Part shown: one piece after another, positions 1 to 64,000 of the stretch
Layout of the letters: each line of letters begins with the position of its first letter
Numbering within the stretch: position 1 is the stretch's first letter
From: a virus
Reading direction: 5' to 3' (one strand)
Virus record (IMG/VR): IMGVR_UViG_3300046328_000446
Coordinates: 1-64,000 of that record
Length of the DNA stretch: 64,000 nt
Made by a program: the position numbers and the translations under genes
Notes under the pieces: model-generated
Databases searched by the model: none
What the model saw: only the letters and a program-made list of their open reading frames with translations
What the model was told of the DNA's origin: nothing

Positions 1-98
1 TAACAGATAACGTAAACGTATACACAGTTTCTAATGGTGTCATAACATCATCACAACCATGTAGCGGTATAACAACTAGCACAACAACAATATTATAA
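1..98 (+). CDS. C-terminal end of a Thr-rich structural protein (partial)
   Basis: An open frame enters the window from the left and ends at a TAA at 96-98. The last residues read about NGVITSSQPCSGITTSTTTIL, so the protein ends in a short Ser/Thr-rich tail like the Thr-rich linkers of the gene at 1220-2446. It lies directly upstream of two structural genes on the same strand, separated from the next by about 20 nt of A-rich leader. The visible part is too short to name a family. A virion or fibre protein is inferred from its composition and neighbours only. Confidence 0.55.
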   Translation, partial: TDNVNVYTVSNGVITSSQPCSGITTSTTTIL

Positions 99-119
99 AC
101 AAATAAAAAATAAATAAAA

Positions 120-1217
120 ATGTGTAACTGCGGAAGAACAACGAATACAATATGTACATCATCATGTCAAACAGTTGATTGTGCTTGTCCAATTAAAGAC
201 TTAAGCACAGATTGTGTACTTTATACAGGTGAGGATTTACCTTGCACTGAAATAAAAACAGGAACGCTTTTAACAGAAGCCTTTGGTCAATTAGACACAT
301 ACCTTTGTGATTTATCAAATCAATTAGCAAACTCTTTCAGTTTAATAAGTGTTGGTCAAGGAACTAGAGTATATAAAGGAGTAGATGGAATTGGTAGAAA
401 AGAGATTAGATCTATTACACCATCAAACACTATTATAACAGTAGATTTGTCAACAGACGATAAAGAAATAGAAATAGGACTAGATGTAGTAATACTAAAA
501 GACTTTATACAAGATAACCAGATAACATACTCTGCATCAAATGTAGGTACAGGAGCTGGTGTATACAAAAATGCAATTAGAACTGGAGACAATGTAAACT
601 TAAGCTTTAAAAGACTAAAATCTCAAAATGGTACAATAACTATTACAGAAGAGGCAAACGAAATAGATTTTGCAGTATCAGTAGATGGAAGCGAAACAAA
701 AGTTACAGCAGGTACAGCAATATCTGTTTCAGGAACTGGTACAATAGCTTCTCCTTATGTAGTAACAAATACAGCACCAGACCAAGTAGTTGCAATAGCA
801 GGTTCAGGGGCTACAACAGTTAGCGGATCTTATCCTAACTTCACTGTTAGCTCAACTGACACTGATACAACATACTCAGCAGGACTGGGCTTGTATTTAT
901 CAGGTACAACCTTTGGAGTAAGAAACTTACAAAAAGTTATTACCGGAGACTATACCTTAACAAATGGCGATGTAGAACATACAATATTTATAGATAATGG
1001 AACTTCACCTGTAACAATTACAGTACCTGCAGGATTATCAATAGGCTTTGAAGTGGGTTTTGTACAAGAAGGTACAGGATTAGTTACATTTGTTGCCTCA
1101 GGCACTACAATAAACACCGCTACAGGGCTTAAAATAAAAGGGCAAAACTATCAAGCTTTTCTTGAAAAGAAACTTTCATCAGAAACTTTTTATTTACTAG
1201 GTAATGTAATAGCATAA
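120..1217 (+). CDS. Putative phage structural (fibre-type) protein, 365 aa
   Basis: The N-terminus is Cys-rich (about eight Cys in the first 45 residues: MCNCGRTTNTICTSSC...), followed by a segment TDCVLYTGEDLPCTEIKTG of a kind I recognise from Bacteroidota-phage fibre and structural proteins. The middle is a Gly/Thr/Ser-rich beta-type sequence (residues about 90-270). The C-terminal 90 residues form a compact beta-rich module (TITVPAG, GFVQEGTG, KIKGQNYQAF, LLGN) that I recognise from phage fibre/tip proteins. It starts at ATG after AAATAAATAAAA, an A-rich Bacteroidota-type leader without a Shine-Dalgarno. The next gene follows after 2 nt, so the two are probably co-translated. The role as a virion fibre is inferred from composition and position; the receptor is unknown. 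Confidence 0.6.
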   Translation: MCNCGRTTNTICTSSCQTVDCACPIKDLSTDCVLYTGEDLPCTEIKTGTLLTEAFGQLDTYLCDLSNQLANSFSLISVGQGTRVYKGVDGIGRKEIRSITPSNTIITVDLSTDDKEIEIGLDVVILKDFIQDNQITYSASNVGTGAGVYKNAIRTGDNVNLSFKRLKSQNGTITITEEANEIDFAVSVDGSETKVTAGTAISVSGTGTIASPYVVTNTAPDQVVAIAGSGATTVSGSYPNFTVSSTDTDTTYSAGLGLYLSGTTFGVRNLQKVITGDYTLTNGDVEHTIFIDNGTSPVTITVPAGLSIGFEVGFVQEGTGLVTFVASGTTINTATGLKIKGQNYQAFLEKKLSSETFYLLGNVIA

Positions 1218-1219
1218 CT

Positions 1220-2446
1220 ATGAAAAATTTCAAAAGAAATATATACAGATTATCTGAGGAAATACCTGCTACTACGACTACTAGTACTACTAGTACAACT
1301 AGTACGACAACTGTACCACCTACAACAACCACAACTAGTACAACGACTACAACAACTAGTACTACAACTAGCACAACTACGGCTGCACCAGCTTCTATTT
1401 ACATAGCAACAGGTACACCAATTTGTAGATCAACAGGAAATTGTAATGATAATGCAACATGTGGTATCATATTCCCAGTTAATATAACAGGAGCACCTGT
1501 TGGTTACTACGTAGAAGCATCTACAGTTGCATCTTCAGGAGCTACAGCAATGTATACACCAACACAAGTAGAGTATACAGAGACGAATGCATCTGGAACA
1601 GTTACTATAAGATTAGAGTTGTATGATTATTTTGGAGGTACAATGATTGCTCTTACTGAGCAAACAATAACTCACCAAGCATCATATCCATTTGTAATAG
1701 CTTGTTCAGGTAATACAACCACTACTACGACTAGTACAACAACAGCTGCACCTACGACTACTACAACTAGTACAACAACAGCTGCACCTACGACTACTAC
1801 AACTAGTACAACAACAGCTGCACCTACGACTACTACAACTAGTACAACAACAACCACAGCTCCACCTGCACAATGCCTTGAGTACTTATTAGGCACAAAT
1901 ACAAATGGAGGAGCTAATTATACAGATTGTGGAGGAAACCCTCAATCAATTAGCATAGGAGGTACAAGCGGTTATGACTCTACAACGTTCTGTGCTTTAG
2001 ACGGTACCGTAGTGACTAATGGTGATGCAACCTTGAATGTAACAGGAGTATGTCCAGAAGAGACTACAACTACAACAACTACAACAACTAGTACAACAAC
2101 AGCTGCACCAAGCCAAGGAAACATAAGTGTTTATAACTTAAATTCTCCAGGTGCTAATGCATATTTGAACAATGTACAAGTAGATGGAACAGATATTATA
2201 GTACCACTAGGCACTTTCCCACTTTCACCAGGAGCATCAGCAATAGGTGTATATGCCGGAACATCTTTTTCTACAATAGTAGTATTCTCTTCTCATGGAG
2301 CAGATACTCCAGTAAGAGTATCAACATCTGCAGGATATAGCCAATGTCAAGTAAGCAGTGGTTATGTAGAGTTTACGGGAGTAGATTTATCTACAGATCC
2401 ATCAATAAGTGTAACTCTTGATCAAGAAGGCTCAGGTTGTATTTAA
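1220..2446 (+). CDS. Thr-rich, mucin-like repeat protein (putative adhesin/decoration), 408 aa
   Basis: After a short basic N-terminus (MKNFKRNIYRLSEEIP) the protein alternates long Thr/Ser/Ala/Pro tracts with three beta-type modules. The tracts lie at about residues 14-53, 165-216 and 279-296 and carry TTTTTSTTTAAP repeats. The modules are roughly 55-160, 217-278 and 297-408, each with paired Cys. Such Thr/Pro-rich segments behave as extended linkers and are classic O-glycosylation substrates in other systems. Two glycosyltransferase genes follow directly, which suggests the Thr tracts may be glycosylated (inference). The codons are almost only ACA/ACT/ACG and AGT, making low-complexity DNA. 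Function as a surface fibre or host-attachment/decoration protein is inferred. Confidence 0.6.
   Translation: MKNFKRNIYRLSEEIPATTTTSTTSTTSTTTVPPTTTTTSTTTTTTSTTTSTTTAAPASIYIATGTPICRSTGNCNDNATCGIIFPVNITGAPVGYYVEASTVASSGATAMYTPTQVEYTETNASGTVTIRLELYDYFGGTMIALTEQTITHQASYPFVIACSGNTTTTTTSTTTAAPTTTTTSTTTAAPTTTTTSTTTAAPTTTTTSTTTTTAPPAQCLEYLLGTNTNGGANYTDCGGNPQSISIGGTSGYDSTTFCALDGTVVTNGDATLNVTGVCPEETTTTTTTTTSTTTAAPSQGNISVYNLNSPGANAYLNNVQVDGTDIIVPLGTFPLSPGASAIGVYAGTSFSTIVVFSSHGADTPVRVSTSAGYSQCQVSSGYVEFTGVDLSTDPSISVTLDQEGSGCI
1751..1852 (+). repeat. 36-bp in-frame tandem repeat, about 2.8 copies
   Basis: A 36-bp unit encoding PTTTTTSTTTAA is repeated perfectly from 1751 to 1786 and 1787 to 1822. A third, truncated copy continues to about 1852, and a degenerate copy precedes at about 1719-1750. 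The unit is a multiple of three, so gain or loss of copies keeps the reading frame. Confidence 0.9.
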
Positions 2447-2463
2447 TAAATAAATAAATAAAA

Positions 2464-3147
2464 ATGAAAGTACTAATATTTACCCCCTCACATTTCAAGA
2501 GGGGGGCAATGTTAAGATACACTTTACTAGATGTACTTAACCAAACATATAAAGATTTTACATTTGCACTAAGTCTTAAAATTGATGACTTTCAACAAGT
2601 TTTTAATAATGTATTGATAGATGATATAAAAGATCCAAGAGTAGTTTATACAGAGCAGATAAACCACAAAGTTTGCTTCACTCACTATAATGCTATGGAC
2701 ACTATAAAATCAGTACCTAATTATCAAGATTATGATTTATTCATAAAGATGGATGACGATGATATCTATAAAAAAGATTATATAAAAAACTTAGTAGACT
2801 TTTTTAAAAGTAACCCAGATGCAGACATTGCCTCTTCTAAAGTAGGAACACAGTTAAATGGGTTCACAGTTATAAAAAATAAGAGTGGTTATACTACCTT
2901 AGGAAGAATATCTAAAGAGGATAACTCACACATGCCTATGACTTTTGCCTTTACTAAAAAAGCATTAGATCAAATTATTAATTTGACAAGAAAAGAATTA
3001 GGAAATGATTGGGAAGATGTAGCTTGGAGAAAGGCATGGATGAAAGCTGGTCTTATTCACAAGGAAATAGACAATGCAGATCAAACTATTTGGAATGTGC
3101 ATGGTAAAAATACCACTACTAATAATTATTTAATAAAAAGAAATTAA
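2464..3147 (+). CDS. Family 2-like glycosyltransferase (GT-A fold), 227 aa
   Basis: The N-terminus KVLIFTPSHFKRGAMLRYTL and the stretch LDVLNQTYKDF (residues about 22-32) match GT2-type nucleotide-sugar transferases. The acidic cluster FIKMDDDD (residues 93-100) is the expected DxD metal/nucleotide-sugar site. A later NDWEDVAWRKAW segment could supply the acidic catalytic base. At 227 residues it is a minimal single-domain transferase with no membrane helix, so it should act in the cytoplasm. It starts at ATG after a TAAATAAATAAAA leader, 17 nt after the Thr-rich protein gene, and 5 nt before a second transferase. The substrate is unknown. The position suggests sugar attachment to the adjacent structural proteins or to a host glycan. 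Confidence 0.75.
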   Translation: MKVLIFTPSHFKRGAMLRYTLLDVLNQTYKDFTFALSLKIDDFQQVFNNVLIDDIKDPRVVYTEQINHKVCFTHYNAMDTIKSVPNYQDYDLFIKMDDDDIYKKDYIKNLVDFFKSNPDADIASSKVGTQLNGFTVIKNKSGYTTLGRISKEDNSHMPMTFAFTKKALDQIINLTRKELGNDWEDVAWRKAWMKAGLIHKEIDNADQTIWNVHGKNTTTNNYLIKRN

Positions 3148-3152
3148 TAGTT

Positions 3153-4076
3153 ATGAGATACATATGTGCACAACCAGCCAGCAATTATTATACCTGGCAA
3201 GTAGAAGTACTTATAAACAACTTCAAAAAGCATGGGGTAAACCCTAATAAAATTGACATTCTTTGTGCAACACAAAATAATCACATACCACAAGATTGGA
3301 TAAAACTACAACAGCATTATAACACAGTAAGATTCTTTTTCTATAATGATAGTAGGGCAGATAAGAGCTATGTACCATCAGTGTACTTCAACCTTATGAG
3401 CAGTCACATGAAAGCTCACCCAGAATTAAAAGAAGAGAGATTATTTTTACACGATAGTGATATAGTTTTTACAAGACCACCGGAAGTTCAATGGGTAGTA
3501 GATAAGAAAATATGGTACATGAGTGATACAAACTCATACATAAACTACGACTACATACAACAGAAAGGGAACGAGGTATACGAAAGCATGTGCGAAATAG
3601 TAGGTATAGATAAAACAATACCTAAGCTAATGAATAGTAATTCAGGAGGGGCACAGTATATAATAATTGGTGAGGGATATGAATTTTGGGAAAAAGTAGA
3701 AAAAGACAGTGTAGAACTATACAAATACTTTTGCAAACAAGAACCATTACATGTAAAAAAACACCCTGCTGATTACCCTATACAAAAGTGGACAGCCGGC
3801 ATGTGGTCATTACTTTGGAACGCTTGGCTAAGTGGTCATGAGACAAAGGTAGATCCTAGACTTGACTTTGGATGGACCATACATGGTTTAGAGTCCATTG
3901 ATAAATATTGGATATTACATAATGCAGGTGTTGGACCAGATCATAAAGATCTTTTTTACAAGGCCGCTTATATAAATAAACTACCTTACAAAGATAACTT
4001 ACAAATAAGAGAGAATAGTGCTAGTATGTATTACTGGCAACAAGTACAAGAAGCCGCAAAGGTTTCTGTACTATAA
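3153..4076 (+). CDS. Putative second glycosyltransferase (GT-A-like), 307 aa
   Basis: The protein begins with a beta strand-type N-terminus (RYICAQPASNYYTWQVEVLI) and carries LFLHDSDIVFTRPP (residues 98-110). This is a DxD motif in the hydrophobic context of GT-A transferases that use a UDP-sugar and a metal. The downstream segment KWTAGMWSLLWNAWLSGHET and the Trp/His-rich end resemble large eukaryotic-like peptide O-glycosyltransferases only loosely; I cannot assign a family firmly. It is the last gene of the unit and is followed by two hairpin terminators at 4081-4146. Paired with the preceding GT2-type gene it could extend or initiate O-linked glycans on the Thr-rich virion protein (inference). 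Confidence 0.55.
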   Translation: MRYICAQPASNYYTWQVEVLINNFKKHGVNPNKIDILCATQNNHIPQDWIKLQQHYNTVRFFFYNDSRADKSYVPSVYFNLMSSHMKAHPELKEERLFLHDSDIVFTRPPEVQWVVDKKIWYMSDTNSYINYDYIQQKGNEVYESMCEIVGIDKTIPKLMNSNSGGAQYIIIGEGYEFWEKVEKDSVELYKYFCKQEPLHVKKHPADYPIQKWTAGMWSLLWNAWLSGHETKVDPRLDFGWTIHGLESIDKYWILHNAGVGPDHKDLFYKAAYINKLPYKDNLQIRENSASMYYWQQVQEAAKVSVL

Positions 4077-4080
4077 CGAT

Positions 4081-4109
4081 AAGAGGTTTTTGGTTTTCCT
4101 CTTTTTTCT
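4081..4109 (+). terminator. Rho-independent terminator (first of two)
   Basis: The inverted repeat AAGAGG (4081-4086) / CCTCTT (4098-4103) is followed by a T run. It starts 5 nt after the stop codon of the second glycosyltransferase. Confidence 0.7.
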
Positions 4110-4117
4110 GTTGGGTG

Positions 4118-4146
4118 AGGGGGGGCTTCGGCCCCTCTTCTTTTTT
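4118..4146 (+). terminator. Strong rho-independent terminator with UUCG tetraloop
   Basis: The stem 4118-4126 / 4131-4139 encloses a TTCG tetraloop and contains two G-T pairs. It is followed by TTCTTTTTT. Being so close to the first hairpin, it insulates the ring/muzzle unit from the upstream unit. Confidence 0.85.
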
Positions 4147-4161
4147 AAAATCTTTAACTAA

Positions 4162-4193
4162 TTTGGTAAACACAAAAAATTTTACTAATTTTG
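4162..4193 (+). promoter_or_regulatory. Bacteroidota-type promoter P1
   Basis: TTTG at 4162-4165, a 20-nt spacer, and TAATTTTG at 4186-4193 match the Bacteroidota primary sigma consensus (-33 TTTG, -7 TAnnTTTG). It lies just after the terminator pair and just before the GTG start at 4214. Confidence 0.8.
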
Positions 4194-4213
4194 TAACCTT
4201 AAAACATATAAAA

Positions 4214-4882
4214 GTGACTAATTCAGAATTTACATCAAGAGTACTAAATGGACTAAATTCGTTATCTAAGGATGACAGGATTTCACGTAGATATATACTT
4301 CATGTTGGAAAACAAAAATCAACATTTTATATATCACAAAAGCTTAATGACAGGAGTTTATTTAGAGAAGATAACCTATATACAACACTAGATTGTTTTG
4401 AGCTAGAAAGAATAGAATCAGTAAAATGTGATATCATAGAGTTTAGAAAGTGTAACTCTATAATGAAGTCAAAAAAGAAACTACCTAAACTTATTTACAG
4501 CAGATACGGTAACACTCTTAAAGAGGTTACAACAGTTGACGATGTAAAAGAGTTTAAATCTACTACACCATCACAGTATAGAAGAGATAAAGCTAGGGTT
4601 TCTGGAACAGACTACATAAACTACTACGTAAAAGACGGCTATCTATACTTATTAGATACAGAAATACAAATTGTAAACTTATACCTACTTACAGTAGACC
4701 TAGACCAAATAGATGATGCATCAGCATGCAGCGAACCAGGATGTAAAAGCCTATGGGAATATGATTTTGTAGTCCCAGATAAGTTAGAAGAGCTAATAAT
4801 ATCAGAGACTGTAAAAGAAGTATCTATGAAAAAACAAGTAGCATTAGACGAAAACCCTAATTTAAACAATAACGAGAAGTAA
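4214..4882 (+). CDS. Putative ring/connector structural protein, 222 aa
   Basis: This is the first gene of the unit that contains the muzzle protein. The frame is open from 4115, but that upstream GTG lies inside the terminator and upstream of promoter P1. The GTG at 4214, preceded by AAAACATATAAAA, is the only sensible start and gives VTNSEFTSRVLNGL... . The sequence is a mixed alpha/beta protein with a beta-rich core (residues about 95-160: KLIYSRYGNTLKEVTTVDDV...), a Cys-x3-Cys (CSEPGCKS) near residue 175 and a charged tail. No enzyme motif is visible. In crAss-like phages a set of ring/stabilisation proteins occupies this place before the muzzle gene, so a head-tail ring role is inferred from synteny, not from a recognised fold. 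Confidence 0.5.
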   Translation: MTNSEFTSRVLNGLNSLSKDDRISRRYILHVGKQKSTFYISQKLNDRSLFREDNLYTTLDCFELERIESVKCDIIEFRKCNSIMKSKKKLPKLIYSRYGNTLKEVTTVDDVKEFKSTTPSQYRRDKARVSGTDYINYYVKDGYLYLLDTEIQIVNLYLLTVDLDQIDDASACSEPGCKSLWEYDFVVPDKLEELIISETVKEVSMKKQVALDENPNLNNNEK

Positions 4883-4884
4883 GA

Positions 4885-5427
4885 ATGAAGACACCTAGTA
4901 AACCTTTTACTAAGGAAGCCTTTAGATATATTTTTAGAAGCAGGGGTAGAAAGAAATCTCTTGGTGATCTTGGAAGCAGTTTCTCTTTAAGAGACTACAA
5001 AGCTTATCAATACTACAGAGATAACTCTAAACTTGCAAACCTAGAAGACGTAGAGAATTACATAGAGCACGGAAAGATAGTGTCTAAATTTTACGAGATA
5101 GTAGGTGAAAAAATAGCAGAGTCTTCAGGTGGAGTCTTTGTAGATGGTCTAGGGTATTTTGGGGTAATACAAGAAATGGATAATAAAAGCTCCCACAACC
5201 CAGTTGATGGATCAATAAAGCTAAATCCAAGGACAGACAATAAGATATATAACTTAGCCTTTGTACCTATCGAAACAGACAACATATTTAAACCGTGGGT
5301 ATTTGATTATAGCTTTTCTAGGAAAGTTAAGAAAGCCTTGTCTATTAGCTTAAAGGCAGGTAAAAAATATACATTTAACGCATCTCTATTTTTTAATAAA
5401 CTAAGAAAACAAGGTAACGACCTGTAA
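4885..5427 (+). CDS. IHF/HU-like structural protein, 180 aa
   Basis: The middle of the protein (residues about 55-95: GKIVSKFYEIVGEKIAESSG followed by GVFVDGLGYFGVIQ) resembles HU/IHF-family proteins, with two helices and then the strand containing the conserved Gly-x-Gly-x-Phe type turn. The N-terminus is strongly basic (FRSRGRKKS). crAss-like phages encode IHF-like subunits in the late cluster, and some are thought to be tail/collar components rather than chromatin proteins. It starts 2 nt after the previous stop and is followed by the next connector gene after 15 nt. I am fairly sure of the IHF-like resemblance and unsure whether it binds DNA or is purely structural. Confidence 0.5.
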   Translation: MKTPSKPFTKEAFRYIFRSRGRKKSLGDLGSSFSLRDYKAYQYYRDNSKLANLEDVENYIEHGKIVSKFYEIVGEKIAESSGGVFVDGLGYFGVIQEMDNKSSHNPVDGSIKLNPRTDNKIYNLAFVPIETDNIFKPWVFDYSFSRKVKKALSISLKAGKKYTFNASLFFNKLRKQGNDL

Positions 5428-5442
5428 TAAAAAATATAAGTA

Positions 5443-6306
5443 ATGACTAGAAAGCAACTAATAGCAGAAATACTATCCGACTTAAGACAGTACGATGAAT
5501 CAGGTCTTATTGATTATAGATCAGTAAATCTATGGATAAAAAGCGAGCTTAAGAGATTTGGTGCGAACATAACAACTCTTACAGAAAAAGTCTTAGAGGT
5601 AGAAGATGGTAAAGTAGATTTACCGGAAGACTTCTGGAGCTTACACTTAGCTGTAAAATGCACACAGGATAGCCACGAGTTTGAAAAAGGCACAAGACAA
5701 GACGTGCAAGATTCACAATACTACACACAAAGGATAGAGAATACCTATACTTGGGATAACTTGTCTGGTACACATAAGAAGACAGACTACAAAGAAATAA
5801 TAGAAAAGAAATATTATAACAATACTGTTATAAACTTTAGATATACTAATCCAATTATACTAAAGCTTACAAAAGGTATAAAAAAAGAATACTGTAGCCC
5901 AGGCTGCAAAAACTTACAAAGTCAACTAACACACTCTGCAGAACATGAGATAAACATAGTTGGTAATAAGATACAAGCTAACTTCAAGAAGGGGTATATA
6001 TACATGCAGTATAACGCAATACCATCAGATGAGACCGGTGATCTTTATATCCCAGATGTGGTAAGTTTACAGGAATACCTTATGTACTTTGTAAAAAGAA
6101 AGATACTAGAAAGTTTATGGATGAATGACGATGATGTCAACTTAATAAACAAACTTACGTATATAAAACAGCAAGAAAGAGAGTACTTTGGACTTGCAAT
6201 GACACAAGTAAAATTTGAAGGTCTAGGAAGAAATTGGCAGGATAAGTTGAAGATGAAAATGATCCAAGAGACTAATAGATTTGAAAGAATGTTTCCTAAT
6301 TTATAA
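5443..6306 (+). CDS. Putative tail-tube/head-tail connector protein (P22 gp4/T7 gp11-like position), 287 aa
   Basis: The N-terminus TRKQLIAEILSDLRQYDESG and the helix-rich first 50 residues, followed by VLEVEDGKVDLPEDFWSLHLA, follow the pattern of short-tail adaptor proteins: two helices, then a strand pair with a Pro-Asp-Asp/Glu turn. A long insert (residues about 75-200) contains a Cys pair (YCSPGCKNL). The C-terminus is helical and charged. It lies 11 nt upstream of the muzzle-like gene in the same transcription unit. A ring or adaptor role between portal and tail is inferred from pattern and synteny. Confidence 0.5.
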   Translation: MTRKQLIAEILSDLRQYDESGLIDYRSVNLWIKSELKRFGANITTLTEKVLEVEDGKVDLPEDFWSLHLAVKCTQDSHEFEKGTRQDVQDSQYYTQRIENTYTWDNLSGTHKKTDYKEIIEKKYYNNTVINFRYTNPIILKLTKGIKKEYCSPGCKNLQSQLTHSAEHEINIVGNKIQANFKKGYIYMQYNAIPSDETGDLYIPDVVSLQEYLMYFVKRKILESLWMNDDDVNLINKLTYIKQQEREYFGLAMTQVKFEGLGRNWQDKLKMKMIQETNRFERMFPNL

Positions 6307-6317
6307 TAAAAACCATA

Positions 6318-9300
6318 ATGGCACAACAACAGAATAAGAAAATAAATTTAAGTTCTGCTAAGACAGGAATGGTGAAGGATACTCATCCGTCACAATTAAC
6401 AGATGCTCAATATACACATGCCTTAAATGCTAACATAGAAAGTGAATCTGGAGACAGTTTTAACCTAACGAATGAGAAATCTAACATACTTGCTTCTAAG
6501 TTTAAAGCAGGTTTTAAAGTTATAGGTTTTGAAAACGACATTGATTCTAACTCTACTTTTTTCTTTTTAACAAATCCCTCTACTGGCGTAGGGGAATTTG
6601 GCGTTATAGAGGATAACCAAAATACTAACGATATATCTGATATCCTGGTTGACTGCAAAGACTGTAATAAAGCAAACCAGTTGGCCGAGCCATTAGAGAA
6701 CTTAGTTCAATTACCACTACAAACATACACAACATTACTTACAGATGCGGATGGATACTTAAACCCAACCACAAATATCTGCATGCCTTTTGTTAAAGGA
6801 TCCGGCTTTAATTTTAGCGTAGATCATCCAATAAAAAAGATAGTTATAAAAAATGAGAAGTGTGGAAAAAATATCTACTTCTCAGATGACTACAATGTAC
6901 CAAGACACATAAACATCACAGATTTATTAGACGGTAAGTACCATGACCAAAACGTACCTTGTAACGACAATGTTACAACCCCTTGTATAAACTATGATGA
7001 ACTAAGAATCTTCAAACTTTTTAACATACCTAAAATTGAACCAGCTACTATAGAGTTAGGTGGTAGATTACCTATGGGTATGTACGAGTTCTTGATAGCT
7101 TACTCAGATGCAGCAGGTAATGAAATATCCCCATACTATTCTATAACAAACCCAATAGCGATATTTGATAAAAACAATAGAATACTAGAGCAAAAGAACT
7201 TAGCTGACAGAACGAACTTAGCTATAAGACTTGTTGTATCAGGATTAGATAAAAAGTACTCTCACTATAAAGTTGCTGTAATACAGACAGCTGACATTGA
7301 GGGGGCTTCTAGATACTTCATAGAGGGGATACACACAATTAATGACAACACTGTAGTTTATACTACTGAGCAAAATAAATTAGCTACAAGCTTTGATAAA
7401 CTACTCATAGACCAACTAAATGTAGAAAGATCAGAAGGACTTACAGCATCAAATAATATACTGTTTCAATACGGTATAACTCAAAAGAAAGAGATAAACT
7501 TACAACCAGTAATGAACTTACTTGGTGAGTTTATGCAATGGCAAACACACATTGCACCAGAAAGCCTATATGAAAATGGAGTACTAAGCTCTAAATTCTT
7601 AGGTTATAATAGAGATGAAGTAGTACCATTTTCAATACGATTTTTATTAGATGGTGGATATGAGACATCTATATTTCCATTGATAAGCAGAAAAATGTTA
7701 TTGTTTGAAGACGAGCTAGTAGTAAATGAAGCTGGAGTCGGCATAAACGATGATATAGAATCTATAATAAAAAACAAGCAAGAGTGTAATACAGTAAATA
7801 GAAACAAAAGATGGCAGTTTTATAACACAGCCTTTTTGGATGATAGTACTGTATGCGAAGGAAATGATAGTATAGAAACAGTAGTAGTTACGGAACCTAT
7901 TACAAAAACTTGCATTGTAGAAGAGGTAGAAACAGTAGCATCAGGTACGATAAGCATCGAACTTGATAACGAAGACTATATAGACTTAGCTCAATACATA
8001 GAAGATAATAAAGGCAATTGTCCATCAGAATTTATAGGTACAGACATATGTGCAGCTTTAGGAGCAGATTACTCTGCTGTAGAGTGCGACATTGATCCGT
8101 TTTTAGATATGGATTGCAGCGATATTACAGTTGTTCCAGAAATAGTTATAGGAGATATAACCAATGAAGTAACAGAGAAAATAGAGAAAATATTCCCTTC
8201 AAACTACGTAGTGGCTAGAGCACCAAAAAATTGTAATGTATACCCAAATAACGACTCAACTCAACCGGCACAGGATCCAAACAACATATTGGGCTATCAG
8301 CCAGGACAGCAAGATCAACCACTAACTGTATATGTAAGGGATTCAGATTTTGAAAATGAAGATTGTGCATATGCAACAGAGATAGTTAACTATACAAATA
8401 CTTCAGATAATCTAAATTTAGGAGCAGTTAATAATTATTATGTAGCATCTTCACAAAACTCCTTACTGACTAGTAAAACACCTGCAGCTTCTGGTATATC
8501 TGGAAACTTCTTAAATAAGATACACAAAGGTGGGCTATGGTTTAAGGGGGATACTGAAGGTAAAAGTAAGTTTATAGTTGACATAAGTAAACAAAAAGTT
8601 ACAGCATATACAGACGACTTAAATTCAGGGTCACAAGTAAGGGTTTCTATATTCAAAAGTTGCTCAGATGCAACAGCTATATACTCAAAGATAGTAGATC
8701 TATCTTCTGGGGAGATGTTGCTTTTTGAAAAAGACGGAACAACTTTAAAAATAAAAGATTCATCAGGCACAGCTATACCACCTATACCTAATGGCTGGCC
8801 TTCAAATAAAAAATACTTTGTAGTAGTAGATGCACCTATCACAACTAGATCTATAGATACAGATCCAGACATGCTTATTACAACACTAGAAACTGTATAC
8901 CTAGTTACCCCAACAAAGAGTTGCTACACAGTTACAAAAAGAGATATAGAGTTTAGCAGAATAGATGTATCTTGGGACGCTATAAGAATAGATAAAAAAT
9001 TAGTATACCAAGCAACTTGTAACTTTAATCAACCAATAGTACAAAGTTGTAAAGCAATACCATTTAAAAAAGGTAATTTTGCGTACTGGGAAAGTGAAGA
9101 AACTTATCCAGACAATCCTGAGTTGTATGACTCAAGAAGTTTATCAATACCTCAAAACTTTATACCAGTTGATTTAAGAAGTGAGTTTGAGGACGCTTTT
9201 GTAAAAAGTATAGCTAATGGTAAATACATACTAAATGATAATGCAAACTTTACTTGTGCCAATATAAGACACTTTAAGTTTCCAGATAATCAATTAGTAC

Positions 9301-12300
9301 CTTTTATGTCAAATGCTCAACAGAGTCCATTTGGTAGTAGTATTATTTATCCACTAGGTATAACTATAAATGAAGAACTAATAAATTCATTCTTAGATAT
9401 AGCAGTGTTTAATGGCTTGCTTACACAAGAGGATAGAAATAAGATATCTGGATACGAAATATTTAGAGGGGATATCTCTCTAGATAGAAGTGTAGTAGCC
9501 TCAGGGTTGTTATACGATATGAGAAAGTACAAGGAGAACAACACTAAAACAGTGTACTACCCTAACTACCCTTTTAATAGTTACCAGAATGATGTAATGA
9601 ACCTAGATGAAGACTTATCTTCAGAAAATGGTGTTACATTTGGACAATCAAATAGAAACTACACATTTCATTCACCAGAAACAGATTACTACAGACAAGG
9701 ACTACCTTCAGAATTAAGTATTCAAGGTTACATGTTTGGTAATTCTAGAGGGCACTTTGATGAAGTACAAGGACACCCTAAGTGGGTTATCTTATCAGAT
9801 AAAGCAAGAAACCTTGCAGATGTACTTGCAGGACTACAAGTTACAGCAGAGGCGGTAATAAAAACTGCAGAAATAGCAGCAGCAGGATCTGGAAGTTATG
9901 CTTTTGGTTGGTGGGCTTTTGGTGGAATGACAAATGGTGGTGGAGCTACTCAAAATATAGTTGGAGGAGCTATAGCAACAGCAGCAACTATAGCAGCAGC
10001 TATTCTTGAAACAGCCACAGCTATAGTGTTCAAATTTGGACAATATAGATATGAATGGTTAAAAATATTTAGAGATTTTGGAAGCCCACATAATTTTGCT
10101 TACTACTACTATGCAGATGGATTCTACAACTACATACAAAATTCACAAGAAGTAGGTAATAAGATAAGAGGATTACATGTAACTAAATACCTAAAGGATG
10201 GTAGATTTGTAACTACAAATGAAGTTACAGGAGAGCGATTAAATATCAATAACATTGATAGAGAAAACTCTGTACTAGTATCTTTTGGAGACATGCCAAT
10301 ATCTTACCCAAACAGTGGTTACAAAACTTATGACAAAGGATCAGATGCTAGTATAACGTACCAATCACAAGCAGGATATAATACTATTGGTCGTAGCCCA
10401 GAAGTGGTAAAGAATATTGCTTCTCCTTATGCAGCTATAAAAAACTATTTGCCTACACAGTACGGTACAATAAGTTCTATCAAATGGTTATCTACAGGTT
10501 TTAGAGGAGATTTAAGAAATGCCTCTACAGGATGTCTATCTATTTTTGGAGGAGATACTTATATATCTAGACATACTCTTAAAAGAAAGATGCCGTTGTT
10601 TTTAGTAACTGCAATGAAACAAGCAGATTTAACACCTTATAACTATTTCTTTTATAGTAACATAGGTAAAAATCCTAAATTCTATTGTAGCTATGAGCAA
10701 AACAAAGATTTCTCAAGCGGTGGAAAAGCTTTCCCAGATATTGTTAGTGATTATGTGTTTGACAACCTTGCAGACTCAGGTAACTATATAGTACCACCTT
10801 CAAAGTTCTACTTATACTACTATGGTATAACAAACTTTTTAGCAGAGACTAGAATAAACACAAACTACAGATACGGAGGAAAAGAACTAAATAGAAACTT
10901 TTACCCACTAGTAGGAGACTTAGGAGCATGGACACAAGAAGAGTCAGTATCTATTAGAGAGCCTAATGTATTTTTGTACAACACAGAGTACTCAAAACAG
11001 ATATCGCTTACTAGAAGAAGAACATTGTCAGACACTTACGAAAGAGCTTTTAACGAGTGTACACAAGATATGCCAAATGGTATTATTGCAAGTTTACCGG
11101 ATAGTACTGAGAATTCTCTATACGATCCTTGGTTAATATATAGACCATTAGATATTTTTGAATTTCCTTCAAACTATGGTAAACTAAAAGATATCATTGA
11201 TATAGAAGGACAAGCAATACTTGCTAGATTTGCAAATACAGCAGTACTATACAACAAAGTAGATAGTAAAGTAGATGACGGGTCAAACCCTACACTTTCT
11301 TTATTGGGGGGTAACTCTTTCTTTCAAAGAAGATCTACATCTTTCCATAACACTAGATTAGGATATGGTGGTACACAAAATGCTACGTTTATATCTAATG
11401 AGTACGGACATTTCTATGCGGATGCACAGAGAGGACAGGTATTAATGGTACCATCTAATGGAGAAGGTATGGTAGAAATATCTTCTATGGCAGGTGACAA
11501 ACAAAGTGGAATGAGAAACTGGTTTAAAGAGCACTTACCATTTAAGATACTAAACCACTTACCTAATGTAGATATAGACAACCCTTATAACGGAGTTGGT
11601 CTTACAATGGGTTGGGATAGTAGATATAGAAGAGTGTTCTTGACTAAGAAAGACTACATACCTAAAAATGATTGTATACAATATATTGAAGGTCAAGGTT
11701 TTGTAATAGACGACACTGTTTGTAATGGTGAACCAGCAACAATCTCTTGCCCAGCAGGTTATACATTAGTCGGGAATGTTTGTCAGAGAAATTCTGAAAC
11801 TGTTAACCTTTGTCCAGACGGATGGGAATATGATTCAGAAAATAAGACATGTGTATTAATAGAGACTGTAGAAGCAGAGTGTATATGTGCAGCAAATGTA
11901 GAGGTAAGTCCTCAAACAATATGTAGTGGAGATACTACAAGCGTAGCACTTACAAGCACAGAACCAGGAGTAAGTTTCTCATGGACAGCTTCAGCTTCTG
12001 GAGTAACAGGAGCATCATCTGGATCAGGCCTAGCAATAGCACAAACATTATCAGGAGCAGGTACTGTAACATATACAGTAACACCTTTTGAAATAGTTAG
12101 CGGATGTCAAGGAGTACCTGTACAAGTAATAGTTACAGTGAATGCACAACCAAACATAATAGTTACACCTACTTCCCCACAAGGAATAGAAAGTGGAGAT
12201 ACAACTAATATAGCGATAAGCAGCAGTTTGTCTGGAACAACATTCTCATGGACTGTCTCACAAACAACAGGTATAACAGGAGCTACAGCAGGTACAGGTA

Positions 12301-12899
12301 ACTCAATAACAGATACAATATCTGCTACAGAAGCAGGTTCAGCAACGTATACTATAACAGCTACTGCACCTAATGGATGTACAAATGTAACAACCTTTAT
12401 AGTAGAAGTAACACCACCTATAACAGCTTGTTTAAATAGCTTTATGATAGATGTGGAAACACTTGATGGAGGATGTTCAGGACACTCTTGTAGCCATGCT
12501 ACATTTAAACTTATTGCAAATGGTGTAGACTTAGGGTTTGCATATTTGTCTAACACTGGAGGACCATCTGACATGGGTGATGCAGGAAGTGTACCAAACT
12601 TAAATATAAACCCAGCTACAGGATTGCCTGGAAGTAATGGAAATAGATATAACAGGTTTACACTTACACCTACACAAGTTACAGCATTATTAGCTACAAC
12701 TACAACTGGTGATGTATCTTTCTCACTAAATTGTGATCAAACAACTGGATGGAATAATTATGGTGGAGTAACCGGTGCATGTCATACAAGTGCAGCGAAT
12801 ATGAAAATTTATGTAGGGGGAAGTACAACACCAATATATAACAATTGTCCAAACGGTAATTCTATAACAATAAATGTCTGTACTGGTCAAATAGTATAG
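6318..12899 (+). CDS. Muzzle-like giant tail protein with C-terminal Ig/PKD-like repeats, 2,193 aa
   Basis: The N-terminal signature (INLSSAKTGMVKDTHPSQL ... YTHALNANIES, NLTNEKSNI) is the one I recognise from the large muzzle/stabilisation proteins of crAss-like phages, which close the tail tube. Residues about 100-1,790 are a beta-rich body with several Cys-rich islands and an Ala-rich hydrophobic stretch at about 1,170-1,235. A Cys-rich segment (about 1,790-1,857) leads into two tandem Ig/PKD-like domains (about 1,858-2,035) of the kind common in Bacteroidota secreted proteins (SGDTTSVAL...FSWTAS...; SGDTTNIAI...FSWTVS...). A last Cys-containing module (2,036-2,193) follows. It ends in TAG, one of few TAG stops here. 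The family is inferred from the N-terminal signature, size and synteny; the Ig/PKD repeats are directly visible. Confidence 0.7.
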   Translation: MAQQQNKKINLSSAKTGMVKDTHPSQLTDAQYTHALNANIESESGDSFNLTNEKSNILASKFKAGFKVIGFENDIDSNSTFFFLTNPSTGVGEFGVIEDNQNTNDISDILVDCKDCNKANQLAEPLENLVQLPLQTYTTLLTDADGYLNPTTNICMPFVKGSGFNFSVDHPIKKIVIKNEKCGKNIYFSDDYNVPRHINITDLLDGKYHDQNVPCNDNVTTPCINYDELRIFKLFNIPKIEPATIELGGRLPMGMYEFLIAYSDAAGNEISPYYSITNPIAIFDKNNRILEQKNLADRTNLAIRLVVSGLDKKYSHYKVAVIQTADIEGASRYFIEGIHTINDNTVVYTTEQNKLATSFDKLLIDQLNVERSEGLTASNNILFQYGITQKKEINLQPVMNLLGEFMQWQTHIAPESLYENGVLSSKFLGYNRDEVVPFSIRFLLDGGYETSIFPLISRKMLLFEDELVVNEAGVGINDDIESIIKNKQECNTVNRNKRWQFYNTAFLDDSTVCEGNDSIETVVVTEPITKTCIVEEVETVASGTISIELDNEDYIDLAQYIEDNKGNCPSEFIGTDICAALGADYSAVECDIDPFLDMDCSDITVVPEIVIGDITNEVTEKIEKIFPSNYVVARAPKNCNVYPNNDSTQPAQDPNNILGYQPGQQDQPLTVYVRDSDFENEDCAYATEIVNYTNTSDNLNLGAVNNYYVASSQNSLLTSKTPAASGISGNFLNKIHKGGLWFKGDTEGKSKFIVDISKQKVTAYTDDLNSGSQVRVSIFKSCSDATAIYSKIVDLSSGEMLLFEKDGTTLKIKDSSGTAIPPIPNGWPSNKKYFVVVDAPITTRSIDTDPDMLITTLETVYLVTPTKSCYTVTKRDIEFSRIDVSWDAIRIDKKLVYQATCNFNQPIVQSCKAIPFKKGNFAYWESEETYPDNPELYDSRSLSIPQNFIPVDLRSEFEDAFVKSIANGKYILNDNANFTCANIRHFKFPDNQLVPFMSNAQQSPFGSSIIYPLGITINEELINSFLDIAVFNGLLTQEDRNKISGYEIFRGDISLDRSVVASGLLYDMRKYKENNTKTVYYPNYPFNSYQNDVMNLDEDLSSENGVTFGQSNRNYTFHSPETDYYRQGLPSELSIQGYMFGNSRGHFDEVQGHPKWVILSDKARNLADVLAGLQVTAEAVIKTAEIAAAGSGSYAFGWWAFGGMTNGGGATQNIVGGAIATAATIAAAILETATAIVFKFGQYRYEWLKIFRDFGSPHNFAYYYYADGFYNYIQNSQEVGNKIRGLHVTKYLKDGRFVTTNEVTGERLNINNIDRENSVLVSFGDMPISYPNSGYKTYDKGSDASITYQSQAGYNTIGRSPEVVKNIASPYAAIKNYLPTQYGTISSIKWLSTGFRGDLRNASTGCLSIFGGDTYISRHTLKRKMPLFLVTAMKQADLTPYNYFFYSNIGKNPKFYCSYEQNKDFSSGGKAFPDIVSDYVFDNLADSGNYIVPPSKFYLYYYGITNFLAETRINTNYRYGGKELNRNFYPLVGDLGAWTQEESVSIREPNVFLYNTEYSKQISLTRRRTLSDTYERAFNECTQDMPNGIIASLPDSTENSLYDPWLIYRPLDIFEFPSNYGKLKDIIDIEGQAILARFANTAVLYNKVDSKVDDGSNPTLSLLGGNSFFQRRSTSFHNTRLGYGGTQNATFISNEYGHFYADAQRGQVLMVPSNGEGMVEISSMAGDKQSGMRNWFKEHLPFKILNHLPNVDIDNPYNGVGLTMGWDSRYRRVFLTKKDYIPKNDCIQYIEGQGFVIDDTVCNGEPATISCPAGYTLVGNVCQRNSETVNLCPDGWEYDSENKTCVLIETVEAECICAANVEVSPQTICSGDTTSVALTSTEPGVSFSWTASASGVTGASSGSGLAIAQTLSGAGTVTYTVTPFEIVSGCQGVPVQVIVTVNAQPNIIVTPTSPQGIESGDTTNIAISSSLSGTTFSWTVSQTTGITGATAGTGNSITDTISATEAGSATYTITATAPNGCTNVTTFIVEVTPPITACLNSFMIDVETLDGGCSGHSCSHATFKLIANGVDLGFAYLSNTGGPSDMGDAGSVPNLNINPATGLPGSNGNRYNRFTLTPTQVTALLATTTTGDVSFSLNCDQTTGWNNYGGVTGACHTSAANMKIYVGGSTTPIYNNCPNGNSITINVCTGQIV

Positions 12900-12917
12900 T
12901 AATAAAAAAATATAAAA

Positions 12918-13847
12918 ATGAATTGTAATTGTCCAAGTGAAGATTATGTAATGTCTACAGTAGACGGTATAGTAATATGTACAAAAACAACAGTGTTAAG
13001 TGAAATAGAGTGTCCACCAGGATGTGCATTAGTTGTACATCCTGATGGCAATGCTCATTGCAACTGTGTAGAAACAGTGCCTGTAATAGTAACTAATTCA
13101 ATTGTACCAATAGAGATAACGCCTGAAAACTTTGAAGATGTTTCTTGGACTGTGGCTTTCTCGCCTGTACTTGGTTCTTGGATGAGTTTTTACAGCTTTA
13201 AGCCTAACTATTACATTAGCCACAACAACTATTTCCAAACCGGTATAAATGATTCATCAGATGTATCTGAATTTGGTTTATGGTCACACTTACTTACAAA
13301 CAAATCTTATCAAGTATTCTACGGTAAAAAACAACCTTTTATGATAGAATACCCTATAAAAGAAGAGTTTGCAACTAAGACTTTAAACAATGTCCAAATA
13401 TGGACAGAGGCTAAAAGGTACCACAATGATTATGACTATGCTACTAGTATAGGATTAACATTTAATAAGTCTATGATCTACAATAATATAGTATGTTCAG
13501 GTAATCTAAACTTAATACCGGAGAAAACAAAAACAGCTAACTCTAAGAACTATCCTAAGACTAATATAAACAATACTCAGGATATTATGATAACTAACCC
13601 AGATGGTTTTAAATGGAACTATGATTATTTCTATAACAGGGTAAAAAGCAATACTAGCAATATACCATTTTTATTACAAGATAAGAATCAAATAGAAAAA
13701 TTTGTAAACACAACATCAGTTAGTTTTAAAGGAAAAGCTTTACTAGAAAGAATGGTAGGAGACTGGTTTTTAAATAGACTTACTTACGACAAAGATAGTA
13801 GATATAGCTTAGCTTTAAAGTTCACTATTAATGAGTCAGAAATTTAA
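12918..13847 (+). CDS. Muzzle-associated protein, probably the detached C-terminal part, 309 aa
   Basis: Residues 1-55 are Cys-rich (MNCNCPSEDYV ... CPPGCALVVHPDG ... CNC) and resemble the Cys-rich segment late in the preceding muzzle gene. Residues about 65-300 (EDVSWTVAFSPVLGSWMSFY, SFKPNYYISHNNYFQTG, WTEAKRYHNDYDYATSI) look like the C-terminal region I associate with intact muzzle proteins of related phages. It starts 18 nt after the muzzle stop, with an A-rich leader, and is the last gene of this unit. I infer that the ancestral muzzle chain is split into two polypeptides, with Ig-like repeats inserted at the break. A separate tail-tip protein is the alternative. Confidence 0.5.
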   Translation: MNCNCPSEDYVMSTVDGIVICTKTTVLSEIECPPGCALVVHPDGNAHCNCVETVPVIVTNSIVPIEITPENFEDVSWTVAFSPVLGSWMSFYSFKPNYYISHNNYFQTGINDSSDVSEFGLWSHLLTNKSYQVFYGKKQPFMIEYPIKEEFATKTLNNVQIWTEAKRYHNDYDYATSIGLTFNKSMIYNNIVCSGNLNLIPEKTKTANSKNYPKTNINNTQDIMITNPDGFKWNYDYFYNRVKSNTSNIPFLLQDKNQIEKFVNTTSVSFKGKALLERMVGDWFLNRLTYDKDSRYSLALKFTINESEI

Positions 13848-13852
13848 CTAAT

Positions 13853-13883
13853 TTTGTAAATTCAATAAATTTTCTTAATTTTG
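13853..13883 (+). promoter_or_regulatory. Bacteroidota-type promoter P2
   Basis: TTTG at 13853-13856, a 19-nt spacer, and TAATTTTG at 13876-13883. It lies in the 74-nt gap between the 309-residue protein gene and the peptidoglycan hydrolase gene. Confidence 0.8.
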
Positions 13884-13916
13884 CCCCTTAATACAATTAG
13901 GGGGCATAACTTTTTT
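13883..13916 (+). terminator. Terminator-like hairpin between promoter P2 and the start codon
   Basis: A 10-bp stem (13883-13892 / 13896-13905, one G-T pair) with a 3-nt ACA loop is followed by ATAAC and TTTTTT (13911-13916). It sits right at the predicted start of the P2 transcript, so it could end upstream transcripts, attenuate P2, or protect the 5' end of the new mRNA. Confidence 0.65.
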
Positions 13917-13921
13917 ACAAT

Positions 13922-16900
13922 ATGGCAGACAATATAACTAGGCCGGGTAATGTTAGTGATCAGCAGTGGGTAAAAGCACAACAACTATACAATACAGCTA
14001 AAAATAGAGGGGATAGATATCCAGAGCTAACTGTAGCACAAGCTGCGTTAGAGACAGGCTGGTTTAAAAGCCCTGCTGGAAAATATAATTACTTTGGACA
14101 AAAGGCTTCAAGTAGCCAACAAGGTTCTTTAAAATCAACCACAGAGGTTTCTGGGGGGTCTTCCTATAGAACAAAGGCAAAGTTTAGAGATTATAATACA
14201 TTAGATGAAGCAGTAGATGATAGGATAAAAAAATGGGGTAGTAAATATAAAAATGCAAACACTGTAGACGAAGCAATAAGCAGTATTTGGAGATACAACC
14301 CAAAAACAAGATCTGGAGAAGGTTATGCAACAGATGATCAATACGGACAAAAACTAAAAAGCATTCTTGGTTCTATGGGGGTTAGTACTTCAGACCAAGG
14401 TAATTTAGGAGGAGCAAGATTTCAAGGATATGATATGCCAGACTATGGTGTAAATACAAATGTAAACTTAAACACAAATACAGGAGAATACACAACAGCT
14501 CCAGAATACCAAGAATCTGCTAAAAACACAGAAGCCCAAGCAGCAAAAGAGGAACTTTTACAAAAACAAAACGAAAAAGATTTCCTAGCTGAAATACAAG
14601 CTTCACAACAGCAGCAACAAGAACAACAACAAGATCCAGGCATTGATCAATCATACTACCAAATGCCAGGTATAGCTTTACCAGAATACCAACAAATAGC
14701 CGCAGAACAAGCACAGAGTCAAAGCCAATTTCAATTCCAAGTAGGAGGAAAAAAGGTATCAGATGAACAGCAATGGACTATAGATTATATACAATCACCA
14801 AAATACAGAGAGAGACTAAAGAACAGTGGGTATAAGGATGTAGATAAAGAGATACAAACTAGGCTTAGCAATGTAAAAAATACAGGAGTAAGCAACTTAA
14901 AGAAGGGGCTATGGGAAAACCTAAAAGAGTTTAGATTACCGCCTGAATCAGGTAGCCAATTTAACTACAAAGAAGTTCTAATAGATTACCCAAGTGATCT
15001 TGAATATACAAATAAAACTTACCCAGAACTTACTCCACCTACAAGAAGTGAGATAGTAACTCACGAAATTGGTCATGGAGAAACTTCTTATGGAGGGGCA
15101 GATAAACTAAGACTTAACGATTACGATAAGAGAAACTTAGAAAAAAGAGCTCGTAATGTGGGTTGGATAAATGACCATGACAAAGAGGCAGACGAAAATA
15201 AGTCTGATATAAATGCTTTTAGATACCAGTTAAAAAAACAAGGTATATATGATGCAGGTAAAGAAGAGTTTACAAAAGAGCATCTTAAAAAAGCAAAAGA
15301 AACTTTTACAAAAGGCAGATTAGGAAGAAACTACTCAGACAAGAGTTTGATATGGTTAATGAATAACATTGCACAGAATGATGATGTAAATGAGGAAGAG
15401 ATAGCTTATGCACAAAATGGTATGACATTCTTTCCACAAGTGAATACACCTTTTGGTGCACAAAATTACCAAAGTCAGTTTCTACCACAACCTACTCAAA
15501 AACCAAGTGCTACAAGTAAACCAGCCCCAAAAGTAGTTAGAAAGCCTTCTAAATATGAGTCTTTATTTGAGACAGATAACTCAAAAAAGCTAGATACTAG
15601 AGATTTAGTGATGCCTAAGTTCAATGGAATAAGAGAAGGCTCAGGGAATACTTCACAATTAATACTAAATCAACAACAAGAACAAAATAAAAAACTAGTT
15701 AAAGAAGCTTTTAAAAAAGAAGAAGAATCAAAAGCAGCTAAAGAGCTAAACGATTTCAGAAAAGAAGTCTCTTCAAAAGCTATACTAGAAGACACTATAG
15801 AAAATAATGAAGTATCTTTGGATATGAATAACTATAGAACAGAAAAAGATGTAATAAAGCTTCAAAAGATGCTTACTGATAAAGGTTATAACTTAAACCC
15901 ACAAGGTAAATTTACAAACAACGGTATAGACGGTAAGTTAGGTAAAGTTACAAGAGAAGCAATGATAAAGTATAACCAACACAACAGTGAGCCAGGTTAT
16001 GCTAGTATAAAAGAAGGAACTGGATTTATAGGAAATTGTCAAGAAGGGCAATGTTCTGAATACATGCAAAATGAGATCTTCAGAAATGTACAACCTAATC
16101 TTAAAAGAGAGGACTGGAACAAAAAAACAGGACTCTACGGTAATGCATGGGATATTGGAGGCAATATTGTAAAAGCAGGGGGTAGTAAAGTAGAACCAAA
16201 AGCGGTAAAGGCAGGAGATGTAGTAACGATGTTTACCGGTGGTAGAAGTGATTATCAAGGAGAGGCTAATGCTGCAGGAACTGGAACTACACACACAGGA
16301 TTGATAGACAAAGTTAACCCAGATGGAAGCTACTACATACTACACAACGTACATGATAAGAATAGATGGACAGGAGAGTTTGAAGGAAGAGAGTACAGAG
16401 ATTTAGTAAAAGATGGAAAGATAGTTTCAGGAGGGCTTAAAAGAGGCTTTGAAGTTAGAAATGCATTTAGGCCAGATTATAAAGAGGTACAGTTAGGGGA
16501 AAAGAAAATCTTAAGAAATGATTTAAACTTAACTATTGATCCTAAAAAGTCTAGCTTACTATCATCTAAAGAATATGATAATAACTTTACTTCAGCAAAT
16601 GCTAAGACTAAGTTAGAAAAGAACTTTATAAAGCCTTTGAATGACACTAGAAACAAAAGCGTAATAGCTAAAGTTTTTAGTCTTGGAGATGATGAATACC
16701 AATCACTAGCTAAAGTTACATTAGGTATACTAGGTCAAGAAACAAGTTTTGGAACAAATGCTAAATACACTACAGGTACAAAACAACTTGGTGCAGGATT
16801 AGCAAAGCTTGTAGGATATAAGCCAGATGAAGTATCAAAAGGTGCAGGTAGACTTAAGTATGAGACTAATTTTGGAGCAGATGATCTTACAGAGTTGGGT

Positions 16901-17248
16901 ATTACACAAGACAACTTTGATGACGAAGATAAAGCACCATTAACCACTATGTATAAGTTAGCAACAGACTACAAGGGGTTTTTGAAAAAAGGTTATAATA
17001 AAAAAGATGCAATGTATAGAGCTATAACAGTTTACAATGTTTCTTTAAACCATATATCACAAGGTAAAAAAGTGGAAGACTGGGCAAAGAACTATGATGT
17101 AGACTATACAAACAAAGTATTAAACTACTCAAGCATGTTCGATGTAAAATCCGGTAAAAAATCTTATAAGACAGCAACCGATGAATTACTTCTTCATCCA
17201 AATGTATACAAGTGGAGAGGAAAACTAAAAAAAGAAAATAAATTATAA
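13922..17248 (+). CDS. Virion-associated multidomain peptidoglycan hydrolase, 1,108 aa
   Basis: Domains in order: a GH73-type glucosaminidase-like domain (about 1-160: ELTVAQAALETGWFKSPAGK ... YNYFG, with the catalytic Glu in ALETGW); a Gln-rich linker (about 200-270); a zincin-like segment with HEIGH at 381-385 and an acidic HDKEADENKSD stretch after it; a second linker; a peptidoglycan-binding-like repeat (about 638-690: KLQKMLTDKGYN ... GKLGKVTREAM); a Cys peptidase-like domain (NlpC/P60 or CHAP type, Cys706 and/or Cys711, His791 in THTGLID); and a C-terminal lytic-transglycosylase-like domain (Glu940 in GQETSFG). Such modules cut glycan strands or peptide bridges of the cell wall. It heads the unit driven by P2, in the ejection-protein cluster, so a role in penetration during DNA entry is more likely than lysis. 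Individual catalytic assignments are by motif only. Confidence 0.75.
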   Translation: MADNITRPGNVSDQQWVKAQQLYNTAKNRGDRYPELTVAQAALETGWFKSPAGKYNYFGQKASSSQQGSLKSTTEVSGGSSYRTKAKFRDYNTLDEAVDDRIKKWGSKYKNANTVDEAISSIWRYNPKTRSGEGYATDDQYGQKLKSILGSMGVSTSDQGNLGGARFQGYDMPDYGVNTNVNLNTNTGEYTTAPEYQESAKNTEAQAAKEELLQKQNEKDFLAEIQASQQQQQEQQQDPGIDQSYYQMPGIALPEYQQIAAEQAQSQSQFQFQVGGKKVSDEQQWTIDYIQSPKYRERLKNSGYKDVDKEIQTRLSNVKNTGVSNLKKGLWENLKEFRLPPESGSQFNYKEVLIDYPSDLEYTNKTYPELTPPTRSEIVTHEIGHGETSYGGADKLRLNDYDKRNLEKRARNVGWINDHDKEADENKSDINAFRYQLKKQGIYDAGKEEFTKEHLKKAKETFTKGRLGRNYSDKSLIWLMNNIAQNDDVNEEEIAYAQNGMTFFPQVNTPFGAQNYQSQFLPQPTQKPSATSKPAPKVVRKPSKYESLFETDNSKKLDTRDLVMPKFNGIREGSGNTSQLILNQQQEQNKKLVKEAFKKEEESKAAKELNDFRKEVSSKAILEDTIENNEVSLDMNNYRTEKDVIKLQKMLTDKGYNLNPQGKFTNNGIDGKLGKVTREAMIKYNQHNSEPGYASIKEGTGFIGNCQEGQCSEYMQNEIFRNVQPNLKREDWNKKTGLYGNAWDIGGNIVKAGGSKVEPKAVKAGDVVTMFTGGRSDYQGEANAAGTGTTHTGLIDKVNPDGSYYILHNVHDKNRWTGEFEGREYRDLVKDGKIVSGGLKRGFEVRNAFRPDYKEVQLGEKKILRNDLNLTIDPKKSSLLSSKEYDNNFTSANAKTKLEKNFIKPLNDTRNKSVIAKVFSLGDDEYQSLAKVTLGILGQETSFGTNAKYTTGTKQLGAGLAKLVGYKPDEVSKGAGRLKYETNFGADDLTELGITQDNFDDEDKAPLTTMYKLATDYKGFLKKGYNKKDAMYRAITVYNVSLNHISQGKKVEDWAKNYDVDYTNKVLNYSSMFDVKSGKKSYKTATDELLLHPNVYKWRGKLKKENKL

Positions 17249-17254
17249 AATACT

Positions 17255-20200
17255 ATGAGAAAGTACAAAAAAATGTCTAAGCTTATAAACAATACAGGAT
17301 ATACACCAGGAGCCGCTTCTGAAAGCAATCCTATTAACTATATACCTAGTGAAGACATAACAATGAGAGATACACCATATCCATTGTATGGTCAACCTTT
17401 AGACCAATTTGGAAATGCAATTGCTCCACCAACTTACATGGAGCCAGGGCAAGAGTACAAATTTGGAGGGGCAAGCTATGTAGCTGAGGTACCTGTATAT
17501 AAAGATGGCGGACAAAAAAGTGCTTGGATAAGTGATAAAATAGCTGTGCTTATGGGAGAGGGTAGACCTCAAAAACAAGCTATAGCAATAGCCTACTCTA
17601 TGTGGGAACAAAAGCATGAAATGGGAGGGACACAACTTCCTATGATGCAAGATGGGAATGAGTACTTCTCAAACAACCAAGTAGGGTTTGTAGAAGGTTT
17701 TGGAAACCCAGGTTACCAAGCACCACAAAAACAACCTACATTTAATTTTACACCAAAACAATTTCCAACAAGTATAGACTTTAACACAAAAGTAGATTCT
17801 AGTAAATATGGTTTAGGACAATCTCCAAACTATGTTAATCCACTATCTACAGAGTCACTTACGGCAGGTAAAGACTGGGCAGCAAAAAACCCATTACCGG
17901 CAGGTGTTAAACAACCTATGGCAACTAGTATAGGATTTGAACCAATGTCAGCTACAGAGCTTTCAAAAGGAGTTCAAAATGCTCAAGTGACGGATGATGG
18001 AGGAGCTGCAGCAAGAAAAACAGCAACAACTGGTATTACTCAATTCTATAACCCTTACGGAGATGTAGGAATGGGAGATGCCTTGGCATTTAGTGGAGAG
18101 CAGTTTGCAAAAGGTAATACAGGACTTGGTATAGTAGGTGCTGCATCTGGTGTACTTCAAGGTGCAAAAGCTTTCTTATCAGGTATGGGTGCTCAAAAGA
18201 GACAAAACCAAGTTATGAAAACTTATGCCGAAGAGCAAAGAAAAGGCATGACAGGAGAAGGCCGAGAAGTTGCAATGGAATACGGTGGTTATTATCAAAA
18301 TGGTGGTATGGATAAGTCTAATTATGAAGAAGAAATCAATGCAGAAATGGACAATAGCTATCCAGAAGTAGCAGCACAAAACAATCCAGTTTTTGCAAAT
18401 CAAAATACGGAAGCCCCAGTAGTAGCAGAAGAGAAAGCAAGTTCAAACTTTGATGCAAATTCTGCAAGAGATAACTGGGTACAAAAAACAGGATTACCTT
18501 GGTCAGAGGCTAAAAGACTAGGTTATACAGACGGAACAGCAAAAGATAACATAAAACTTTTATCAGAGCTTAAAGACCCTAGGTTTAAAGCAGAAAACTT
18601 AAGAAAGGCACCAGTTACAAGAAAGGCAGTAAATACCACTAAGCAGGAAGTTACTGTTGATAAAACTGCACCAAAAGCACCGGCAGTAGTTAACAAAAAG
18701 AAAAGCAACTATGTAGATCCATATAAAGGGATGTACGAAGATGAAGAAGGAGATATTAGAAATGCTAAAGGAGTTATGGTTGGTTTAGATGGACAGCCAT
18801 TAAACTGGTTTGAAAGAAACTTCTCAGACCAAGGTGTTATACCACCTATGGATAAGAATGGTAGAAGAATGGCAAAACCTGGTTATGGTGCATCTACTGA
18901 AGATTGGAATGCATGGCATAATGCTAGATATGAAAACAAAAAAGCACAAGAAGCTCAAGAGCTTAGAGCAGCACAACTAAAAAGAAAACAGATAGAGGAT
19001 ACTTGGGGAACACCTAAGTATGGCCAATTCCAACTTTTCCAAGAAGGGGGTGTACAATCTCCAATGGAAGAAGGACAAGAAGGTGCTATGAGTAATCCTC
19101 AGGAAGAGCAAGGAGAGGTTCCACAACAAGCAGGTGGTGATCAAATGCAAGCTATAGCACAAGAAGTTGCAGGAATGTTACAACAAGGAGCAGACCCACA
19201 AGAAGTACTTCAACAATTAGTACAAGCAGGTATTCCAGAGGACCAAGCTATGCAAATCATACAAATGGTTATGGAGCAAATGCAAGGAAGTCAGCCACAA
19301 GCAACACCACAATTAGGTAGAGGCGGAGAGATGATGAAACGTGCTGATGGAAGCTACTCCAAGAGAGGCCTTTGGGATAACATTAGAGATAATGCAGGTT
19401 CTGGAAGAAAGCCAACTAAGGAGATGTTAGATCAAGAAGCTAAAATAAAAGCTAATAAAAAAGAAATGGGCGGTTATATGTATGCCGAAGGAGGTATAAA
19501 CAACCCAGGCTTCAAAGCTTTGCCTGAACATGTACAGGACAAAATTATGTCTAACATGTATCAAGAGGGTGGATCACAAGAAGCCGGTTCTATGGAAGAG
19601 GTAATGAGTCAAGTAGGGGAAATGTTAAACCAAGGGGCTGACCCTCAAGAAGTTTTACAGATGCTTGTAGATTCAGGAATACCAGAACAAGAAGCTATTC
19701 AGATAATAGAAGCTGTAATGCAACAATCTGAACAAGCTCCACAAATGAGAGACGGTGGAATACCACAAAGGTATAAAACTATGGGCTTCAATAAAGTAGG
19801 GGCTAAAAAACAATCAACTCGACCAGGAAAAAAATGGATGGTCTTAGCTAAAAAAGGAGACCAGTATAAAGTAGTACACGGTGGAGATGATAGCATGAAG
19901 GATTTCTCTCAACATGGATCAGAAGATAGAAAAGAAAACTTCTGGAACAGAATGGGTGGAAGAGACTCAGCTAAAGCTAACGATCCTTTCAGTCCATTAT
20001 ACTGGCATAAGAAGTTTGGTACTTGGCAAGAAGGCGGAGAAATGATGGATGAACAAGTAGAGGGAGAAAATGAAGGTGCGGAAGGAGAAACTCCAAACCA
20101 AGAAGGTATAGAAAGCCAAGTTGAACAAGCTTTAAAACAAGGAGCTGACCCACAAGAAATCTTACAACAACTTGTACAAATGGGTATGCCAGAACAAGAG

Positions 20201-20386
20201 GCAATACAAATGATACAAGAGATCATGCAAGAAATTCAAAATGGGGAAACAGGCCAAGAAGCTCCAGAACAAGAGCAGCCAATGATGAAAGATGGTGGTG
20301 AATACTTAGAAGCCTTAAAAGGTAAAAAGATAAAAAACTACACTTATAATAAAAACACAGGAAACTATGATGTCGAAATCGAATAA
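17255..20386 (+). CDS. Gln/Gly-rich virion protein with three GADPQE repeats, 1,043 aa
   Basis: The N-terminal part is Gly/Tyr-rich and contains GRPQKQAIAIAYSMWEQK (residues about 108-125), a motif I associate with large crAss-like cargo/structural proteins. Three helical repeats of about 47 residues, QGADPQEVLQQLVQ.GIPE.QA, occur at about 630-677, 779-826 and 951-998. They are separated by Gly/Gln-rich segments that include GGEMM and basic GKKWMVLAKKGDQYK stretches. A small coiled or helical linker at 560-590 is highly charged. No enzyme motif was seen. The end overlaps the next gene by 20 nt. Its place between the hydrolase and other giant proteins suggests a packaged internal (cargo) protein. 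Confidence 0.55.
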   Translation: MRKYKKMSKLINNTGYTPGAASESNPINYIPSEDITMRDTPYPLYGQPLDQFGNAIAPPTYMEPGQEYKFGGASYVAEVPVYKDGGQKSAWISDKIAVLMGEGRPQKQAIAIAYSMWEQKHEMGGTQLPMMQDGNEYFSNNQVGFVEGFGNPGYQAPQKQPTFNFTPKQFPTSIDFNTKVDSSKYGLGQSPNYVNPLSTESLTAGKDWAAKNPLPAGVKQPMATSIGFEPMSATELSKGVQNAQVTDDGGAAARKTATTGITQFYNPYGDVGMGDALAFSGEQFAKGNTGLGIVGAASGVLQGAKAFLSGMGAQKRQNQVMKTYAEEQRKGMTGEGREVAMEYGGYYQNGGMDKSNYEEEINAEMDNSYPEVAAQNNPVFANQNTEAPVVAEEKASSNFDANSARDNWVQKTGLPWSEAKRLGYTDGTAKDNIKLLSELKDPRFKAENLRKAPVTRKAVNTTKQEVTVDKTAPKAPAVVNKKKSNYVDPYKGMYEDEEGDIRNAKGVMVGLDGQPLNWFERNFSDQGVIPPMDKNGRRMAKPGYGASTEDWNAWHNARYENKKAQEAQELRAAQLKRKQIEDTWGTPKYGQFQLFQEGGVQSPMEEGQEGAMSNPQEEQGEVPQQAGGDQMQAIAQEVAGMLQQGADPQEVLQQLVQAGIPEDQAMQIIQMVMEQMQGSQPQATPQLGRGGEMMKRADGSYSKRGLWDNIRDNAGSGRKPTKEMLDQEAKIKANKKEMGGYMYAEGGINNPGFKALPEHVQDKIMSNMYQEGGSQEAGSMEEVMSQVGEMLNQGADPQEVLQMLVDSGIPEQEAIQIIEAVMQQSEQAPQMRDGGIPQRYKTMGFNKVGAKKQSTRPGKKWMVLAKKGDQYKVVHGGDDSMKDFSQHGSEDRKENFWNRMGGRDSAKANDPFSPLYWHKKFGTWQEGGEMMDEQVEGENEGAEGETPNQEGIESQVEQALKQGADPQEILQQLVQMGMPEQEAIQMIQEIMQEIQNGETGQEAPEQEQPMMKDGGEYLEALKGKKIKNYTYNKNTGNYDVEIE

Positions 20387-22340
20387 AATATCAATACCTA
20401 AAGAGATTTTTGAAAACATTTTCTTTGCAGAAGGCGGTGAAAAAAAGGATTTGTTCAAGGCACTTACTGGAGAATACCAGTTTGCCTTGAGCGAAAAAAA
20501 TCCTATAGGAGAACCAAATGCAGAGATAGAAGGTGGAGAATACCTTTTTGACTCTCAAGGGATAAGAAAGGCAGAAGGTAAGACCCATGAAAAAGGGGGT
20601 ATGCCAGTTAAGCTAGAAGACGGTACAAAGATTCTTAGTGACCACCTTAAAATAGGTGCAGAGATTGCTAAAAAAGTAAACAAAGATTTAGGTATTCCAG
20701 CTAGAGCTACAGATACCTATGCAAAAGTATTAGATAGATACAACAGTACATCAGGATTAGACAGAGCAAATGCTAAGCTTGAAGACTTGATGGGTATGAT
20801 GAAAGATCAAAAAACAAGAGTTAAAGATAAAAAAACCTCTAACTTGAATGTTGATTATATATCAAAGCAGTTGTATAGTGAGAATCAAAAGAAGAAACCT
20901 ATGGAAAAAGAAAGGGAGAAACTTTTTGATATCATTTTTCAAATACAAGAAGAGAGCAAAAGAAAAGCTGAAGCCCCAGAATACAAAATGGAAGAGGGTG
21001 GAATAGTTTCTATAGCAAATAAATACGGTATAAGCGAAGAAAGAGCAGCAGAGTTGCTAGGTTTACCAAAATACCAAAATGGAGACTATGTAAAAGGGGA
21101 TCTTAACCTTGATGGAGAAGTAGATGAAAAAGACAAGTACTATGACAGATACAAAGATCTTTATAACCAAAATAAAGAACTTATTGTAAACTCATCAGGT
21201 AGACAAGACTTTACTAAGGCACCAAGAACTGTAAATACACTACCTTATACTCCAAGAGAGGTAAGTACAAACCCTATCTGGAAAGGTACTAATTATACGA
21301 AAGCTTGGCAACCATTAGTTAGAACTAGTATGTCTGATCCAGACAAAGCGGCCAAGATTGATAAGTGGTTAACTGAAAACAAAGATAGCTACTCTCCTAA
21401 TATACAAGCTCAATTAAAAGGTTTGACTGGCGAGGCTAGAATGAAAAGAATAGAGCAGTTAGCAACGGATGAAAAACCAGGACCTTTTCATAATGCTTTA
21501 TTACAAGCAATGGTAGCAGTTAATGAAGAAGAAACTCCTAAAGAGACACCAGTTGAAGAAACTCCTAAAGAGGGGCCAGCAAAACTTGATTTAAACAAGG
21601 AGAATGAAATGGCTATTCTAGGATTACCTCAGAGGATTTACCAAACACCTACATTACAGCCATCATTAAAGGTAGCAACTAGGTTAAATAGAATAGAGCC
21701 TAACTACATATCTCCAACACAAAGTATAATGGAGACAGATAGAGCAGTAGTATCAGCAAATCAGAACATGGCAGGTATGTCAGATGCACAGAGAGCAGCA
21801 GCTAATATAGGTCTTATAGCAAACCAAGGTTCAGCAAATAACAAAGCTATAGTAGAGGCAAACAGGTTCAACAACCAAGCACAAAATACAGCAGATATCT
21901 ATAACGCCAAGATTGGAGATACAGAACAGCTATACGAAAATCAGAATGCGTTAAACTACGAAGCTAGAACACTTAAAGGATTAGCTAATTATGAAAATGA
22001 TTGGCAGAACCTTAGAAACACAAGGTTTAATGATCAATTAAATAATTTTAAGACAACGGAGATGTACAATTATAACAACGCTGCAAATCCACAAATACAG
22101 TTTAGAGGAGTTAACCGAGGATATGATGTAAACTATGATCCAGATTTTGGCAAAGTACATAAGCCAGAAACAGATAACTTAACTAAACCGTTTAGCTTAA
22201 GCGATGTAAGTGATGAAGTTATTGGACAAGAGTACATAAATAGAGCAGCTAAAATAGAAGCTGATAAAAAAGAAGCTGAGAAAAAAGCTAAAGAAACCAA
22301 ACCTGCAAAAAAATTCGGAGGTAGGTTCAAAAAAAAATAA
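20367..22340 (+). CDS. Putative cargo/structural protein with a dockerin-like calcium motif, 657 aa
   Basis: Residues about 45-130 (GEPNAEIEGGEYLFDSQG, THEKGGMPVKLEDGTKILSD, HLKIGAEIAKKVN) form a block I recognise from internal virion proteins of crAss-like phages. At 245-256 the sequence DLNLDGEVDEKD fits the dockerin/EF-hand calcium loop (D-x-N-x-D-G-x-V-D-x-x-D). A short EETPKE repeat lies near 390. The C-terminal half is Asn/Gln-rich and ends in a Lys-rich tail (KKFGGRFKKK) that could bind DNA. The start is at the tandem ATGATG inside the end of the previous gene, a 20-nt overlap that implies coupled translation. Role inferred from context. Confidence 0.55.
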   Translation: MMSKSNKISIPKEIFENIFFAEGGEKKDLFKALTGEYQFALSEKNPIGEPNAEIEGGEYLFDSQGIRKAEGKTHEKGGMPVKLEDGTKILSDHLKIGAEIAKKVNKDLGIPARATDTYAKVLDRYNSTSGLDRANAKLEDLMGMMKDQKTRVKDKKTSNLNVDYISKQLYSENQKKKPMEKEREKLFDIIFQIQEESKRKAEAPEYKMEEGGIVSIANKYGISEERAAELLGLPKYQNGDYVKGDLNLDGEVDEKDKYYDRYKDLYNQNKELIVNSSGRQDFTKAPRTVNTLPYTPREVSTNPIWKGTNYTKAWQPLVRTSMSDPDKAAKIDKWLTENKDSYSPNIQAQLKGLTGEARMKRIEQLATDEKPGPFHNALLQAMVAVNEEETPKETPVEETPKEGPAKLDLNKENEMAILGLPQRIYQTPTLQPSLKVATRLNRIEPNYISPTQSIMETDRAVVSANQNMAGMSDAQRAAANIGLIANQGSANNKAIVEANRFNNQAQNTADIYNAKIGDTEQLYENQNALNYEARTLKGLANYENDWQNLRNTRFNDQLNNFKTTEMYNYNNAANPQIQFRGVNRGYDVNYDPDFGKVHKPETDNLTKPFSLSDVSDEVIGQEYINRAAKIEADKKEAEKKAKETKPAKKFGGRFKKK

Positions 22341-22349
22341 TTTAATTAA

Positions 22350-22381
22350 TTTGCACAAAACAAATAAAAGTTGTACTTTTG
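22350..22381 (+). promoter_or_regulatory. Bacteroidota-type promoter P3
   Basis: TTTG at 22350-22353, a 20-nt spacer, and TACTTTTG at 22374-22381. The next start codon is at 22402 after an AT-rich leader. Confidence 0.8.
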
Positions 22382-22401
22382 CATAAATTATAAAGATAAA
22401 A

Positions 22402-25257
22402 ATGGCAAACGCATATTCAACACCTATAAATTACGGACAAACTATTCCTACAACTGACTTAGCTCAGTATGCAGGTGCCATACAGCGTGGTATGCAGCAA
22501 AAGTTTGATATAAACTTGGCTAAAATAGATGACCTTATTTCAAAAGTAGCCACTGTGCCTTTAGCAAGAGATAAAGATAAGAAGTACCTTGGGGAAAAAC
22601 TCCAAGTTTTACTTTCTATGGTAGATGCTAACTCAAAAGTAGACTTATCAGATAATGTAGTAGCTAGACAAATATCATCTTATGTGGCTTCAGCTATTGA
22701 CTCAAATGTTAGAGAGCAATTAGCTAATTCACAAAAGATATCATCTTACCAACAAACAGCAGCACAAAGAAAAAAAGACAAACCTGAGTTGTATAATGAT
22801 GCAAACTATGCCTATGGTTTAGATAAATCAGGCTATGCAGCATATATGAAGGGGGATACAGACAGTCTTGGAAGCATGCAGTATATTGACTATCATGATA
22901 TTGACACTAACCTTAATAAGAAGTTAGAGAGTTTTGCAAAAGAAAGAGGCTTTGAGAAAGTTATGGACTCTAGTGTAGAAGGCGGTTACATATACAAAAC
23001 TGTAAAAGGTAAAGAGCTAACACAAGATGAAGTAAGTAATTTTTTCAACACTACAGTAGCATCAGATCCAAAATTGAAACAGCAGTTTATGATAAATGCT
23101 CATTATAATTACAGAGGATTATCAGACGATGCTATCATAAAAGACTATAAAGAAAAAGCAGATCCTATTTTTAAAGAGTTTGATACAAAAATTGGCGATA
23201 TAGAAGGTAGACTTAAGAATGTAAATCCGGATGATAAAGCTACAGCAGATTACTTGCATAGACAAAAATCTGAATTGCAAAAGCAAAAAGATGATTTTAA
23301 CTCTCAGCTAGATCCTAAAAATTTCAATAGGGACTCTTTCTTATATAGCCAGTACACAAATAGTCTTAAGAGTTCTTATATGAAGACTTATGCTTATTCA
23401 GCAGTTACTGACATAAAGTATGATGACTTTTTATTAGATATAGCAAAAGCAAAAGGTGAACTATCTGCAGATGGAACCCCTACAGGAACAGGTACAGATG
23501 CTTCAGGATTACCTGGAGGAACATTATTCCAGAGGGATATGGTAGCTACAAATAAAGATGAGCAACCAGACTACATGACAGATTTTAATAGCCAAAGAAC
23601 AGGTTCTTGGAAAGAACTACAAGGTGTTATAAAATCACAACTTATAAAAGACGGAAAAGGCACAACAGCTACAGACATAACAAATTACTATTTAGGATTA
23701 AAGAAAGCCTCAAAAGAGGGTATAGACCTAAATGCACAAGGCTATAACTCAGAGCTACTTTCTGCTTATGGAAAAGTTGAAAATTTAAATAAAACAGCTT
23801 ACCAACTAACAAAAGTAGCTAAGGAAAATTACGGTAAATCAACAAATGATATCTTAACAGGATTGTTTGGAGGTAAATCAAAAGACCTTTCTGTTGAAGG
23901 ATTAGCAACTACAGCACCAGTAACAGCAGGATTACTTAAGAAATATAAAAGTGCATCTCAAATACCTAAAAAAGAAAAAGCTATAGCTTTATATGAAATA
24001 GCTAAGAACATTAAGGAAAATGTGCTTGATGAAGATAAAGATAAAGCAAATATGGACTTCTATCTTCAGGCATTAAAAAGAGAGAATAACATATCAGACA
24101 AAGAGCTAGAAAAAGTAAAACCTAAAGATACAGGTAGCGGATGGTCAGGTTTAGGTAACATGATAGTAGGTGCAGGACAAACTCTTTGGAACAGTACTGT
24201 AGCACCAGCATTATCAACATTGTCAAATTTTACAGACGCAACTGGGGAAGACTATATGAAAGCTGTAGAGGAAGATGATGCAGGTAGATCAAGAGGTGTA
24301 GATAAAGCAGCTTCTGGAGCTAAACAGTTTTGGGGGTCATTATCTAGATCTTTTACACAAGATGCAGATTTATCAGAAATTGAATCTGGGGATATAAAGC
24401 TTGGAAAGTATCAAGGTGTTACAGATTTAATAACAGACACTAAAGCTAGTGTAAGTTCTAGATTTGAACAAATACTTGCAAAAGGTAAAGCTAACCTACA
24501 AAAAGAATCTTCTATTGTACTTAGCCCAGCTAATAAGAGAGACAAACCTTACTTAGATGCAATAAACTCAGCAATCGTAGCACAAGGGGGAACTCCAGTA
24601 CAAGATGGTTTTGTAAATATAAAATCTATAAAAGATGGAATTGCTACAATAAGCTATACTTCAGAGGATATGGTAGAAACAAAGTCAGGGGGTACAAAGA
24701 AACAAAATGTACCAGGAGTAGAAATACAAGTGCCTGTAAATAACTTACCACAGAATTTAATAAAGAACTTACAAACCTCTTTATCAGATTGGACTTATTC
24801 TGCTAGTAACCCTACTAAAATGGAAGTATCAATGGCTTACTCTCCACCTAGTAACTTAGAGTCTAGATATGAATTAGCACAAAAGTATGTACAGAATAAT
24901 AGTGCATACATGTCACCAGAAGAAATAAAGAATATACAAATGACAGGCTTTTCTGCGATAAAAACAAAAGAAGAGTTGCAAAAAGAAGCCGATAAAAAAT
25001 TACCTAGAGAGTACGCCTCAGATTTCAGCAGTAAATACCTAAACAGTAAATACTCAGTTAAGTGGGAAAGACCAGAAGGTGGTGGAGGTTTTGTAGGGTA
25101 CTTAGTAAAAGACGGTACAAAAGTAGAACAAGTTCCACCATTAGGTACAGATTATAATCCTCATGTGTATAGTTTATATACTATGAAAGTAATTAATCAA
25201 TATTTAGAAAACCAAATTACAGAGTATAGAAGAAACGCTATGTACTCAAATAATTAA
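22402..25257 (+). CDS. Putative internal virion (cargo) protein, 951 aa
   Basis: The N-terminal 110 residues (INYGQTIPTTDLAQYAGAIQ ... FDINLAKIDDLISKVATVP) match the pattern I associate with helical internal proteins of crAss-like phages. The chain is mostly helical and charged, with a coiled-coil-prone stretch at about 250-315. It has Lys/Glu-rich segments and a Gly-rich hydrophobic patch (WSGLGNMIVGAGQTLWNSTV, about 580-600) that could associate with a membrane. No catalytic motif is visible. It heads the P3 unit and is followed after 9 nt by the 1,888-residue protein. Co-ejection with the DNA is inferred from position. Confidence 0.5.
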   Translation: MANAYSTPINYGQTIPTTDLAQYAGAIQRGMQQKFDINLAKIDDLISKVATVPLARDKDKKYLGEKLQVLLSMVDANSKVDLSDNVVARQISSYVASAIDSNVREQLANSQKISSYQQTAAQRKKDKPELYNDANYAYGLDKSGYAAYMKGDTDSLGSMQYIDYHDIDTNLNKKLESFAKERGFEKVMDSSVEGGYIYKTVKGKELTQDEVSNFFNTTVASDPKLKQQFMINAHYNYRGLSDDAIIKDYKEKADPIFKEFDTKIGDIEGRLKNVNPDDKATADYLHRQKSELQKQKDDFNSQLDPKNFNRDSFLYSQYTNSLKSSYMKTYAYSAVTDIKYDDFLLDIAKAKGELSADGTPTGTGTDASGLPGGTLFQRDMVATNKDEQPDYMTDFNSQRTGSWKELQGVIKSQLIKDGKGTTATDITNYYLGLKKASKEGIDLNAQGYNSELLSAYGKVENLNKTAYQLTKVAKENYGKSTNDILTGLFGGKSKDLSVEGLATTAPVTAGLLKKYKSASQIPKKEKAIALYEIAKNIKENVLDEDKDKANMDFYLQALKRENNISDKELEKVKPKDTGSGWSGLGNMIVGAGQTLWNSTVAPALSTLSNFTDATGEDYMKAVEEDDAGRSRGVDKAASGAKQFWGSLSRSFTQDADLSEIESGDIKLGKYQGVTDLITDTKASVSSRFEQILAKGKANLQKESSIVLSPANKRDKPYLDAINSAIVAQGGTPVQDGFVNIKSIKDGIATISYTSEDMVETKSGGTKKQNVPGVEIQVPVNNLPQNLIKNLQTSLSDWTYSASNPTKMEVSMAYSPPSNLESRYELAQKYVQNNSAYMSPEEIKNIQMTGFSAIKTKEELQKEADKKLPREYASDFSSKYLNSKYSVKWERPEGGGGFVGYLVKDGTKVEQVPPLGTDYNPHVYSLYTMKVINQYLENQITEYRRNAMYSNN

Positions 25258-25266
25258 AAAATTGCT

Positions 25267-28200
25267 ATGCAAGAAGATAAATTATTAGATTTTAAAAACC
25301 AAGAGATTGGCTTTTTAGTAGAGGATATAAGAGATAAGAATAGAGAAAAAGCATTATCAGTAGTAGCACCTATTGATGATGCTTTAGCTAATCTTGGAGC
25401 AATGGGCAAGTTGCCAAAACAAGCTCCAGGAACTTCTTTAGATTCTATGATAGCCTCTGCTACAAACAAACCAAAAATGGTAGACTACTCAAACGTAAAG
25501 TATGAGGATGTTTATAGTAAATATAGTGATGGGACTTTTACTCCGAGATACGACCAGTACTCTACAGTAAACCTTGATCAGGAAGAGGTTGCAGCAAGCA
25601 GACAATCTTCTGGGGATATTTGGGCAAATGCATTACCTAAATTTACAGGTAAGCTATTGACAAATACTATAGGCCAATTAGGTGGAATCTTCTATGGCAT
25701 AGGAGCAGCAGTTAATACAGGTAGTATGCAGTCTATATATGACAACTCCTTTATGGATGCAGTCAATGACGCAAATACCTTTATGGATAACAAGCTTCCA
25801 ACATATAAATCAAAAGCAGACAGAGAAGCAACAGGATTAGATTATTTGACTAAGCAAACAACTTGGGCAGATGATTTCTTGAATGGTACAGCCTTTTTTG
25901 GAGGAGCTATATTATCTGAGGCTGCTATAGAGTGGGCTACAGGTGGTGCGGCATCAAGTACAGCATTAGCTAGATGGGGAGCTAAGTTAGAACAACTACC
26001 AGGATTTGCTAAGACTTTGAATGCAGCTAGAAAGGCTTCTAACCCTGCATCTAAAGCTTTTGCAACAGGTAAATTATCCACAGGACTAGCTACAAATTTA
26101 GGTAAGACAGGTGAATTACTTCATACAATAAGATTTACAGCAACAAGTGCCGGATACGAATCTGCATTTGAGGCTAATGCTTATATGAAAGAATCTGAAG
26201 CTAATTACTACAATTCTTTCCAAGAAGCTAATGGTAGAATGCCTACAGCAGAAGAAGAAATGGATTTCAGAAGAAACCTAAAGACATCTGCTGATGGATT
26301 ATTTGGCTTCAATATGGCGATAGTTGGATCATCTAACTTAGCTATAATGGGAAAATGGTTTGACGTAAAAAGCCCCCTAACAGCACCAAGCAAATGGGCC
26401 AACTCTAAATTATTTGGGGTAGGTTACAAAAAAGTAGGTGATGAAGTAGTAGAGATAACAGGTAACAAACTTCAAAAAGCTTTAGGTAAAAGCTACGGCT
26501 TTGCTAAACCTATGTTTGTTGAAGGTGTCTGGGAAGAGGGTATGCAATCTGTTGGTACTAATACTGCCAGTAATTGGGTACAAGCTAAATACGATCCAAA
26601 ATATACAAAAAATACATATGACTTAGTAGACTCTTTTTCAGACGGACTTGCCGAAACTTACGGTACAGCAGAAGGTTGGAAAGAGATACAAATGGGTATG
26701 CTTATTGGTTTATTAGGTGGAGCTGCAGGTAACAAGTACAGCACTGGGAAATTTAACCCAGAGTACTCACAAGCAGTAGCTAAAAATAAACTTACTGTAG
26801 ATACCATGAATGCCTATTCTGGTAAAAGAGTTGCTGAAACTATGGCTTATGCAAACCGTGTACAAAGTGCAAACGAGGCATCAGAACAAGCACAAGCAGC
26901 AGGAGATTTTACAGGGTCAGAATTAGCAAGACAATCAGCAGCTTTAGCTCAATTAAACTTTGCATACAACCTTGACTACATGGATGATGCAATGGAGAAT
27001 ACTATAACATCTATCAGAAACATAGATAATCAGTCTTTGATGACTGAGTATGGTGTAGATGAGAAATCTGCAGAAGACATGAAAGCAAAAATGATCGAGG
27101 AGTACAAAGGTACTGCAGAATCATACAAAAAGAATAGAGACTTTGCTGAGTACTTCATAGGTAATAAATTATCTTCAGAAGAAAAAGCATTGTTACAAAA
27201 ACATGATGTAAACTCTTTAAAAGAAGCTTTAGCTTACGAGCTTACATTAGGTGAAAAAGCAGATAAATTTTCTAAAGATATCTTACAAGCTATCAAAGAA
27301 AAAGTTGGTACAACAGTGGCAGGGCAAGAGGTTTCTGATGCTATGACTATAGATGATGTACTGACTAAAGCCGGAAAACAAACAAAAAAAGAAGGTGAAA
27401 GAAAAGTATCTGAAATAACAAAGCTTAAAGCAAAAGTTACAGCCTTAGAAGAAGAGTACAAAAAAGTACAAAACACTTTTTATAACTCAGTTTCAGAAGA
27501 AGAGAAAAAGACATTGCTAGGAAAACTAGACAGCATAACTTCTCAAAAGCAAGAGGCAGAAACTAAAAGAGCTGAATTAGCAAAAGAATACGAAGCATTG
27601 TTTACTGCTGCTAAAATGAAAAACCCTTTCAGTAAGGACGGATCTAGTATTGTTATAACAGCAGCAAAACTTGATGTTTTAAGAGAACAAGCAGGAAATG
27701 TTAAATCAATAATTTCAGAATACCAAAAAGCTAACCCACAAGAGTCAGCTCAGTTAGAGAAGTTAGTTGAAGAGTATGGTAGATCATTGGATGCATTCCA
27801 AAAGTATGCAGATTTAGCTAGACAAATAACTGACCCTAGCTTAGGGTTAAGAGGTAAAAGAAACTTTATTTCTGAGATAAAAAGAGACAAGTCTCCTAAT
27901 GAAGTGACTGTTGAAATGCTTGAGACACTTTCTGGACGTATGGCACAAGCTACAGAGCAAGTAACTCAAGCCACAATAGAGGGTAATGAAAGAGTAAAAT
28001 CGGCAGTAGAAGAAGCAGAAGCTAAGAAAAAAGGAGCTACTATAGATAAACCTACAGCAGAACAAAAGCTAAACAAAAAGCAGAAAGAGATTGATAAAGT
28101 AAACGAAGAGTATAACTCTGAACCAATAGGTTCAAAAGCTATAACAGATACTATATCAAAACTAGCAGAGGATAACTACCTATTTACACATGTTACAAGT

Positions 28201-30933
28201 GAGCAAGAAGCTAAGAACATATTAGCTAATGGGTTTACTGTAAGTTTAGGTAAAGGTATCTCTAGCACTCTTACACAGTTAGGCTTAGATGGTGCAATGG
28301 CCCAAATAGACAGCCTTATAAATGGGGAGATAGTACACAGAGATCTAAATAATGATAGTGTAGCTATTGTAGCTGTGCCTAAGTCGGCTATTGATGCCAC
28401 AGAAGGTAACACTATTTCAGATAAATTTGAAAATTGGTTAGTAGAAAATAATCACATAAACGAAAAAGGTGATCTAGCTATACCTAAGGAATTAAATGCC
28501 GGGTATCTTAGTGAGAGAAGCAAATTTGTATTAAGCAATACAGAAGCTTCAGAAAAAGAAAAACAAGCTAAATTAGAGGCTATTGAGAAAAAGTATGAGC
28601 CTAAATCCAAAGAAGAGACAGTAGCTAAGCTTAGAGCTCAAGAGAAAAAAGAATTAGCAGAAGCTATCCCTAACATAAACGATTACAAAGTAAACGGGAA
28701 AGTAGACAAGGATAAGATAACTAATGCAGAAGATAAGGCTAAGTTTGAAGAGATCTATGCTAAATACGACAAGCTTATTACCCCTTTATTGGAGGAAGCT
28801 AAAAAGCCAGAAGTACAACAAGCAAAGAAATCAATAAGACAGACTGTTACAGACATGATCAAAAACAGTCCATATCTTTTAGAATACTATGGGCAAGATG
28901 CTGTTCCACAAACACCAACTTCTGATGAAATTGAAGAGTTTTATGAACTAGCAGCTAAAGCTATAGATGATCCTAAGATTGATACTGATCTTATTGCATT
29001 TAAGAACCCTTACAACTCTAAGAGATTTACTCCAACAACAAGACCATCTTTAACTAAGGCAGAGGTAATAAGATTACAAGAGCTTAATAATAAAATGGCA
29101 GATTGGCAATTATTAGAGGGAGTAGCAAATGACTCAGGGATATCTATAAAAGATATGTTGTTACAAGATATAGCAACTAATCAATTCGTAGAGCCTAAGA
29201 TAAACAGTGAGCTTACAGAAACAGAGCTTATAAACATATCTGAAAGAGAGCCAAAAGAAACTGACGAAGGAGAGGGAATAAGAAATGAAGAGGTATTACA
29301 GGTATATCAAAACGTAGTTATAAAAAGAAACAAGTTTGGCACCACAATATCTCACTTAACACTTCCAGGATTGATTTCAAGAATGGATGTAGCTGATACC
29401 GTAGCTTATGTAGAAACAGAGGTTGTAGACAAAAAGGTAAAAACTGTACCTAATACAGCCAAAGATATCTCAGTTGCACAAGTAGCTGCTAACGTTAAGC
29501 CAGGGGCTAATTTTGTTGTAACATTTAAAGACGGAGCAACAGCTACAATAATTGTAGATAGAAGTGGAAGCTTAGTTATAAAGAAAGAGTCAGAAGTAAA
29601 CAAAGTACTAGAAGAATCTGGTATGAGCTATATAGAGAACTCTTTTACAAAAGACTCAGGTTTCTCTCCGGTATACAGTAATGACACTGGTGAGATGATG
29701 CTTACAGATTTTAAAGACTCTAGCGAATACTCTCCTATGGAACTTTACAATATGGTTCCAGGAGATACAGTGACTTTCACACTTGATTTAACTAATGACT
29801 ACAATCAAAAGATAATTCAAGATTATATGGATGCTGTACAAGAGTTTTCAGATAAAGGCGGATTACCAGAAGTTGATGGAAAGATATCTCCAGAACTACT
29901 TAAGATAGAAAAAGACCTAGCTGATCAATTAAAGATCAATGTAACGGACATCAAAGGTAGAAAACTTGGAGACTTGAAGGCTAACTATGACACAAACAAT
30001 AGTCCAGAGTTTTTATTACTTAGAGAAGAAGCTTTAAATATTGTTAAGAGTAAAGGTGCAGGTACCATAGTAGATATAGATTTACAACTATCAAAAGAGA
30101 GTTTTGTAAAACATGTTTTCTTAGGTATGCCTAACTTTAACATAGAAGAAGGAGCTATAAAATACTTTGAAATATCACCTAAAGCTGTTGTTGACTACGG
30201 ATACGTACAGGATGGTAAAGTGGTACTAAAAGGCAACACTAAGAATGTAAGACAAGACTATGTGAAAAACTCGCTTAAGAAAGAAGGTTTGCCAGTAGTT
30301 GTGTTCAGTCAAGGTAAGTATCTTGTTGCTTTCCCTATGCAGTTGAAAGAAACGGCATCAAATATGGGGGATGTAGCAGCCGACAATTTAGCATCAGCTA
30401 AAAATTTAGGAGTTGGAGTGTTAGAGTTTAACAAGACTTTAGCAGAAAATGGATTATCACCAGCTACATACAATTTGTATTACTTAAGTGGAGACAACCA
30501 AAGCTTATCAGATATGAATGGAAAAGCTTCTGAAAGTTTACTCAAAGCCATAGATGACCTAAACAAGGTAAAACAAACAGTAGATGTATCTACATGGATG
30601 TTACCAGAGCATAGCAAAGAGAACTTAGTAAATGAGGCATCTTTAGCTATAGACATTGAAAATAACCCCCTATCTTCACCTAAGCCAATAATAAACTTAG
30701 ATAGAATGGTAGATTTTACTAGAGATTGGTACTCTGAGTTACAAGCTACAGGGTCACTATCAGATGAAAAAGCTGCTGAAATAGCTAATAAGATCTTAAA
30801 CAGAGAACCTATTACAGTTAAAGAGAACGAAGCATCTGATCATCCATTAGTACAAGAGTATATTGATGAGCAGTTAAGCCTAAATCAAGATCAGCAATCT
30901 GATATAGATGACGCTAAGAACGAAGAATGTTAA
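25267..30933 (+). CDS. Giant ejection-type polyvalent protein with ADP-ribosyltransferase-like segment, 1,888 aa
   Basis: Several Gly/Ala-rich hydrophobic stretches in the first 500 residues (about 129-155, 207-240 and 476-495) could insert in membranes, as expected of ejected proteins. A coiled coil spans about 713-783. At about 969-1,045, LFTHVTSEQEAKNILANGF followed by a Ser/Thr-rich stretch and VAIVAVPKSAID resembles the NAD-binding start (H-x-T ... A..IL..G) of ADP-ribosyltransferase-like polyvalent domains; the match is by motif only. The C-terminal half is a long alpha/beta region without recognised motifs and ends in an acidic tail. T4 Alt is a known example of an ejected ADP-ribosyltransferase that modifies host RNA polymerase, so a similar takeover role is possible. 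Whether the domain is active is unknown. Confidence 0.5.
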   Translation: MQEDKLLDFKNQEIGFLVEDIRDKNREKALSVVAPIDDALANLGAMGKLPKQAPGTSLDSMIASATNKPKMVDYSNVKYEDVYSKYSDGTFTPRYDQYSTVNLDQEEVAASRQSSGDIWANALPKFTGKLLTNTIGQLGGIFYGIGAAVNTGSMQSIYDNSFMDAVNDANTFMDNKLPTYKSKADREATGLDYLTKQTTWADDFLNGTAFFGGAILSEAAIEWATGGAASSTALARWGAKLEQLPGFAKTLNAARKASNPASKAFATGKLSTGLATNLGKTGELLHTIRFTATSAGYESAFEANAYMKESEANYYNSFQEANGRMPTAEEEMDFRRNLKTSADGLFGFNMAIVGSSNLAIMGKWFDVKSPLTAPSKWANSKLFGVGYKKVGDEVVEITGNKLQKALGKSYGFAKPMFVEGVWEEGMQSVGTNTASNWVQAKYDPKYTKNTYDLVDSFSDGLAETYGTAEGWKEIQMGMLIGLLGGAAGNKYSTGKFNPEYSQAVAKNKLTVDTMNAYSGKRVAETMAYANRVQSANEASEQAQAAGDFTGSELARQSAALAQLNFAYNLDYMDDAMENTITSIRNIDNQSLMTEYGVDEKSAEDMKAKMIEEYKGTAESYKKNRDFAEYFIGNKLSSEEKALLQKHDVNSLKEALAYELTLGEKADKFSKDILQAIKEKVGTTVAGQEVSDAMTIDDVLTKAGKQTKKEGERKVSEITKLKAKVTALEEEYKKVQNTFYNSVSEEEKKTLLGKLDSITSQKQEAETKRAELAKEYEALFTAAKMKNPFSKDGSSIVITAAKLDVLREQAGNVKSIISEYQKANPQESAQLEKLVEEYGRSLDAFQKYADLARQITDPSLGLRGKRNFISEIKRDKSPNEVTVEMLETLSGRMAQATEQVTQATIEGNERVKSAVEEAEAKKKGATIDKPTAEQKLNKKQKEIDKVNEEYNSEPIGSKAITDTISKLAEDNYLFTHVTSEQEAKNILANGFTVSLGKGISSTLTQLGLDGAMAQIDSLINGEIVHRDLNNDSVAIVAVPKSAIDATEGNTISDKFENWLVENNHINEKGDLAIPKELNAGYLSERSKFVLSNTEASEKEKQAKLEAIEKKYEPKSKEETVAKLRAQEKKELAEAIPNINDYKVNGKVDKDKITNAEDKAKFEEIYAKYDKLITPLLEEAKKPEVQQAKKSIRQTVTDMIKNSPYLLEYYGQDAVPQTPTSDEIEEFYELAAKAIDDPKIDTDLIAFKNPYNSKRFTPTTRPSLTKAEVIRLQELNNKMADWQLLEGVANDSGISIKDMLLQDIATNQFVEPKINSELTETELINISEREPKETDEGEGIRNEEVLQVYQNVVIKRNKFGTTISHLTLPGLISRMDVADTVAYVETEVVDKKVKTVPNTAKDISVAQVAANVKPGANFVVTFKDGATATIIVDRSGSLVIKKESEVNKVLEESGMSYIENSFTKDSGFSPVYSNDTGEMMLTDFKDSSEYSPMELYNMVPGDTVTFTLDLTNDYNQKIIQDYMDAVQEFSDKGGLPEVDGKISPELLKIEKDLADQLKINVTDIKGRKLGDLKANYDTNNSPEFLLLREEALNIVKSKGAGTIVDIDLQLSKESFVKHVFLGMPNFNIEEGAIKYFEISPKAVVDYGYVQDGKVVLKGNTKNVRQDYVKNSLKKEGLPVVVFSQGKYLVAFPMQLKETASNMGDVAADNLASAKNLGVGVLEFNKTLAENGLSPATYNLYYLSGDNQSLSDMNGKASESLLKAIDDLNKVKQTVDVSTWMLPEHSKENLVNEASLAIDIENNPLSSPKPIINLDRMVDFTRDWYSELQATGSLSDEKAAEIANKILNREPITVKENEASDHPLVQEYIDEQLSLNQDQQSDIDDAKNEEC

Positions 30934-30950
30934 TAAAAAAAGTTAACAAA

Positions 30951-30982
30951 TTTGGTTTTTACAAAAAAAAGTACTAATTTTG
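30951..30982 (+). promoter_or_regulatory. Bacteroidota-type promoter P4
   Basis: TTTG at 30951-30954, a 20-nt spacer, and TAATTTTG at 30975-30982, followed by CATAAA. The predicted transcript starts about 15-20 nt before the ATG at 31004. Confidence 0.85.
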
Positions 30983-31003
30983 CATAAAAATAAACTAAGA
31001 AGA

Positions 31004-34000
31004 ATGAGCTTAAAGTGTAGAATTTATAAAGATGAAAATGGGGAGATTGATTTTGTTGAAACTGCCAATGGTAGTAGAAGTAAATTATTTGATACATTAG
31101 TAGATATAACAGGCGGTAATAAAAACACCGCCTTAAATCTTTATGCCTTGACAGAAGTTGAGGATTTTAAAGACATTGCAGCGGCCAAAGTAAACTCTAT
31201 TAAGAATAGAGTAAAAGGTTTAGCAAAAAAAGACAGTTTATCTAATAGTGTTATAGCTCAATATAATAAACTAGAAGACGGATCCACTCCAAAAGACATT
31301 ACAGCTAATATAATAGAGAAACTATCTAACACAGGTTTATCTAATAGTGTTGCAATGCTTAACGGGGCACAAATTGCAAGCAAACTAAGAGAGTTTGGTA
31401 GAGAGAATGTATCAGAGAATACTGCAGGGTTTGTACACAAAGGAAATGTGTATTTAAACTCAGATATTATGGACTTAGATACACCTATCCATGAGTTTGG
31501 CCATATCTATTTAGACTGGTTAAAAACTAATAAGCCTGAACTTTACGAGGCAGGGGCAGCTTTAGTAATTAAGAATAAACAAGAGGCTAAGTCTTATGTA
31601 AACTATGTTAAACAAAATCAACCTAATCTAGTAGAGGGTACTGAGGAGTTTAACAATGAGGTGCTTTCACAAGTTATAGGGGACCAAGGAGCAAAGCTTA
31701 TCAACTCTAAAGTTAGAGGTAGCTTAAAACAATGGTTAAACGATTTATTTGAGGCTATCAAAAATGTACTAGGGCTTTCAGACTATACAGCTAAACAGAT
31801 TTCTTCTATGACATTAGGAGAGTTTGGTAAAGCTGCTGCTACAGACCTATTAACAAAGAAGTTTGAAGGAAGCAGAGACTTTACAGACTCAGACAGCATT
31901 ATGCTATCTGTACTTTCTGACTATAGAGACAATACTAGATTTAAGTTCTCAGATCTTATTTATCCAGACGTTGTTTTTAAAGATGTATCTAGCAAAGCAG
32001 AAACAAAAGTAGCAGTAGATTTCTACAAAAAGATTGTTAGTAAATTCAACAAAACTTTCGACAGAGATTTAAAACTAACCTCATCGAATACAGCAGAAGA
32101 CTTCACAGTAACAGTTGAGTATGAAACAGGGCTTAAACCAAAGTACTTTGCATACCCAACAGCGACTATGGGAGAGCATGCTACAGTGGATAACATAGAC
32201 AAAAATGTACCTTTAACAAGTCTTAGACATGAATTGATACATGAGATGCTTGTTAAGAATATTACAGATAAGTTTGAAAGAATAAACAACCTTGATAATA
32301 GTGCTAACATAGTATCTATAGAGGAGGTACAAAGAAATAGAGCATACAACTACACATTAGAAGATGTGTTCTTTGAAAGAGTTGTAGAGAATGTAGAGAG
32401 AAACCCGGACAACAAAGATACTTTTGAAGTTTCTACTTTTGGTACAGACATCATAAACAGAGTTAAGAAAGAATTAGAAGGGGCTGAGATCACAAAAGAC
32501 AATGTGATAAGCACTTTAGAAGAACTTTTTGATGGAAGTAACCCATGGTTAAAGTCTACAGTACTTGATATTTTTGAGAATAAAGTAGACTATTCTGTAG
32601 AGGACCTTTCTCAACTAAACGAAGAAGTAGGAATAATGTTCAAACAAAGGTTTGATCTTTCTAGAGATATCTTTAGTAAAGAACTACAAAGTAAAATATT
32701 TGACTTTGCTACTTTTTTCAACGAAGAGTATTCAGGGGTTCTTACTAGATTGAATAAAATAGAAAAAAGAAATAAACTTACTAGGGTAGTTCCTGGTAAT
32801 ACATTATTTGTAGAGAGTTTGCCGGCTGCTACAACTATAGCAAATGCTTACAAGAGGGATATGGGGATACCTTTATCAGAGACTCGTAAGATAGAAATGC
32901 TAGACATAGACAACAGCAAAAAAATAGCTCAAGAATTTGAGAGCATGGTAGACGAAAGAGGTAACCTAAGCTCTGAAACAAAAGAGGCTTACGATGCTTT
33001 AATAACAGAAACTTTAGCACAGTATGAAAAGATACTAGACTATGGTTATGTTATGGAGATCAATAATGATGAGCCCTATTCAAGTTCTAAAGAGATGATA
33101 GAAGACCTACGTGATAACAAACGTATGAAAGTATTTTCTACAGAGTCAGGATTTGGAGTAGGGGGAATAACAGCTGCTGAAAAAGCAAGTGACCCTAGAC
33201 TTGAAACTACAAAGTTTACAGATGTAAATGGATACCCTTTATTATTTAATGACGTATTCAGATTTGTACATGACTTTTTTGGACACGCTAAATTAGGAAA
33301 TGGATTTGGTGCGATAGGTGAAGAGAATGCTTGGAATGTACATTACGAGATGTACTCTCCAAAAGCTAAGAGAGCGATGACAACTGAGACAAGAGGTCAA
33401 AATTCTTGGGTTAATTTCTCAGGAGTTAATGATGAAGCTTTTGCTCTTAGAGATCAAGCTAGAAAGCTTAGAAAAGAGGGTAAATTGGAAGAAGCAAATG
33501 CTATCACTAGTCAAGTATACGATATGATGAAGTTTGCAGATCAAAAGCTAGGTCTTATGCCTATGTGGGTATCAAAAGCAAACTACACATCTCTAGAAGA
33601 TAGAAGATCAATAGAAGTTGATGGAAGCAAGATATTCTTCAGAAACCAAATCAACCCTATAACAGGGGAAGCTACAGGTAAAGTAGAGATGGAGTTGATA
33701 GAGACACCAGTAGAGCTAAGAGGCCAAGGTAAAGCAAGAGAGACGTTCAAAACAGCTTTAAGATATACAGACTCTTTAGGAAAAGATACAGTCTTAACAA
33801 TAGCAAGTAGAGATAAATTTACTACAGATGCCGGACTAGAGAGATTCTATTCATCATTAGGTTACTCTAAGACATCGGACTTTGAAATGGAGAGAAAGGC
33901 TAAGCCAGTTCTTCCTGCAAGCTATGATGATAATGGAGAGCCTGGAGTTAAGGATTTGATGGAGTACATAAACTCTACTAGCACATCTGAAAAGTTATCA

Positions 34001-35830
34001 ATAGAAGATCAAATTGTTTCAAGAAATGTAGCATTATCTATGGGGGCAAAATCTTCTGATGAACTTATTTCAAACCTAGAGAAAGCTATACTAAAAAATG
34101 GAATGTTTGTTTTTGATAAAGGATCTCTTCAAAAAAGTGGAGTGTTTAATAAGTATGAAGCTACTAAAATAGCAAACTCATTGCCTTTACAAAGAAGCAT
34201 AAAAAATGCATTTTTACAATTAAAAAATACAGAGCCTTTTACACTAGAGTACGATGAAAATTTTATCACTACTATAGGTTCACAACTTAATATTTTTGGT
34301 AAGCAGGAAGCTATGAACCCGTTTGTAGCAGAAGCAGAATTAGCTACAGATATTGCAGGAATTAGCGAGGAAGAAGTTGCAGATTACTTACTACCAGAAC
34401 TTGGAGAGAAGTACTTAAGCAACCCAAAATTCAAAGAGGCTGTAAACAATATAGCTCTGAATAACAAGCTTACAAATGTAAAGGTAGTAAAAGACGGATT
34501 GCTAGAGGACAAAACAGTAGAAATAGAAGAGACTATAGCTAACACATTAATAGACACTGAGAACCAGGAATTAGCCGAAAATATAAGGTTTATAAATGAG
34601 GATATTTCAGAAGAAGTTTGGGACGAAAATCCAAACCTAGTTGTAAGAGTCTTGGAGGCTATAAAGAAAGATGCTATTAATAGTGGTATAGACTTAAAGG
34701 ATATTTCAACCAGAGTTCTTAGCAATAGTAGAGAGGACATTTTATATTTATTAGAAACTGTTGAAAACCTATTACAAGATGGTTTAACAGAACCTAACGT
34801 AAGAGAGTTCTCAGTAGCTTATAAAAAGTTCTTTGAGTTAGATACTATAGAGACCCAAGTAATAAAGACAGACAGTGAATTTGATGTAGTAGTTGAGGCG
34901 AATATGTCTGAGTACGAATTATTCAAAAACTTTGGTTTAGTTAAAAAGCAGGGGGATATCTACAGACAGACAGAAGAGCAATCACTAGAAGATCTATACG
35001 AAGCAATTCTTGAATATCCAGAGGTAATACCATCAGATATCACAACAGTAGAAGATCTGAAATCTTTTGTAGAAAAAGATATTACAAACTTAGAAGTTTC
35101 TGACTATGAAGTAGATCCAGATATGTTAGCTAAGATGTACTTATACAAAAGGTATTTTGGATTCCCTATTAAAGCTAGGGAGATACAGGTTTCTACAGAA
35201 GGCTTAAACAAAGTTACATCTAGCCCTGAGTACTTAGTTACAGAATTTGTAAAAGAGTTCAACAAGTGGGTCCTAGAGACAGAGAATAAGTACTTCAAGG
35301 TAACAGAAAAAGGTATAGAGTTAACAGAAAAAGACCCTTTATCAAAAGAGGAGGCTATCTTAACTGTACCAGAAGAGTTCTTGAAAGATCTCTCAGAGTA
35401 TGATGCATTATCAAAAAACCTTAATTTAGGTATAGAGTCAAAAGAACTAGTTTTTGAAGACTACGATAGTCAATCACAACAAAGAGACTTCTTTGCTAAT
35501 AACCCAAGCCTTGCTAAAAAGTTATCAGGAGATTACTTATACATAGAAGACGGTGTACTAGCTGCTAAGAATGAAACTGAGACTTTTGTAAGAACACCAC
35601 AGGGGGTTTTTGAAATGATATACGAAGCAGGGAACGTTAAGTTTTACAACAAACTGCCATCTATGGATGCAAATTTTAAATTGATCGGTTTAGAAAAACC
35701 TTTATCGGATGTCAATTTTAATAAGTATCAGTATCTAGAGAATTCACCAAGTGAGTTTAAGGTGGCTAAAAACTACTATACTAAACAAGAGTTGAAACAA
35801 ATAGACGATGAATATTTCAACTGTCAATAA
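31004..35830 (+). CDS. Giant polyvalent protein with two zincin motifs and a GNAT-like domain, 1,608 aa
   Basis: An upstream in-frame TTG (30980) overlaps the promoter, so the ATG at 31004 (MSLKCRIYKDENG) is the start. HEFGHIYLDWL at about 163-173 and RHELIHEML at about 408-416 are two HExxH zinc-protease motifs. Residues about 755-800 hold a conserved-looking block (VHDFFGHAKLGNGFG, GEENAWNVHYEMY, TTETRGQNSWVNF). ELRGQGKA (about 904-911) with LERFYSSLGY (about 945-954) fits motifs A and B of GNAT acetyltransferases, in which the RGQGKA loop binds acetyl-CoA. Phage polyvalent proteins (Iyer, Aravind and colleagues) are known to string together such effector domains and enter the host with DNA. 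The last 500 residues are acidic and unassigned. The domain calls are motif-based; the family role is inferred. Confidence 0.65.
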   Translation: MSLKCRIYKDENGEIDFVETANGSRSKLFDTLVDITGGNKNTALNLYALTEVEDFKDIAAAKVNSIKNRVKGLAKKDSLSNSVIAQYNKLEDGSTPKDITANIIEKLSNTGLSNSVAMLNGAQIASKLREFGRENVSENTAGFVHKGNVYLNSDIMDLDTPIHEFGHIYLDWLKTNKPELYEAGAALVIKNKQEAKSYVNYVKQNQPNLVEGTEEFNNEVLSQVIGDQGAKLINSKVRGSLKQWLNDLFEAIKNVLGLSDYTAKQISSMTLGEFGKAAATDLLTKKFEGSRDFTDSDSIMLSVLSDYRDNTRFKFSDLIYPDVVFKDVSSKAETKVAVDFYKKIVSKFNKTFDRDLKLTSSNTAEDFTVTVEYETGLKPKYFAYPTATMGEHATVDNIDKNVPLTSLRHELIHEMLVKNITDKFERINNLDNSANIVSIEEVQRNRAYNYTLEDVFFERVVENVERNPDNKDTFEVSTFGTDIINRVKKELEGAEITKDNVISTLEELFDGSNPWLKSTVLDIFENKVDYSVEDLSQLNEEVGIMFKQRFDLSRDIFSKELQSKIFDFATFFNEEYSGVLTRLNKIEKRNKLTRVVPGNTLFVESLPAATTIANAYKRDMGIPLSETRKIEMLDIDNSKKIAQEFESMVDERGNLSSETKEAYDALITETLAQYEKILDYGYVMEINNDEPYSSSKEMIEDLRDNKRMKVFSTESGFGVGGITAAEKASDPRLETTKFTDVNGYPLLFNDVFRFVHDFFGHAKLGNGFGAIGEENAWNVHYEMYSPKAKRAMTTETRGQNSWVNFSGVNDEAFALRDQARKLRKEGKLEEANAITSQVYDMMKFADQKLGLMPMWVSKANYTSLEDRRSIEVDGSKIFFRNQINPITGEATGKVEMELIETPVELRGQGKARETFKTALRYTDSLGKDTVLTIASRDKFTTDAGLERFYSSLGYSKTSDFEMERKAKPVLPASYDDNGEPGVKDLMEYINSTSTSEKLSIEDQIVSRNVALSMGAKSSDELISNLEKAILKNGMFVFDKGSLQKSGVFNKYEATKIANSLPLQRSIKNAFLQLKNTEPFTLEYDENFITTIGSQLNIFGKQEAMNPFVAEAELATDIAGISEEEVADYLLPELGEKYLSNPKFKEAVNNIALNNKLTNVKVVKDGLLEDKTVEIEETIANTLIDTENQELAENIRFINEDISEEVWDENPNLVVRVLEAIKKDAINSGIDLKDISTRVLSNSREDILYLLETVENLLQDGLTEPNVREFSVAYKKFFELDTIETQVIKTDSEFDVVVEANMSEYELFKNFGLVKKQGDIYRQTEEQSLEDLYEAILEYPEVIPSDITTVEDLKSFVEKDITNLEVSDYEVDPDMLAKMYLYKRYFGFPIKAREIQVSTEGLNKVTSSPEYLVTEFVKEFNKWVLETENKYFKVTEKGIELTEKDPLSKEEAILTVPEEFLKDLSEYDALSKNLNLGIESKELVFEDYDSQSQQRDFFANNPSLAKKLSGDYLYIEDGVLAAKNETETFVRTPQGVFEMIYEAGNVKFYNKLPSMDANFKLIGLEKPLSDVNFNKYQYLENSPSEFKVAKNYYTKQELKQIDDEYFNCQ

Positions 35831-35836
35831 TAAGAA

Positions 35837-35867
35837 AAGGCTGCTGAAAAGTAGCCTTAACTTTTTT
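35837..35867 (+). terminator. Rho-independent terminator with GAAA tetraloop
   Basis: A 9-bp stem (35837-35845 / 35850-35858, one G-T pair) closes a GAAA loop and is followed by AACTTTTTT. It separates the two last giant genes. Confidence 0.85.
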
Positions 35868-35873
35868 AATGTA

Positions 35874-35905
35874 TTTGGATATCACAAATAAAAACCTTAA
35901 TTTTG
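35874..35905 (+). promoter_or_regulatory. Bacteroidota-type promoter P5
   Basis: TTTG at 35874-35877, a 20-nt spacer, and TAATTTTG at 35898-35905, 20 nt upstream of the ATG at 35925. It directly follows a terminator. Confidence 0.85.
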
Positions 35906-35924
35906 CATTATAATAATAAAAAAT

Positions 35925-38900
35925 ATGAGCTGTACGATTAAATATAATGAGAATGGTAGTATAAAAAACGTTCTTGACCTAGAAGGTAACGAAAGTAGAC
36001 TATTCAAGCAGATAGCTAGACTACCACATGTTGGAGGTTTAGAAGAAGCTTTGTCTATTTTTAAGAATGTTTATTCAGAAAAAATAAATGAGCAAAATCC
36101 TATCTCTTTCTTATCAGATAAAGGAGCCAAATTAGAGTCTTTCAAAGAGGCTTTAGCTGACTCTTCCGGAGGAAATATAGAAATAGGTATAGATACAGAT
36201 GCAGGTTTCAAAACCTTATTATCTGTGTCATCTAACACAAACCCAGCAACTTACGAAGGGTTCATAAACAACTTGATAAAAAGCGATATTTTATCAGATG
36301 AAAAGATTATTGAAGACGGGCTGACTTACCACAAGGCAGCAGGTAACCATGCACCGTTACAAATAGCGAATGAGCAGATTATAAAAGAGGAGGCCAAAAC
36401 CAATCTAAATAGAAAAAACTTTAAGATCTATAAAGACGGTAGAATTGAACTTATCAACAAGAAGAATACCATAGAAGTAAATGGTAAAGACATGCCTGTT
36501 GAAGAGTTGAGAACTATGTCTTTGAGAGAGTTAGAAAAATCTATGAGTAAAGAGGATGCTTTGGAGCTGATTATCAACAATGCAGTCTCTGAGGCACTAC
36601 CTTCTGGAGTAAGTTCAGAAACTATGACAGCTACAGAAGAAGCTCTTAAACTTAACTTATTGGATTTACTAAACGGTATGGGAGTTAAAGTAACTTCTAT
36701 CGCTAGCTACGTTAGTAACTACAACACAAGAAACGGTGTAGATCCATCGGCCAGAGCCCTTTTAGATGTAGCTGAACAAGTTATAGCTTTTAAGGACGGT
36801 CTTATTTCTATAGACTCTCTTACAGAAGAGACTTCACACTTTATTGTAGAGACTTGGGATGATGCAGAAATTGAAAACTTACTAAGAAATATACACAAAA
36901 CTAGTTCTTATGTAGAGTTCTCTCAATCATACAGAGAGTTATACACAAGAGAAAATCCAGGTATGTCTGCTGAACAAGTAGAGAACTTGGTTAGAAGAGA
37001 GCTATTAGGTAAGGAATTAGCAAAAGCTATACAAGAAAGATTTAATACAGAGGGTAAAACAGAAACCCAAAAAAGCATAGTAGGAAGACTTTTTGAATTA
37101 TTAAGAAAGTTTTTTGACTCAGTGGTTGCAAACGATACATTCTATTCAGACTTAGAGGCATTAACATTGAAAGTGGAGGACTTGCTGTTAACAAAGGATG
37201 TGAATAAGTATTTGAACTTAGATAAAGCTAAGACTAAGACTTTTAGAATGTATCAGCAACAAGCTAGTGGTAATGTAGTTATAGATACCAAAAATGCTAT
37301 TGTTAAGAAATTAGTAAAGTCTTTATTAGAACAAGAAAAAAGTCTTAGAAAAGCAGGTAGAGGATCTAGTGCAGGTATTCAAATGTTAAATGAGACTCTA
37401 GAAAAAGCTATTACAAAAAGCTCAATACTAGACCTTGTAGCCTTGGCAAAAAGACAAGCAGACTACGTTTCAACGGCTATCGAAACTTCAAAAAAGAGAG
37501 GGGAAACTTTATCAAATGAAGAAGGTATAGTACTTAAAGGTTTGACAGAACAAATTGTACCTATTTTATCTAGGTTATCAGCTTTAGCTAAAGAGGATAC
37601 AGATTTGGCAGACATCTTAACAGACATTGAAGCAGTAAGCACAAAAGTTTTAGCTGTAACCGGAGCCGCTAAGAATGTACAGAATGATGTACTTGATAGA
37701 ATTATAGACCGTTTAATGGTTAGACATAGATTAGACGAAGATGTAAGGGATAAATTAAAAGATGCAGTACTTGTTGCTACAAGAGATACACAAATGTTGT
37801 ATGCTGTTTTTGGTCAAATTACCCACGCACACGATCCATTACTAAACATATTAGGTAGTGTTATTGCTGATATGACACTTGATGCAGAACACAGTTATTT
37901 AAAAAGAGCTAAGGAGTTTCAAGCAAAAATACGTGAGCTTGGTTTTACAGAGTCTGACTTGCCTAAACTTATGGACAAAGATGGTTACATCCTGAGTGCA
38001 TACGATTTTACAGCTTTTGAAGAGGATGTATTGAACTTAAAACTAGAGGCTTATAAAAAGTATTCTGGTACAACTATGTCTGATGAGGCTATTAAGAAAG
38101 GTATAAAAGAATACAACTTACCAAAAATTGAAGATGAAGATGCAGAAAAAGCTTATACAAAAGAAGTTAATGATGCAGTTAATTCTAAGATAGAAAGAAG
38201 CTTTACTGAGGAATACTACCAAGGAAGAGAAGATAAATACAATAGATTAGGTATAAGTGAGGCTACAAAAACACACCTTAAATTATTGTCTGTAGACTTA
38301 GGTAGCCTTATGTCTAGAGTAAAGAATGAAAAAGGATTACCTAGATATACAGCTCAAAATAAATATGAGTTAGATGCAATAAACTTGAAAAGAAAGGCCT
38401 TAAAGTCTTTACATGATAGTTTGGGGGATCTAAAAACTGGTATAAGACCGGTAGACTCACCATCAAGTACTTCAATAGAAGTGAATGGATCATATTTTGA
38501 ACTTAGACCTAATGCAAACGAAGAGTCTAGAATAGCTTTTGAACTAAACAAATTAGATCAAGCGTTCTTAGCTGAGAAGCAAGAAGAGGCACGACAAGCA
38601 GGAGGCCAAAAAATAGATGTAGAGAAACTTGCACCTAAATTTTTGGAAGAGTTAAACAGAATTGAAAAAGAAGAGGGAAGAGAAGCAGCAGTAGAATTCT
38701 TTACATTGAATTCAAGCATAGGTTTTTCTAACGACTTCTGGAACAACTTTGATAACTCTGAAAGTATGATGACTTTCTTAGACTCATACAGTCAAAGACC
38801 AGATGCAGAAGAAGTTTGGTCTGATAAAATAAAAGCATACAAAGAGTTTCTAGATAACAGAAAAGCTATATTAAAGCAATACCAAGACTCTAGAAACTAT

Positions 38901-41639
38901 ACTAACACTATGGCTGAAGAGATGTCTGATCAACAAAGAGCCAAGGTTATTGAGTTGTCAGAAGACATAGACAGAATATCTTCAGAGCTTTACACAATAT
39001 TCAAGAATAATGTAGAGCAGGATTCAGAAAGAACGGTAATAGCAGAGTCTACACCAAACCAAGCTTACTATCAAGCTCTAGAAGATGGTAGAATTACAAA
39101 GCCAGAGGCTAAGTATGAGTTTGCATTGAAAAACATGACTGTAGACAACATTAAGAAAGCTAGACAATTTGCAGATGCTTTAGATGATGCAGTTAGAGGA
39201 AGAAGGGTATCTGAGAGTCATAGAAACTTAATACTAAGAACAGTAGGTATTAATGACCTATCTGAGTTGAATGAAGATGACATAATAACAGCAAAATTAA
39301 AGTATGCAGAGTCTAAATTGGCACCTTACTATAAGTCTTTTGCACCTCTTGGATTAGAGAGCTTTTACAACTCTTTGAAAAATGGTACACAAGATGTCTC
39401 TACTTTAGTTAAACAACTAAATGAAAGAACAGACATAAAAGTAAGTAACAATTTTTCTTACTACGAGATGGGGGAGATTAAATTCAAAAACCCTAACTAT
39501 AAAGAAGATTTCGAGGGTGGTTCTAAGCAACCAAAACTTGATCAATATCTTAACAAAGAGTTTGTAAGATTGTTCAACCCTATCCTAGATAGCAATAACA
39601 ATCCTATCTTAGATAGCAATGGTAAAATACAAGCTACTAGCAACCAGAAATTATTTGCTTTGTACGATGAGTACATAGAGTTTCAAAAAGAGAGTTTAAG
39701 ATCTTACGGTGAATTAGGGACACACAATTTATACCTAGCTCCACAAGTATCGAAAACTAGTCTTGAAAAAACTAACGATTTGCTGAAAGGTAAAAAAGGT
39801 ACGATAAAAGAATGGTGGAGAGATATTGTTAGATTTAGAGTAGACGAACAAGCCTTTGGAGAGGAGTTGGATGGGGAAGCATTAGCAAAGACTGCTGATA
39901 TGAGAATCGTACCAAAGTACTTCTTAAAGAAACTAGAAGAGCCTACAGATGTATCTACGGATCTTTTTTACAGTTCTATGTTACTAGCTCAACAATCACA
40001 ATTATATAAGGCTAGAAAAGAGAGATACTCTGAGTTTGCTACCCTTAATGATTTAGCTTTAAACAGAGCTTATCCTGAAGGTAAAGCAGCTACATCTACA
40101 AATACTTACAAGATGTTTCAATCTTACTACGACCATAATTTATTTGGGGTAAAAGAAAAGAGAAACTGGCGAGTAAATGTACCAGTACTAGGACAGATAG
40201 ATGTAACAAAAGTTGTGAATGTATTACACGGATGGATCCGAAATAACTCTTTGGCATTGAACTTTGTTGTACCAGTTACTTCATGGGCTACAGCTGAAGC
40301 CTCTCTTCTTATAGAGAAGTATGTAGGACAGTACGTAGATAAAAATTCAGTTAGCTTAGCAGGGAAAGAGTTTTTAAAAATATCTTACCCGGCCATAAAA
40401 GAGAACTTAGAGATTGATTCTAAATCAAGGCTTTCTATGTTGGGAGAACACTTCAACATATTTGAACTGAGCAATAGATTTGAAAACTCTATGTATGCAA
40501 AAGCACCAAGAGTACTTGCAAAATCCATGTATATTTTACATACCGCAGGTAACTTTGTGCCACTATCAAAAGCAATGTTGTCACAGTTATATGGTCACAG
40601 AGTATATGAGGGAGGATTAGCAGATTTCAAACAGTTTGAAAAGTTGTACAAAAGGTCTAACCCATCTGCTACTATAAAGGATGTAAAAAATCAATGGGAG
40701 CTTCTTGCTGATAAATCTTTTTATAACTACTTAATAACAGATGAGGCTTCAGTGTCTTATGATTATGACAGATTAGCAGAAGATATGAATAGAGTTAACG
40801 ATGACAAGTTCAAAGAAGACTTTAGAAACATGGAGTTAGGAGTAGCTAATAAACTTAAGAAAGTTGTAGAGAGAATAGATGGTATGATTACCAACGAAGA
40901 AAGAACGAGTATGCAAAGAGACGTTCTTGGAAGATTTGCAATGACACATAAAGGTTGGTTAGCAATTTCTGCAGCAAACAGGTTTAAAAGAAGACACTTA
41001 AATCTACAGACAGGACAAATGGAAGAGGGTACTTACTACTCTTTATATAATTTTGTTGTAGAGAACTTCAACAACGGTTTGAAAAAAGGTGGTATGAAAG
41101 CCGCTTTAGCTGAGTTAAAGGATCAGTACGTTAATGGAGACGAAGTACAAAGAGAAAATATTAGAAGAATCCTTGTTGACTTTAACTTCCTTACATTATT
41201 GTTCTTGCTAACATTAGGGTTAGGGCACTGGGCAGATGATGAAGAAGATATGTGGGCAGCTCAATTCTCAGCTTATATGTTAGAGAGGGTTACCACAGAG
41301 ACATCTTCTACTCAACTAGGTGTTTTTGGAGAGTTTTATGCTTCTGTAAAAGAACCTCTAGTAGGGGTTCAAAAGTTAGAGAACTTATTTAAGGTTACTC
41401 AAGCATTTGATACAGACGTAGTAAAAAGTGGTAGATTTTCAGGGATGACAAATCAACAAGTTTATTTCTTAAAGAATGTTGTTGGAGCAAAACCTACATT
41501 TGATATCTGGAACGCAGGTAATTTGAACTCTTTGAGAGAGACATACGATTACTTTAATAAAGATGAAGCTCTTATACCAGTGGCTTACCTTATAGATGAA
41601 GATGATCTTAAGCCAGGTGGATGGGCAGCAGAATATTAA
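35925..41639 (+). CDS. Giant ejection-type virion protein, 1,904 aa
   Basis: The N-terminus (SCTIKYNENGSIKNVLDLEG) is built like that of the preceding giant (SLKCRIYKDENGEIDFV), suggesting a shared N-terminal module. At about 300-309, TEETSHFIVE looks like a degenerate zincin helix (E-E-x-x-H), so any protease there is probably altered. The middle (about 430-1,300) is long, helical and charged, with coiled-coil potential. The C-terminal 400 residues contain hydrophobic stretches (LALNFVVPVTSWATAEASLL at about 1,443; FNFLTLLFLLTLGLGHW at about 1,754) that could span a membrane. I did not see the D-x-D-x-D polymerase motif of crAss-like virion RNA polymerases. It has its own promoter and ends at the bidirectional terminator. 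Ejection with the genome is inferred. Confidence 0.5.
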   Translation: MSCTIKYNENGSIKNVLDLEGNESRLFKQIARLPHVGGLEEALSIFKNVYSEKINEQNPISFLSDKGAKLESFKEALADSSGGNIEIGIDTDAGFKTLLSVSSNTNPATYEGFINNLIKSDILSDEKIIEDGLTYHKAAGNHAPLQIANEQIIKEEAKTNLNRKNFKIYKDGRIELINKKNTIEVNGKDMPVEELRTMSLRELEKSMSKEDALELIINNAVSEALPSGVSSETMTATEEALKLNLLDLLNGMGVKVTSIASYVSNYNTRNGVDPSARALLDVAEQVIAFKDGLISIDSLTEETSHFIVETWDDAEIENLLRNIHKTSSYVEFSQSYRELYTRENPGMSAEQVENLVRRELLGKELAKAIQERFNTEGKTETQKSIVGRLFELLRKFFDSVVANDTFYSDLEALTLKVEDLLLTKDVNKYLNLDKAKTKTFRMYQQQASGNVVIDTKNAIVKKLVKSLLEQEKSLRKAGRGSSAGIQMLNETLEKAITKSSILDLVALAKRQADYVSTAIETSKKRGETLSNEEGIVLKGLTEQIVPILSRLSALAKEDTDLADILTDIEAVSTKVLAVTGAAKNVQNDVLDRIIDRLMVRHRLDEDVRDKLKDAVLVATRDTQMLYAVFGQITHAHDPLLNILGSVIADMTLDAEHSYLKRAKEFQAKIRELGFTESDLPKLMDKDGYILSAYDFTAFEEDVLNLKLEAYKKYSGTTMSDEAIKKGIKEYNLPKIEDEDAEKAYTKEVNDAVNSKIERSFTEEYYQGREDKYNRLGISEATKTHLKLLSVDLGSLMSRVKNEKGLPRYTAQNKYELDAINLKRKALKSLHDSLGDLKTGIRPVDSPSSTSIEVNGSYFELRPNANEESRIAFELNKLDQAFLAEKQEEARQAGGQKIDVEKLAPKFLEELNRIEKEEGREAAVEFFTLNSSIGFSNDFWNNFDNSESMMTFLDSYSQRPDAEEVWSDKIKAYKEFLDNRKAILKQYQDSRNYTNTMAEEMSDQQRAKVIELSEDIDRISSELYTIFKNNVEQDSERTVIAESTPNQAYYQALEDGRITKPEAKYEFALKNMTVDNIKKARQFADALDDAVRGRRVSESHRNLILRTVGINDLSELNEDDIITAKLKYAESKLAPYYKSFAPLGLESFYNSLKNGTQDVSTLVKQLNERTDIKVSNNFSYYEMGEIKFKNPNYKEDFEGGSKQPKLDQYLNKEFVRLFNPILDSNNNPILDSNGKIQATSNQKLFALYDEYIEFQKESLRSYGELGTHNLYLAPQVSKTSLEKTNDLLKGKKGTIKEWWRDIVRFRVDEQAFGEELDGEALAKTADMRIVPKYFLKKLEEPTDVSTDLFYSSMLLAQQSQLYKARKERYSEFATLNDLALNRAYPEGKAATSTNTYKMFQSYYDHNLFGVKEKRNWRVNVPVLGQIDVTKVVNVLHGWIRNNSLALNFVVPVTSWATAEASLLIEKYVGQYVDKNSVSLAGKEFLKISYPAIKENLEIDSKSRLSMLGEHFNIFELSNRFENSMYAKAPRVLAKSMYILHTAGNFVPLSKAMLSQLYGHRVYEGGLADFKQFEKLYKRSNPSATIKDVKNQWELLADKSFYNYLITDEASVSYDYDRLAEDMNRVNDDKFKEDFRNMELGVANKLKKVVERIDGMITNEERTSMQRDVLGRFAMTHKGWLAISAANRFKRRHLNLQTGQMEEGTYYSLYNFVVENFNNGLKKGGMKAALAELKDQYVNGDEVQRENIRRILVDFNFLTLLFLLTLGLGHWADDEEDMWAAQFSAYMLERVTTETSSTQLGVFGEFYASVKEPLVGVQKLENLFKVTQAFDTDVVKSGRFSGMTNQQVYFLKNVVGAKPTFDIWNAGNLNSLRETYDYFNKDEALIPVAYLIDEDDLKPGGWAAEY

Positions 41640-41647
41640 GCATTAAA

Positions 41648-41685
41648 AAACCCTACTAGATTAATTTCTGGTAGGGTTTGTTTTT
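41648..41685. terminator. Bidirectional terminator between convergent late and early blocks
   Basis: A 13-bp stem (41648-41660 / 41667-41679) with one mismatch/G-T position and a TTAATT loop is flanked by A runs on the left and T runs on the right. It therefore serves the + strand giant gene and the - strand phosphoesterase gene alike. Confidence 0.9.
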
Positions 41686-41693
41686 ACAATAAA

Positions 41694-42932
41694 CTAAAAT
41701 AAATGTGTTAGTCTGGCAATCTGGCCATGCAATGGGTGATGAATGTAACCTTCAATCGCCTTAGGGGCATGTTGATATTGGTTTCTGTGATGCCATGAAT
41801 CTGTCCCTGAAGGACTTCTTAAAGCCTCTACACATACGCTCATATAATCTTTACTGATCTTGTGATGAAAGTGGTGGATATAAATATATCTATGTTTACA
41901 AGAACCCCAATCCGGACTTTCGTGAGCCATAGTTAATGGAAGATTATCCATTTTACCACCATCTCCATGCGTTGTACCGATTAAGTTAGATCCGTATCTA
42001 TAATACTTTCTGTGAGCGATAGAACAATCAAAAGTAATATTCTTACAGTCTTTGAAGTAAGTTTGGATAACATCAGCCAAAAAGAACCCATGAGTATAAT
42101 CATGGTTACTAGGGTTGAATACAAAATGTACATCTGCAACTTTAATAAGCCTAGTCAAGATCTCAATATAAAGTTCTTTTGCAATTAAAAAGTTGGTATA
42201 CCACATACCATCAGTATCTTGATCAGTACCTGAAGTAGTGGTTCTCTTAGGTGTGTCAATATGCAAAATATCATTACCTCCAACAAACAAAATCTTATCA
42301 ATCCTAAAACCCTTGGCTTTATTAAGAAGACCTTCAACACCTTCACGAACTCTTTGTACTGCAATCTGGTTATCATAATCTTCCCCTGTTTCAAAGCTTG
42401 TAGCTAATTTTCCAATATGAACATCTGCAGGATCTATTACAAATAAATGCTCATCATCTAATTTTACATCATCTGTATCAACTCTACGTATTGTTTTAGG
42501 TTTGTTAGGAATATTTGCGATATCCTCTAATAATTTTTTGTGGAATGCTTCTGCATACCCTCCATCAACTTGGTTAGATGCTATATTATAATAGGCACCT
42601 TTACCAGTATGAGTTACTAACTTATAAGTACGCACATCTTCAAAAGGAATACCGTAGAAACTACAGTACTCTTTTATGTTCATTATTGTGCCATCAGGCT
42701 TCAAGGCAGAAAGAGAAGATACTTTTTCATACTGATTTGTTTCTGTGTCTGTATTGTTCTCTAAGTCATCGTCCTCTGGAGCACGCTCAGATTTTAATAT
42801 GTACGAGTTTGCTTTTTTACGAAAGCTCTCATCATATATAATACCCACTTCTTCACAATAAGCTTTTGCAGCTAATGTTTTACTTTGTTCTTGCTCGTAA
42901 AGCTCTTGTAATCTTTTTTTGTTAATTTCCAT
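41694..42932 (-). CDS. Calcineurin-like metallophosphoesterase (SbcD-like), 412 aa
   Basis: After a helical, basic and then acidic N-terminal 160 residues, all five motifs of the metallophosphoesterase fold appear in order: DPADVHIGK, VGGNDILH, NPSNHDY, TTHGDGGK and HHFHH. These bind two metal ions and hydrolyse phosphodiesters. The closest functional analogues are SbcD/Mre11-type nucleases; no SbcC partner was seen in the window. The N-terminal extension may contact DNA or another phage protein. It is a single-gene unit: its own promoter lies at 42966-42997 and the bidirectional terminator follows. It ends in TAG. A DNA processing role in replication or host DNA breakdown is inferred. Confidence 0.85.
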   Translation of the reverse strand: MEINKKRLQELYEQEQSKTLAAKAYCEEVGIIYDESFRKKANSYILKSERAPEDDDLENNTDTETNQYEKVSSLSALKPDGTIMNIKEYCSFYGIPFEDVRTYKLVTHTGKGAYYNIASNQVDGGYAEAFHKKLLEDIANIPNKPKTIRRVDTDDVKLDDEHLFVIDPADVHIGKLATSFETGEDYDNQIAVQRVREGVEGLLNKAKGFRIDKILFVGGNDILHIDTPKRTTTSGTDQDTDGMWYTNFLIAKELYIEILTRLIKVADVHFVFNPSNHDYTHGFFLADVIQTYFKDCKNITFDCSIAHRKYYRYGSNLIGTTHGDGGKMDNLPLTMAHESPDWGSCKHRYIYIHHFHHKISKDYMSVCVEALRSPSGTDSWHHRNQYQHAPKAIEGYIHHPLHGQIARLTHLF

Positions 42933-42965
42933 TCTTTTTAATTTCTGTTATACTTATTCTTTTTA

Positions 42966-42997
42966 CAAAATTACTACTAATATTTGGTTTTTCCAAA
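42966..42997 (-). promoter_or_regulatory. Bacteroidota-type promoter for the SbcD-like gene
   Basis: On the - strand: TTTG (42997-42994), a 20-nt spacer, TAATTTTG (42973-42966), then a 33-nt leader to the ATG. Confidence 0.8.
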
Positions 42998-43034
42998 CAA
43001 ATTAAATTTATTGGCACCGAATTACATAAAAGGG

Positions 43035-43052
43035 CATACTTCTTTTTGTATG
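43035..43052 (-). terminator. Possible weak terminator after the primase gene
   Basis: On the - strand CATAC / GTATG form a 5-bp hairpin with an A-rich loop, followed by CCCTTTTA. The stem is short, so this is tentative. Confidence 0.35.
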
Positions 43053-43081
43053 TTAAATAATCTTTTCTATAAAAATCTTTC

Positions 43082-43981
43082 TTATTCATTTTTTAAATAT
43101 AGTGGGCTTTGCATACCCTTTATTAACATCTCTTTAGCAGTCATTTTATAACCTCTTGTGTTTTTTTGCAGGTAATTATTATCTTCAATCAGAGAGAATA
43201 ATAAATCTTCTGCCTCTTCTTGTGACATATAACCACTTGCAACGTAACCTCCTGCACATAATGCTGTAGATCTTACGATATAGTGTCCAGAGTCCACAAT
43301 CTTTTCCATTGATCTAGTAAGAATAGTTCTGACAGTGTTTCTATCTTTTTCACTAACATTGTCTAAAACTTCTATCTCACCAACATGTGGTTTGAACTCG
43401 TCAATCTTTAATCCTCTTTTGGTCCAAGTCTCAGCATTATCTCTGTAAAGGAGATCTGGATCTATTGAAAGGAACAAAGGTAAAATACAGTTTTGTGTAG
43501 AGGGGTCAAAACCTTCATACTTTTCTAAGTAGTAACCCATACCATAGAAGTAACTCTTAAATTCATCTGTAGTCTTACAGACAGGGATCTTAACAATAAA
43601 CTTACATCCTTTTTTACTAGGAGACAAATAAGCTGCTATAATACTAGGTACAGCATCAAATAAAAACTGTTTGAAAGCAGGGGCATCTTGTAACTTATCA
43701 AAGTCAAGAACCATAAGTCCTGTAAACCCTGTAATGTTATCATATTTTCTCCCGGCTCCATTTGTTTTTACACATGGTGTAAAGTAGTATAGTTTAGACT
43801 TAAGTTTGTCTTTTAACTCCATATTACCTGCTGCCGAAGCATCTGATATCTGAGAGAATATGCCACTAATACTAGGACTAGGGGATTTATTTGCTCTCAA
43901 AAACTGCTCAAAAGTAACAGTACCTAGGGGCTCAGGTATCTTAACATCTGCAGGATAGTAAAAAAAGGATATATCGTTCAT
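43082..43981 (-). CDS. VirE_N/BT4734-like primase (AEP superfamily), 299 aa
   Basis: Residues about 90-150 hold GFTGLMVLDFDKL, where the Asp-Phe-Asp pair is the metal-binding DxD of archaeo-eukaryotic-type primases, and later YLSPSKKGCKFIVKIP, the conserved S-x-S-x-x-G-x-K-x-hydrophobic block. This is the N-terminal VirE/BT4734-like family common in Bacteroidota mobile elements and phages. The C-terminal 90 residues form a helical domain typical of its companion region. There is no helicase fusion; the separate DnaB-like gene lies at 49714-50877 in the same block. It is predicted to lay RNA or DNA primers for the phage polymerase. It starts 4 nt after the preceding gene. Confidence 0.75.
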   Translation of the reverse strand: MNDISFFYYPADVKIPEPLGTVTFEQFLRANKSPSPSISGIFSQISDASAAGNMELKDKLKSKLYYFTPCVKTNGAGRKYDNITGFTGLMVLDFDKLQDAPAFKQFLFDAVPSIIAAYLSPSKKGCKFIVKIPVCKTTDEFKSYFYGMGYYLEKYEGFDPSTQNCILPLFLSIDPDLLYRDNAETWTKRGLKIDEFKPHVGEIEVLDNVSEKDRNTVRTILTRSMEKIVDSGHYIVRSTALCAGGYVASGYMSQEEAEDLLFSLIEDNNYLQKNTRGYKMTAKEMLIKGMQSPLYLKNE

Positions 43982-43985
43982 TATT

Positions 43986-44438
43986 TTATTTATTTCTTAT
44001 GTTTCTTACCTTATGGTAATAACTATTTTTATTTGTAAGTGATAAATATTTTATCTCACCATCTTCATCTAAATCATCACTCCGTACTGCTTCAACTTCA
44101 ACCCATTTATCAGTCATATAATAGTTAGCTTCTAGCAATACTCTTCTCTCAGGGGTATACAACCATTTTACATAGTTCCATTCATCATTATCAAACTCCC
44201 AACCTGCCTTACCGTGCTCATCTTGGTACTCTTGTATTTCTCTAGCTGTACGGTGCTTAAAATTATCATTAAGCAATGGCTCAAGCCTTACAAGCTCTTC
44301 ACAAACAGATCCAACTACATAAGTAGCTCTACCTAATGCGTATCTAAAGGCACAAGCTAGTAAAATTTCATGATTAAGCGATACTGAGGGTACGATTTCT
44401 ACGTACTTTCTACCTACTTTTTTATATGATACTTCCAT
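43986..44438 (-). CDS. Conserved-looking phage protein of unknown function, 150 aa
   Basis: I do not recognise the family with certainty. A helix LLACAFRYALGRATYVVGSV (residues about 29-48) is of a kind often seen in small phage proteins of unknown role. The rest is acidic and aromatic, with DNDEWNYVKWLY and paired charged strands. No signal peptide or Cys cluster is present. It overlaps the preceding gene by 17 nt and is followed by the primase gene after 4 nt, so it belongs to the replication operon. Confidence 0.7.
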   Translation of the reverse strand: MEVSYKKVGRKYVEIVPSVSLNHEILLACAFRYALGRATYVVGSVCEELVRLEPLLNDNFKHRTAREIQEYQDEHGKAGWEFDNDEWNYVKWLYTPERRVLLEANYYMTDKWVEVEAVRSDDLDEDGEIKYLSLTNKNSYYHKVRNIRNK

Positions 44439-44835
44439 AACTTTTAAGTTCTTTACGATATTGAATTTCTTTTCTGATCAAGGTTAGGTGTGAATTCTCT
44501 GTACCCTCTGGGTAGTAGTCTAAAACAGCTTGTAGCCACTCATCATTCATGTCACACAGTTTGGTCCAAGTCAAAGGCTCTTTACCATCTACACCACGAC
44601 CACCTCTAGAAGCATATCTACGAACAAACTTAAAGTCATCAGTATCAAAAACTGTAAAGGTATCAACCTTTGCTAGATCCTTGCCTCCAAATCTTATGTA
44701 AGCGTTACCTCCATCAATCATTGTCTCATTAGGACAACTACATGTTTTGTAATCATGTCTATGTTGACTTACTAAAACCTCTCCACATTCTAGACAAGTG
44801 GCTTGGCTATGAACTATTGTTTTACTATTCTCCAT
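44422..44835 (-). CDS. Zinc-finger phage protein (DUF7695-like), 137 aa
   Basis: The N-terminal half contains CLECGEVLVSQHRHDYKTC followed by SCPNETMIDGGNAYIRFGG. This looks like a C-x2-C...H-x-C-x-C zinc site next to an Asp-Gly-Gly-x-x-Tyr-x-Arg motif, typical of a small phage/prophage family of unknown role. The C-terminal half is helical and basic (HLTLIRKEIQYRKELK). It overlaps both neighbours (11 and 17 nt), implying coupled translation within the operon. Nucleic-acid binding is plausible but not shown. Confidence 0.6.
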   Translation of the reverse strand: MENSKTIVHSQATCLECGEVLVSQHRHDYKTCSCPNETMIDGGNAYIRFGGKDLAKVDTFTVFDTDDFKFVRRYASRGGRGVDGKEPLTWTKLCDMNDEWLQAVLDYYPEGTENSHLTLIRKEIQYRKELKSYGSII

Positions 44836-45124
44836 ATCTTACATCTAGTTCTTCGTTATAAATTTTCATAAACTCCTCTTTCTTACCAAACCAGTTATTT
44901 TCTTCTAGTAAGTCGTACCATCTATCAAAAGTACGATATGCTAGCTTTAGATCTTCCGTATATGTTTCTGGGTATTGGCAATTAATATTATAGGGGTCAC
45001 AGTTTTTAGGACTACAACACCCAGACTCCCCACATCCGGAACATACTGGACAATAAGGGCTGTAATTCTCATTTTCTTCTTCCTCTAGCATGTAGCTTTG
45101 GATTAACGATTCTTCTTCTGTCAT
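44825..45124 (-). CDS. Cys-rich small protein, 99 aa
   Basis: The segment YCPVCSGCGESGCCSPKNC (residues about 24-42) contains eight Cys and could bind one or two zinc ions. The rest is acidic and Tyr/Trp-rich. I do not recognise a family. It lies 1 nt downstream of the preceding gene, ends in TAG and overlaps the following gene by 11 nt. Confidence 0.65.
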   Translation of the reverse strand: MTEEESLIQSYMLEEEENENYSPYCPVCSGCGESGCCSPKNCDPYNINCQYPETYTEDLKLAYRTFDRWYDLLEENNWFGKKEEFMKIYNEELDVRYGE

Positions 45125-45125
45125 C

Positions 45126-45383
45126 TTAGATAATTTTATAAAGTTTATACTCTGAATTTTTGGTTTTGAAATGAACCATAGTTTCTGTTTTTTCGATTAC
45201 TTTTTTAACCTCTGTTGTTTGCCAAGTAAAGAAAGCGTTAAAAGGACTCATCAATAAACTCCTACCTCTTCTAGGATTTTTGTAATGTTTTTTAAACTTA
45301 CCTTGCTCATCAAATTCAAGCCACTTGATATCTTTGGACTCTTTCATAAGCCCATCTTCTTGCCTAGTTAATCTATAATACAT
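45126..45383 (-). CDS. Small unknown protein, 85 aa
   Basis: A basic, beta-type sequence (FKKHYKNPRRGRSLLMSPFN in the middle) without recognised domain. It overlaps the upstream gene by 11 nt and is followed by the Cys-rich protein gene after 1 nt. Real coding status rests on this tight operon packing and on codon use like the neighbours. Confidence 0.65.
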   Translation of the reverse strand: MYYRLTRQEDGLMKESKDIKWLEFDEQGKFKKHYKNPRRGRSLLMSPFNAFFTWQTTEVKKVIEKTETMVHFKTKNSEYKLYKII

Positions 45384-45660
45384 CTTTCTTAAATTTAGGA
45401 CTGCAACCCATCAATATTGTGTTACGAATCATACGTTGTTTTAATTTAGTAATCCTACGACCTTTCAAATGACTATCCAATATCTTTTCAAAGTTAGACT
45501 CTTCAATCTCATAGTCCATAAAAGCAATATACTTTCTACCACTACTATCTATAGGAGCCTCTTCTACCAACTTATTAAAATCTGCACTTGGGGTAGACTC
45601 TTTATAAAGGCCTATATAAATATCCCAAATTATTTTCTCCTCTTTTTTTGTGGCTAACAT
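45373..45660 (-). CDS. Small unknown protein, 95 aa
   Basis: A helical, charged protein with a basic C-terminal half (LKGRRITKLKQRMIRNTILM), perhaps nucleic-acid binding. No family recognised. It shares one base with the stop codon of the upstream gene and overlaps the downstream gene by 11 nt. It ends in TAG. Confidence 0.65.
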   Translation of the reverse strand: MLATKKEEKIIWDIYIGLYKESTPSADFNKLVEEAPIDSSGRKYIAFMDYEIEESNFEKILDSHLKGRRITKLKQRMIRNTILMGCSPKFKKDVL

Positions 45661-45890
45661 TACCCTTCAATTTTTTCAAGAACTTCTGTATGTATATCAT
45701 CCATCTGAAAATCTTGAAGTAAATTAATAATAGAAACACCTTCTACAAATACATCATATATCTCAAACTCTGATGCACTTCCTGGGTAACCACCCATATC
45801 TGAATCATACATAACCTGAGGTTCCCCAGGATAATAAGTACCTTCAACTTCCATGTCTATACCTAAGTATATAATTTTTTCTGTTGTCAT
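45660..45890 (-). CDS. Small acidic protein, 76 aa
   Basis: An acidic protein with a Gly/Pro/Tyr-rich middle (YYPGEPQVMYDSDMGGYPG) that resembles small phage proteins of unknown function. It is the first gene after a clear promoter at 45917-45947, so it opens the operon that ends with the primase. Confidence 0.7.
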   Translation of the reverse strand: MTTEKIIYLGIDMEVEGTYYPGEPQVMYDSDMGGYPGSASEFEIYDVFVEGVSIINLLQDFQMDDIHTEVLEKIEG

Positions 45891-45916
45891 AATCTTTATG
45901 TTTTAAATTTCTTCTG

Positions 45917-45947
45917 CAAAGTTAAGTATAATTTTATTACCGTGCAA
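45917..45947 (-). promoter_or_regulatory. Bacteroidota-type promoter for the primase operon
   Basis: On the - strand: TTG (45947-45945), a 20-nt spacer, TAACTTTG (45924-45917). The first gene starts at 45890. Confidence 0.75.
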
Positions 45948-45951
45948 GAAA

Positions 45952-46455
45952 TTATTCAATTATTTTTATCTTGGCCCCAATTTTAACATGTTCATAAAGC
46001 TCATCCATCTCAGAATTACTAACAGCTATACATCCAGCCGTCCAATCTATATACCTATGGAACATTCCAAATTTATACCATTTTTTCATCAAACCGTGTA
46101 TCTTTATATCTCCACCGGCAGACTTATTATTAGCCGAGGCATTACTTAAGTCTTGTTCGTTAGGGTAAGATATGCCTAAATTTTTATAAGCTACACTATG
46201 AGGGTTCTTATCATTTATATAATAAACTCCCTCAGGTGTTTTCCCATCACCTTGAAACTCTTTTTTACCATTTGGTCTAAATCCAAGAGCTACCTTATAC
46301 TTTTTTAGTAACTCACCATCTTGATAAACATACATAGATCTTTTAGACTTATCTACCTCTATGTAGTCAATAACTGCATTTTTATCTAAGGGCTTATCAA
46401 AAAAGAAAAACCCACTAAATAAAAACAATCCTAAAAACACTATTAAACTCTTCAT
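45952..46455 (-). CDS. L,D-transpeptidase (YkuD family) with N-terminal membrane segment, 167 aa
   Basis: The C-terminal 120 residues form a YkuD domain: YIEVDKSKRSMYVYQDGELL at the start, KIHGLM with the conserved His-Gly, and DWTAGCIAVSN with the catalytic Cys in the usual (S/T)xGC context. These enzymes make or edit 3-3 peptide crosslinks in peptidoglycan. I choose the ATG at 46455, one base after the polymerase stop, because it begins a clean signal/anchor sequence (MKSLIVFLGLFLFSGFFFF). The frame is also open to 46503 inside the polymerase gene. The product should be exported or inner-membrane anchored, acting in the periplasm. Such an enzyme in a phage early operon is unusual and suggests cell-wall modification or superinfection exclusion. 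Confidence 0.8.
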   Translation of the reverse strand: MKSLIVFLGLFLFSGFFFFDKPLDKNAVIDYIEVDKSKRSMYVYQDGELLKKYKVALGFRPNGKKEFQGDGKTPEGVYYINDKNPHSVAYKNLGISYPNEQDLSNASANNKSAGGDIKIHGLMKKWYKFGMFHRYIDWTAGCIAVSNSEMDELYEHVKIGAKIKIIE

Positions 46456-46456
46456 A

Positions 46457-48400
46457 TTAATGTACTGCTGCATAAGACTCCCCTGTTTGGATATCAATCT
46501 CAATTTCTACAGGAAAGTTGTATTGTTTATTTACTCTATTTATAGACTGTTTAAGAGCCTCAATTGTTGAATCTATGTCTTCGTTCTTAACTCTTAATAA
46601 AACCTCGTCATGGGCTTGAAAAATGGGTCTAACACCACGTTTAATCATTTCATACACATAACCATCAAAGACTCTAACACCTGCTGACTGATTACAAGCA
46701 GAAAATCTATCTTTTTCAGAGGCTAAAAAGTAGTAAAAGTTTGTAATAGGGTTCCAAATCCAAGTTTTACCATCTACAACTATTACCTCTCTGTCTTCTG
46801 CATATTTCTTAACAGACCAGTTACGACCCCAATACCCATCGTATAAAATCTTAGCATCTTTTGTAGTAAGACCAGTAGACTCTTTAAGCTTAGGTACTCC
46901 ACAACCATAAGTTAAAGCATAGTTACCTGTTTTAGAAGTTGCTCTTTTTTTACTTACTTTTTCAAATTGCTCAGACAACTCTTCATCTTTATAAACCTTG
47001 AATATCTCAGGTAAGTCTTCTCTCTTTTTATCTTTTGTTTTATACCAACGAAAGAAGTCAGACTCTTCTTGTGAGATAATACCACTTCTAACACCTAGAT
47101 CCAAGTGGGCATCCCAACCCGGCCTGTTCATATCTTCAACATATCCAGGATCATAAGGATAAATAGAAATCTGTTTCATCTTGTCTTCCAAACTACTAAC
47201 ATCCGAACCAATAAGCACAGAACCTTTAGGAGCTATGATTACACTACGGATAAATTCTCCATAAGGGGCTGTCGGCTTTGGTAAATTAACAAACGGTTTG
47301 GCATGTTTCAACCTCAAAGTCTTAGTAAAACCGTGAGCATAAGCTACTGCATAACCATTCTCATCAGCTCTTTCTAAGAAGCCCTTCAAGTAACCTGCTC
47401 TGTGTGTTACTACAGATAAACCATCTAAGTGCTCAATAGCCGGCTCCTTTGCACCTAAAGCTAATACACTCTTACATAACATCTTTTCTTTATCTCTAAC
47501 TTGTGGCACTTTACCATTTCTACCGTCTTCAAACAATAAAGGTTTCCAACCAAGGCCCATCAACCAATCTTTTACTTGTGTAGGACTTCCGGCATTAGGT
47601 TCTTCATAACCTGTAATCATGGTAACCTCACCATCATAATCTTCTCTGATACCATTTTGTTCTAAGATCTCAAACCATCTAGCTCCGGCAACACTAAGAC
47701 TACCATCTTTTTTATAACAAACCTTAGGCTTTGTCAAAGACTTCTTGATAGGTATTTTTGGCATAGCAGCTTCTAATAAAGCTTTCTTTTCATTCTCAAT
47801 ACCTTGTAGATAGTCTAAGTTTTTTTGACATTGTTCTACATCAATCAATATTTTATCTTCCTCTTGTATCTTAAGGCATGTTAGCTTAAAATTAAGGTAG
47901 CTGATAATTCTTACTATATCTCTAGGATCTTGGTAGATCTTTTTAAGATAGTTGTATTGTTTAACCCAAAGGTTAGTATTAATCTTAACATCTTCTTCTA
48001 CCCTGTTTCTGTATTCTTCTATAGAAAGGTTTTCCCAGTTGTCGATCTTCGGTTTAGGTACACCGAACTCTTCTCCCCAAGAAGCTAAACCATGGTCTCT
48101 TTGGCCTCTTTCTGGGTACAAGTACCAAGACAATCCTAAAGAGTCTATTACACTAGCTGTAACTTTTATACCAAGTATCTTTTCATACAAGGGTACATCA
48201 AACCTAACTATGTTATGGCAGACCAATGTGTTGTCAGGGTTAGTCAAGATATTACGCATATCCTCATAGTCAACAGTAGATTTAACTTTCCACTTACCAG
48301 ACTTATCCATCCAACTTATTCCCATACACCAGATCTTTGTAGACTGATCTACAAGTCCATCTGACTCTGCATCTATTACGTATATCTTATCTAAATTCAT
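46457..48400 (-). CDS. Family A DNA polymerase with 3'-5' exonuclease, 647 aa
   Basis: The exonuclease domain shows IDAESDGL (Asp10, Glu12), CHNIVRFDVP and YRNRVEEDVKIN. The polymerase domain shows motif A SDVSSLEDKM, motif B RATSKTGNYALTYGCG (with the Lys and Tyr-Gly) and motif C AHDEVLL. At 647 residues it is a phage-size (T7-like) enzyme without a 5' nuclease. It is the main replicative polymerase of the block, one base downstream of a homing-endonuclease gene and one base upstream of the L,D-transpeptidase ATG. The reading frame is uninterrupted, with no intron or intein. Confidence 0.92.
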   Translation of the reverse strand: MNLDKIYVIDAESDGLVDQSTKIWCMGISWMDKSGKWKVKSTVDYEDMRNILTNPDNTLVCHNIVRFDVPLYEKILGIKVTASVIDSLGLSWYLYPERGQRDHGLASWGEEFGVPKPKIDNWENLSIEEYRNRVEEDVKINTNLWVKQYNYLKKIYQDPRDIVRIISYLNFKLTCLKIQEEDKILIDVEQCQKNLDYLQGIENEKKALLEAAMPKIPIKKSLTKPKVCYKKDGSLSVAGARWFEILEQNGIREDYDGEVTMITGYEEPNAGSPTQVKDWLMGLGWKPLLFEDGRNGKVPQVRDKEKMLCKSVLALGAKEPAIEHLDGLSVVTHRAGYLKGFLERADENGYAVAYAHGFTKTLRLKHAKPFVNLPKPTAPYGEFIRSVIIAPKGSVLIGSDVSSLEDKMKQISIYPYDPGYVEDMNRPGWDAHLDLGVRSGIISQEESDFFRWYKTKDKKREDLPEIFKVYKDEELSEQFEKVSKKRATSKTGNYALTYGCGVPKLKESTGLTTKDAKILYDGYWGRNWSVKKYAEDREVIVVDGKTWIWNPITNFYYFLASEKDRFSACNQSAGVRVFDGYVYEMIKRGVRPIFQAHDEVLLRVKNEDIDSTIEALKQSINRVNKQYNFPVEIEIDIQTGESYAAVH

Positions 48401-48401
48401 A

Positions 48402-48890
48402 TTATTTTGTTATTTTTGCTAATTCCTCTTCGTATGCGTAGTGAGCATCTAGCTCTGTAGTAAACCTTCCTAAATACTTAACTCTTCCACAAATAGAAAT
48501 ACGTGACACCCACTTACGTGAAGCTTTATTCCAATAAACACCTGTGTACTTACTTGTAGAAGGTAAGTGTTTTTTATTAGCATTTTCTCTAAATGATATT
48601 ACCTCTAAATTTACCGATCTATTATCAAGTCTATCAAAATTAATATGGTTTACAACTGTAATACGACCATTTGGTACATGCCCTAAAAAAGCACTTGCTA
48701 CTAAGATATGAACACTATAACTCTTCATTTTTTTATCATTCCATAAGTTAACAATTAAGTACTTATTTGAGCTAAGACTTTGTTTCATTATCTTAACCTT
48801 ACCAAACCTAAGACTTCTAACTCTACCTAAATCTGAGACTTCATAAAAACCCTCATAATCTTTTACTGGCAACCAATTTTCTACTATCAT
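48402..48890 (-). CDS. HNH homing endonuclease (NUMOD4-HNH-AP2 type), 162 aa
   Basis: The N-terminus WLPVKDYEGFYEVSDLGRVR is a NUMOD4 module. VVNHINFDRLDNRSVNLEV is the HNH core (His, Asn, Asn pattern). The C-terminal part (YTGVYWNKASRKWVSRISI ... KYLGRFTTELDAHYAYE) is an AP2-type DNA-binding domain. It is a free-standing gene wedged between an unknown gene and the DNA polymerase gene with 0-1 nt spacing. Such enzymes spread by cutting a related genome near their own locus, here probably the polymerase gene. It looks intact. Confidence 0.9.
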   Translation of the reverse strand: MIVENWLPVKDYEGFYEVSDLGRVRSLRFGKVKIMKQSLSSNKYLIVNLWNDKKMKSYSVHILVASAFLGHVPNGRITVVNHINFDRLDNRSVNLEVISFRENANKKHLPSTSKYTGVYWNKASRKWVSRISICGRVKYLGRFTTELDAHYAYEEELAKITK

Positions 48891-49258
48891 TACTTACAAA
48901 ATATTTTTAATGTTTTACCACCATCTTGGTATTGTACTTCAACATCTTTAGCGTTGTAGTTGGTATAAGCTCTTCCATTGTGTGGCTCAGAATGTTGTAT
49001 TACTTCAACTCTTGTTACTTCTTCTTTCTCTCTATCAGCATAGGCTATCATTTCATTCAATAACCCAGAGTCTAAACTATTAACTATCATATCTAGATTT
49101 TTCTTATCTGATATCATTGTAGCCATCTTAAAACCTCTCATATAACCTTCACGAAAATCCTTTTGTCTTTGCTTCTCGTTCATAGCAGATATAAACTTAC
49201 TTTCTCGCCAAGAATTTTTCCAATCCTCTAACTCTTCGTTTATGTTTGTGTACTCCAT
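48890..49258 (-). CDS. Unknown helical protein, 122 aa
   Basis: The first 80 residues are helical and charged (ELEDWKNSWRESKFISAMNE, QRQKDFREGYMRGFKMATM). The last 40 form short strands ending in KTLKIFCK. No family recognised. The start shares one base with the stop of the upstream gene (TAATG), and its stop abuts the HNH gene start. It belongs to the operon that runs into the DNA polymerase. Confidence 0.65.
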   Translation of the reverse strand: MEYTNINEELEDWKNSWRESKFISAMNEKQRQKDFREGYMRGFKMATMISDKKNLDMIVNSLDSGLLNEMIAYADREKEEVTRVEVIQHSEPHNGRAYTNYNAKDVEVQYQDGGKTLKIFCK

Positions 49259-49527
49259 TACTTCTTACCTTTATTTATTTTGTGAATATTCAGTTTTCTG
49301 TTTAAGGATAGTGTTATCTTAGAGTAAACATCTGTAGGTCTAACTAAAGTCTTTTCAACTCCATCAGACTTAGGATACATTTCTGTAAAATCTTTTCTAA
49401 AACAATTAAACACCCCTTTTACTTTAGACTCTTCTTCTTCTATAGAATCAAAGTCTATAAACTCGTAGGCACTACTTCTATTTGCCATTATTTCTTCTTT
49501 TGGTATAACCCTGCATTCATGTCTCAT
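49258..49527 (-). CDS. Unknown small protein, first gene of the polymerase operon, 89 aa
   Basis: An acidic centre (FIDFDSIEEEESKVKGVFN) is followed by a basic C-terminus (KITLSLNRKLNIHKINKGKK). No domain recognised. An internal Met at residue 14 (MANRSSAYEF) is an alternative start, but the upstream ATG fits the promoter distance. It is the first gene after the promoter at 49552-49582 and the palindromic region beyond it. Confidence 0.65.
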   Translation of the reverse strand: MRHECRVIPKEEIMANRSSAYEFIDFDSIEEEESKVKGVFNCFRKDFTEMYPKSDGVEKTLVRPTDVYSKITLSLNRKLNIHKINKGKK

Positions 49528-49551
49528 AATAATTTGTTTTTAATTTCTATG

Positions 49552-49582
49552 CAAAGATACGAACAACATTTTAATCTCACAA
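49552..49582 (-). promoter_or_regulatory. Bacteroidota-type promoter of the DNA polymerase operon
   Basis: On the - strand: TTG (49582-49580), a 20-nt spacer, TATCTTTG (49559-49552). The first start codon is 24 nt downstream, at 49527. Confidence 0.85.
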
Positions 49583-49606
49583 GCTTTTTGTAAAATATTT
49601 TTAAAT

Positions 49607-49675
49607 GTTCATTAAAATTGTTTGTTCATTGTGACTGAACGTTCACGTTTGCGTGAACAGTGTAAAAAAGTGAAC
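49607..49675. promoter_or_regulatory. Cluster of GTTCA/TGAAC half-sites with palindromes (operator or iteron-like)
   Basis: Six GTTCA or TGAAC half-sites lie at 49607-49611, 49624-49628, 49636-49640, 49641-49645, 49654-49658 and 49671-49675. Two adjoining sites make the perfect palindrome TGAACGTTCA (49636-49645). GTTCACG (49641-49647) and CGTGAAC (49652-49658) form a perfect inverted repeat with a TTTG loop. The cluster lies 25-95 bp upstream of the polymerase-operon promoter and just past the helicase terminator, in one of the few real intergenic gaps. Confidence 0.6.
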
Positions 49676-49677
49676 AT

Positions 49678-49707
49678 AAAAAAACCCAACTAAATTAATA
49701 GCTGGGT
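49678..49707 (-). terminator. Rho-independent terminator after the helicase gene
   Basis: On the - strand ACCCAGCTA / TAGTTGGGT (one G-T pair, loop TTAATT) is followed by a 7-T run. It is 6 nt downstream of the helicase stop codon. Confidence 0.85.
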
Positions 49708-49713
49708 GTAATT

Positions 49714-50877
49714 TTAAAATGGTGCATCTTCATCATCTTCTCCGAAGTCTACTGCTGCTGGGCTACTAAACGTTTCACCAAAGGCATCAGCAAGTGTAGC
49801 TAAAGGTGGTGGAGGTAAAGGCTTCTCAACAACATAAGGCTCTTCCTTTTTAAACATAGGCACTTCTATTGTTTTAGGAGAAGACATATCTTTGTGTCTG
49901 TTCTTTCTTATATTTTCAACATCCGGTATGTTTAACTCTTCTGCATAAATATCTAGGTACATACCATCGGCCTCTCTACATTTTAATAAGTGTACATAGT
50001 TTACACCAAAAGGTTCTAAAGAAACTCTACCTTTCAAATCCTCTTCTAAAAAGAACTTCTGTAAGTTTGGATATCTTTCCGGATCCACTTTACTGTACTC
50101 CTTGATACCAAGTCTGGTAGGGTTAGTCATAACAGCTACAAAGTCTGCAACTTGGAAAGTAAACTGAGAGTAATACAAATCTGAAGGTTGAGGTTGAGCC
50201 ATGATATCTTTATCTTTAGCTCTTTTAATCATCTCAGAGTTTGTTTGGGACAGCAATATAAAAATTACATTCTCATACTCCATCTTTAAGTCATTCACTC
50301 TCTCGATAAACTTCTCAATAATAGTATTTCTACTTTCTCCCGAATCACCAGAAATCAATGCCAAGTGATCGACAGTAATAACAACAGAGTCTTTGTCTTT
50401 ATTCAATTCTAAGAACTCTTTACAGCCCTCATAAAACTTGTTTGGTGTGGTAGGTACTTGTGAAATGCTAACTCTATCATCTTGCAAAGAGTCAAAATAA
50501 GCTTTAGCTTGAACTTTCTCTTCTTCTGTAAACTCTTGTAACAAGATCTCTTTCTTAGACTTAGATTTAATATTCTTGGCCATACCACGAAGAACTAAAC
50601 TAAGAACTCTCATCTCAAGGGATATGTTAAGTACTGCAAAATTGTCAGAGGTAGGGTTTATTTCTTTATTCAAGATGTTATCTACCATCTTAGCCAAAGT
50701 ATAACTCTTACCAATACCTGAACCTGCTGAAAATACAATTACTGAACCATTAACTACAGGGAACACATCATCAAAATAAGGTAGTCCTGTTTTTATAATA
50801 CCTTTGTTACCAATTTGGTATTGCTTAATCTCTTGAAAAGCTTTTTTAGTAAGGTCTCTAAATTTTTGTATTTGCAT
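49714..50877 (-). CDS. DnaB-like replicative helicase with SSB-like acidic tail, 387 aa
   Basis: The chain starts at the RecA-like ATPase domain. Walker A is GSGIGKS (residues 52-58). Walker B is in SVVITVDHLALISG (about 163-176), followed by FILLSQTNSEM (the arginine/sensor region). The N-terminal primase-interacting domain of bacterial DnaB is missing, as in many phage enzymes. The C-terminus is Pro-rich and ends DFGEDDEDAPF, close to the acidic tip of single-strand-binding proteins, which may recruit partners. It is the last gene of the unit before the terminator and 1 nt after the preceding gene. Confidence 0.85.
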   Translation of the reverse strand: MQIQKFRDLTKKAFQEIKQYQIGNKGIIKTGLPYFDDVFPVVNGSVIVFSAGSGIGKSYTLAKMVDNILNKEINPTSDNFAVLNISLEMRVLSLVLRGMAKNIKSKSKKEILLQEFTEEEKVQAKAYFDSLQDDRVSISQVPTTPNKFYEGCKEFLELNKDKDSVVITVDHLALISGDSGESRNTIIEKFIERVNDLKMEYENVIFILLSQTNSEMIKRAKDKDIMAQPQPSDLYYSQFTFQVADFVAVMTNPTRLGIKEYSKVDPERYPNLQKFFLEEDLKGRVSLEPFGVNYVHLLKCREADGMYLDIYAEELNIPDVENIRKNRHKDMSSPKTIEVPMFKKEEPYVVEKPLPPPPLATLADAFGETFSSPAAVDFGEDDEDAPF

Positions 50878-50878
50878 T

Positions 50879-51466
50879 TTATTCTAAGGTTTTAAATTTA
50901 TTATCAAACATTGTTTGGTGCTTCAAGTAGTACTTGTATAATCTAGACTCTTCAATATCAAACCTAGTGGTGTACATATTGGCAGGTTTAAAAAATAGAT
51001 ACTCTAATACTTTTGACCACTCAAACTGACTAGTATCATTCATAAAGACTTTACAAAGGAAAGCTAACTTATTTCTATCAATGCCAGAGTTAGCTCTAAA
51101 CAATGCTATATACAACTTTGTTTTCTTTCTATTTCCTATCTCTTTATTCTCAGACTTATAAACAGACTCTAACCAAGTATACAGTTTTAAATCATCTTCA
51201 TTTATCATAGGTATTTGCAGCTCTTCTAAGAAAGCATTACCTTTAGGGGTTAACCTAACACGATTCTGAATAGTATCGCTTTTGTTCTTTGCCTTTACTA
51301 AAGAGACATACTCTAAAGACTGATATCTATCTAAAGTAGATAGGGTCATAGTCTCTGTGATAATCTCCCACAAACTTTCTGTTTTGTTTTGAGAAATAAG
51401 TTGTAAGTTTACAACATCTGTAGGGGAAAACCCCTGCTTCTTTGCGATTTCAAAGTTTATATACAT
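50879..51466 (-). CDS. Unknown protein next to the helicase, possible loader/initiator, 195 aa
   Basis: The N-terminal 80 residues (EIAKKQGFSPTDVVNLQLIS ... YQSLEYVSLVK ... VRLTPKGNAFLEEL) look like a winged-helix domain with the typical strand-turn end. The second half is helical and ends in a basic tail. The gene immediately precedes the DnaB-like helicase, where phages often encode a loader or initiator, so that role is a reasonable inference. No ATPase motif is present. I do not recognise the family directly. Confidence 0.6.
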   Translation of the reverse strand: MYINFEIAKKQGFSPTDVVNLQLISQNKTESLWEIITETMTLSTLDRYQSLEYVSLVKAKNKSDTIQNRVRLTPKGNAFLEELQIPMINEDDLKLYTWLESVYKSENKEIGNRKKTKLYIALFRANSGIDRNKLAFLCKVFMNDTSQFEWSKVLEYLFFKPANMYTTRFDIEESRLYKYYLKHQTMFDNKFKTLE

Positions 51467-51467
51467 G

Positions 51468-51569
51468 CTAAAAAATATTTTTAATTAACCAAATTAGCCC
51501 TACTATTTCTGCTGACAGAATAAATAGGTACCAAATAACAACTGCCCAAAATCTAAATCTTTCTTTCAT
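51468..51569 (-). CDS. 33-residue membrane protein
   Basis: An ATG at 51569 opens a short frame: MKERFRFWAVVIWYLFILSA, then EIVGLIWLIKNIF and a TAG. It is basic at the N-terminus with one long hydrophobic stretch, hence a small single-pass membrane protein. The next gene begins 1 nt after its stop. A TATCTTTG element ends 4 nt upstream of its ATG, so the mRNA is probably nearly leaderless. Confidence 0.6.
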   Translation of the reverse strand: MKERFRFWAVVIWYLFILSAEIVGLIWLIKNIF

Positions 51570-51573
51570 TGTG

Positions 51574-51581
51574 CAAAGATA
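51574..51581 (-). promoter_or_regulatory. Promoter -7 element for the helicase unit
   Basis: TATCTTTG on the - strand (51581-51574). No good -33 TTTG is present at the usual distance, so it is weaker evidence than the other promoters. If used, the transcript starts at or next to the ATG at 51569. Confidence 0.5.
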
Positions 51582-51616
51582 CAACTTACTTCTCAATTAA
51601 CCTAATTAAATCTTAT

Positions 51617-52039
51617 TTATTTTCCTGTACTACCAAAACCACCCTCTCCACGGTCAGTTGATGAAAGTTCTTGAACCTCATTAAACGTTATTTGTGGATA
51701 AGGTACAATTATAATTTGTCCAACTCTCTCACCAATTTCATACACCATACCTTCTTCAGGGTAACGAAACTTAAACATAATAGAACCTCTATAACCAGAG
51801 TCAATAACCCCAACAGAGTTAGACAATATTAGTGATGTTTTTGATACCGAGCTTCTAGGAAAGACTAAACCAACATAACCCTCTGGAATTTCCATAGCAA
51901 TACCTGTGTCATAGGTAACCATTGAGTTATCCTCGCTCCACTCTTCACTGATACATGTTAGATCCATTCCGGCATCTCCAGGCTTCCCATAAGTAGGAAT
52001 TACTGCCTTTTCTGATAATCTTTTTATATTTACTTGCAT
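51617..52039 (-). CDS. dut: dUTPase (trimeric type), 140 aa
   Basis: All five motifs of homotrimeric dUTP pyrophosphatases are present in order: DAGMDL, PRSSVSKT, GVIDSGYRGSI, GERVGQIII and RGEGGFGSTG. The enzyme hydrolyses dUTP to dUMP and pyrophosphate, keeping uracil out of DNA and feeding dUMP to the thymidylate synthase encoded at 55779-56849. It overlaps the upstream HAD gene by 10 nt. Length and motifs are normal for an active enzyme. Confidence 0.95.
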   Translation of the reverse strand: MQVNIKRLSEKAVIPTYGKPGDAGMDLTCISEEWSEDNSMVTYDTGIAMEIPEGYVGLVFPRSSVSKTSLILSNSVGVIDSGYRGSIMFKFRYPEEGMVYEIGERVGQIIIVPYPQITFNEVQELSSTDRGEGGFGSTGK

Positions 52040-52407
52040 ACAAATTTTTTGTTTATTATTTTATAAATTTTGTCCCATGATGGAAGCTCCTCTACACCTT
52101 TGTCGTCAATATACATATCTGCTGAGATCTTACGACAATCAGCTTTGTAGTACTCTATTAAATGTGGAAAATTACAATTAACATAGTGGTAGGGAATGTC
52201 ATTATCTTTTAGCCAATGCATTGCATCGGACAAAGGGTGACCTTCTCTACATGTATTAATCACAATACCAAACCCATCATTATACAACTTTGTAATAGCT
52301 TCTTTGGCTCCTTTTCTCATAGGGCCAAGCTTTGGGTAATCACTCATACATATAGTTAGATCGAAATCTATAGCTAATATGTGCTGCGGTTCAAATCTTG
52401 GATTCAT
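52030..52407 (-). CDS. HAD-superfamily phosphatase (BT0820-like), 125 aa
   Basis: The motifs of HAD hydrolases are visible: DFDLTIC (Asp nucleophile and general acid), INTCR (Thr/Ser motif II) and ADMYIDDKG (acidic pair of motif IV). The protein is a minimal, capless form as found in Bacteroidota genomes and phages. The substrate is unknown; placement between dNMP kinase and dUTPase suggests a nucleotide or DNA-end phosphatase. The ATG overlaps the TGA of the upstream kinase gene (ATGA). Confidence 0.8.
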   Translation of the reverse strand: MNPRFEPQHILAIDFDLTICMSDYPKLGPMRKGAKEAITKLYNDGFGIVINTCREGHPLSDAMHWLKDNDIPYHYVNCNFPHLIEYYKADCRKISADMYIDDKGVEELPSWDKIYKIINKKFVCK

Positions 52408-53123
52408 AGTATACCTTCTTTTATTAAAATTATTTGTACCTTTTCTGCTAGGTCTTTGATAGTACCATCGTTTACAATTTCATAATTAACCACATAGTCA
52501 TCAAGAGCTATTTCTGAGGGGTGAAAATCTGTATTGATTGCTCTTGTACCATTATCTCTTACTACTCTAATAGTAATACCCCCTCTTTTAGCAACAGCTT
52601 CTAATTCATTAGGGAATCTCATGTCTGTAATAACCCAACTAGGATACTTACCATCATAAGTCTCTAAATCAAAAGAGTCTGCACTTCTAACTTTAAGAGG
52701 TTTATAATCAGCAAATAAAGCATTCACCCATACATTTGTATGTAAGCCATCACGCATTGCTTCTGTCCCAAGTTTTTGAAGAAACTCTCTATAAGTCATA
52801 GGTACAACAACAGGCTTTGAGTCAACCCAGTCTTCTCCTATCAACTCATAATCCCATTCAGAGCTCATATTAGTTTTCTTAAACTCTTGGTCTTCAAACT
52901 TTTCTACAGGCACTCCTGCTAATAAGGAACCCATTGCCTTTAGTTTACCTGCAAACTTCTTAGTCTCAAAACCAGATTGCTCTTCTAACCACCAATTGTG
53001 ATCCTCAGAAGAAGCTATGTCTTCTAATGTTATACTTCCAACATTATTACATAAAAGATACTGTATAATTTTACCAACTGTATCTTTACCACTACCCATC
53101 TTACCGTTTATTCCTATAATCAT
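52404..53123 (-). CDS. Deoxynucleoside monophosphate kinase, 239 aa
   Basis: A P-loop lies at the very start (IIGINGKMGSGKDT). The body contains TYREFLQKLGTEAMRDGLHT and a lid-like region typical of phage dNMP kinases (T4 gp1-like family). VITDMRFPNE fits the Walker B/base-recognition segment. It phosphorylates dNMPs to dNDPs, linking dUTPase/thymidylate synthase products to DNA synthesis. It ends in TGA within an ATGA overlap with the HAD gene and shares one base with the upstream gene stop. Confidence 0.85.
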   Translation of the reverse strand: MIIGINGKMGSGKDTVGKIIQYLLCNNVGSITLEDIASSEDHNWWLEEQSGFETKKFAGKLKAMGSLLAGVPVEKFEDQEFKKTNMSSEWDYELIGEDWVDSKPVVVPMTYREFLQKLGTEAMRDGLHTNVWVNALFADYKPLKVRSADSFDLETYDGKYPSWVITDMRFPNELEAVAKRGGITIRVVRDNGTRAINTDFHPSEIALDDYVVNYEIVNDGTIKDLAEKVQIILIKEGIL

Positions 53124-53374
53124 TATCCTAAAATTATGTCTCTTAAATGTTCATTTACATATCTGGTGCCATTTTTAAGGTCTTGCACCTTTGCAAAAAA
53201 CTTGCCTTTCCTTTTTATAGATTGAAAATGTATTCTCTCACCTTCAACTGCTGATTCGTAGTCTTCTTCTGCTAATTTCATTTCTACTCTAGCAAAGGCA
53301 TCTACATCGTCTCCTGATACAAAGTAAACTACATACCAATCATCGTCTTCTTTTCTTAGTGTTCCTACTGTCAT
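53123..53374 (-). CDS. Unknown small protein, 83 aa
   Basis: I choose the ATG at 53374 (MTVGTLRKEDDDWYVVYFV) because it overlaps the upstream TGA as ATGA, like other junctions here; the frame is open further upstream to 53410. The protein is a small beta-rich acidic/basic mix with FQSIKRKGKFFAKVQDLKNG. No family recognised. Its stop shares a base with the kinase start. Confidence 0.6.
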   Translation of the reverse strand: MTVGTLRKEDDDWYVVYFVSGDDVDAFARVEMKLAEEDYESAVEGERIHFQSIKRKGKFFAKVQDLKNGTRYVNEHLRDIILG

Positions 53375-53952
53375 AGCCACTTGTCTTTTAAAATTATATC
53401 CCAATAACAAATTTTCTTTTCTGTACCTTTATCATAGTGAGTTATCCAAACACAAGGAAACTCTTTTCTAGCTTTGATAAGTCTATCTTTAGTTTTACCT
53501 TTTGTTTCTCTAGAATAGTATAACCAACACTCCCAATAGTGGTGCATCTCCGGAGCAATAAATGTAATAGCTATTTGATACCCAAAAAATACGAAGCTCC
53601 AAACAGGTGAGTTTTCAAATCTGTAATCATTACCTGTCCATTTAGTTTTCCAACCTAAAGGTACAAAATCAAAACCTACTTTTTTAGGTACAGGTTTTCT
53701 ATATCTTAAGAAACTATTGTACCACTCTATAAAAGGTTTCCTAACATACTTACTATCATTCACATACTCAACTGCTTTATCAACAGCATCTTGTGGAGTA
53801 AATTTTACCCATTTCCTAGGTAAAAAATAAGGTGTACCTACTGCTACCTTACCAAAATAGAATTTGATATTTGGTTTTTTAAAAGGTGAGAGGTAAACCT
53901 TAAGCCAATAAAATCTCTCTGCAAAAATTCTTAAACTATCTAACATACTCAT
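53371..53952 (-). CDS. Unknown Trp/Tyr-rich protein, 193 aa
   Basis: The likely start is MSMLDSLRIFAERF at 53952 (or the Met two codons later), inside the 3' end of the upstream gene; the longer open frame to 54015 would overlap that gene by 80 nt. The protein is rich in aromatic residues (WVKFTPQDAVDKAVEYV, WKTKWTGNDYRFENSPVWSF, WECWLYYSRETKGKTKDRLI). It resembles phage proteins of unknown function that end in ...ITHYDKG... . No catalytic motif is identified. It ends in TGA in an ATGA overlap. Confidence 0.6.
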   Translation of the reverse strand: MSMLDSLRIFAERFYWLKVYLSPFKKPNIKFYFGKVAVGTPYFLPRKWVKFTPQDAVDKAVEYVNDSKYVRKPFIEWYNSFLRYRKPVPKKVGFDFVPLGWKTKWTGNDYRFENSPVWSFVFFGYQIAITFIAPEMHHYWECWLYYSRETKGKTKDRLIKARKEFPCVWITHYDKGTEKKICYWDIILKDKWL

Positions 53953-54229
53953 ATACTGTATTACTATTCCAATTACCACACTGCTCACATGTATCATGTG
54001 ATGATTCTTCTGCATTTACCTCATACCTAGTATTATTGTTTACAGCCATATCTGCAATCTCTTTCCAATAATAGCTATTAATGTTATCTGAGTTTCTAAG
54101 TATCTCTAGCAATAAAGCCCCTCTTAGAGCTCTTTGCTCTTCCTTATCTGCAAACTCTTCATCACAAATATCTACACCATCTACTATAACGTAACTGCCA
54201 AAACAGTGCTCTCCTATTTCTATCTTCAT
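53936..54229 (-). CDS. Unknown small acidic protein, 97 aa
   Basis: An acidic N-terminal half is followed by a C-terminal DTCEQCGNWNSN segment whose single C-x2-C could bind metal only with a partner. No family recognised. It starts 3 nt after the upstream gene and overlaps the downstream start by about 17 nt. It ends in TAG. Confidence 0.6.
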   Translation of the reverse strand: MKIEIGEHCFGSYVIVDGVDICDEEFADKEEQRALRGALLLEILRNSDNINSYYWKEIADMAVNNNTRYEVNAEESSHDTCEQCGNWNSNTVYEYVR

Positions 54230-54232
54230 ATC

Positions 54233-54523
54233 TTATAGTAATTGCCTTTGGCCTGAAACTTCTATCAAGTAACTGTTTAGTACAATCTTTTTTAGTAAGA
54301 TGCTTAGTTCTAGAGAATAAGAATAGTCCATCTCTTTTTTCGGCTTACTGTGATCAAAGATAAAACCATCTCCGGTATCTGTTATAGATAAGATCTCTTC
54401 ACCTCTACAATGAGATGTCCAATGTGTACCTTGACTTCTAGATAATATGTGGGTTATCCCTGTGTCTGTTATTTTTTCTACATAATTATAATCATGTATA
54501 CCTTCTACAAATATTGCTTCCAT
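54233..54523 (-). CDS. Unknown small protein, 96 aa
   Basis: A beta-rich sequence with RSQGTHWTSHCRGEEILSIT in the middle and a helical end. No domain recognised. It is packed 1 nt after the upstream gene and 3 nt before the next in the same operon. Confidence 0.6.
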   Translation of the reverse strand: MEAIFVEGIHDYNYVEKITDTGITHILSRSQGTHWTSHCRGEEILSITDTGDGFIFDHSKPKKEMDYSYSLELSILLKKIVLNSYLIEVSGQRQLL

Positions 54524-54524
54524 T

Positions 54525-54707
54525 TTATTCTATTTTTTTGTTTCTTTTTTCGTATTGTAGCTCTGATTGTAATAGGGCTATTTTTTGTTCTAACTCGTAT
54601 ATTCTCTGATTGTCAAAATGAGACTTACCCATTTTTGGCTGTTTGAGTGTAGCTAAATCTGACTTAAAATGATTTAACTTATCTCTTATTGTTTTGATGA
54701 TATCCAT
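54525..54707 (-). CDS. Small coiled-coil protein, 60 aa
   Basis: Two amphipathic helices (TIRDKLNHFKSDLATLKQ and RIYELEQKIALLQSELQYEK) with heptad spacing suggest a coiled coil. The start overlaps the upstream gene by 22 nt. Function unknown. Confidence 0.55.
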   Translation of the reverse strand: MDIIKTIRDKLNHFKSDLATLKQPKMGKSHFDNQRIYELEQKIALLQSELQYEKRNKKIE

Positions 54708-55201
54708 TGTTCAAATTTGTTTTTAAATTTTGTCTCTTCTTGCACTTCGGGTAATAAAAGCCTCATCCTAGCCTTAGCAGATGCCCAAGCATTTGGGAAC
54801 TCATCTTCTAACTTTTCAAACTCATGGCTATATAATAATTGGTCAAACCTAGTATGCTCATCTAATGTTAAATATACACAGTTTGTTAATTTGGCCTGTA
54901 CACTTGGATGCCTAGCCTTATCAAAAAGGTGACAGCAATTTGCTCTAGTCGGAAAAAGTATACTTACACCACTATGCTCAGAGCTTCTACAATTAGCTAT
55001 ATGGTATTCAAAATAAGTATCTCGTATTGCAGATTGCGATTTGCGGTACTCCTTGTTTTTTGCAGTTTGTTTTACAGCTATTAGTTTTCTTTTTATACCA
55101 CTAGAAGCTGCGATAGCACAACCTCGGCATCTCTTTTTTGAGAACCAAGGTTGATCATCTCTACCACATTCAATGCATACCTTATTTTTCGCCTTTATCA
55201 T
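54686..55201 (-). CDS. Zinc-ribbon, NinG-like/HNH-like recombination protein, 171 aa
   Basis: The N-terminus has a C4 zinc site (CIECGRDDQPWFSKKRCRGC). A basic helix follows. The C-terminal half has CCHLFDKARHPSVQ followed by a His-rich DEHTRFDQLL segment, as in NinG/Rap-type recombination proteins related to HNH nucleases. The likely role is in DNA recombination or Holliday-junction processing during phage replication. The match is by pattern, so the family is moderately certain. It overlaps genes on both sides by about 20 nt. Confidence 0.6.
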   Translation of the reverse strand: MIKAKNKVCIECGRDDQPWFSKKRCRGCAIAASSGIKRKLIAVKQTAKNKEYRKSQSAIRDTYFEYHIANCRSSEHSGVSILFPTRANCCHLFDKARHPSVQAKLTNCVYLTLDEHTRFDQLLYSHEFEKLEDEFPNAWASAKARMRLLLPEVQEETKFKNKFEQWISSKQ

Positions 55202-55406
55202 TCTTAGGCTTTCTTTTTCTATAAGGTCTTTTTTTCTTAGGTGCTGGTTTTTCTTCTTCCAAAAAAACTGGTTTTTCCTCTTCGGTGTTATTTAAAACAG
55301 GTACATCTTTAACCCAAAACTTAGGGCTAATCAAGCTGTATATAAATAAACCAAACAATAGTCCTGTGATTGACCATCCAACTACTTCCATAATAATTTT
55401 GCCCAT
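55182..55406 (-). CDS. Small membrane protein with basic Pro/Lys tail, 74 aa
   Basis: One N-terminal membrane helix (VVGWSITGLLFGLFIYSLI) is followed by a Glu/Pro-rich linker and a highly basic tail (KKKRPYRKRKPKNDKGEK), which would lie in the cytoplasm and could bind nucleic acid. Met6 is an alternative start. Function unknown. Confidence 0.6.
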   Translation of the reverse strand: MGKIIMEVVGWSITGLLFGLFIYSLISPKFWVKDVPVLNNTEEEKPVFLEEEKPAPKKKRPYRKRKPKNDKGEK

Positions 55407-55427
55407 TTACAGTTGGCTCTTCTGATT

Positions 55428-55706
55428 TTAAAACTTAATAATGATTGATAATAAAAATACCATAAGGCATACAAATAAGAATACAGCAAACCTGTTTTCT
55501 AAAACTGTAGTCCCTTTTAGTTCATTCTCTTCTTCTAAGAGATCTCTTAGTACAGATGCTTTCCTGATATCAGTAAAGTAAAACCCATCTTCTCCGTGAT
55601 AATGTGTGTCTGCGACTACATCAAAGACTTTAAATAGCTCTTCTACAGCATATAACTCTAAGTCTGGATGCCGTGAAACAATAAACTCTCTTGTTACTAT
55701 ATTCAT
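55428..55706 (-). CDS. Small tail-anchored membrane protein, 92 aa
   Basis: A soluble acidic N-terminal 65 residues is followed by a C-terminal membrane helix (FAVFLFVCLMVFLLSIIIKF). It is the first gene after the promoter at 55726-55757 and is 21 nt upstream of the next membrane protein gene. No family recognised. Confidence 0.65.
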   Translation of the reverse strand: MNIVTREFIVSRHPDLELYAVEELFKVFDVVADTHYHGEDGFYFTDIRKASVLRDLLEEENELKGTTVLENRFAVFLFVCLMVFLLSIIIKF

Positions 55707-55725
55707 AATTATAATATTTACTCTG

Positions 55726-55757
55726 CAAAGGTAAGCATAATTATAATACCATGCAAA
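55726..55757 (-). promoter_or_regulatory. Bacteroidota-type promoter of the 55.7-51.6 kb operon
   Basis: On the - strand: TTTG (55757-55754), a 20-nt spacer, TACCTTTG (55733-55726). The first start codon is at 55706. Confidence 0.85.
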
Positions 55758-55778
55758 CTTTTTTTAAATTATTTTTAT

Positions 55779-56849
55779 TTAATTTGATAAAGGGGCTTTA
55801 ATAGTAGGGTGCGATTGATAGTTTTCAATCTTAAAAAAATCAGGTCTAAACCTGTCTATCTTTTCACTAAATGATATATCTCCTACCAACTTTGCATCTG
55901 TTAGGTAATGGTATTCGTCTAGGTAAACAAGGCTTGGTAATTCAAACCCCTCTCTTCCAATTTGTTCTTTAGCTTGTTCAATATGATTTGAATACAAATG
56001 TACATCTCCAAGATTACCAATTAATTGGTCTGGGATCATATCTACTTCATTTGCTATAATCTCTAATAGTAAACCATAAGAAGCAATGTTAAACGGTAAC
56101 CCTAAAAATGTGTCTACTGAACGTTGGTTCCACATTAAAGAGATTGCTCTGGTTGGGATAGTATGCTCGTATTGGTTAAAATTAGAACCATCTATAGCTT
56201 CATATTTTTTAATATACAAATCAATTCTTTGTTCAAAACTCAACTTTCTTGTATAAACTTGAAACCCATAATGACAAGGTGGTAGAACCATTTGGTTCAA
56301 TTCCCCAACATTCCAAGCATTGACCATTAATCGTCTTGAGTCTGGATTTATTTTAAGGTCATTGATTAGGTTTTGGATTTGGTCTACTTCTACTTCACCT
56401 TCTTTATAACCCCATTCCAATATATCTTTTTGTTTCCACTTTCTCCATTGCTTACCATAAATTGGACCTAAATCACCCCACTTCTTAGCAAACTTATCAT
56501 CGTTCTTTATCTTATCAATAAAATCAGTCATTGATAAAATCTTTTCAGGTTCATTACCAATCATTAATAATAGATAATTTTTATAAGCATCTCCATTCCA
56601 AATGTTACACCCATTATCAACCAAGTACTTAATATTTGTATCCCCACGTAAGAACCAAAGTAGCTCAGTTACAATTGTTTTCCAAGGCATTTTCTTAGTT
56701 GTAAGCAGAGGAAATCCCTCTGACATATTATGTCGTATTTGTCTTCCGAATACTGAAATGGTTCCTGTACCTGTCCTGTCTTCTTTAACTACACCATTAT
56801 CAATAATGTCTTGTAGTAATTCTGTATACTGTTTGTCTAACTTATTCAT
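55779..56849 (-). CDS. thyA: Thymidylate synthase (ThyA type), 356 aa
   Basis: The N-terminal DRTGTGTISVFGRQIR, the active-site LPPCHYGFQV (catalytic Cys), and the dUMP/folate region WNQRSVDTFLGLPFNIASYG with the Asn in PFNIASY are those of thymidylate synthase rather than dCMP hydroxymethylase. The reaction methylates dUMP to dTMP with methylene-tetrahydrofolate. At 356 residues it is longer than the 264-residue E. coli enzyme because of insertions at about 85-135 and 205-240. It works with dUTPase, dNMP kinase and ribonucleotide reductase encoded nearby. It is the last gene of its operon, 1 nt after the phosphoribosyltransferase-like gene. Confidence 0.95.
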   Translation of the reverse strand: MNKLDKQYTELLQDIIDNGVVKEDRTGTGTISVFGRQIRHNMSEGFPLLTTKKMPWKTIVTELLWFLRGDTNIKYLVDNGCNIWNGDAYKNYLLLMIGNEPEKILSMTDFIDKIKNDDKFAKKWGDLGPIYGKQWRKWKQKDILEWGYKEGEVEVDQIQNLINDLKINPDSRRLMVNAWNVGELNQMVLPPCHYGFQVYTRKLSFEQRIDLYIKKYEAIDGSNFNQYEHTIPTRAISLMWNQRSVDTFLGLPFNIASYGLLLEIIANEVDMIPDQLIGNLGDVHLYSNHIEQAKEQIGREGFELPSLVYLDEYHYLTDAKLVGDISFSEKIDRFRPDFFKIENYQSHPTIKAPLSN

Positions 56850-56850
56850 C

Positions 56851-57549
56851 TTATTTTTCCCAATGATTATTATATTCTTCCCACCAAAATGTTAAGTCTT
56901 CTGTCTCGTTATCATAGTACTCACCAACAAAATCTGACTTAAATATTGATCCAGAGTTTTCGTATAGTGCTAGTGTCTCTATCTTATTTACTATACCCAT
57001 AGTATTTTTTAGATAGTCTATCATAAACTTATAGTTGGAGCCTCTTATAACTCCGGCTTCCACCAACAGTATGTTTTTGTTATCTAGTTTGTATCGGTAA
57101 AGATCAAACAAAGCTTTTAACTCTACTAAATACCCATCGTCCCATGTTTGGTCTGGGTAAGGCACATCTACACTAAAACCATCGCAAATCTCTCCATCAT
57201 GGGTCAAAGCGTGTCTTAGTATTTGACCAACTATACAAGAGTAGTCACCAGAAACTGATACAATTACTGTGTTACTTGCGTTAATACCTCTTTGCAAAAG
57301 TTGTCTACTAAGTTCGTAGATCAATATTGTCTCTTGCTTCTGGCTCACTTCAAAATTTTCTCTTTTCATCTTGTTTATTATTAACTCTTCTTCTTTGAAC
57401 CACTCAAAGCTATCTGTATCTCCTATCTTAACTGCTATTGGATAATCTATAGGCTCTAATTCTTGGTCGACTACCACTAACTTAAATTGGTTTAGATGTT
57501 CATAACTAGAGCCCTCTTTTACTTTAACCTCTGTTCCTTTTTCTATCAT
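56851..57549 (-). CDS. Phosphoribosyltransferase-like protein, 232 aa
   Basis: Residues about 90-190 follow the type I PRTase layout: TVIVSVSGDYSCIVGQIL, then LDNKNILLVEAGVIRGSNYK, where the hydrophobic strand plus VEAGVIRG stands in the position of the PRPP loop. The canonical acidic pair of the PRPP motif is reduced to Glu, so substrate and activity are uncertain. The N-terminal 60 residues are a separate beta-type domain. It overlaps the upstream phosphoesterase by ATGA and precedes thyA. A nucleotide-salvage or regulatory role is inferred. Confidence 0.55.
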   Translation of the reverse strand: MIEKGTEVKVKEGSSYEHLNQFKLVVVDQELEPIDYPIAVKIGDTDSFEWFKEEELIINKMKRENFEVSQKQETILIYELSRQLLQRGINASNTVIVSVSGDYSCIVGQILRHALTHDGEICDGFSVDVPYPDQTWDDGYLVELKALFDLYRYKLDNKNILLVEAGVIRGSNYKFMIDYLKNTMGIVNKIETLALYENSGSIFKSDFVGEYYDNETEDLTFWWEEYNNHWEK

Positions 57550-58058
57550 AACTTGTTTATTAAAACTGAATATTCTACCGGTGTATAATTTACTACTTCA
57601 CAAGATACATTTATATACCTAGGATCTAATATTTTAAATTTTGGATCTTCATAAATATCTAATACACTATTCTCATGAACATGCCCATGGATATTGTAGC
57701 TGTATCTATAATCTAGTTGGCTAGGATGTATAGGACAATGTGTCAATATAGAATTCCCTTTGTAATCAATCATTCCGGCAACTTTATTTACATACTTAAG
57801 AAGCTCTCTAGCGTGCTGAGGCTCATCATGGTTACCAAGAACAACTGTCTTTTCCCCTTTCAGTTCTAGAAGTAGAGGATAGTCTCTGACTTTCTCCATA
57901 GTTACATCTCCAAGGATATAAACTAAATCCCTCTTGCTTATAACAGAGTTCCAGCACTTAATGATATGATTATTCATATCATCTGCACAGGTAAACCCCC
58001 TCTTTATAGCCATATTCTGGTGACCTAGATGTAGGTCTGATATAAAAAATGTACTCAT
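57546..58058 (-). CDS. YfcE-like metallophosphoesterase, 170 aa
   Basis: It contains the complete calcineurin-like motif set: ISDLHLGH, ILGDVTME, VLGNHDE, LTHCPIHP and IHGHVHE. It is a compact single-domain enzyme of the YfcE type that cleaves phosphomonoesters or diesters with two metals. The substrate is unknown; many phages carry one beside nucleotide genes. Both ends lie in ATGA overlaps with neighbours. It is a different subfamily from the larger enzyme encoded at 41694-42932. Confidence 0.9.
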   Translation of the reverse strand: MSTFFISDLHLGHQNMAIKRGFTCADDMNNHIIKCWNSVISKRDLVYILGDVTMEKVRDYPLLLELKGEKTVVLGNHDEPQHARELLKYVNKVAGMIDYKGNSILTHCPIHPSQLDYRYSYNIHGHVHENSVLDIYEDPKFKILDPRYINVSCEVVNYTPVEYSVLINKL

Positions 58059-58255
58059 AACTTATTTCTTTGTTTAAATTCTTCGTCTAAGCACTGGTCT
58101 GGGCTATACACTTTGTTACACTTTCCACAAATGTGTGCCTCTCCGTCCTCAGTCCATTTATTTATGTACTCTCCCTCTTTTATATAAGGCTCGCATGTTT
58201 TACAATCGCATGCATTTTTAGTCCCACAGTGTGGGCAATGAAAGGCTCCCATCAT
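58055..58255 (-). CDS. Zinc-ribbon protein, 66 aa
   Basis: CPHCGTKNACDCKTC and CGKCNKVYSPDQC provide two Cys clusters, probably a zinc-ribbon fold. It is linked by ATGA overlaps to the genes on both sides. Function unknown; possibly nucleic-acid or protein binding. Confidence 0.65.
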   Translation of the reverse strand: MMGAFHCPHCGTKNACDCKTCEPYIKEGEYINKWTEDGEAHICGKCNKVYSPDQCLDEEFKQRNKL

Positions 58256-58419
58256 ATCTTATTTTTTTTAAATTGTTCTAATTCTATTTTATAAGCTTCT
58301 ATAAGCTTACCGTTCTTAACAATAGTATCAGATAATAAACTCGGGTAGGTATTAGCTGTTGTTCTAACATCGTTTTTTAAATAGTCAATTAATATAGATA
58401 TCTCTTTATCTCTTTCCAT
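58252..58419 (-). CDS. Small helical protein, 55 aa
   Basis: An open frame begins at the ATG at 58419 (MERDKEISILIDYLKNDVRT) and continues helical and charged to ...FKKNKI. It ends with TGA at 58252-58254, in an ATGA overlap with the zinc-ribbon gene. It fills what would otherwise be a 167-nt gap, and the coupling argues that it is real. No family recognised. Confidence 0.6.
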   Translation of the reverse strand: MERDKEISILIDYLKNDVRTTANTYPSLLSDTIVKNGKLIEAYKIELEQFKKNKI

Positions 58420-58422
58420 ATC

Positions 58423-58632
58423 TTATTTGTTTTTAAGTGTTTCTTTGTCTATGTAATCAAGGACTTCCTTTATTGAAATTGCAACCTCATACTCTTCATC
58501 TTGTATTGCCTCTTGCTCTAACTCTAGGATATCCTCTTTTGATATTTCCCTTTTTTTATAGTGCTCAAGTAAAGTCTTAGTATTCTCTTTTACTGCACTT
58601 AAGGTTTTTAATTTCAATGTAAACTCTGCCAT
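58423..58632 (-). CDS. Small helical protein, 69 aa
   Basis: A charged, helical protein (LLEHYKKREISKEDILELEQ, ISIKEVLDYIDKETLKNK). No domain recognised. It is spaced 3 nt from both neighbours. Confidence 0.6.
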   Translation of the reverse strand: MAEFTLKLKTLSAVKENTKTLLEHYKKREISKEDILELEQEAIQDEEYEVAISIKEVLDYIDKETLKNK

Positions 58633-58635
58633 ATC

Positions 58636-59244
58636 TTACTTGTTATTTATTTCTAATGAATTTGGGTAATATAATAATGTTGGGTTCTTCTTCTGAATGT
58701 CGATGTTTGGGAAAAGCTTGCTAAACGTTAGTGCATCAAACCTCTCAGTAATAAGATGATTCCCATTTTTAGTTGGAATTATAGAAATAATCTTGTCCCC
58801 AAAGGGTTTACAATTATGCTCTAAATGGGCTAACATTAAGGGGCTAATTACCTTTTCATCAATATCAATAATCCACCTTTTCTCTTGTGTCTTAATCTGT
58901 CCTACAACTGAATCAAACAACCCTTTCTGATTATTATTTCCGTTTTGTATACGTTGTGCTAGTGCAACCATCATATTCAGAGATACATCAAAATGGTTCT
59001 GCTTCTGTACGTGAATATAAGCCCGTGCTTTAAACATCTCACACAGTTGGACTATCTCATCATATCTTCTATCTAAGTGCTCTAGGCTCTCAATACAGTA
59101 TGTTTTAATAGTACGCACTGATTGGTGGTTATCTCTTTCTCCTTCTGGCTGATCTTTCTTACGTTTAAAAACGTACAGCATGTAAAAGTCCCCCTTCTCT
59201 GAGAAGTTTAACAGAGGTTTTATTAGTTCTAAATTATTTATCAT
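58636..59244 (-). CDS. AEP-primase-like or unknown protein, 202 aa
   Basis: RWIIDIDEKV (about 127-136) gives an Asp-x-Asp pair and IIPTKNGNHLIT (about 164-175) gives a small-x-His motif. Both are placed as motifs I and II of archaeo-eukaryotic-type primase folds. The N-terminal half (FYMLYVFKRKKD ... IKTYCIESLEHLDRRYDEIV) is mixed alpha/beta. It is shorter than known AEP primases and lacks an obvious motif III, so it may be an inactive relative or something else. It lies among small replication-region genes. Function uncertain. Confidence 0.4.
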   Translation of the reverse strand: MINNLELIKPLLNFSEKGDFYMLYVFKRKKDQPEGERDNHQSVRTIKTYCIESLEHLDRRYDEIVQLCEMFKARAYIHVQKQNHFDVSLNMMVALAQRIQNGNNNQKGLFDSVVGQIKTQEKRWIIDIDEKVISPLMLAHLEHNCKPFGDKIISIIPTKNGNHLITERFDALTFSKLFPNIDIQKKNPTLLYYPNSLEINNK

Positions 59245-59249
59245 TTCTT

Positions 59250-59525
59250 CTAAGTTGTTCTAATTATTCTTCTTGCTTCGGCATCCGACTTACTTGCTCT
59301 TATTCTTTGTATCACTTCTGAGTTACCTATTTGTTCTTGTTGCCATTTAGCACCAAATTCTATGCAATCTAAAAAACTTAAACTTTCTTGTTTATATTTT
59401 TTTTCAATCCATTTTACAGCAGCTTCTTCAAGTGTTTCTTGTTTAAAAGATTCTATTGCCTTATCAAGTTGGTCTATATTATTGTTTATAAACTCTACGT
59501 GTTGTTTAGGTTCTTCTTGTTTCAT
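59250..59525 (-). CDS. Small unknown helical protein, 91 aa
   Basis: Mostly helical and acidic (QLDKAIESFKQETLEEAAVK, FGAKWQQEQIGNSEVIQRI). LDCIEFGAKWQQEQ resembles a short phage motif seen in many small proteins of unknown function. It lies 3 nt downstream of the transglycosylase gene. It ends in TAG. Confidence 0.6.
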   Translation of the reverse strand: MKQEEPKQHVEFINNNIDQLDKAIESFKQETLEEAAVKWIEKKYKQESLSFLDCIEFGAKWQQEQIGNSEVIQRIRASKSDAEARRIIRTT

Positions 59526-59528
59526 ACT

Positions 59529-60143
59529 TTACTTTAATAAAAATTTAACAGGGTATTGGTAGTTACCCCCATGGTACTCCTTCATAACTTGTTCCCAATT
59601 ACCGTACTTGTTGTATAGGTAGTTCAAGTAGGTTATCATAATGTCTACTTGTTTTTCTTCGTTAAATCTACCTCTTTTGCTAGTACCCTTTAACTTACAC
59701 ATCTCATTCCAAGTACCCTCTAAGAATTGGAATTGGCCTTTAGCTGTAGAGTGATCGTTCTTTGCATCTACATCAAACCTGCTCTCTTTATAAGATACCC
59801 ACCAAACAAGTGTTGCAGGTATTTTAGCCTCTTCTATTTTATCTCTGTACTTCAAAGACAGTCTTTTAAAGGTAGCATACTGATCTGCTGTAAGGCTAAA
59901 ACCTATGTTACTCTTAAGATCTTCCACATAAGTTTCTTCTCTTAGGGGTGCCTTTATTAAAGCAATCCTTTTTTCTTTCTGCTTCACAACCTTCTCTAGG
60001 TGTTCTTTTTCTGTCACTAACTTCATAGCTGAAATAAGTGTGCCTCCAAGGGCTAATAGAAGTACAGTAGTTATCACTTTGTACTTTAATAGTTTGTAAG
60101 TTCTTTCAAAAAGTAAACTCTCATTGTTAAATTTGTATACCAT
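59529..60143 (-). CDS. Membrane-anchored SLT-type lytic transglycosylase, 204 aa
   Basis: A membrane segment at about 22-41 (YKVITTVLLLALGGTLISAM) is followed by a coiled stretch. The transglycosylase domain contains WWVSYKESRFDVDAKNDHST (catalytic Glu in KESRFD), AKGQFQFLEGTW (equivalent of the GLMQ motif) and a C-terminal YHGG. The enzyme would cut the glycan strand of peptidoglycan from the periplasmic face of the inner membrane. It is a candidate endolysin or a local wall-opening enzyme. The early-block location favours lysis timing by accumulation or export rather than virion packaging. No holin was identified. Confidence 0.85.
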   Translation of the reverse strand: MVYKFNNESLLFERTYKLLKYKVITTVLLLALGGTLISAMKLVTEKEHLEKVVKQKEKRIALIKAPLREETYVEDLKSNIGFSLTADQYATFKRLSLKYRDKIEEAKIPATLVWWVSYKESRFDVDAKNDHSTAKGQFQFLEGTWNEMCKLKGTSKRGRFNEEKQVDIMITYLNYLYNKYGNWEQVMKEYHGGNYQYPVKFLLK

Positions 60144-60159
60144 AATATTGTCTTTTTAA

Positions 60160-60438
60160 TTACACTAAATCTCCTTCTTTAATACTAAAATCATCACAGT
60201 AACCCTTACATAACTTAGACGGTCTCCAACCACAAGGAAATACTGTTTTTATTTGCTCTTGTCTGGTAAACAACTTTACTTCCTCGTTCTCAGGATCAAC
60301 AGTGCCGGTAAGTTTATTAATAACACTAGGGCAGTTTTTACAAGGTACTTTATGTATCTCTTTATACCTGTTTGGGTACTTAAGTTCAACCTCTCTGTGG
60401 CTATCTAAACTTTTTTGTATTTTAGTTTTTAAATCCAT
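60160..60438 (-). CDS. Cys-rich phage protein of unknown function, 92 aa
   Basis: VPCKNCPSVINK and FPCGWRPSKLCKGYCDDF provide six Cys that probably bind zinc. The sequence type is common in Bacteroidota phages without known role. It is the first gene after the promoter at 60465-60495 and is 16 nt upstream of the transglycosylase gene. Confidence 0.7.
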   Translation of the reverse strand: MDLKTKIQKSLDSHREVELKYPNRYKEIHKVPCKNCPSVINKLTGTVDPENEEVKLFTRQEQIKTVFPCGWRPSKLCKGYCDDFSIKEGDLV

Positions 60439-60464
60439 AAGTTTAATGTTTTAATTCTACTATG

Positions 60465-60495
60465 CAAAATTACGTATAATATTTAACATGTGCAA
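60465..60495 (-). promoter_or_regulatory. Bacteroidota-type promoter of the 60.4 kb operon
   Basis: On the - strand: TTG (60495-60493), a 20-nt spacer, TAATTTTG (60472-60465). The first start codon is at 60438. Confidence 0.85.
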
Positions 60496-60523
60496 GAAAA
60501 AGTTAAACTTTTTTTAACTCCAT

Positions 60524-60549
60524 AAAAAAACCCTCTATTTCTAGAGGGT
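60524..60549 (-). terminator. Rho-independent terminator after the ribonucleotide reductase genes
   Basis: On the - strand ACCCTCTA / TAGAGGGT with a GAAA loop is followed by a 7-T run. Confidence 0.9.
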
Positions 60550-60577
60550 CAAAAACAAAAAAATAATAGAAAATTAA

Positions 60578-62224
60578 TTAGCCTTCACAGCTAGAACACT
60601 CCATAAGGTTTCTACTAACCTCTTGTGCCATATTAACACTTCTTTGGTAGTATAAAGTTTTAATTCCTAGGTTCCATGCTTCAAAAAACAAAGCATTCAC
60701 ATCTTTCAAAGATGTCTCAGGGTGTATCATTAAATTCAATGACTGACCTTGATCTATAAACTTCTGTCTCTGAGCAGCTTGTTGAACTATCTCTAGTTGG
60801 CTGATCTCTCCAAAAGTCTTGAATACAAACTTTTCTTTTTCGTCTAAGATATCTAAGTGTTGTACAGAACCTCCTTTTAAAAGGATGCTGTTCCAAACCT
60901 CTGGTGTATCTTGATCTTTATCTTTTAATAACTTTTTTAAGTAAGGGTTTCTGTAAACAAACTTACCTTTGGCCAAATCTTTAATGAAATAGTTTGATTG
61001 TAATGGCTCAATACTAGGGCTAACTTGTCCTAGAATAAAAGAAGAACTAGTCGTAGGGGCAATTGCCAATCTAGTAGTAAATCTTTGTCCATAACCTTTT
61101 AACATTTCTGGCTCCCCAAACATAGTAGCCAACTGCATACTAGCAATTAAACTCTTATCATTGATAGTTCTGAAAATTTCAGCATTCAACATCTTAGCCT
61201 CTAGGCCCTCAAAAGGGATAAGCTTAGATTGTAATAAACTGTGCCATCCAAGAACTCCAATACCAATACTTCTGTGTTCTTTGGCGAACAATAAAGCTTT
61301 CTCCATAAAAGGGATACCGTCTGCTTTCTGAATGAACTCAGAGTAAACTGCATCTAAGAAATAAGCTAAAGTCTCTACTGCATCAGTCTCAACAATCTCG
61401 TCCCAATGTAACAAGTTAATAGAAGATAAACAACAAACAAAAGATTTGTGTTCATCTGTGTATTCTAAGATCTCTGTACACATCTGAGAGTGATTGATCT
61501 CCATACCTTTATCCTTATAAACTTTTGGCTTGTTATTGTTAACATTACCACTAAAGAATATGTAAGGGAACCCTGACTCAGCTCTTTTTTGGTGGATCTT
61601 AGCTAAGATCTTTCTCTTGTCTTTATCTCCGGCCTCTGCTGACTCCATCCATTCATCTGGAATACAAACTCCTAGAGCAATGTTTTGGATAATATGACCT
61701 TCGTTTCTACATTGTAAGAACTCCTCGATATCTGGGTGATCCACAGGAAGATAAGCTGCAAAGTAACCTCTACGTGCTTGTCCTTGTGTAATAACATCTG
61801 TTGTAGTTTGGAAAGGTAGTAAAAAGCTAACTGCTCCATTAGATACACCATTGTTCTTAATAGGGGCACCTCTACCTCTTAGCTTACCAAAGTATCCGGC
61901 AGTACCTCCACCCATCTTTGTTAAAGCACCAATCTCTGCTGTTGCTCTTAAAATATCCATGGTATCATCTTGAATGTCTATACCATAACATGAGATAGGT
62001 AAACCTCTATCTAAACCAAAGTTCATCCAAACCGGTGTAGCCAAAGAGTAGAAACCTCTACCCATATAGTCATAGAATTTGTCTGAAAATCCTTCAATAC
62101 CTAGGATATTCTCTGCCGTATCAGCTATCTCTCTAATACGATCTTCGGGGGTAACACCCTCTAATAAATAATCTTTCTCTAGAAAAGTTCTTGAATCTTT
62201 GTTTAACCAACTAAAATCTCCCAT
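60578..62224 (-). CDS. nrdA: Class I ribonucleotide reductase large subunit, 548 aa
   Basis: PVWMNFGLDRGLPISCYG contains the first redox Cys. NHSQMCTEI contains the active-site Asn-x-x-x-Cys-x-Glu triad. FVCCLSSINL holds the partner Cys of the active site. Near the end, IKTLYYQRS supplies the radical-relay Tyr pair and CSSC the C-terminal redox pair. The enzyme reduces ribonucleoside diphosphates to deoxy forms. It lacks the N-terminal ATP-cone and is shorter than the 761-residue E. coli enzyme, so allosteric activity control is probably absent. It follows nrdB after 1 nt and is the last gene before the terminator. Confidence 0.95.
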   Translation of the reverse strand: MGDFSWLNKDSRTFLEKDYLLEGVTPEDRIREIADTAENILGIEGFSDKFYDYMGRGFYSLATPVWMNFGLDRGLPISCYGIDIQDDTMDILRATAEIGALTKMGGGTAGYFGKLRGRGAPIKNNGVSNGAVSFLLPFQTTTDVITQGQARRGYFAAYLPVDHPDIEEFLQCRNEGHIIQNIALGVCIPDEWMESAEAGDKDKRKILAKIHQKRAESGFPYIFFSGNVNNNKPKVYKDKGMEINHSQMCTEILEYTDEHKSFVCCLSSINLLHWDEIVETDAVETLAYFLDAVYSEFIQKADGIPFMEKALLFAKEHRSIGIGVLGWHSLLQSKLIPFEGLEAKMLNAEIFRTINDKSLIASMQLATMFGEPEMLKGYGQRFTTRLAIAPTTSSSFILGQVSPSIEPLQSNYFIKDLAKGKFVYRNPYLKKLLKDKDQDTPEVWNSILLKGGSVQHLDILDEKEKFVFKTFGEISQLEIVQQAAQRQKFIDQGQSLNLMIHPETSLKDVNALFFEAWNLGIKTLYYQRSVNMAQEVSRNLMECSSCEG

Positions 62225-62225
62225 C

Positions 62226-63203
62226 TTAAAATAAATCGTCTTCGTTATATGTTTTCATTTTCTTACTGTAATCAATAGGCTTCTTGTGAAAGAAGTCTGT
62301 CAAGGCACTTGCGTAAACCTCTTCTTCCATCCATAGTGTCTGCTCTTTAATATCAGAGTCTACTGTGAAAGCCGGTTCCATTCCAATCTTTTGTAAAGCA
62401 TCGTTTAATCTTATTTGAACGTAACCTTTTAATATTCTTGCTGATAAGAAATCATTTTCGTAACCCTCTAGGATCCAATCAATCAAATCTGACTCAGCTT
62501 TGTATGCCTCTAGAACTTCGCTTTGTATTTTTTGTATGAACTCTTCATCAAATAACTCTGGATGCTCTGCTCTAATTTGGTTTAATAATGCAATACCACC
62601 TTCTGCGTGTAAATTCTCTTCTTTTGAAGTGTATTGAACAACATTTGCTACATCTTTCAAAACTCCTCTAAATCTGTTAAACCCTAGGATAGTGTAGAAC
62701 TGTGAAAATAAAGCTGTGTACTCAGTAAACAAAGTGAATAGTACTAAAGAATAACAAATATTTTTGTGGTCATTCTTATAGATCTTGTTGATGTACTTAG
62801 TTAAATAAGCTACTCTACCTACAATTACCGGCTCTGTAAAAAGATCTTCAAACTGCTCTTCTAATCCTAGCTTAGACAAAATCTCCGCATAAGCTTTTGA
62901 GTGTACTACTTCTACTCCGCCAAACACTGCCCCCATGTCTGCTATCTCTGGCTTAGGTAACAGTTTACCTATACTCGACCAATAAGACTTAACTGCAACC
63001 TCTACTTGTGAGGTAAGTAGTATGGCTCTTTTAACTACTCCTTGTTCTTCCTCTGTTAACTTTGTCTTGTAGTCTTGAATGTCATTCAAGAAGTTAAACT
63101 CATTGTGTGTCCAATGACTAGACCACATTGCATTGATAAGTGGGTCTGTAATTCCGCTGTACTCAAACGGCTTGTAATTCTTTCTTTCTGTGAAGATACT
63201 CAT
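62226..63203 (-). CDS. nrdB: Class I ribonucleotide reductase small subunit, 325 aa
   Basis: The ferritin-like di-metal ligands are visible: GGVEVVHSKAYAEIL (Glu, His and the candidate radical Tyr) and SKEENLHAEGG (Glu...Glu-x-x-His). The subunit makes the radical that is passed to the large subunit, and the length is normal. Its mRNA starts from the promoter at 63284-63314, giving a leader of about 70-75 nt. It is the first gene of the two-gene operon. Confidence 0.93.
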   Translation of the reverse strand: MSIFTERKNYKPFEYSGITDPLINAMWSSHWTHNEFNFLNDIQDYKTKLTEEEQGVVKRAILLTSQVEVAVKSYWSSIGKLLPKPEIADMGAVFGGVEVVHSKAYAEILSKLGLEEQFEDLFTEPVIVGRVAYLTKYINKIYKNDHKNICYSLVLFTLFTEYTALFSQFYTILGFNRFRGVLKDVANVVQYTSKEENLHAEGGIALLNQIRAEHPELFDEEFIQKIQSEVLEAYKAESDLIDWILEGYENDFLSARILKGYVQIRLNDALQKIGMEPAFTVDSDIKEQTLWMEEEVYASALTDFFHKKPIDYSKKMKTYNEDDLF

Positions 63204-63283
63204 TTTGATTTTTTTGTTTTTATTAATTATTAAAGGTAAAAAAAAGTACCCCCTAATTAAAAGAGATACTTATTATTGAGGTG

Positions 63284-63314
63284 CAAAGATAATAAATTAA
63301 TTCTGTAAAACAAA
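63284..63314 (-). promoter_or_regulatory. Bacteroidota-type promoter of the nrdBA operon
   Basis: On the - strand: TTTG (63314-63311), a 19-nt spacer, TATCTTTG (63291-63284). The 80 nt to the nrdB ATG are AT-rich with no clear riboswitch. Confidence 0.8.
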
Positions 63315-63356
63315 ATTAGTTAAATCTTTTTTTCAATAAAATTTTTTTAACTTTAG

Positions 63357-63497
63357 TAAAAGAGGAAGGAATCGAACCTTCGATGTTAACTACATACTTA
63401 ATCACTTACCATGCTTTACCTAGTATATTGGGCAGTAATATTAAGTCATCATTAATCCCACTCACAGTTCAGGGGCGACCTTATCTGCTACTCTTCC
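63357..63497 (-). tRNA. tRNA-like gene with a large internal insertion (identity unknown)
   Basis: The 3' part is a good tRNA end: T stem GAAGG/CCTTC with loop TTCGATT, then CTCTTTT and discriminator A (63357). A matching acceptor 5' strand GGAAGAG lies at 63497-63491 (seven pairs including two G-T), directly after a leader hairpin like those of the other two tRNAs. The span is 141 nt, about 65 more than a normal tRNA. A possible anticodon stem ACTGT/GTAGT flanks the extra sequence, which folds into its own hairpins. It may be a degenerate tRNA, an intron-bearing one or a tRNA mimic. I cannot name an anticodon. Confidence 0.4.
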
Positions 63498-63500
63498 ATT

Positions 63501-63516
63501 TGATGTCTTTCCATCA
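63501..63516 (-). other. Leader hairpin 3 nt upstream of the tRNA-like gene
   Basis: TGATG-GAAAGA-CATCA on the - strand, followed by AAT and then the acceptor GGAAGAG. It has the same loop and flanking sequence as the hairpin at 63667-63684. Confidence 0.65.
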
Positions 63517-63559
63517 GTCAACATTGTGAAATTCTGGGGCACGTTGCTCATAACCATTG

Positions 63560-63662
63560 TTGTCAGGACAGGTCTCGAACCTGTATGAGATGGTCAAAGC
63601 TCTCGCTGCATCTTACGGGGAGTTTTGAGGACTCCTGCGTCTACCAATTCCGCCACCTGACA
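63560..63662 (-). tRNA. Type II tRNA, Leu-like body, anticodon reads UCA by position
   Basis: The acceptor TGTCAGG/CCTGACA is perfect. The D arm GGCGGAATTGGTAGACGC is the classic tRNA-Leu form, and the T arm is ACAGG-TTCGAGA-CCTGT. The anticodon arm is GGAGT-CCTCAAA-ACTCC, placing UCA at 34-36, which would read UGA stop codons. Position 33 is then C instead of U. A CAA (Leu) reading would restore U33 but break the stem. The variable region is 34 nt with an AGATG/CATCT stem, unusually long, giving 103 nt in total. No CCA is encoded. Identity is uncertain: suppressor-type or a distorted tRNA-Leu. Confidence 0.7.
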
Positions 63663-63666
63663 ATTT

Positions 63667-63684
63667 TGATAGTCTTTCCTATCA
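63667..63684 (-). other. Leader hairpin 4 nt upstream of the type II tRNA
   Basis: TGATAG-GAAAGA-CTATCA on the - strand, then AAAT, then the mature tRNA 5' end. It is nearly identical in form to the hairpin at 63501-63516. Confidence 0.65.
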
Positions 63685-63809
63685 GTCACTCGTTAGATTT
63701 TGCTCTCTGGACTATATGAGTTAGCCCCGTTAACCGTAAGCATTTCGGCCCGTCTGCAACTTAACATAAACCTGTGACGAGTATTCCTTATCGTTTATGC
63801 CTTGCTAAG
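63685..63809 (-). ncRNA. Structured spacer RNA between two tRNA genes
   Basis: This 125-nt spacer has higher G+C than most of the window and several complementary segments: CATAAAC/GTTTATG (7 bp), ACTCGT near its 5' side with ACGAGT near its 3' side, and CCG/CGG around a small loop. There is no open reading frame or tRNA arm. It could be a processed precursor segment or a small RNA; I recognise no family. Confidence 0.35.
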
Positions 63810-63883
63810 TGGACCAAGTATGACTCGAACATACGACCTTTGCATTATGAGTGCACTGCTCTAACCAACTGAGCTATAAGTCC
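63810..63883 (-). tRNA. tRNA-Met (CAU)
   Basis: The cloverleaf is clear: acceptor GGACTTA/TTGGTCC (one T-T mismatch), D arm GCTC-AGTTGGTTA-GAGC, anticodon loop CTCATAA, and T arm GTATG-TTCGAGT-CATAC. One mismatch lies at the base of the anticodon stem. The discriminator is A and CCA is not encoded. A CAU anticodon can also belong to a lysidine-modified tRNA-Ile, which sequence alone cannot exclude. Confidence 0.85.
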
Positions 63884-63886
63884 AAT

Positions 63887-63908
63887 TTAGGGGATTTCGC
63901 TCCCCTAA
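63887..63908 (-). other. Leader hairpin 3 nt upstream of tRNA-Met
   Basis: An 8-bp stem TTAGGGGA/TCCCCTAA closed by a GCGAAA loop, followed by ATT and the mature 5' end. It is the third example of a hairpin at this exact place. The remaining sequence to 64000 has further pairing (TGCAAA/TTTGCA at about 63921-63937) but no gene that I can support. Confidence 0.65.
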
Positions 63909-64000
63909 GGCGTGTTAGGCTGCAAATCTTTTTTGCACCCCACCAAGTGTGTAAACGTTGTCGTTTAGTTTTGAAATTAATTCTCCCTATTACCTACTTA

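Follow-up and report, generated by a model that had tools for sequence, protein, structure and literature searches.

The 1,608-residue protein described here is best explained, at a probability of roughly 70%, as a polyvalent virion protein with exchangeable enzyme cargo that would be delivered to the host. Its gene occupies positions 31004 to 35830 on the plus strand of the window, by which we mean the whole 64,000-nucleotide stretch that was analysed; the IMG/VR record from which it comes, a viral one, is 64,018 bases long. All the motifs that a first-pass annotation had quoted for a single chain were found in this open reading frame, namely HEFGH at residues 163-167, HELIH at 409-413, FGHAKLGNGFG at 759-769, TTETRGQNSW at 793-802, RGQGKA at 906-911 and LERFYSSLGY at 945-954. 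The presence of two HExxH motifs is beyond chance: with 9 His and 165 Glu, the composition predicts 0.005 such motifs, and among 5,000 shuffles of the sequence 20 contained at least one and none contained two. No profile search with the full-length protein, whether in Pfam, NCBIfam or the PDB, gave a match above threshold.

The mechanical reading frame call for this gene begins at a TTG eight codons upstream of the ATG at 31004. From the matching ATG, the sequence MSL[KN]C is read in the window protein and in each of its five distinct orthologues, so translation likely starts at the ATG at 31004. Another IMG/VR contig (L001) contains a 20,824-base stretch that includes the gene and is 100% identical, so the gene cannot be put down to misassembly in a single record.

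The gene lies among giant virion genes of a probable crAss-like phage

The gene stands within a run of giant genes. The preceding one (25267 to 30933, plus strand) encodes 1,888 residues and is a homologue of phi17:2 gp39 and phi4:1 gp38, with a blastp E-value of 1.3e-81 against phi17:2 gp39 and a match to phrog_32390 at E 2.6e-95. The following one (35925 to 41639, plus strand) encodes a giant virion protein of 1,904 residues, homologous to phi17:2 gp36 and phi4:1 gp35; it shares 29.5% identity with phi17:2 gp36 over 99% of its length and has a crAssE-Sib match over 92%. Overall, seven window proteins matched six phi17:2 proteins by blastp with the gene order kept: the genes at 13922, 17255 together with 20367, 22402, 25267, 31004 and 35925 correspond in turn to gp42, gp41, gp40, gp39, gp38 and gp36. 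crAssE-Sib was matched too.

phi17:2 is assigned to the Epsilon crAss-like group in the relevant section of PMC7886860. Judged by the giant virion genes and the gene order it shares with phi17:2, the window phage is most likely an epsilon-group crAss-like phage of Bacteroidota. Epsilon-group phages are reported in the same section to be without the large transcription block of their relatives, and a divergent virion RNA polymerase is argued for in the crAssE-Sib part of PMC11054128. The D.D.D motif of RNA polymerases was sought in the giant proteins 25267, 31004 and 35925 and was not found there; the two matches among the seven reading frames examined were in 6318 and 22402.

A core related to a virion protein and a leader bound the chain

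The C-terminal core (residues 1089-1607; 34268 to 35824, plus strand) is homologous to a stand-alone 517-residue protein of Cellulophaga phages, gp37 in phi4:1 and gp38 in phi17:2. The match is at 23% identity by tblastn, with an E-value of 8e-16 for the whole protein and of 8e-17 for a core-only query; the blastp E-value was 1.5e-21. Seven Cellulophaga phage records carry the protein, and the core-only tblastn query gave no matches beyond these seven in the annotated phage collection at E 0.001. The phi4:1 record describes gp37 as a 'structural protein' on the basis of 'experimental MS/MS proteomics analysis'. In fact, six of the seven proteins from gp35 to gp41 are MS/MS-annotated as structural (gp35, gp37, gp38, gp39, gp40 and gp41), gp36 being hypothetical. 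Going by that record, the homologue of the core thus belongs to the virion, which supports the virion role implied for the chain in the first-pass annotation. Set against this homologue, the remaining ~1,050 residues are, by sequence comparison, an addition to the core.

The N-terminal leader (residues 1-50; 31004 to 31153, plus strand) is found in all six distinct members of the family and also opens the 35925 protein. hhalign aligned the leaders of the 31004 and 35925 proteins over 45 columns, in register from the start codon, at a probability of 94.8 and P 5.4e-8. This is well above the reversed control (probability 53.8, P 1.3e-4, 20 columns); because the reversed control still scores, these P-values are too low for alignments so small. 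The N-terminus of phi17:2 gp36 is alike and is included in the second leader alignment, which has five rows. Among the loci searched, a joint leader profile matched solely genes of the 31004 and 35925 types. The simplest reading is that the leader would act as a common packaging or ejection signal.

Two putative zincin domains of unequal support

Zincin 1 (residues ~98-290; 31295 to 31873, plus strand) carries HEFGH at 31490-31504 and a probable third ligand, E219, in EFNNEVLSQVIG at 31658-31660. All 35 of the non-redundant relatives retain the HExxH motif and, as judged by eye, a Glu further downstream within a motif resembling EEALAxAIGxKG. This conservation is somewhat circular because the retrieval patterns overlapped both motifs (as alternatives, not jointly required). 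Zincin 1 had no match in Pfam. With HExxH plus the conserved Glu, it is likely a zincin-like metallopeptidase.

Zincin 2 (residues ~300-560; 31901 to 32683, plus strand) carries HELIH at 32228-32242 and LEDVFFERVVE, the probable third-ligand helix, at 32357-32389. Its one relative, at 49% identity, is on a Bacteroidetes contig (L143), where the third domain described below is present too. A single-sequence scan of viral contigs found solely the identical contig L001, and the profiles of the two zincins did not match each other. We modelled zincin 2 together with the GNAT domain in a 705-residue segment (mean pLDDT 75, pTM 0.44; model residue + 295 = protein residue). The zincin 2 part comprises a helix (36-57), strands at 62-68 and 71-77, HELIH (114-118) within a helix at 109-136, and a Glu-rich helix (157-171). 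The pLDDT is ~54-74 along the HELIH helix, about 66-74 around the motif itself, and ~53-62 in the Glu-rich helix. The zincin core fold, as outlined by Iyer et al. in their passage on these peptidases (PMC5512222), consists of a helix, a three-stranded sheet, the HExxH helix and the Glu helix. The predicted order of elements fits it, with low pLDDT at the Glu helix and two sequences only. Foldseek returned no match for the combined model at E<=0.001. The VIA rows shown for this model include no zincin, an absence that proves nothing, since GNATs filled the list and no fold match was obtainable for zincin 2. Thus, of the two zincins that had been claimed, the first is supported by motif conservation across its family, and the second, by its motif and its model of low-to-moderate confidence, is a putative metalloprotease domain.

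A widespread, previously undescribed domain

The block reported as conserved-looking in the first-pass annotation, FGHAKLGNGFG ... TTETRGQNSW, turned out to belong to an undescribed third domain (residues ~606-858; 32819 to 33577, plus strand), with HDFFGH at 33269-33286 followed by GE773, H780, E795 and Q799. In scans for this domain, at least 577 of the 599 stretches matched in viral contigs were retained, as were 122 of the 153 matched in genomes; from each of these two sets the best 80 were carried forward. From 170 best rows, 167 were left when three with stops or N were taken out, and 133 were not near-duplicates; 123 were aligned with the window. L001 and L174-L177 (same phage) and L006-L013 (annotated phage collection) were left out. 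The resulting 124 rows take in genes from actinomycete contigs.

Eleven residues (Q673, Y692, F752, R753, H756, H761, F768, G772, E773, H780 and Q799) are invariant in all 124 rows, and E795 is kept in 118 of them; conservation inside the scan motifs is partly by construction, because patterns including DTPIHEF, GQNS[WS].., GE[EQ].A[WY] and NDxFR.VHD retrieved the rows, and Q673, Y692, H761, H780 and E795 are outside these patterns. AlphaFold predicted the fold at pLDDT 93.1 and pTM 0.90. The domain corresponds to phrog_3170, of function unknown. In a Pfam scan of the 124 members at E 0.1, at most three shared any family (first 25 of 34 families listed), and NCBIfam assigned no family to five homologues and the window protein. 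Foldseek gave no PDB match at E<=0.001, and the VIA rows reached Z 5.0 at most, the top ones being short helical pieces. A heme-oxygenase-like diiron domain was considered and dropped, as the motif order differs.

Six annotated phages were examined for the domain. In the cyanophages and uncultured phages among them it is inside large proteins of 848 to ~4,000 residues, and mycobacteriophage Pio (Bixzunavirus) and Gordonia phage Skog encode it as a separate protein. The first 21 rows of the BFVD comparison resemble family members; the rows beyond, at E 0.0045-0.29, are short unnamed proteins (Vibrio phage 1.204.O, Arthronema virus TR020, Pseudomonas phages LKA1 and shl2, and one unnamed entry). 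One family member in BFVD is named 'NAT_SF domain containing', so the third domain and a GNAT may meet elsewhere too. Taken with its well-folded predicted model, these findings show that the third block is a genuine, self-standing domain, widespread and without a Pfam family or a clear PDB relative. Because it is at once widespread, confidently predicted and without such relatives, a single structure or assay would account for a portion of numerous phage proteins.

A predicted minimal GNAT domain closest to AcrVA5

A minimal GNAT acetyltransferase domain is predicted at residues ~867-966 (33602 to 33901, plus strand), with RGQGKA at 33719-33736. In the model numbering, a strand (595-605) leads into the RGQGKA loop (611-616), a helix (615-630), a strand (634-637), a helix (647-656) and a further strand, at pLDDT 73-92. 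The beta4 - R/Q-x-x-G-x-G/A loop - alpha3 - beta5 - alpha4 arrangement of GNATs is present, and the first part of the fold is absent. RGQGKA had been read as the acetyl-CoA loop of a GNAT, and structure prediction, the check proposed for that claim, places it within a GNAT fold.

With the combined model, 47 of the 50 rows listed by Foldseek were GNATs, by title or as known members, at probability 0.99-1.00 and E 0.004-0.025; in E-value order AcrVA5 came third, after 2r7h and Naa50. The best VIA match was AcrVA5 (6iuf), at Z 13.2, rmsd 1.9 and 91/95 residues against 11.1 for the next, a Z-score favoured by the short length of AcrVA5. A seven-sequence GNAT profile run against 177,635 PDB sequences also put AcrVA5 (6iuf) on top, at E 4.9e-5 with the next at 0.0024. 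An earlier four-row profile gave a weaker separation (0.0014 versus 0.0023). The sequence identity to AcrVA5 is 16-18%, and other GNATs, RimI and the TacT toxins, reach Z 10-11 in VIA.

The window segment matched none of the Pfam acetyltransferase models even at E 1; L196 and L245, two non-orthologous relatives, score above the cut-off of Acetyltransf_1. A single-sequence scan of viral contigs found solely the identical contig L001, a scan with the alignment found 8 loci including that contig, and tblastn of the segment against the phage collection at E 0.1 found nothing.

The pertinent section of PMC10799925 states that AcrVA5 inactivates Cas12a through acetylation and that a structural relative from a Bacteroidota phage, AcrVA5Bsp, inhibits LbCas12a in vitro. 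Since AcrVA5 is the closest solved structure by profile and VIA and inactivates Cas12a, a host defence protein is the leading candidate for the GNAT target, a candidate rather than a conclusion at 16-18% identity and with RimI and the TacT toxins at Z 10-11. That the domain disables a host defence nuclease is a tentative suggestion.

Cargo is exchanged between fixed parts

We found six distinct full-length members of the family in IMG/VR: the window (identical to L001), L002 (whose protein is identical to that of L003), L005, L014, L015 and L016. The third domain, GNAT and core accompany the leader in six of six. Zincin 1 is found in five, being absent from L002, and zincin 2 in the window only. 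HExxH was sought in L002 and did not occur there at all; zincin processing is therefore no general requirement of the family. L014 and L015 have another HExxH motif, HEIQH, nearer the N-terminus, and L014 has LPD23 (E 3.2e-11) and ART-PolyVal (E 4e-10), both above the Pfam cut-offs. At the place of zincin 2, a stretch in L005, L014, L015 and L016 looks protein-kinase-like, by eye only; those of L014 and L016 gave no match to Pfam. The cargo between the fixed parts is exchangeable among the six members.

Proteins of the polyvalent class are marked by carrying enzyme domains of several disparate kinds on a single polypeptide of a mobile element, and here we find zincin motifs, the third domain and a GNAT, with LPD23 and ART-PolyVal in L014. 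Because fixed parts frame a varying cargo that includes LPD23 and ART-PolyVal, we assign the 1,608-residue protein to the polyvalent proteins (Iyer 2017), and in class and architecture this assignment seems to us quite probable.

Proposed mechanism and alternative explanations

The ejection, self-processing, catalysis and targets that we infer would run as follows. The leader (50-75 residues) and the ~520-residue core would get the chain packaged in the virion and guide it out through the tail. Between these two ends would lie a cargo bay, holding in this case zincin 1, zincin 2, the ~250-residue undescribed domain and the minimal GNAT. The crAss001 virion, in the account of its cargo in PMC10172136, stores giant proteins that are released through the tail, as proposed in a partly unfolded state. 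Passage through the tail would probably be of this kind here too, with refolding in the host. After delivery, the zincins would cut the chain into separate working enzymes, and may cut host proteins as well; for the processing of their own chain we see an even chance. The freed GNAT would then acetylate a host protein, likeliest a defence protein.

A mainly structural protein would have ~1,000 N-terminal residues of virion filler, grown by insertion and with degenerate enzyme folds. The neighbours annotated as virion proteins in phi4:1 agree with such a filler, as does L002, which has Q for E795 in its third domain and no HExxH. It is hard to reconcile with the HExxH and downstream Glu (by eye) of all 35 zincin 1 relatives, or with the invariance of H756, H761, E773, H780 and Q799 across 124 third-domain rows that include actinomycete-contig genes. 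The phi4:1 homologue, moreover, is the core alone. We regard the filler explanation as very improbable and prefer a polyvalent protein with enzyme cargo. For the GNAT within that cargo, another role would be that of a translation poison, which acetylates an aminoacyl-tRNA or a ribosomal protein as the TacT/AtaT toxins or RimI do. RimI (Z 10.9) and TacT1 (Z 10.3) are within 3 units of AcrVA5 in VIA, and Iyer et al., in the passage on polyvalent GNATs, place both families in a RimI-like clade (PMC5512222). However, both the profile search and VIA rank AcrVA5 first, and the window domain is without the N-terminal part of the larger GNATs, RimI and TacT1 aligning from residues 34-37 on. A translation poison is thus possible, if doubtful.

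As to the third domain, kinship with the biopterin-dependent aromatic amino acid hydroxylases would make H756, H761 and E795 iron ligands. The H[DE]xFGH motif and its spacing are as in the bacterial hydroxylases, with a similar upstream pattern by eye. Foldseek gave 57 PDB matches, and among the 50 listed three are hydroxylases (ranks 6, 14 and 49), versus 45 of 177,635 distinct PDB sequences, and none of 200 column shuffles reached the hhalign score. Yet those Foldseek matches have E-values of 2.2-9.2 and TM scores of 0.14-0.17. The hhalign signal amounts to seven residues, and when blocks of 8 columns were shuffled, 55 of 200 trials did reach the score. PF00351 (Biopterin_H) had no match in the window. 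In the VIA rows shown, where a missing active-site hydroxylase proves nothing, 7vgm alone is listed, at Z 3.6 over helices 214-258, off the motif, and none is aligned across the active site. On balance we consider the hydroxylase relationship unlikely.

Possible significance

In the usual view, anti-CRISPR proteins are synthesised once the phage has entered, so that the first phages to infect are left exposed. If true, an AcrVA5-shaped enzyme packed in the virion would remove the delay of post-entry synthesis. At its fullest, and this we find rather improbable, the picture would be of a virion-borne anti-CRISPR acetyltransferase in a cargo-swapping chain, freed by the chain's own zincins and disabling a host nuclease before the first phage gene is expressed. 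Alongside it would stand a new, widespread metal-dependent enzyme domain (HDxFGH...GExxxxxxH...ETRGQN), found also as single genes in actinomycetes. The window has predicted enzyme cargo among its giant virion genes; the giant transcription block is reported absent from the Epsilon group in that section of PMC7886860.

Comparison with known systems

The closest counterparts by position are phi4:1 gp37 and phi17:2 gp38, which have the homologous core and, as in the window, lie between two giant virion proteins. Unlike the window protein, they are of 517 residues, without a zincin, third-domain or GNAT motif and without a match to the leader. In phage T4, several ejected proteins, the internal proteins and Alt, have a common N-terminal capsid targeting sequence. 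The window leader would resemble it as an N-terminal signal common to several proteins; it differs in being ~50 residues long.

AcrVA5 and AcrVA5Bsp are similarly minimal GNATs without the N-terminal part, of the same fold (Z 13.2) and with relatives in Bacteroidota phages. AcrVA5 is a free small protein, whereas the window GNAT is a domain inside a probable virion protein and is 16-18% identical to AcrVA5. In the open-access literature we found no paper joining AcrVA5 with polyvalent proteins, none on a crAss-like virion metallopeptidase plus acetyltransferase, and none on a phage aromatic amino acid hydroxylase in a polyvalent context, which does not imply absence elsewhere.

The polyvalent proteins, in the sections of Iyer et al. 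2017 that define them (PMC5512222), share with the window family the huge chain, zincin-like peptidases, GNATs, the ART and LPD domains of an orthologue and the presumed delivery with the DNA. About 36% of them are given there as having one to five zincins, ~8% of these in more than one copy. The first-pass annotation raised the possibility of a new combination. Injected proteins that bear multiple enzymes, zincins and GNATs among them, are known from this class (PMC5512222), so that the idea fails as regards the type of protein; relative to those sections, the composition appears new. The window family differs in framing a cargo bay with a fixed leader and core, in belonging to crAss-like phages, in a third domain without a Pfam LPD match (124 members, first 25 of 34 families listed) and in a GNAT nearest AcrVA5. 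What goes beyond the known class is thus a probably virion-borne GNAT nearest AcrVA5, together with a widespread domain, well folded in its predicted model, that has no family.

Variation within the polyvalent protein family

The C-terminal end of the 1,608-residue polyvalent protein has a conserved penultimate cysteine. All six distinct full-length members of the family, the window protein included, end in EYFxCQ (window 35816-35827), and this cysteine is shared with gp38 of the Cellulophaga phage phi17:2, which ends in KELKCN. One orthologue (L002, 8001-12149) carries no HExxH motif; its third domain has Q where the others would show E795, and its GNAT loop reads KGNGDA. It is possibly a decayed or re-purposed version.

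The third domain also occurs as stand-alone copies of about 220-265 residues on contigs of actinomycetes, among them Micromonospora, Asanoa, Nocardia and Streptomyces; these copies lie near position 6001 of L124, L137 and loci like them. At the Micromonospora locus, L124, the copy has as neighbours a Ser/Thr kinase gene and one for an N-6 DNA methylase. A further copy lies on a contig binned as Euryarchaeota (L120); this contig may be viral or wrongly binned.

Other large proteins and the DNA polymerase

The window also encodes a 2,193-residue virion structural protein (6318-12899; phrog_37948) with a PKD-like domain match close to its C-terminus. In the 1,108-residue product of 13922-17248 a glucosaminidase domain scores above its cut-off, whereas the matches to PG-binding and CHAP domains stay below their own; an HEIGH motif lies at residue 381. 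The protein is probably a multi-domain cell-wall enzyme.

A DNA polymerase homologue is encoded at 46457-48400 (phrog_17; also phrog_15971, DNA polymerase I). It is present even though PMC7886860 reports the Epsilon group as an exception in carrying a DNA polymerase.

Follow-up and report, generated by a model that had tools for sequence, protein, structure and literature searches.

Two hairpins of a non-coding RNA cluster on a phage contig are copies of one general phage RNA motif, U-G-R-C-A-[4 bp]-G-GAAAGA-C-[4 bp], an assignment that is strongly supported. The motif is a phage-specific, cis-acting element with a stem that covaries at the RNA level; it lies in long untranslated RNAs, and about one third of its copies are tied to tRNA 5' ends. 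This small element, UGRC followed by a short stem with a GAAAGA cap, has apparently not been described so far. From comparison of sequences we suggest, with a probability of roughly 0.4, that it is a hairpin with a boundary or processing role in long untranslated phage RNAs and would be read by a conserved host factor.

Non-coding RNA cluster of the phage contig

The window, the 64,000-nt stretch of DNA analyzed here, makes up nearly the whole of a 64,018-base virus record and carries phage genes for ribonucleotide reductase, DNA polymerase, helicase and thymidylate synthase. A minus-strand non-coding cluster starts beyond the window end and finishes shortly before the ribonucleotide reductase beta gene. 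It continues on a near-identical contig, L032, which agrees with the window at 980/980 positions of the overlap. The order of elements in the direction of transcription is a permuted tmRNA, the third hairpin, 3 nt, tRNA-Met, 1 nt, a conserved RNA termed block A, TGAC with hairpin 2, 4 nt, a Leu-like tRNA, about 40 nt, TGAC with hairpin 1, 3 nt, and a 140-nt tRNA-like RNA.

All three hairpins proposed by the initial annotation are present where it placed them, on the minus strand, and its linkers of 3–4 nt to the next RNA measure 3 nt (63498–63500), 4 nt (63663–63666) and 3 nt (63884–63886). Hairpins 1 and 2 have, as claimed, a common loop (GAAAGA) and flank (TGAC). Motif copy 1 (63501–63520, minus strand) consists of TGAC at 63517–63520 and TGATG-GAAAGA-CATCA at 63501–63516; it precedes the 140-nt tRNA-like RNA. 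Motif copy 2 (63667–63688, minus strand; 32.9 bits, E 3.6e-6) consists of TGAC at 63685–63688 and TGATAG-GAAAGA-CTATCA at 63667–63684, ahead of the Leu-like tRNA. Extending the search past position 64000, as had been advised, uncovered in L032 an additional tRNA-like gene of 156 nt, located upstream of the permuted tmRNA and with a different hairpin of its own, CCCCC-ACAT-GGGGG, 4 nt ahead of the gene. The claim that a hairpin stands before each tRNA of the cluster thus holds for four of four tRNA-like genes of the extended cluster, but the shared motif is found in only two of them, and the third hairpin belongs to the tmRNA.

The tRNA-Met (CAT anticodon; 63809–63883, minus strand) scores 64.9 bits. 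The Leu-like tRNA with a long variable arm (63560–63662, minus strand) reaches 44.3 bits with permissive filters and is not called by ARAGORN. Its anticodon register is ambiguous, either CAA or TCA, because the anticodon stem GGAGT/ACTCC leaves the loop CCTCAAA. The 140-nt RNA (63358–63497, minus strand) has a 7-bp acceptor GGAAGAG/CTCTTTT, a T-arm GAAGG-TTCGATT-CCTTC and a long interior; neither ARAGORN nor Rfam gives a tRNA call for it. Its homologues occur in L002, L003, L004/L087, L135 and L155, and the unusual interior of this family contains the conserved sequences AGGTCGCYCC and GAGTGGG. The remaining motif-preceded tRNA-like genes vary in length from 60 to more than 300 nt.

Structure and covariation of the hairpin motif

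The motif is 22 nt long, with about 14 conserved bases. Its layout is a helix, UGRC, A, a short covarying stem with a G-C closing pair, the loop GAAAGA (at times GAGAGA), A, and then 2 to 5 nt before the next RNA. The stem was assessed by three non-circular tests, based on stems that had never been queried, on a pattern with a free pair together with a stem-broken control, and on a flank-free pattern. At TGRC-N5-GGAAAGAC sites with never-queried stems, all four stem positions are paired in 45 of 53 cases, compared with about 2% expected. The pattern TGACAGCCNGGAAAGACNGGC matched at least 120 stretches of viral contigs; its free pair N-N' is complementary in 115 of the 115 distinct copies among the matches listed (GC 70, CG 27, TA 13, AT 3, TG 2), and the stem-broken control gave 0 matches in viral contigs. 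With the flank-free pattern GCCNGGAAAGACNGGC, 94 of 99 sites are paired among the matches listed, and the flank is recovered at frequencies of 80% for T, 94% for G, 97% for R, 95% for C and 79% for A. In an alignment of 50 variants, four of the five pairs show changes on both sides; since its rows were picked as paired, the alignment is an illustration and not a test.

Further copies in the fetched loci have other stems, nearly always behind TGAC or TGGC, and no conserved sequence was found upstream of TGAC. Rfam 15 covariance models gave no match for the motif; what they returned was tRNA or tmRNA, apart from weak, unrelated matches below the cut-off. A literature search, in which subscription papers and preprints were thinly covered, did not find a description of it; large phage-RNA catalogues may list the motif.

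In the crAss-like phage cr128_1 (L189), the variant TGAC-TGATAG-GAATAGA-CTATCA is located a few bases ahead of a tRNA-Arg (record positions 7173–7195), and the loop may accordingly be longer in some copies, GA(N)AGA.

Distribution of the motif

The motif is carried by hundreds of unrelated phages with a GC content of 33–68%. Whole records have one to four copies, mostly close together. The TGAT-form pattern TGACTGATN{0,3}GGAAAGACN{0,3}ATCA was found in at least 119 stretches of viral contigs; the same pattern matched 11 times in 257 Gb of bacterial and archaeal genome sequence, where we estimate about 8 by chance. In a further scan of 394 bacterial genomes from two families, the 14-base pattern TGACANNNNGGAAAGACNNNNA gave 7 matches and its reversed control 8. 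The motif therefore lies outside normal bacterial tRNA operons, in agreement with the initial annotation, and a leader element of bacterial tRNA operons was rejected as a candidate identity.

Among lambdoid phages, the P22 and HK97 types have a single weaker copy, and strong copies occur in phages of Pseudomonas, Stenotrophomonas and Cronobacter. P22, HK022 and mEpX2 each contain one imperfectly flanked copy between the lysis genes and terS; the membership of P22 and HK022 is uncertain because these copies score below the model threshold.

Strong covariation in hundreds of phages, with essentially no copies in bacterial chromosomes, suggests a shared and so far unrecognized step of phage RNA metabolism. 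The motif could serve as a marker for phage tRNA-like and leader RNAs that are odd and still unannotated, and it can be tested in laboratory phages that carry copies.

Genomic context of motif copies

An acceptor and a T-arm follow the motif in 82 of 275 distinct copies, 72 of them at a distance of 3–6 nt, compared with 2.6% at random places; as most loci were picked by the motif itself, these context proportions are not population estimates. The same hairpins precede tRNAs in relatives, where the initial annotation had advised looking for them, and in unrelated phages as well, for example as four motif–tRNA-like cassettes within 1.3 kb in L200. Canonical tRNAs of relatives, such as the tRNA-Arg of L004, are without the motif. 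No tRNA is detectable directly behind about 70% of the copies, and many copies sit in the leader of an early or late phage operon, ahead of a start codon or a terminator, and some in leaders of tRNA arrays. The motif is thus not tRNA-specific, and its proposed role as a signal particular to tRNA precursors is not supported in that form.

Copies in untranslated leaders were observed in mEp390 and an E. coli prophage (after the repressor), in ESP2949-1 (before terS), in Medea1, in Pokken (at the start of a tRNA array), in an elemovirus and in MinM2. Separately, leaders of E. coli lambdoid prophages (L383, L384, L382, L315) comprise about 0.8–1 kb of repeated structured modules (ACAACATGAAAGCGC...GCGCTTTCAGTTGT), some with a tRNA-Arg inside.

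The orientation of the motif follows transcription. ARAGORN tRNAs within 1.5 kb of a copy number 193 on the same strand and 0 on the opposite strand, compared with 44 of 127 opposite in random windows. Of 187 ORFs that come next after a copy, 159 share the strand of the motif and 28 are opposite. The ORF gap holding the motif has a median of 806 nt, against 42 nt for all gaps. Structured RNA abuts the motif on both sides. Among 220 copies, 59 have a perfect 5-bp upstream helix whose last base directly adjoins the T of TGRC, where the baseline is about 24; 6-bp helices starting 2 to 5 nt past the motif are likewise far over baseline. The downstream peak comes mainly from tRNA-like genes, whereas the upstream peak comes from copies both with and without a tRNA; for the latter the downstream signal is weak (17 of 167 versus about 8).

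Possible functions of the motif

A boundary or processing role is our first choice because the linker is short and fixed and helices abut the motif on both sides. The motif would mark where one structured RNA ends and its neighbor begins within a long untranslated phage transcript. Its UGRC/GAAAGA surface could be recognized by a conserved host factor, which would guide cleavage to the A/U-rich linker or else protect the junction; the RNA downstream (a tRNA, a tmRNA, a leader domain or an mRNA) would thereby be set free or fold alone. A broader proposal, to which we give a little less than even odds, is that of a universal phage signal: the motif would be selected in phages of Bacteroidota, Gammaproteobacteria, cyanobacteria and others, and whenever long untranslated RNA is made, tRNA arrays and tmRNA included, it may engage a component that all of these hosts share, such as RNA polymerase, Rho/Nus or an RNase.

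Several points speak against a boundary role: the weak downstream helix signal in copies without a tRNA, the canonical tRNAs of relatives that are without the motif, and the one-per-genome copies in early leaders beside cI/cro, which look equally like nut or put sites. We do not separate this role firmly from an antitermination-like one, in which the nascent motif, often with the upstream helix, would bind to RNA polymerase or to some Nus/Rho component to enable run-through of untranslated RNA and terminators, in the manner of put or nut sites. Antitermination is the main rival, less probable in our estimate and ranked a close second because the leaders adjoin cI/cro and terminators are enriched downstream. 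Copies occupy untranslated leaders of 400–1000 nt by cI/cro-type genes or before terS, and the ORF gaps at the motif are long. Terminator-like sites within 100 nt of the motif are found downstream in 15 of 252 cases, compared with 4 upstream, 2 antisense and 1.7% at random. In BUCT709, the copies lie after cro-type genes, and a terminator is flanked by two copies on each side ahead of the early operon. On the other hand, antitermination leaves the fixed spacing of 3–6 nt to tRNA 5' ends unexplained, and in Alexa two copies lie in a stretch without a downstream gene on that strand.

Two known systems bear on antitermination. Protein-bound hairpins of the lambda boxB/nut type are short, with a conserved purine loop and a variable stem, and lie in phage leaders; the motif shares these features but has a different loop, a conserved 5' UGRC and tRNA adjacency. 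The putRNA of phage HK022 is an antiterminator RNA (PMC9378689). Like the motif, put is a cis-acting phage RNA with adjacent stem-loops in early-operon leaders and requires no known phage protein. It differs in length (about 70 nt against 22 nt) and in its conserved bases, and the motif also occurs at tRNA 5' ends; put has two long bulged stems and antiterminates without a protein factor, by way of the beta' zinc-binding domain. The early region of HK022, the site of put, has no GGAAAGAC, which also counts against antitermination, and the only HK022 copy is in the late region. A 41-nt stretch shared on opposite strands, probably put, is without the motif. Identity with put RNA was rejected since the motif is missing from the HK022 early region.

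A passive stabilizer or insulator, which would cap the processed 5' end or block invasion of the next fold by the leader, with a loop reflecting mere stability, is improbable. It would agree with the median closing-pair probability of 0.99 in a 400-nt context and with the unrelated hairpins that occupy the same place before two neighboring RNAs of the cluster, but it has no need to keep UGRC, GAAAGA and the G-C closing pair while the stems vary freely.

It is very unlikely that the motif is all or part of a self-cleaving ribozyme releasing the downstream RNA. A small conserved core, phage specificity and a hairpin beside an RNA end would suit a ribozyme, as would the start of block A at a tRNA 3' end and the precedent of the theta (HDV-like) ribozymes of gut phages, which are located at the 3' ends of tRNAs and have a presumed role in maturation (PMC10879173). 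Both theta ribozymes and the motif are phage RNA elements immediately beside tRNA genes. However, theta ribozymes have an HDV fold and follow tRNAs, whereas the motif hairpin precedes 5' ends and matches no Rfam ribozyme model; its conserved bases number only about 14, and the sequence upstream is not conserved. No HDV-type Rfam match was found in the window cluster.

Least probable, and already weakened, is a DNA-level element such as an HUH-nuclease hairpin, a recombination site or another DNA signal: REP/IS200-type elements likewise combine a hairpin with four conserved bases at its foot, but the strand of the motif follows transcription (tRNAs 193:0, ORFs 159:28) and its stems differ even inside one genome. 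An intrinsic terminator was rejected, as the window linkers read AAAT and AAT and a T at +1 is absent from two thirds of the copies.

Block A, a conserved pseudoknotted RNA

Block A is a 119-nt RNA (63689–63807, minus strand) that begins 1 nt past the tRNA-Met 3' end and runs up to the TGAC of motif copy 2. It is found in the same position in 13 other phage loci, among them L159, L160, L162, L164 and L154, and the TGAC hairpins behind it have several different stems. Of the loci fetched by its own interior sequence and not by the hairpin, nearly all have block A beginning at the 3' end of a tRNA. Its pseudoknot is formed by two covarying crossing helices, with seven pairs changed on both sides. 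In L162, the hairpin behind block A precedes an apparent tmRNA 5' end, as read from the sequence. Block A has no Rfam match, and a group I intron or known ribozyme was rejected, without Rfam support, for both block A and the hairpin.

Permuted tmRNA and the third hairpin

The 3' (coding) part of the permuted tmRNA occupies 63915–64000 on the minus strand, with a tag frame, NDNVYTLGGVQKRFAA and a stop codon, read from the sequence; the 5' part lies past the window end. In L032, the tmRNA_permuted model RF04321 matches positions 4028–4289 with 51.1 bits, a region that includes the third hairpin. Permuted acceptor and coding pieces and the tag frame are all present, and this assignment applies to the third hairpin only; the motif as a part of tmRNA was rejected for hairpins 1 and 2.

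The third hairpin, TTAGGGGA-GCGAAA-TCCCCTAA (63887–63908, minus strand), is located 6 nt after the tag stop codon. Its stem covaries in the relatives L002–L005 (TAGGGAGA/TCTCCCTA, TAGGGGGA/TCCCCCTA, TGAGGAGA/TCTCCTCA). It belongs, as a separate element, to the coding piece of the tmRNA and has no relation to the UGRC/GAAAGA motif; as the end of that piece, it may fill the motif's spatial role in the window cluster.

Other copies of RF04321 are located beside the tRNA cluster in L002 (3452–3717), L003 (3682–3944) and L004 (2607–2867). Permuted and contiguous tmRNAs alternate within one phage group, since L036 has a contiguous form near the same place (RF00023, 93.7 bits).

In L002 (about 3830–4260), tRNA-Met and block A are separated by an ORF resembling an HNH-type endonuclease, which is missing in L003 and L004. 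Upstream of the cluster, L002, L003, L005 and L036 have a long conserved untranslated RNA (about 2.1–4.1 kb) with common stretches such as AACTACGTGACCCTACTCTT, in which no Rfam match was reported. An extra motif copy, TGGC-AGTTCG-GAGAGA-CGAACT, is found in L476, a contig of L032, at 31932–31953, about 25 nt ahead of an ORF start; its orthologue in L036 has the loop GAAAGA and a compensating stem change.
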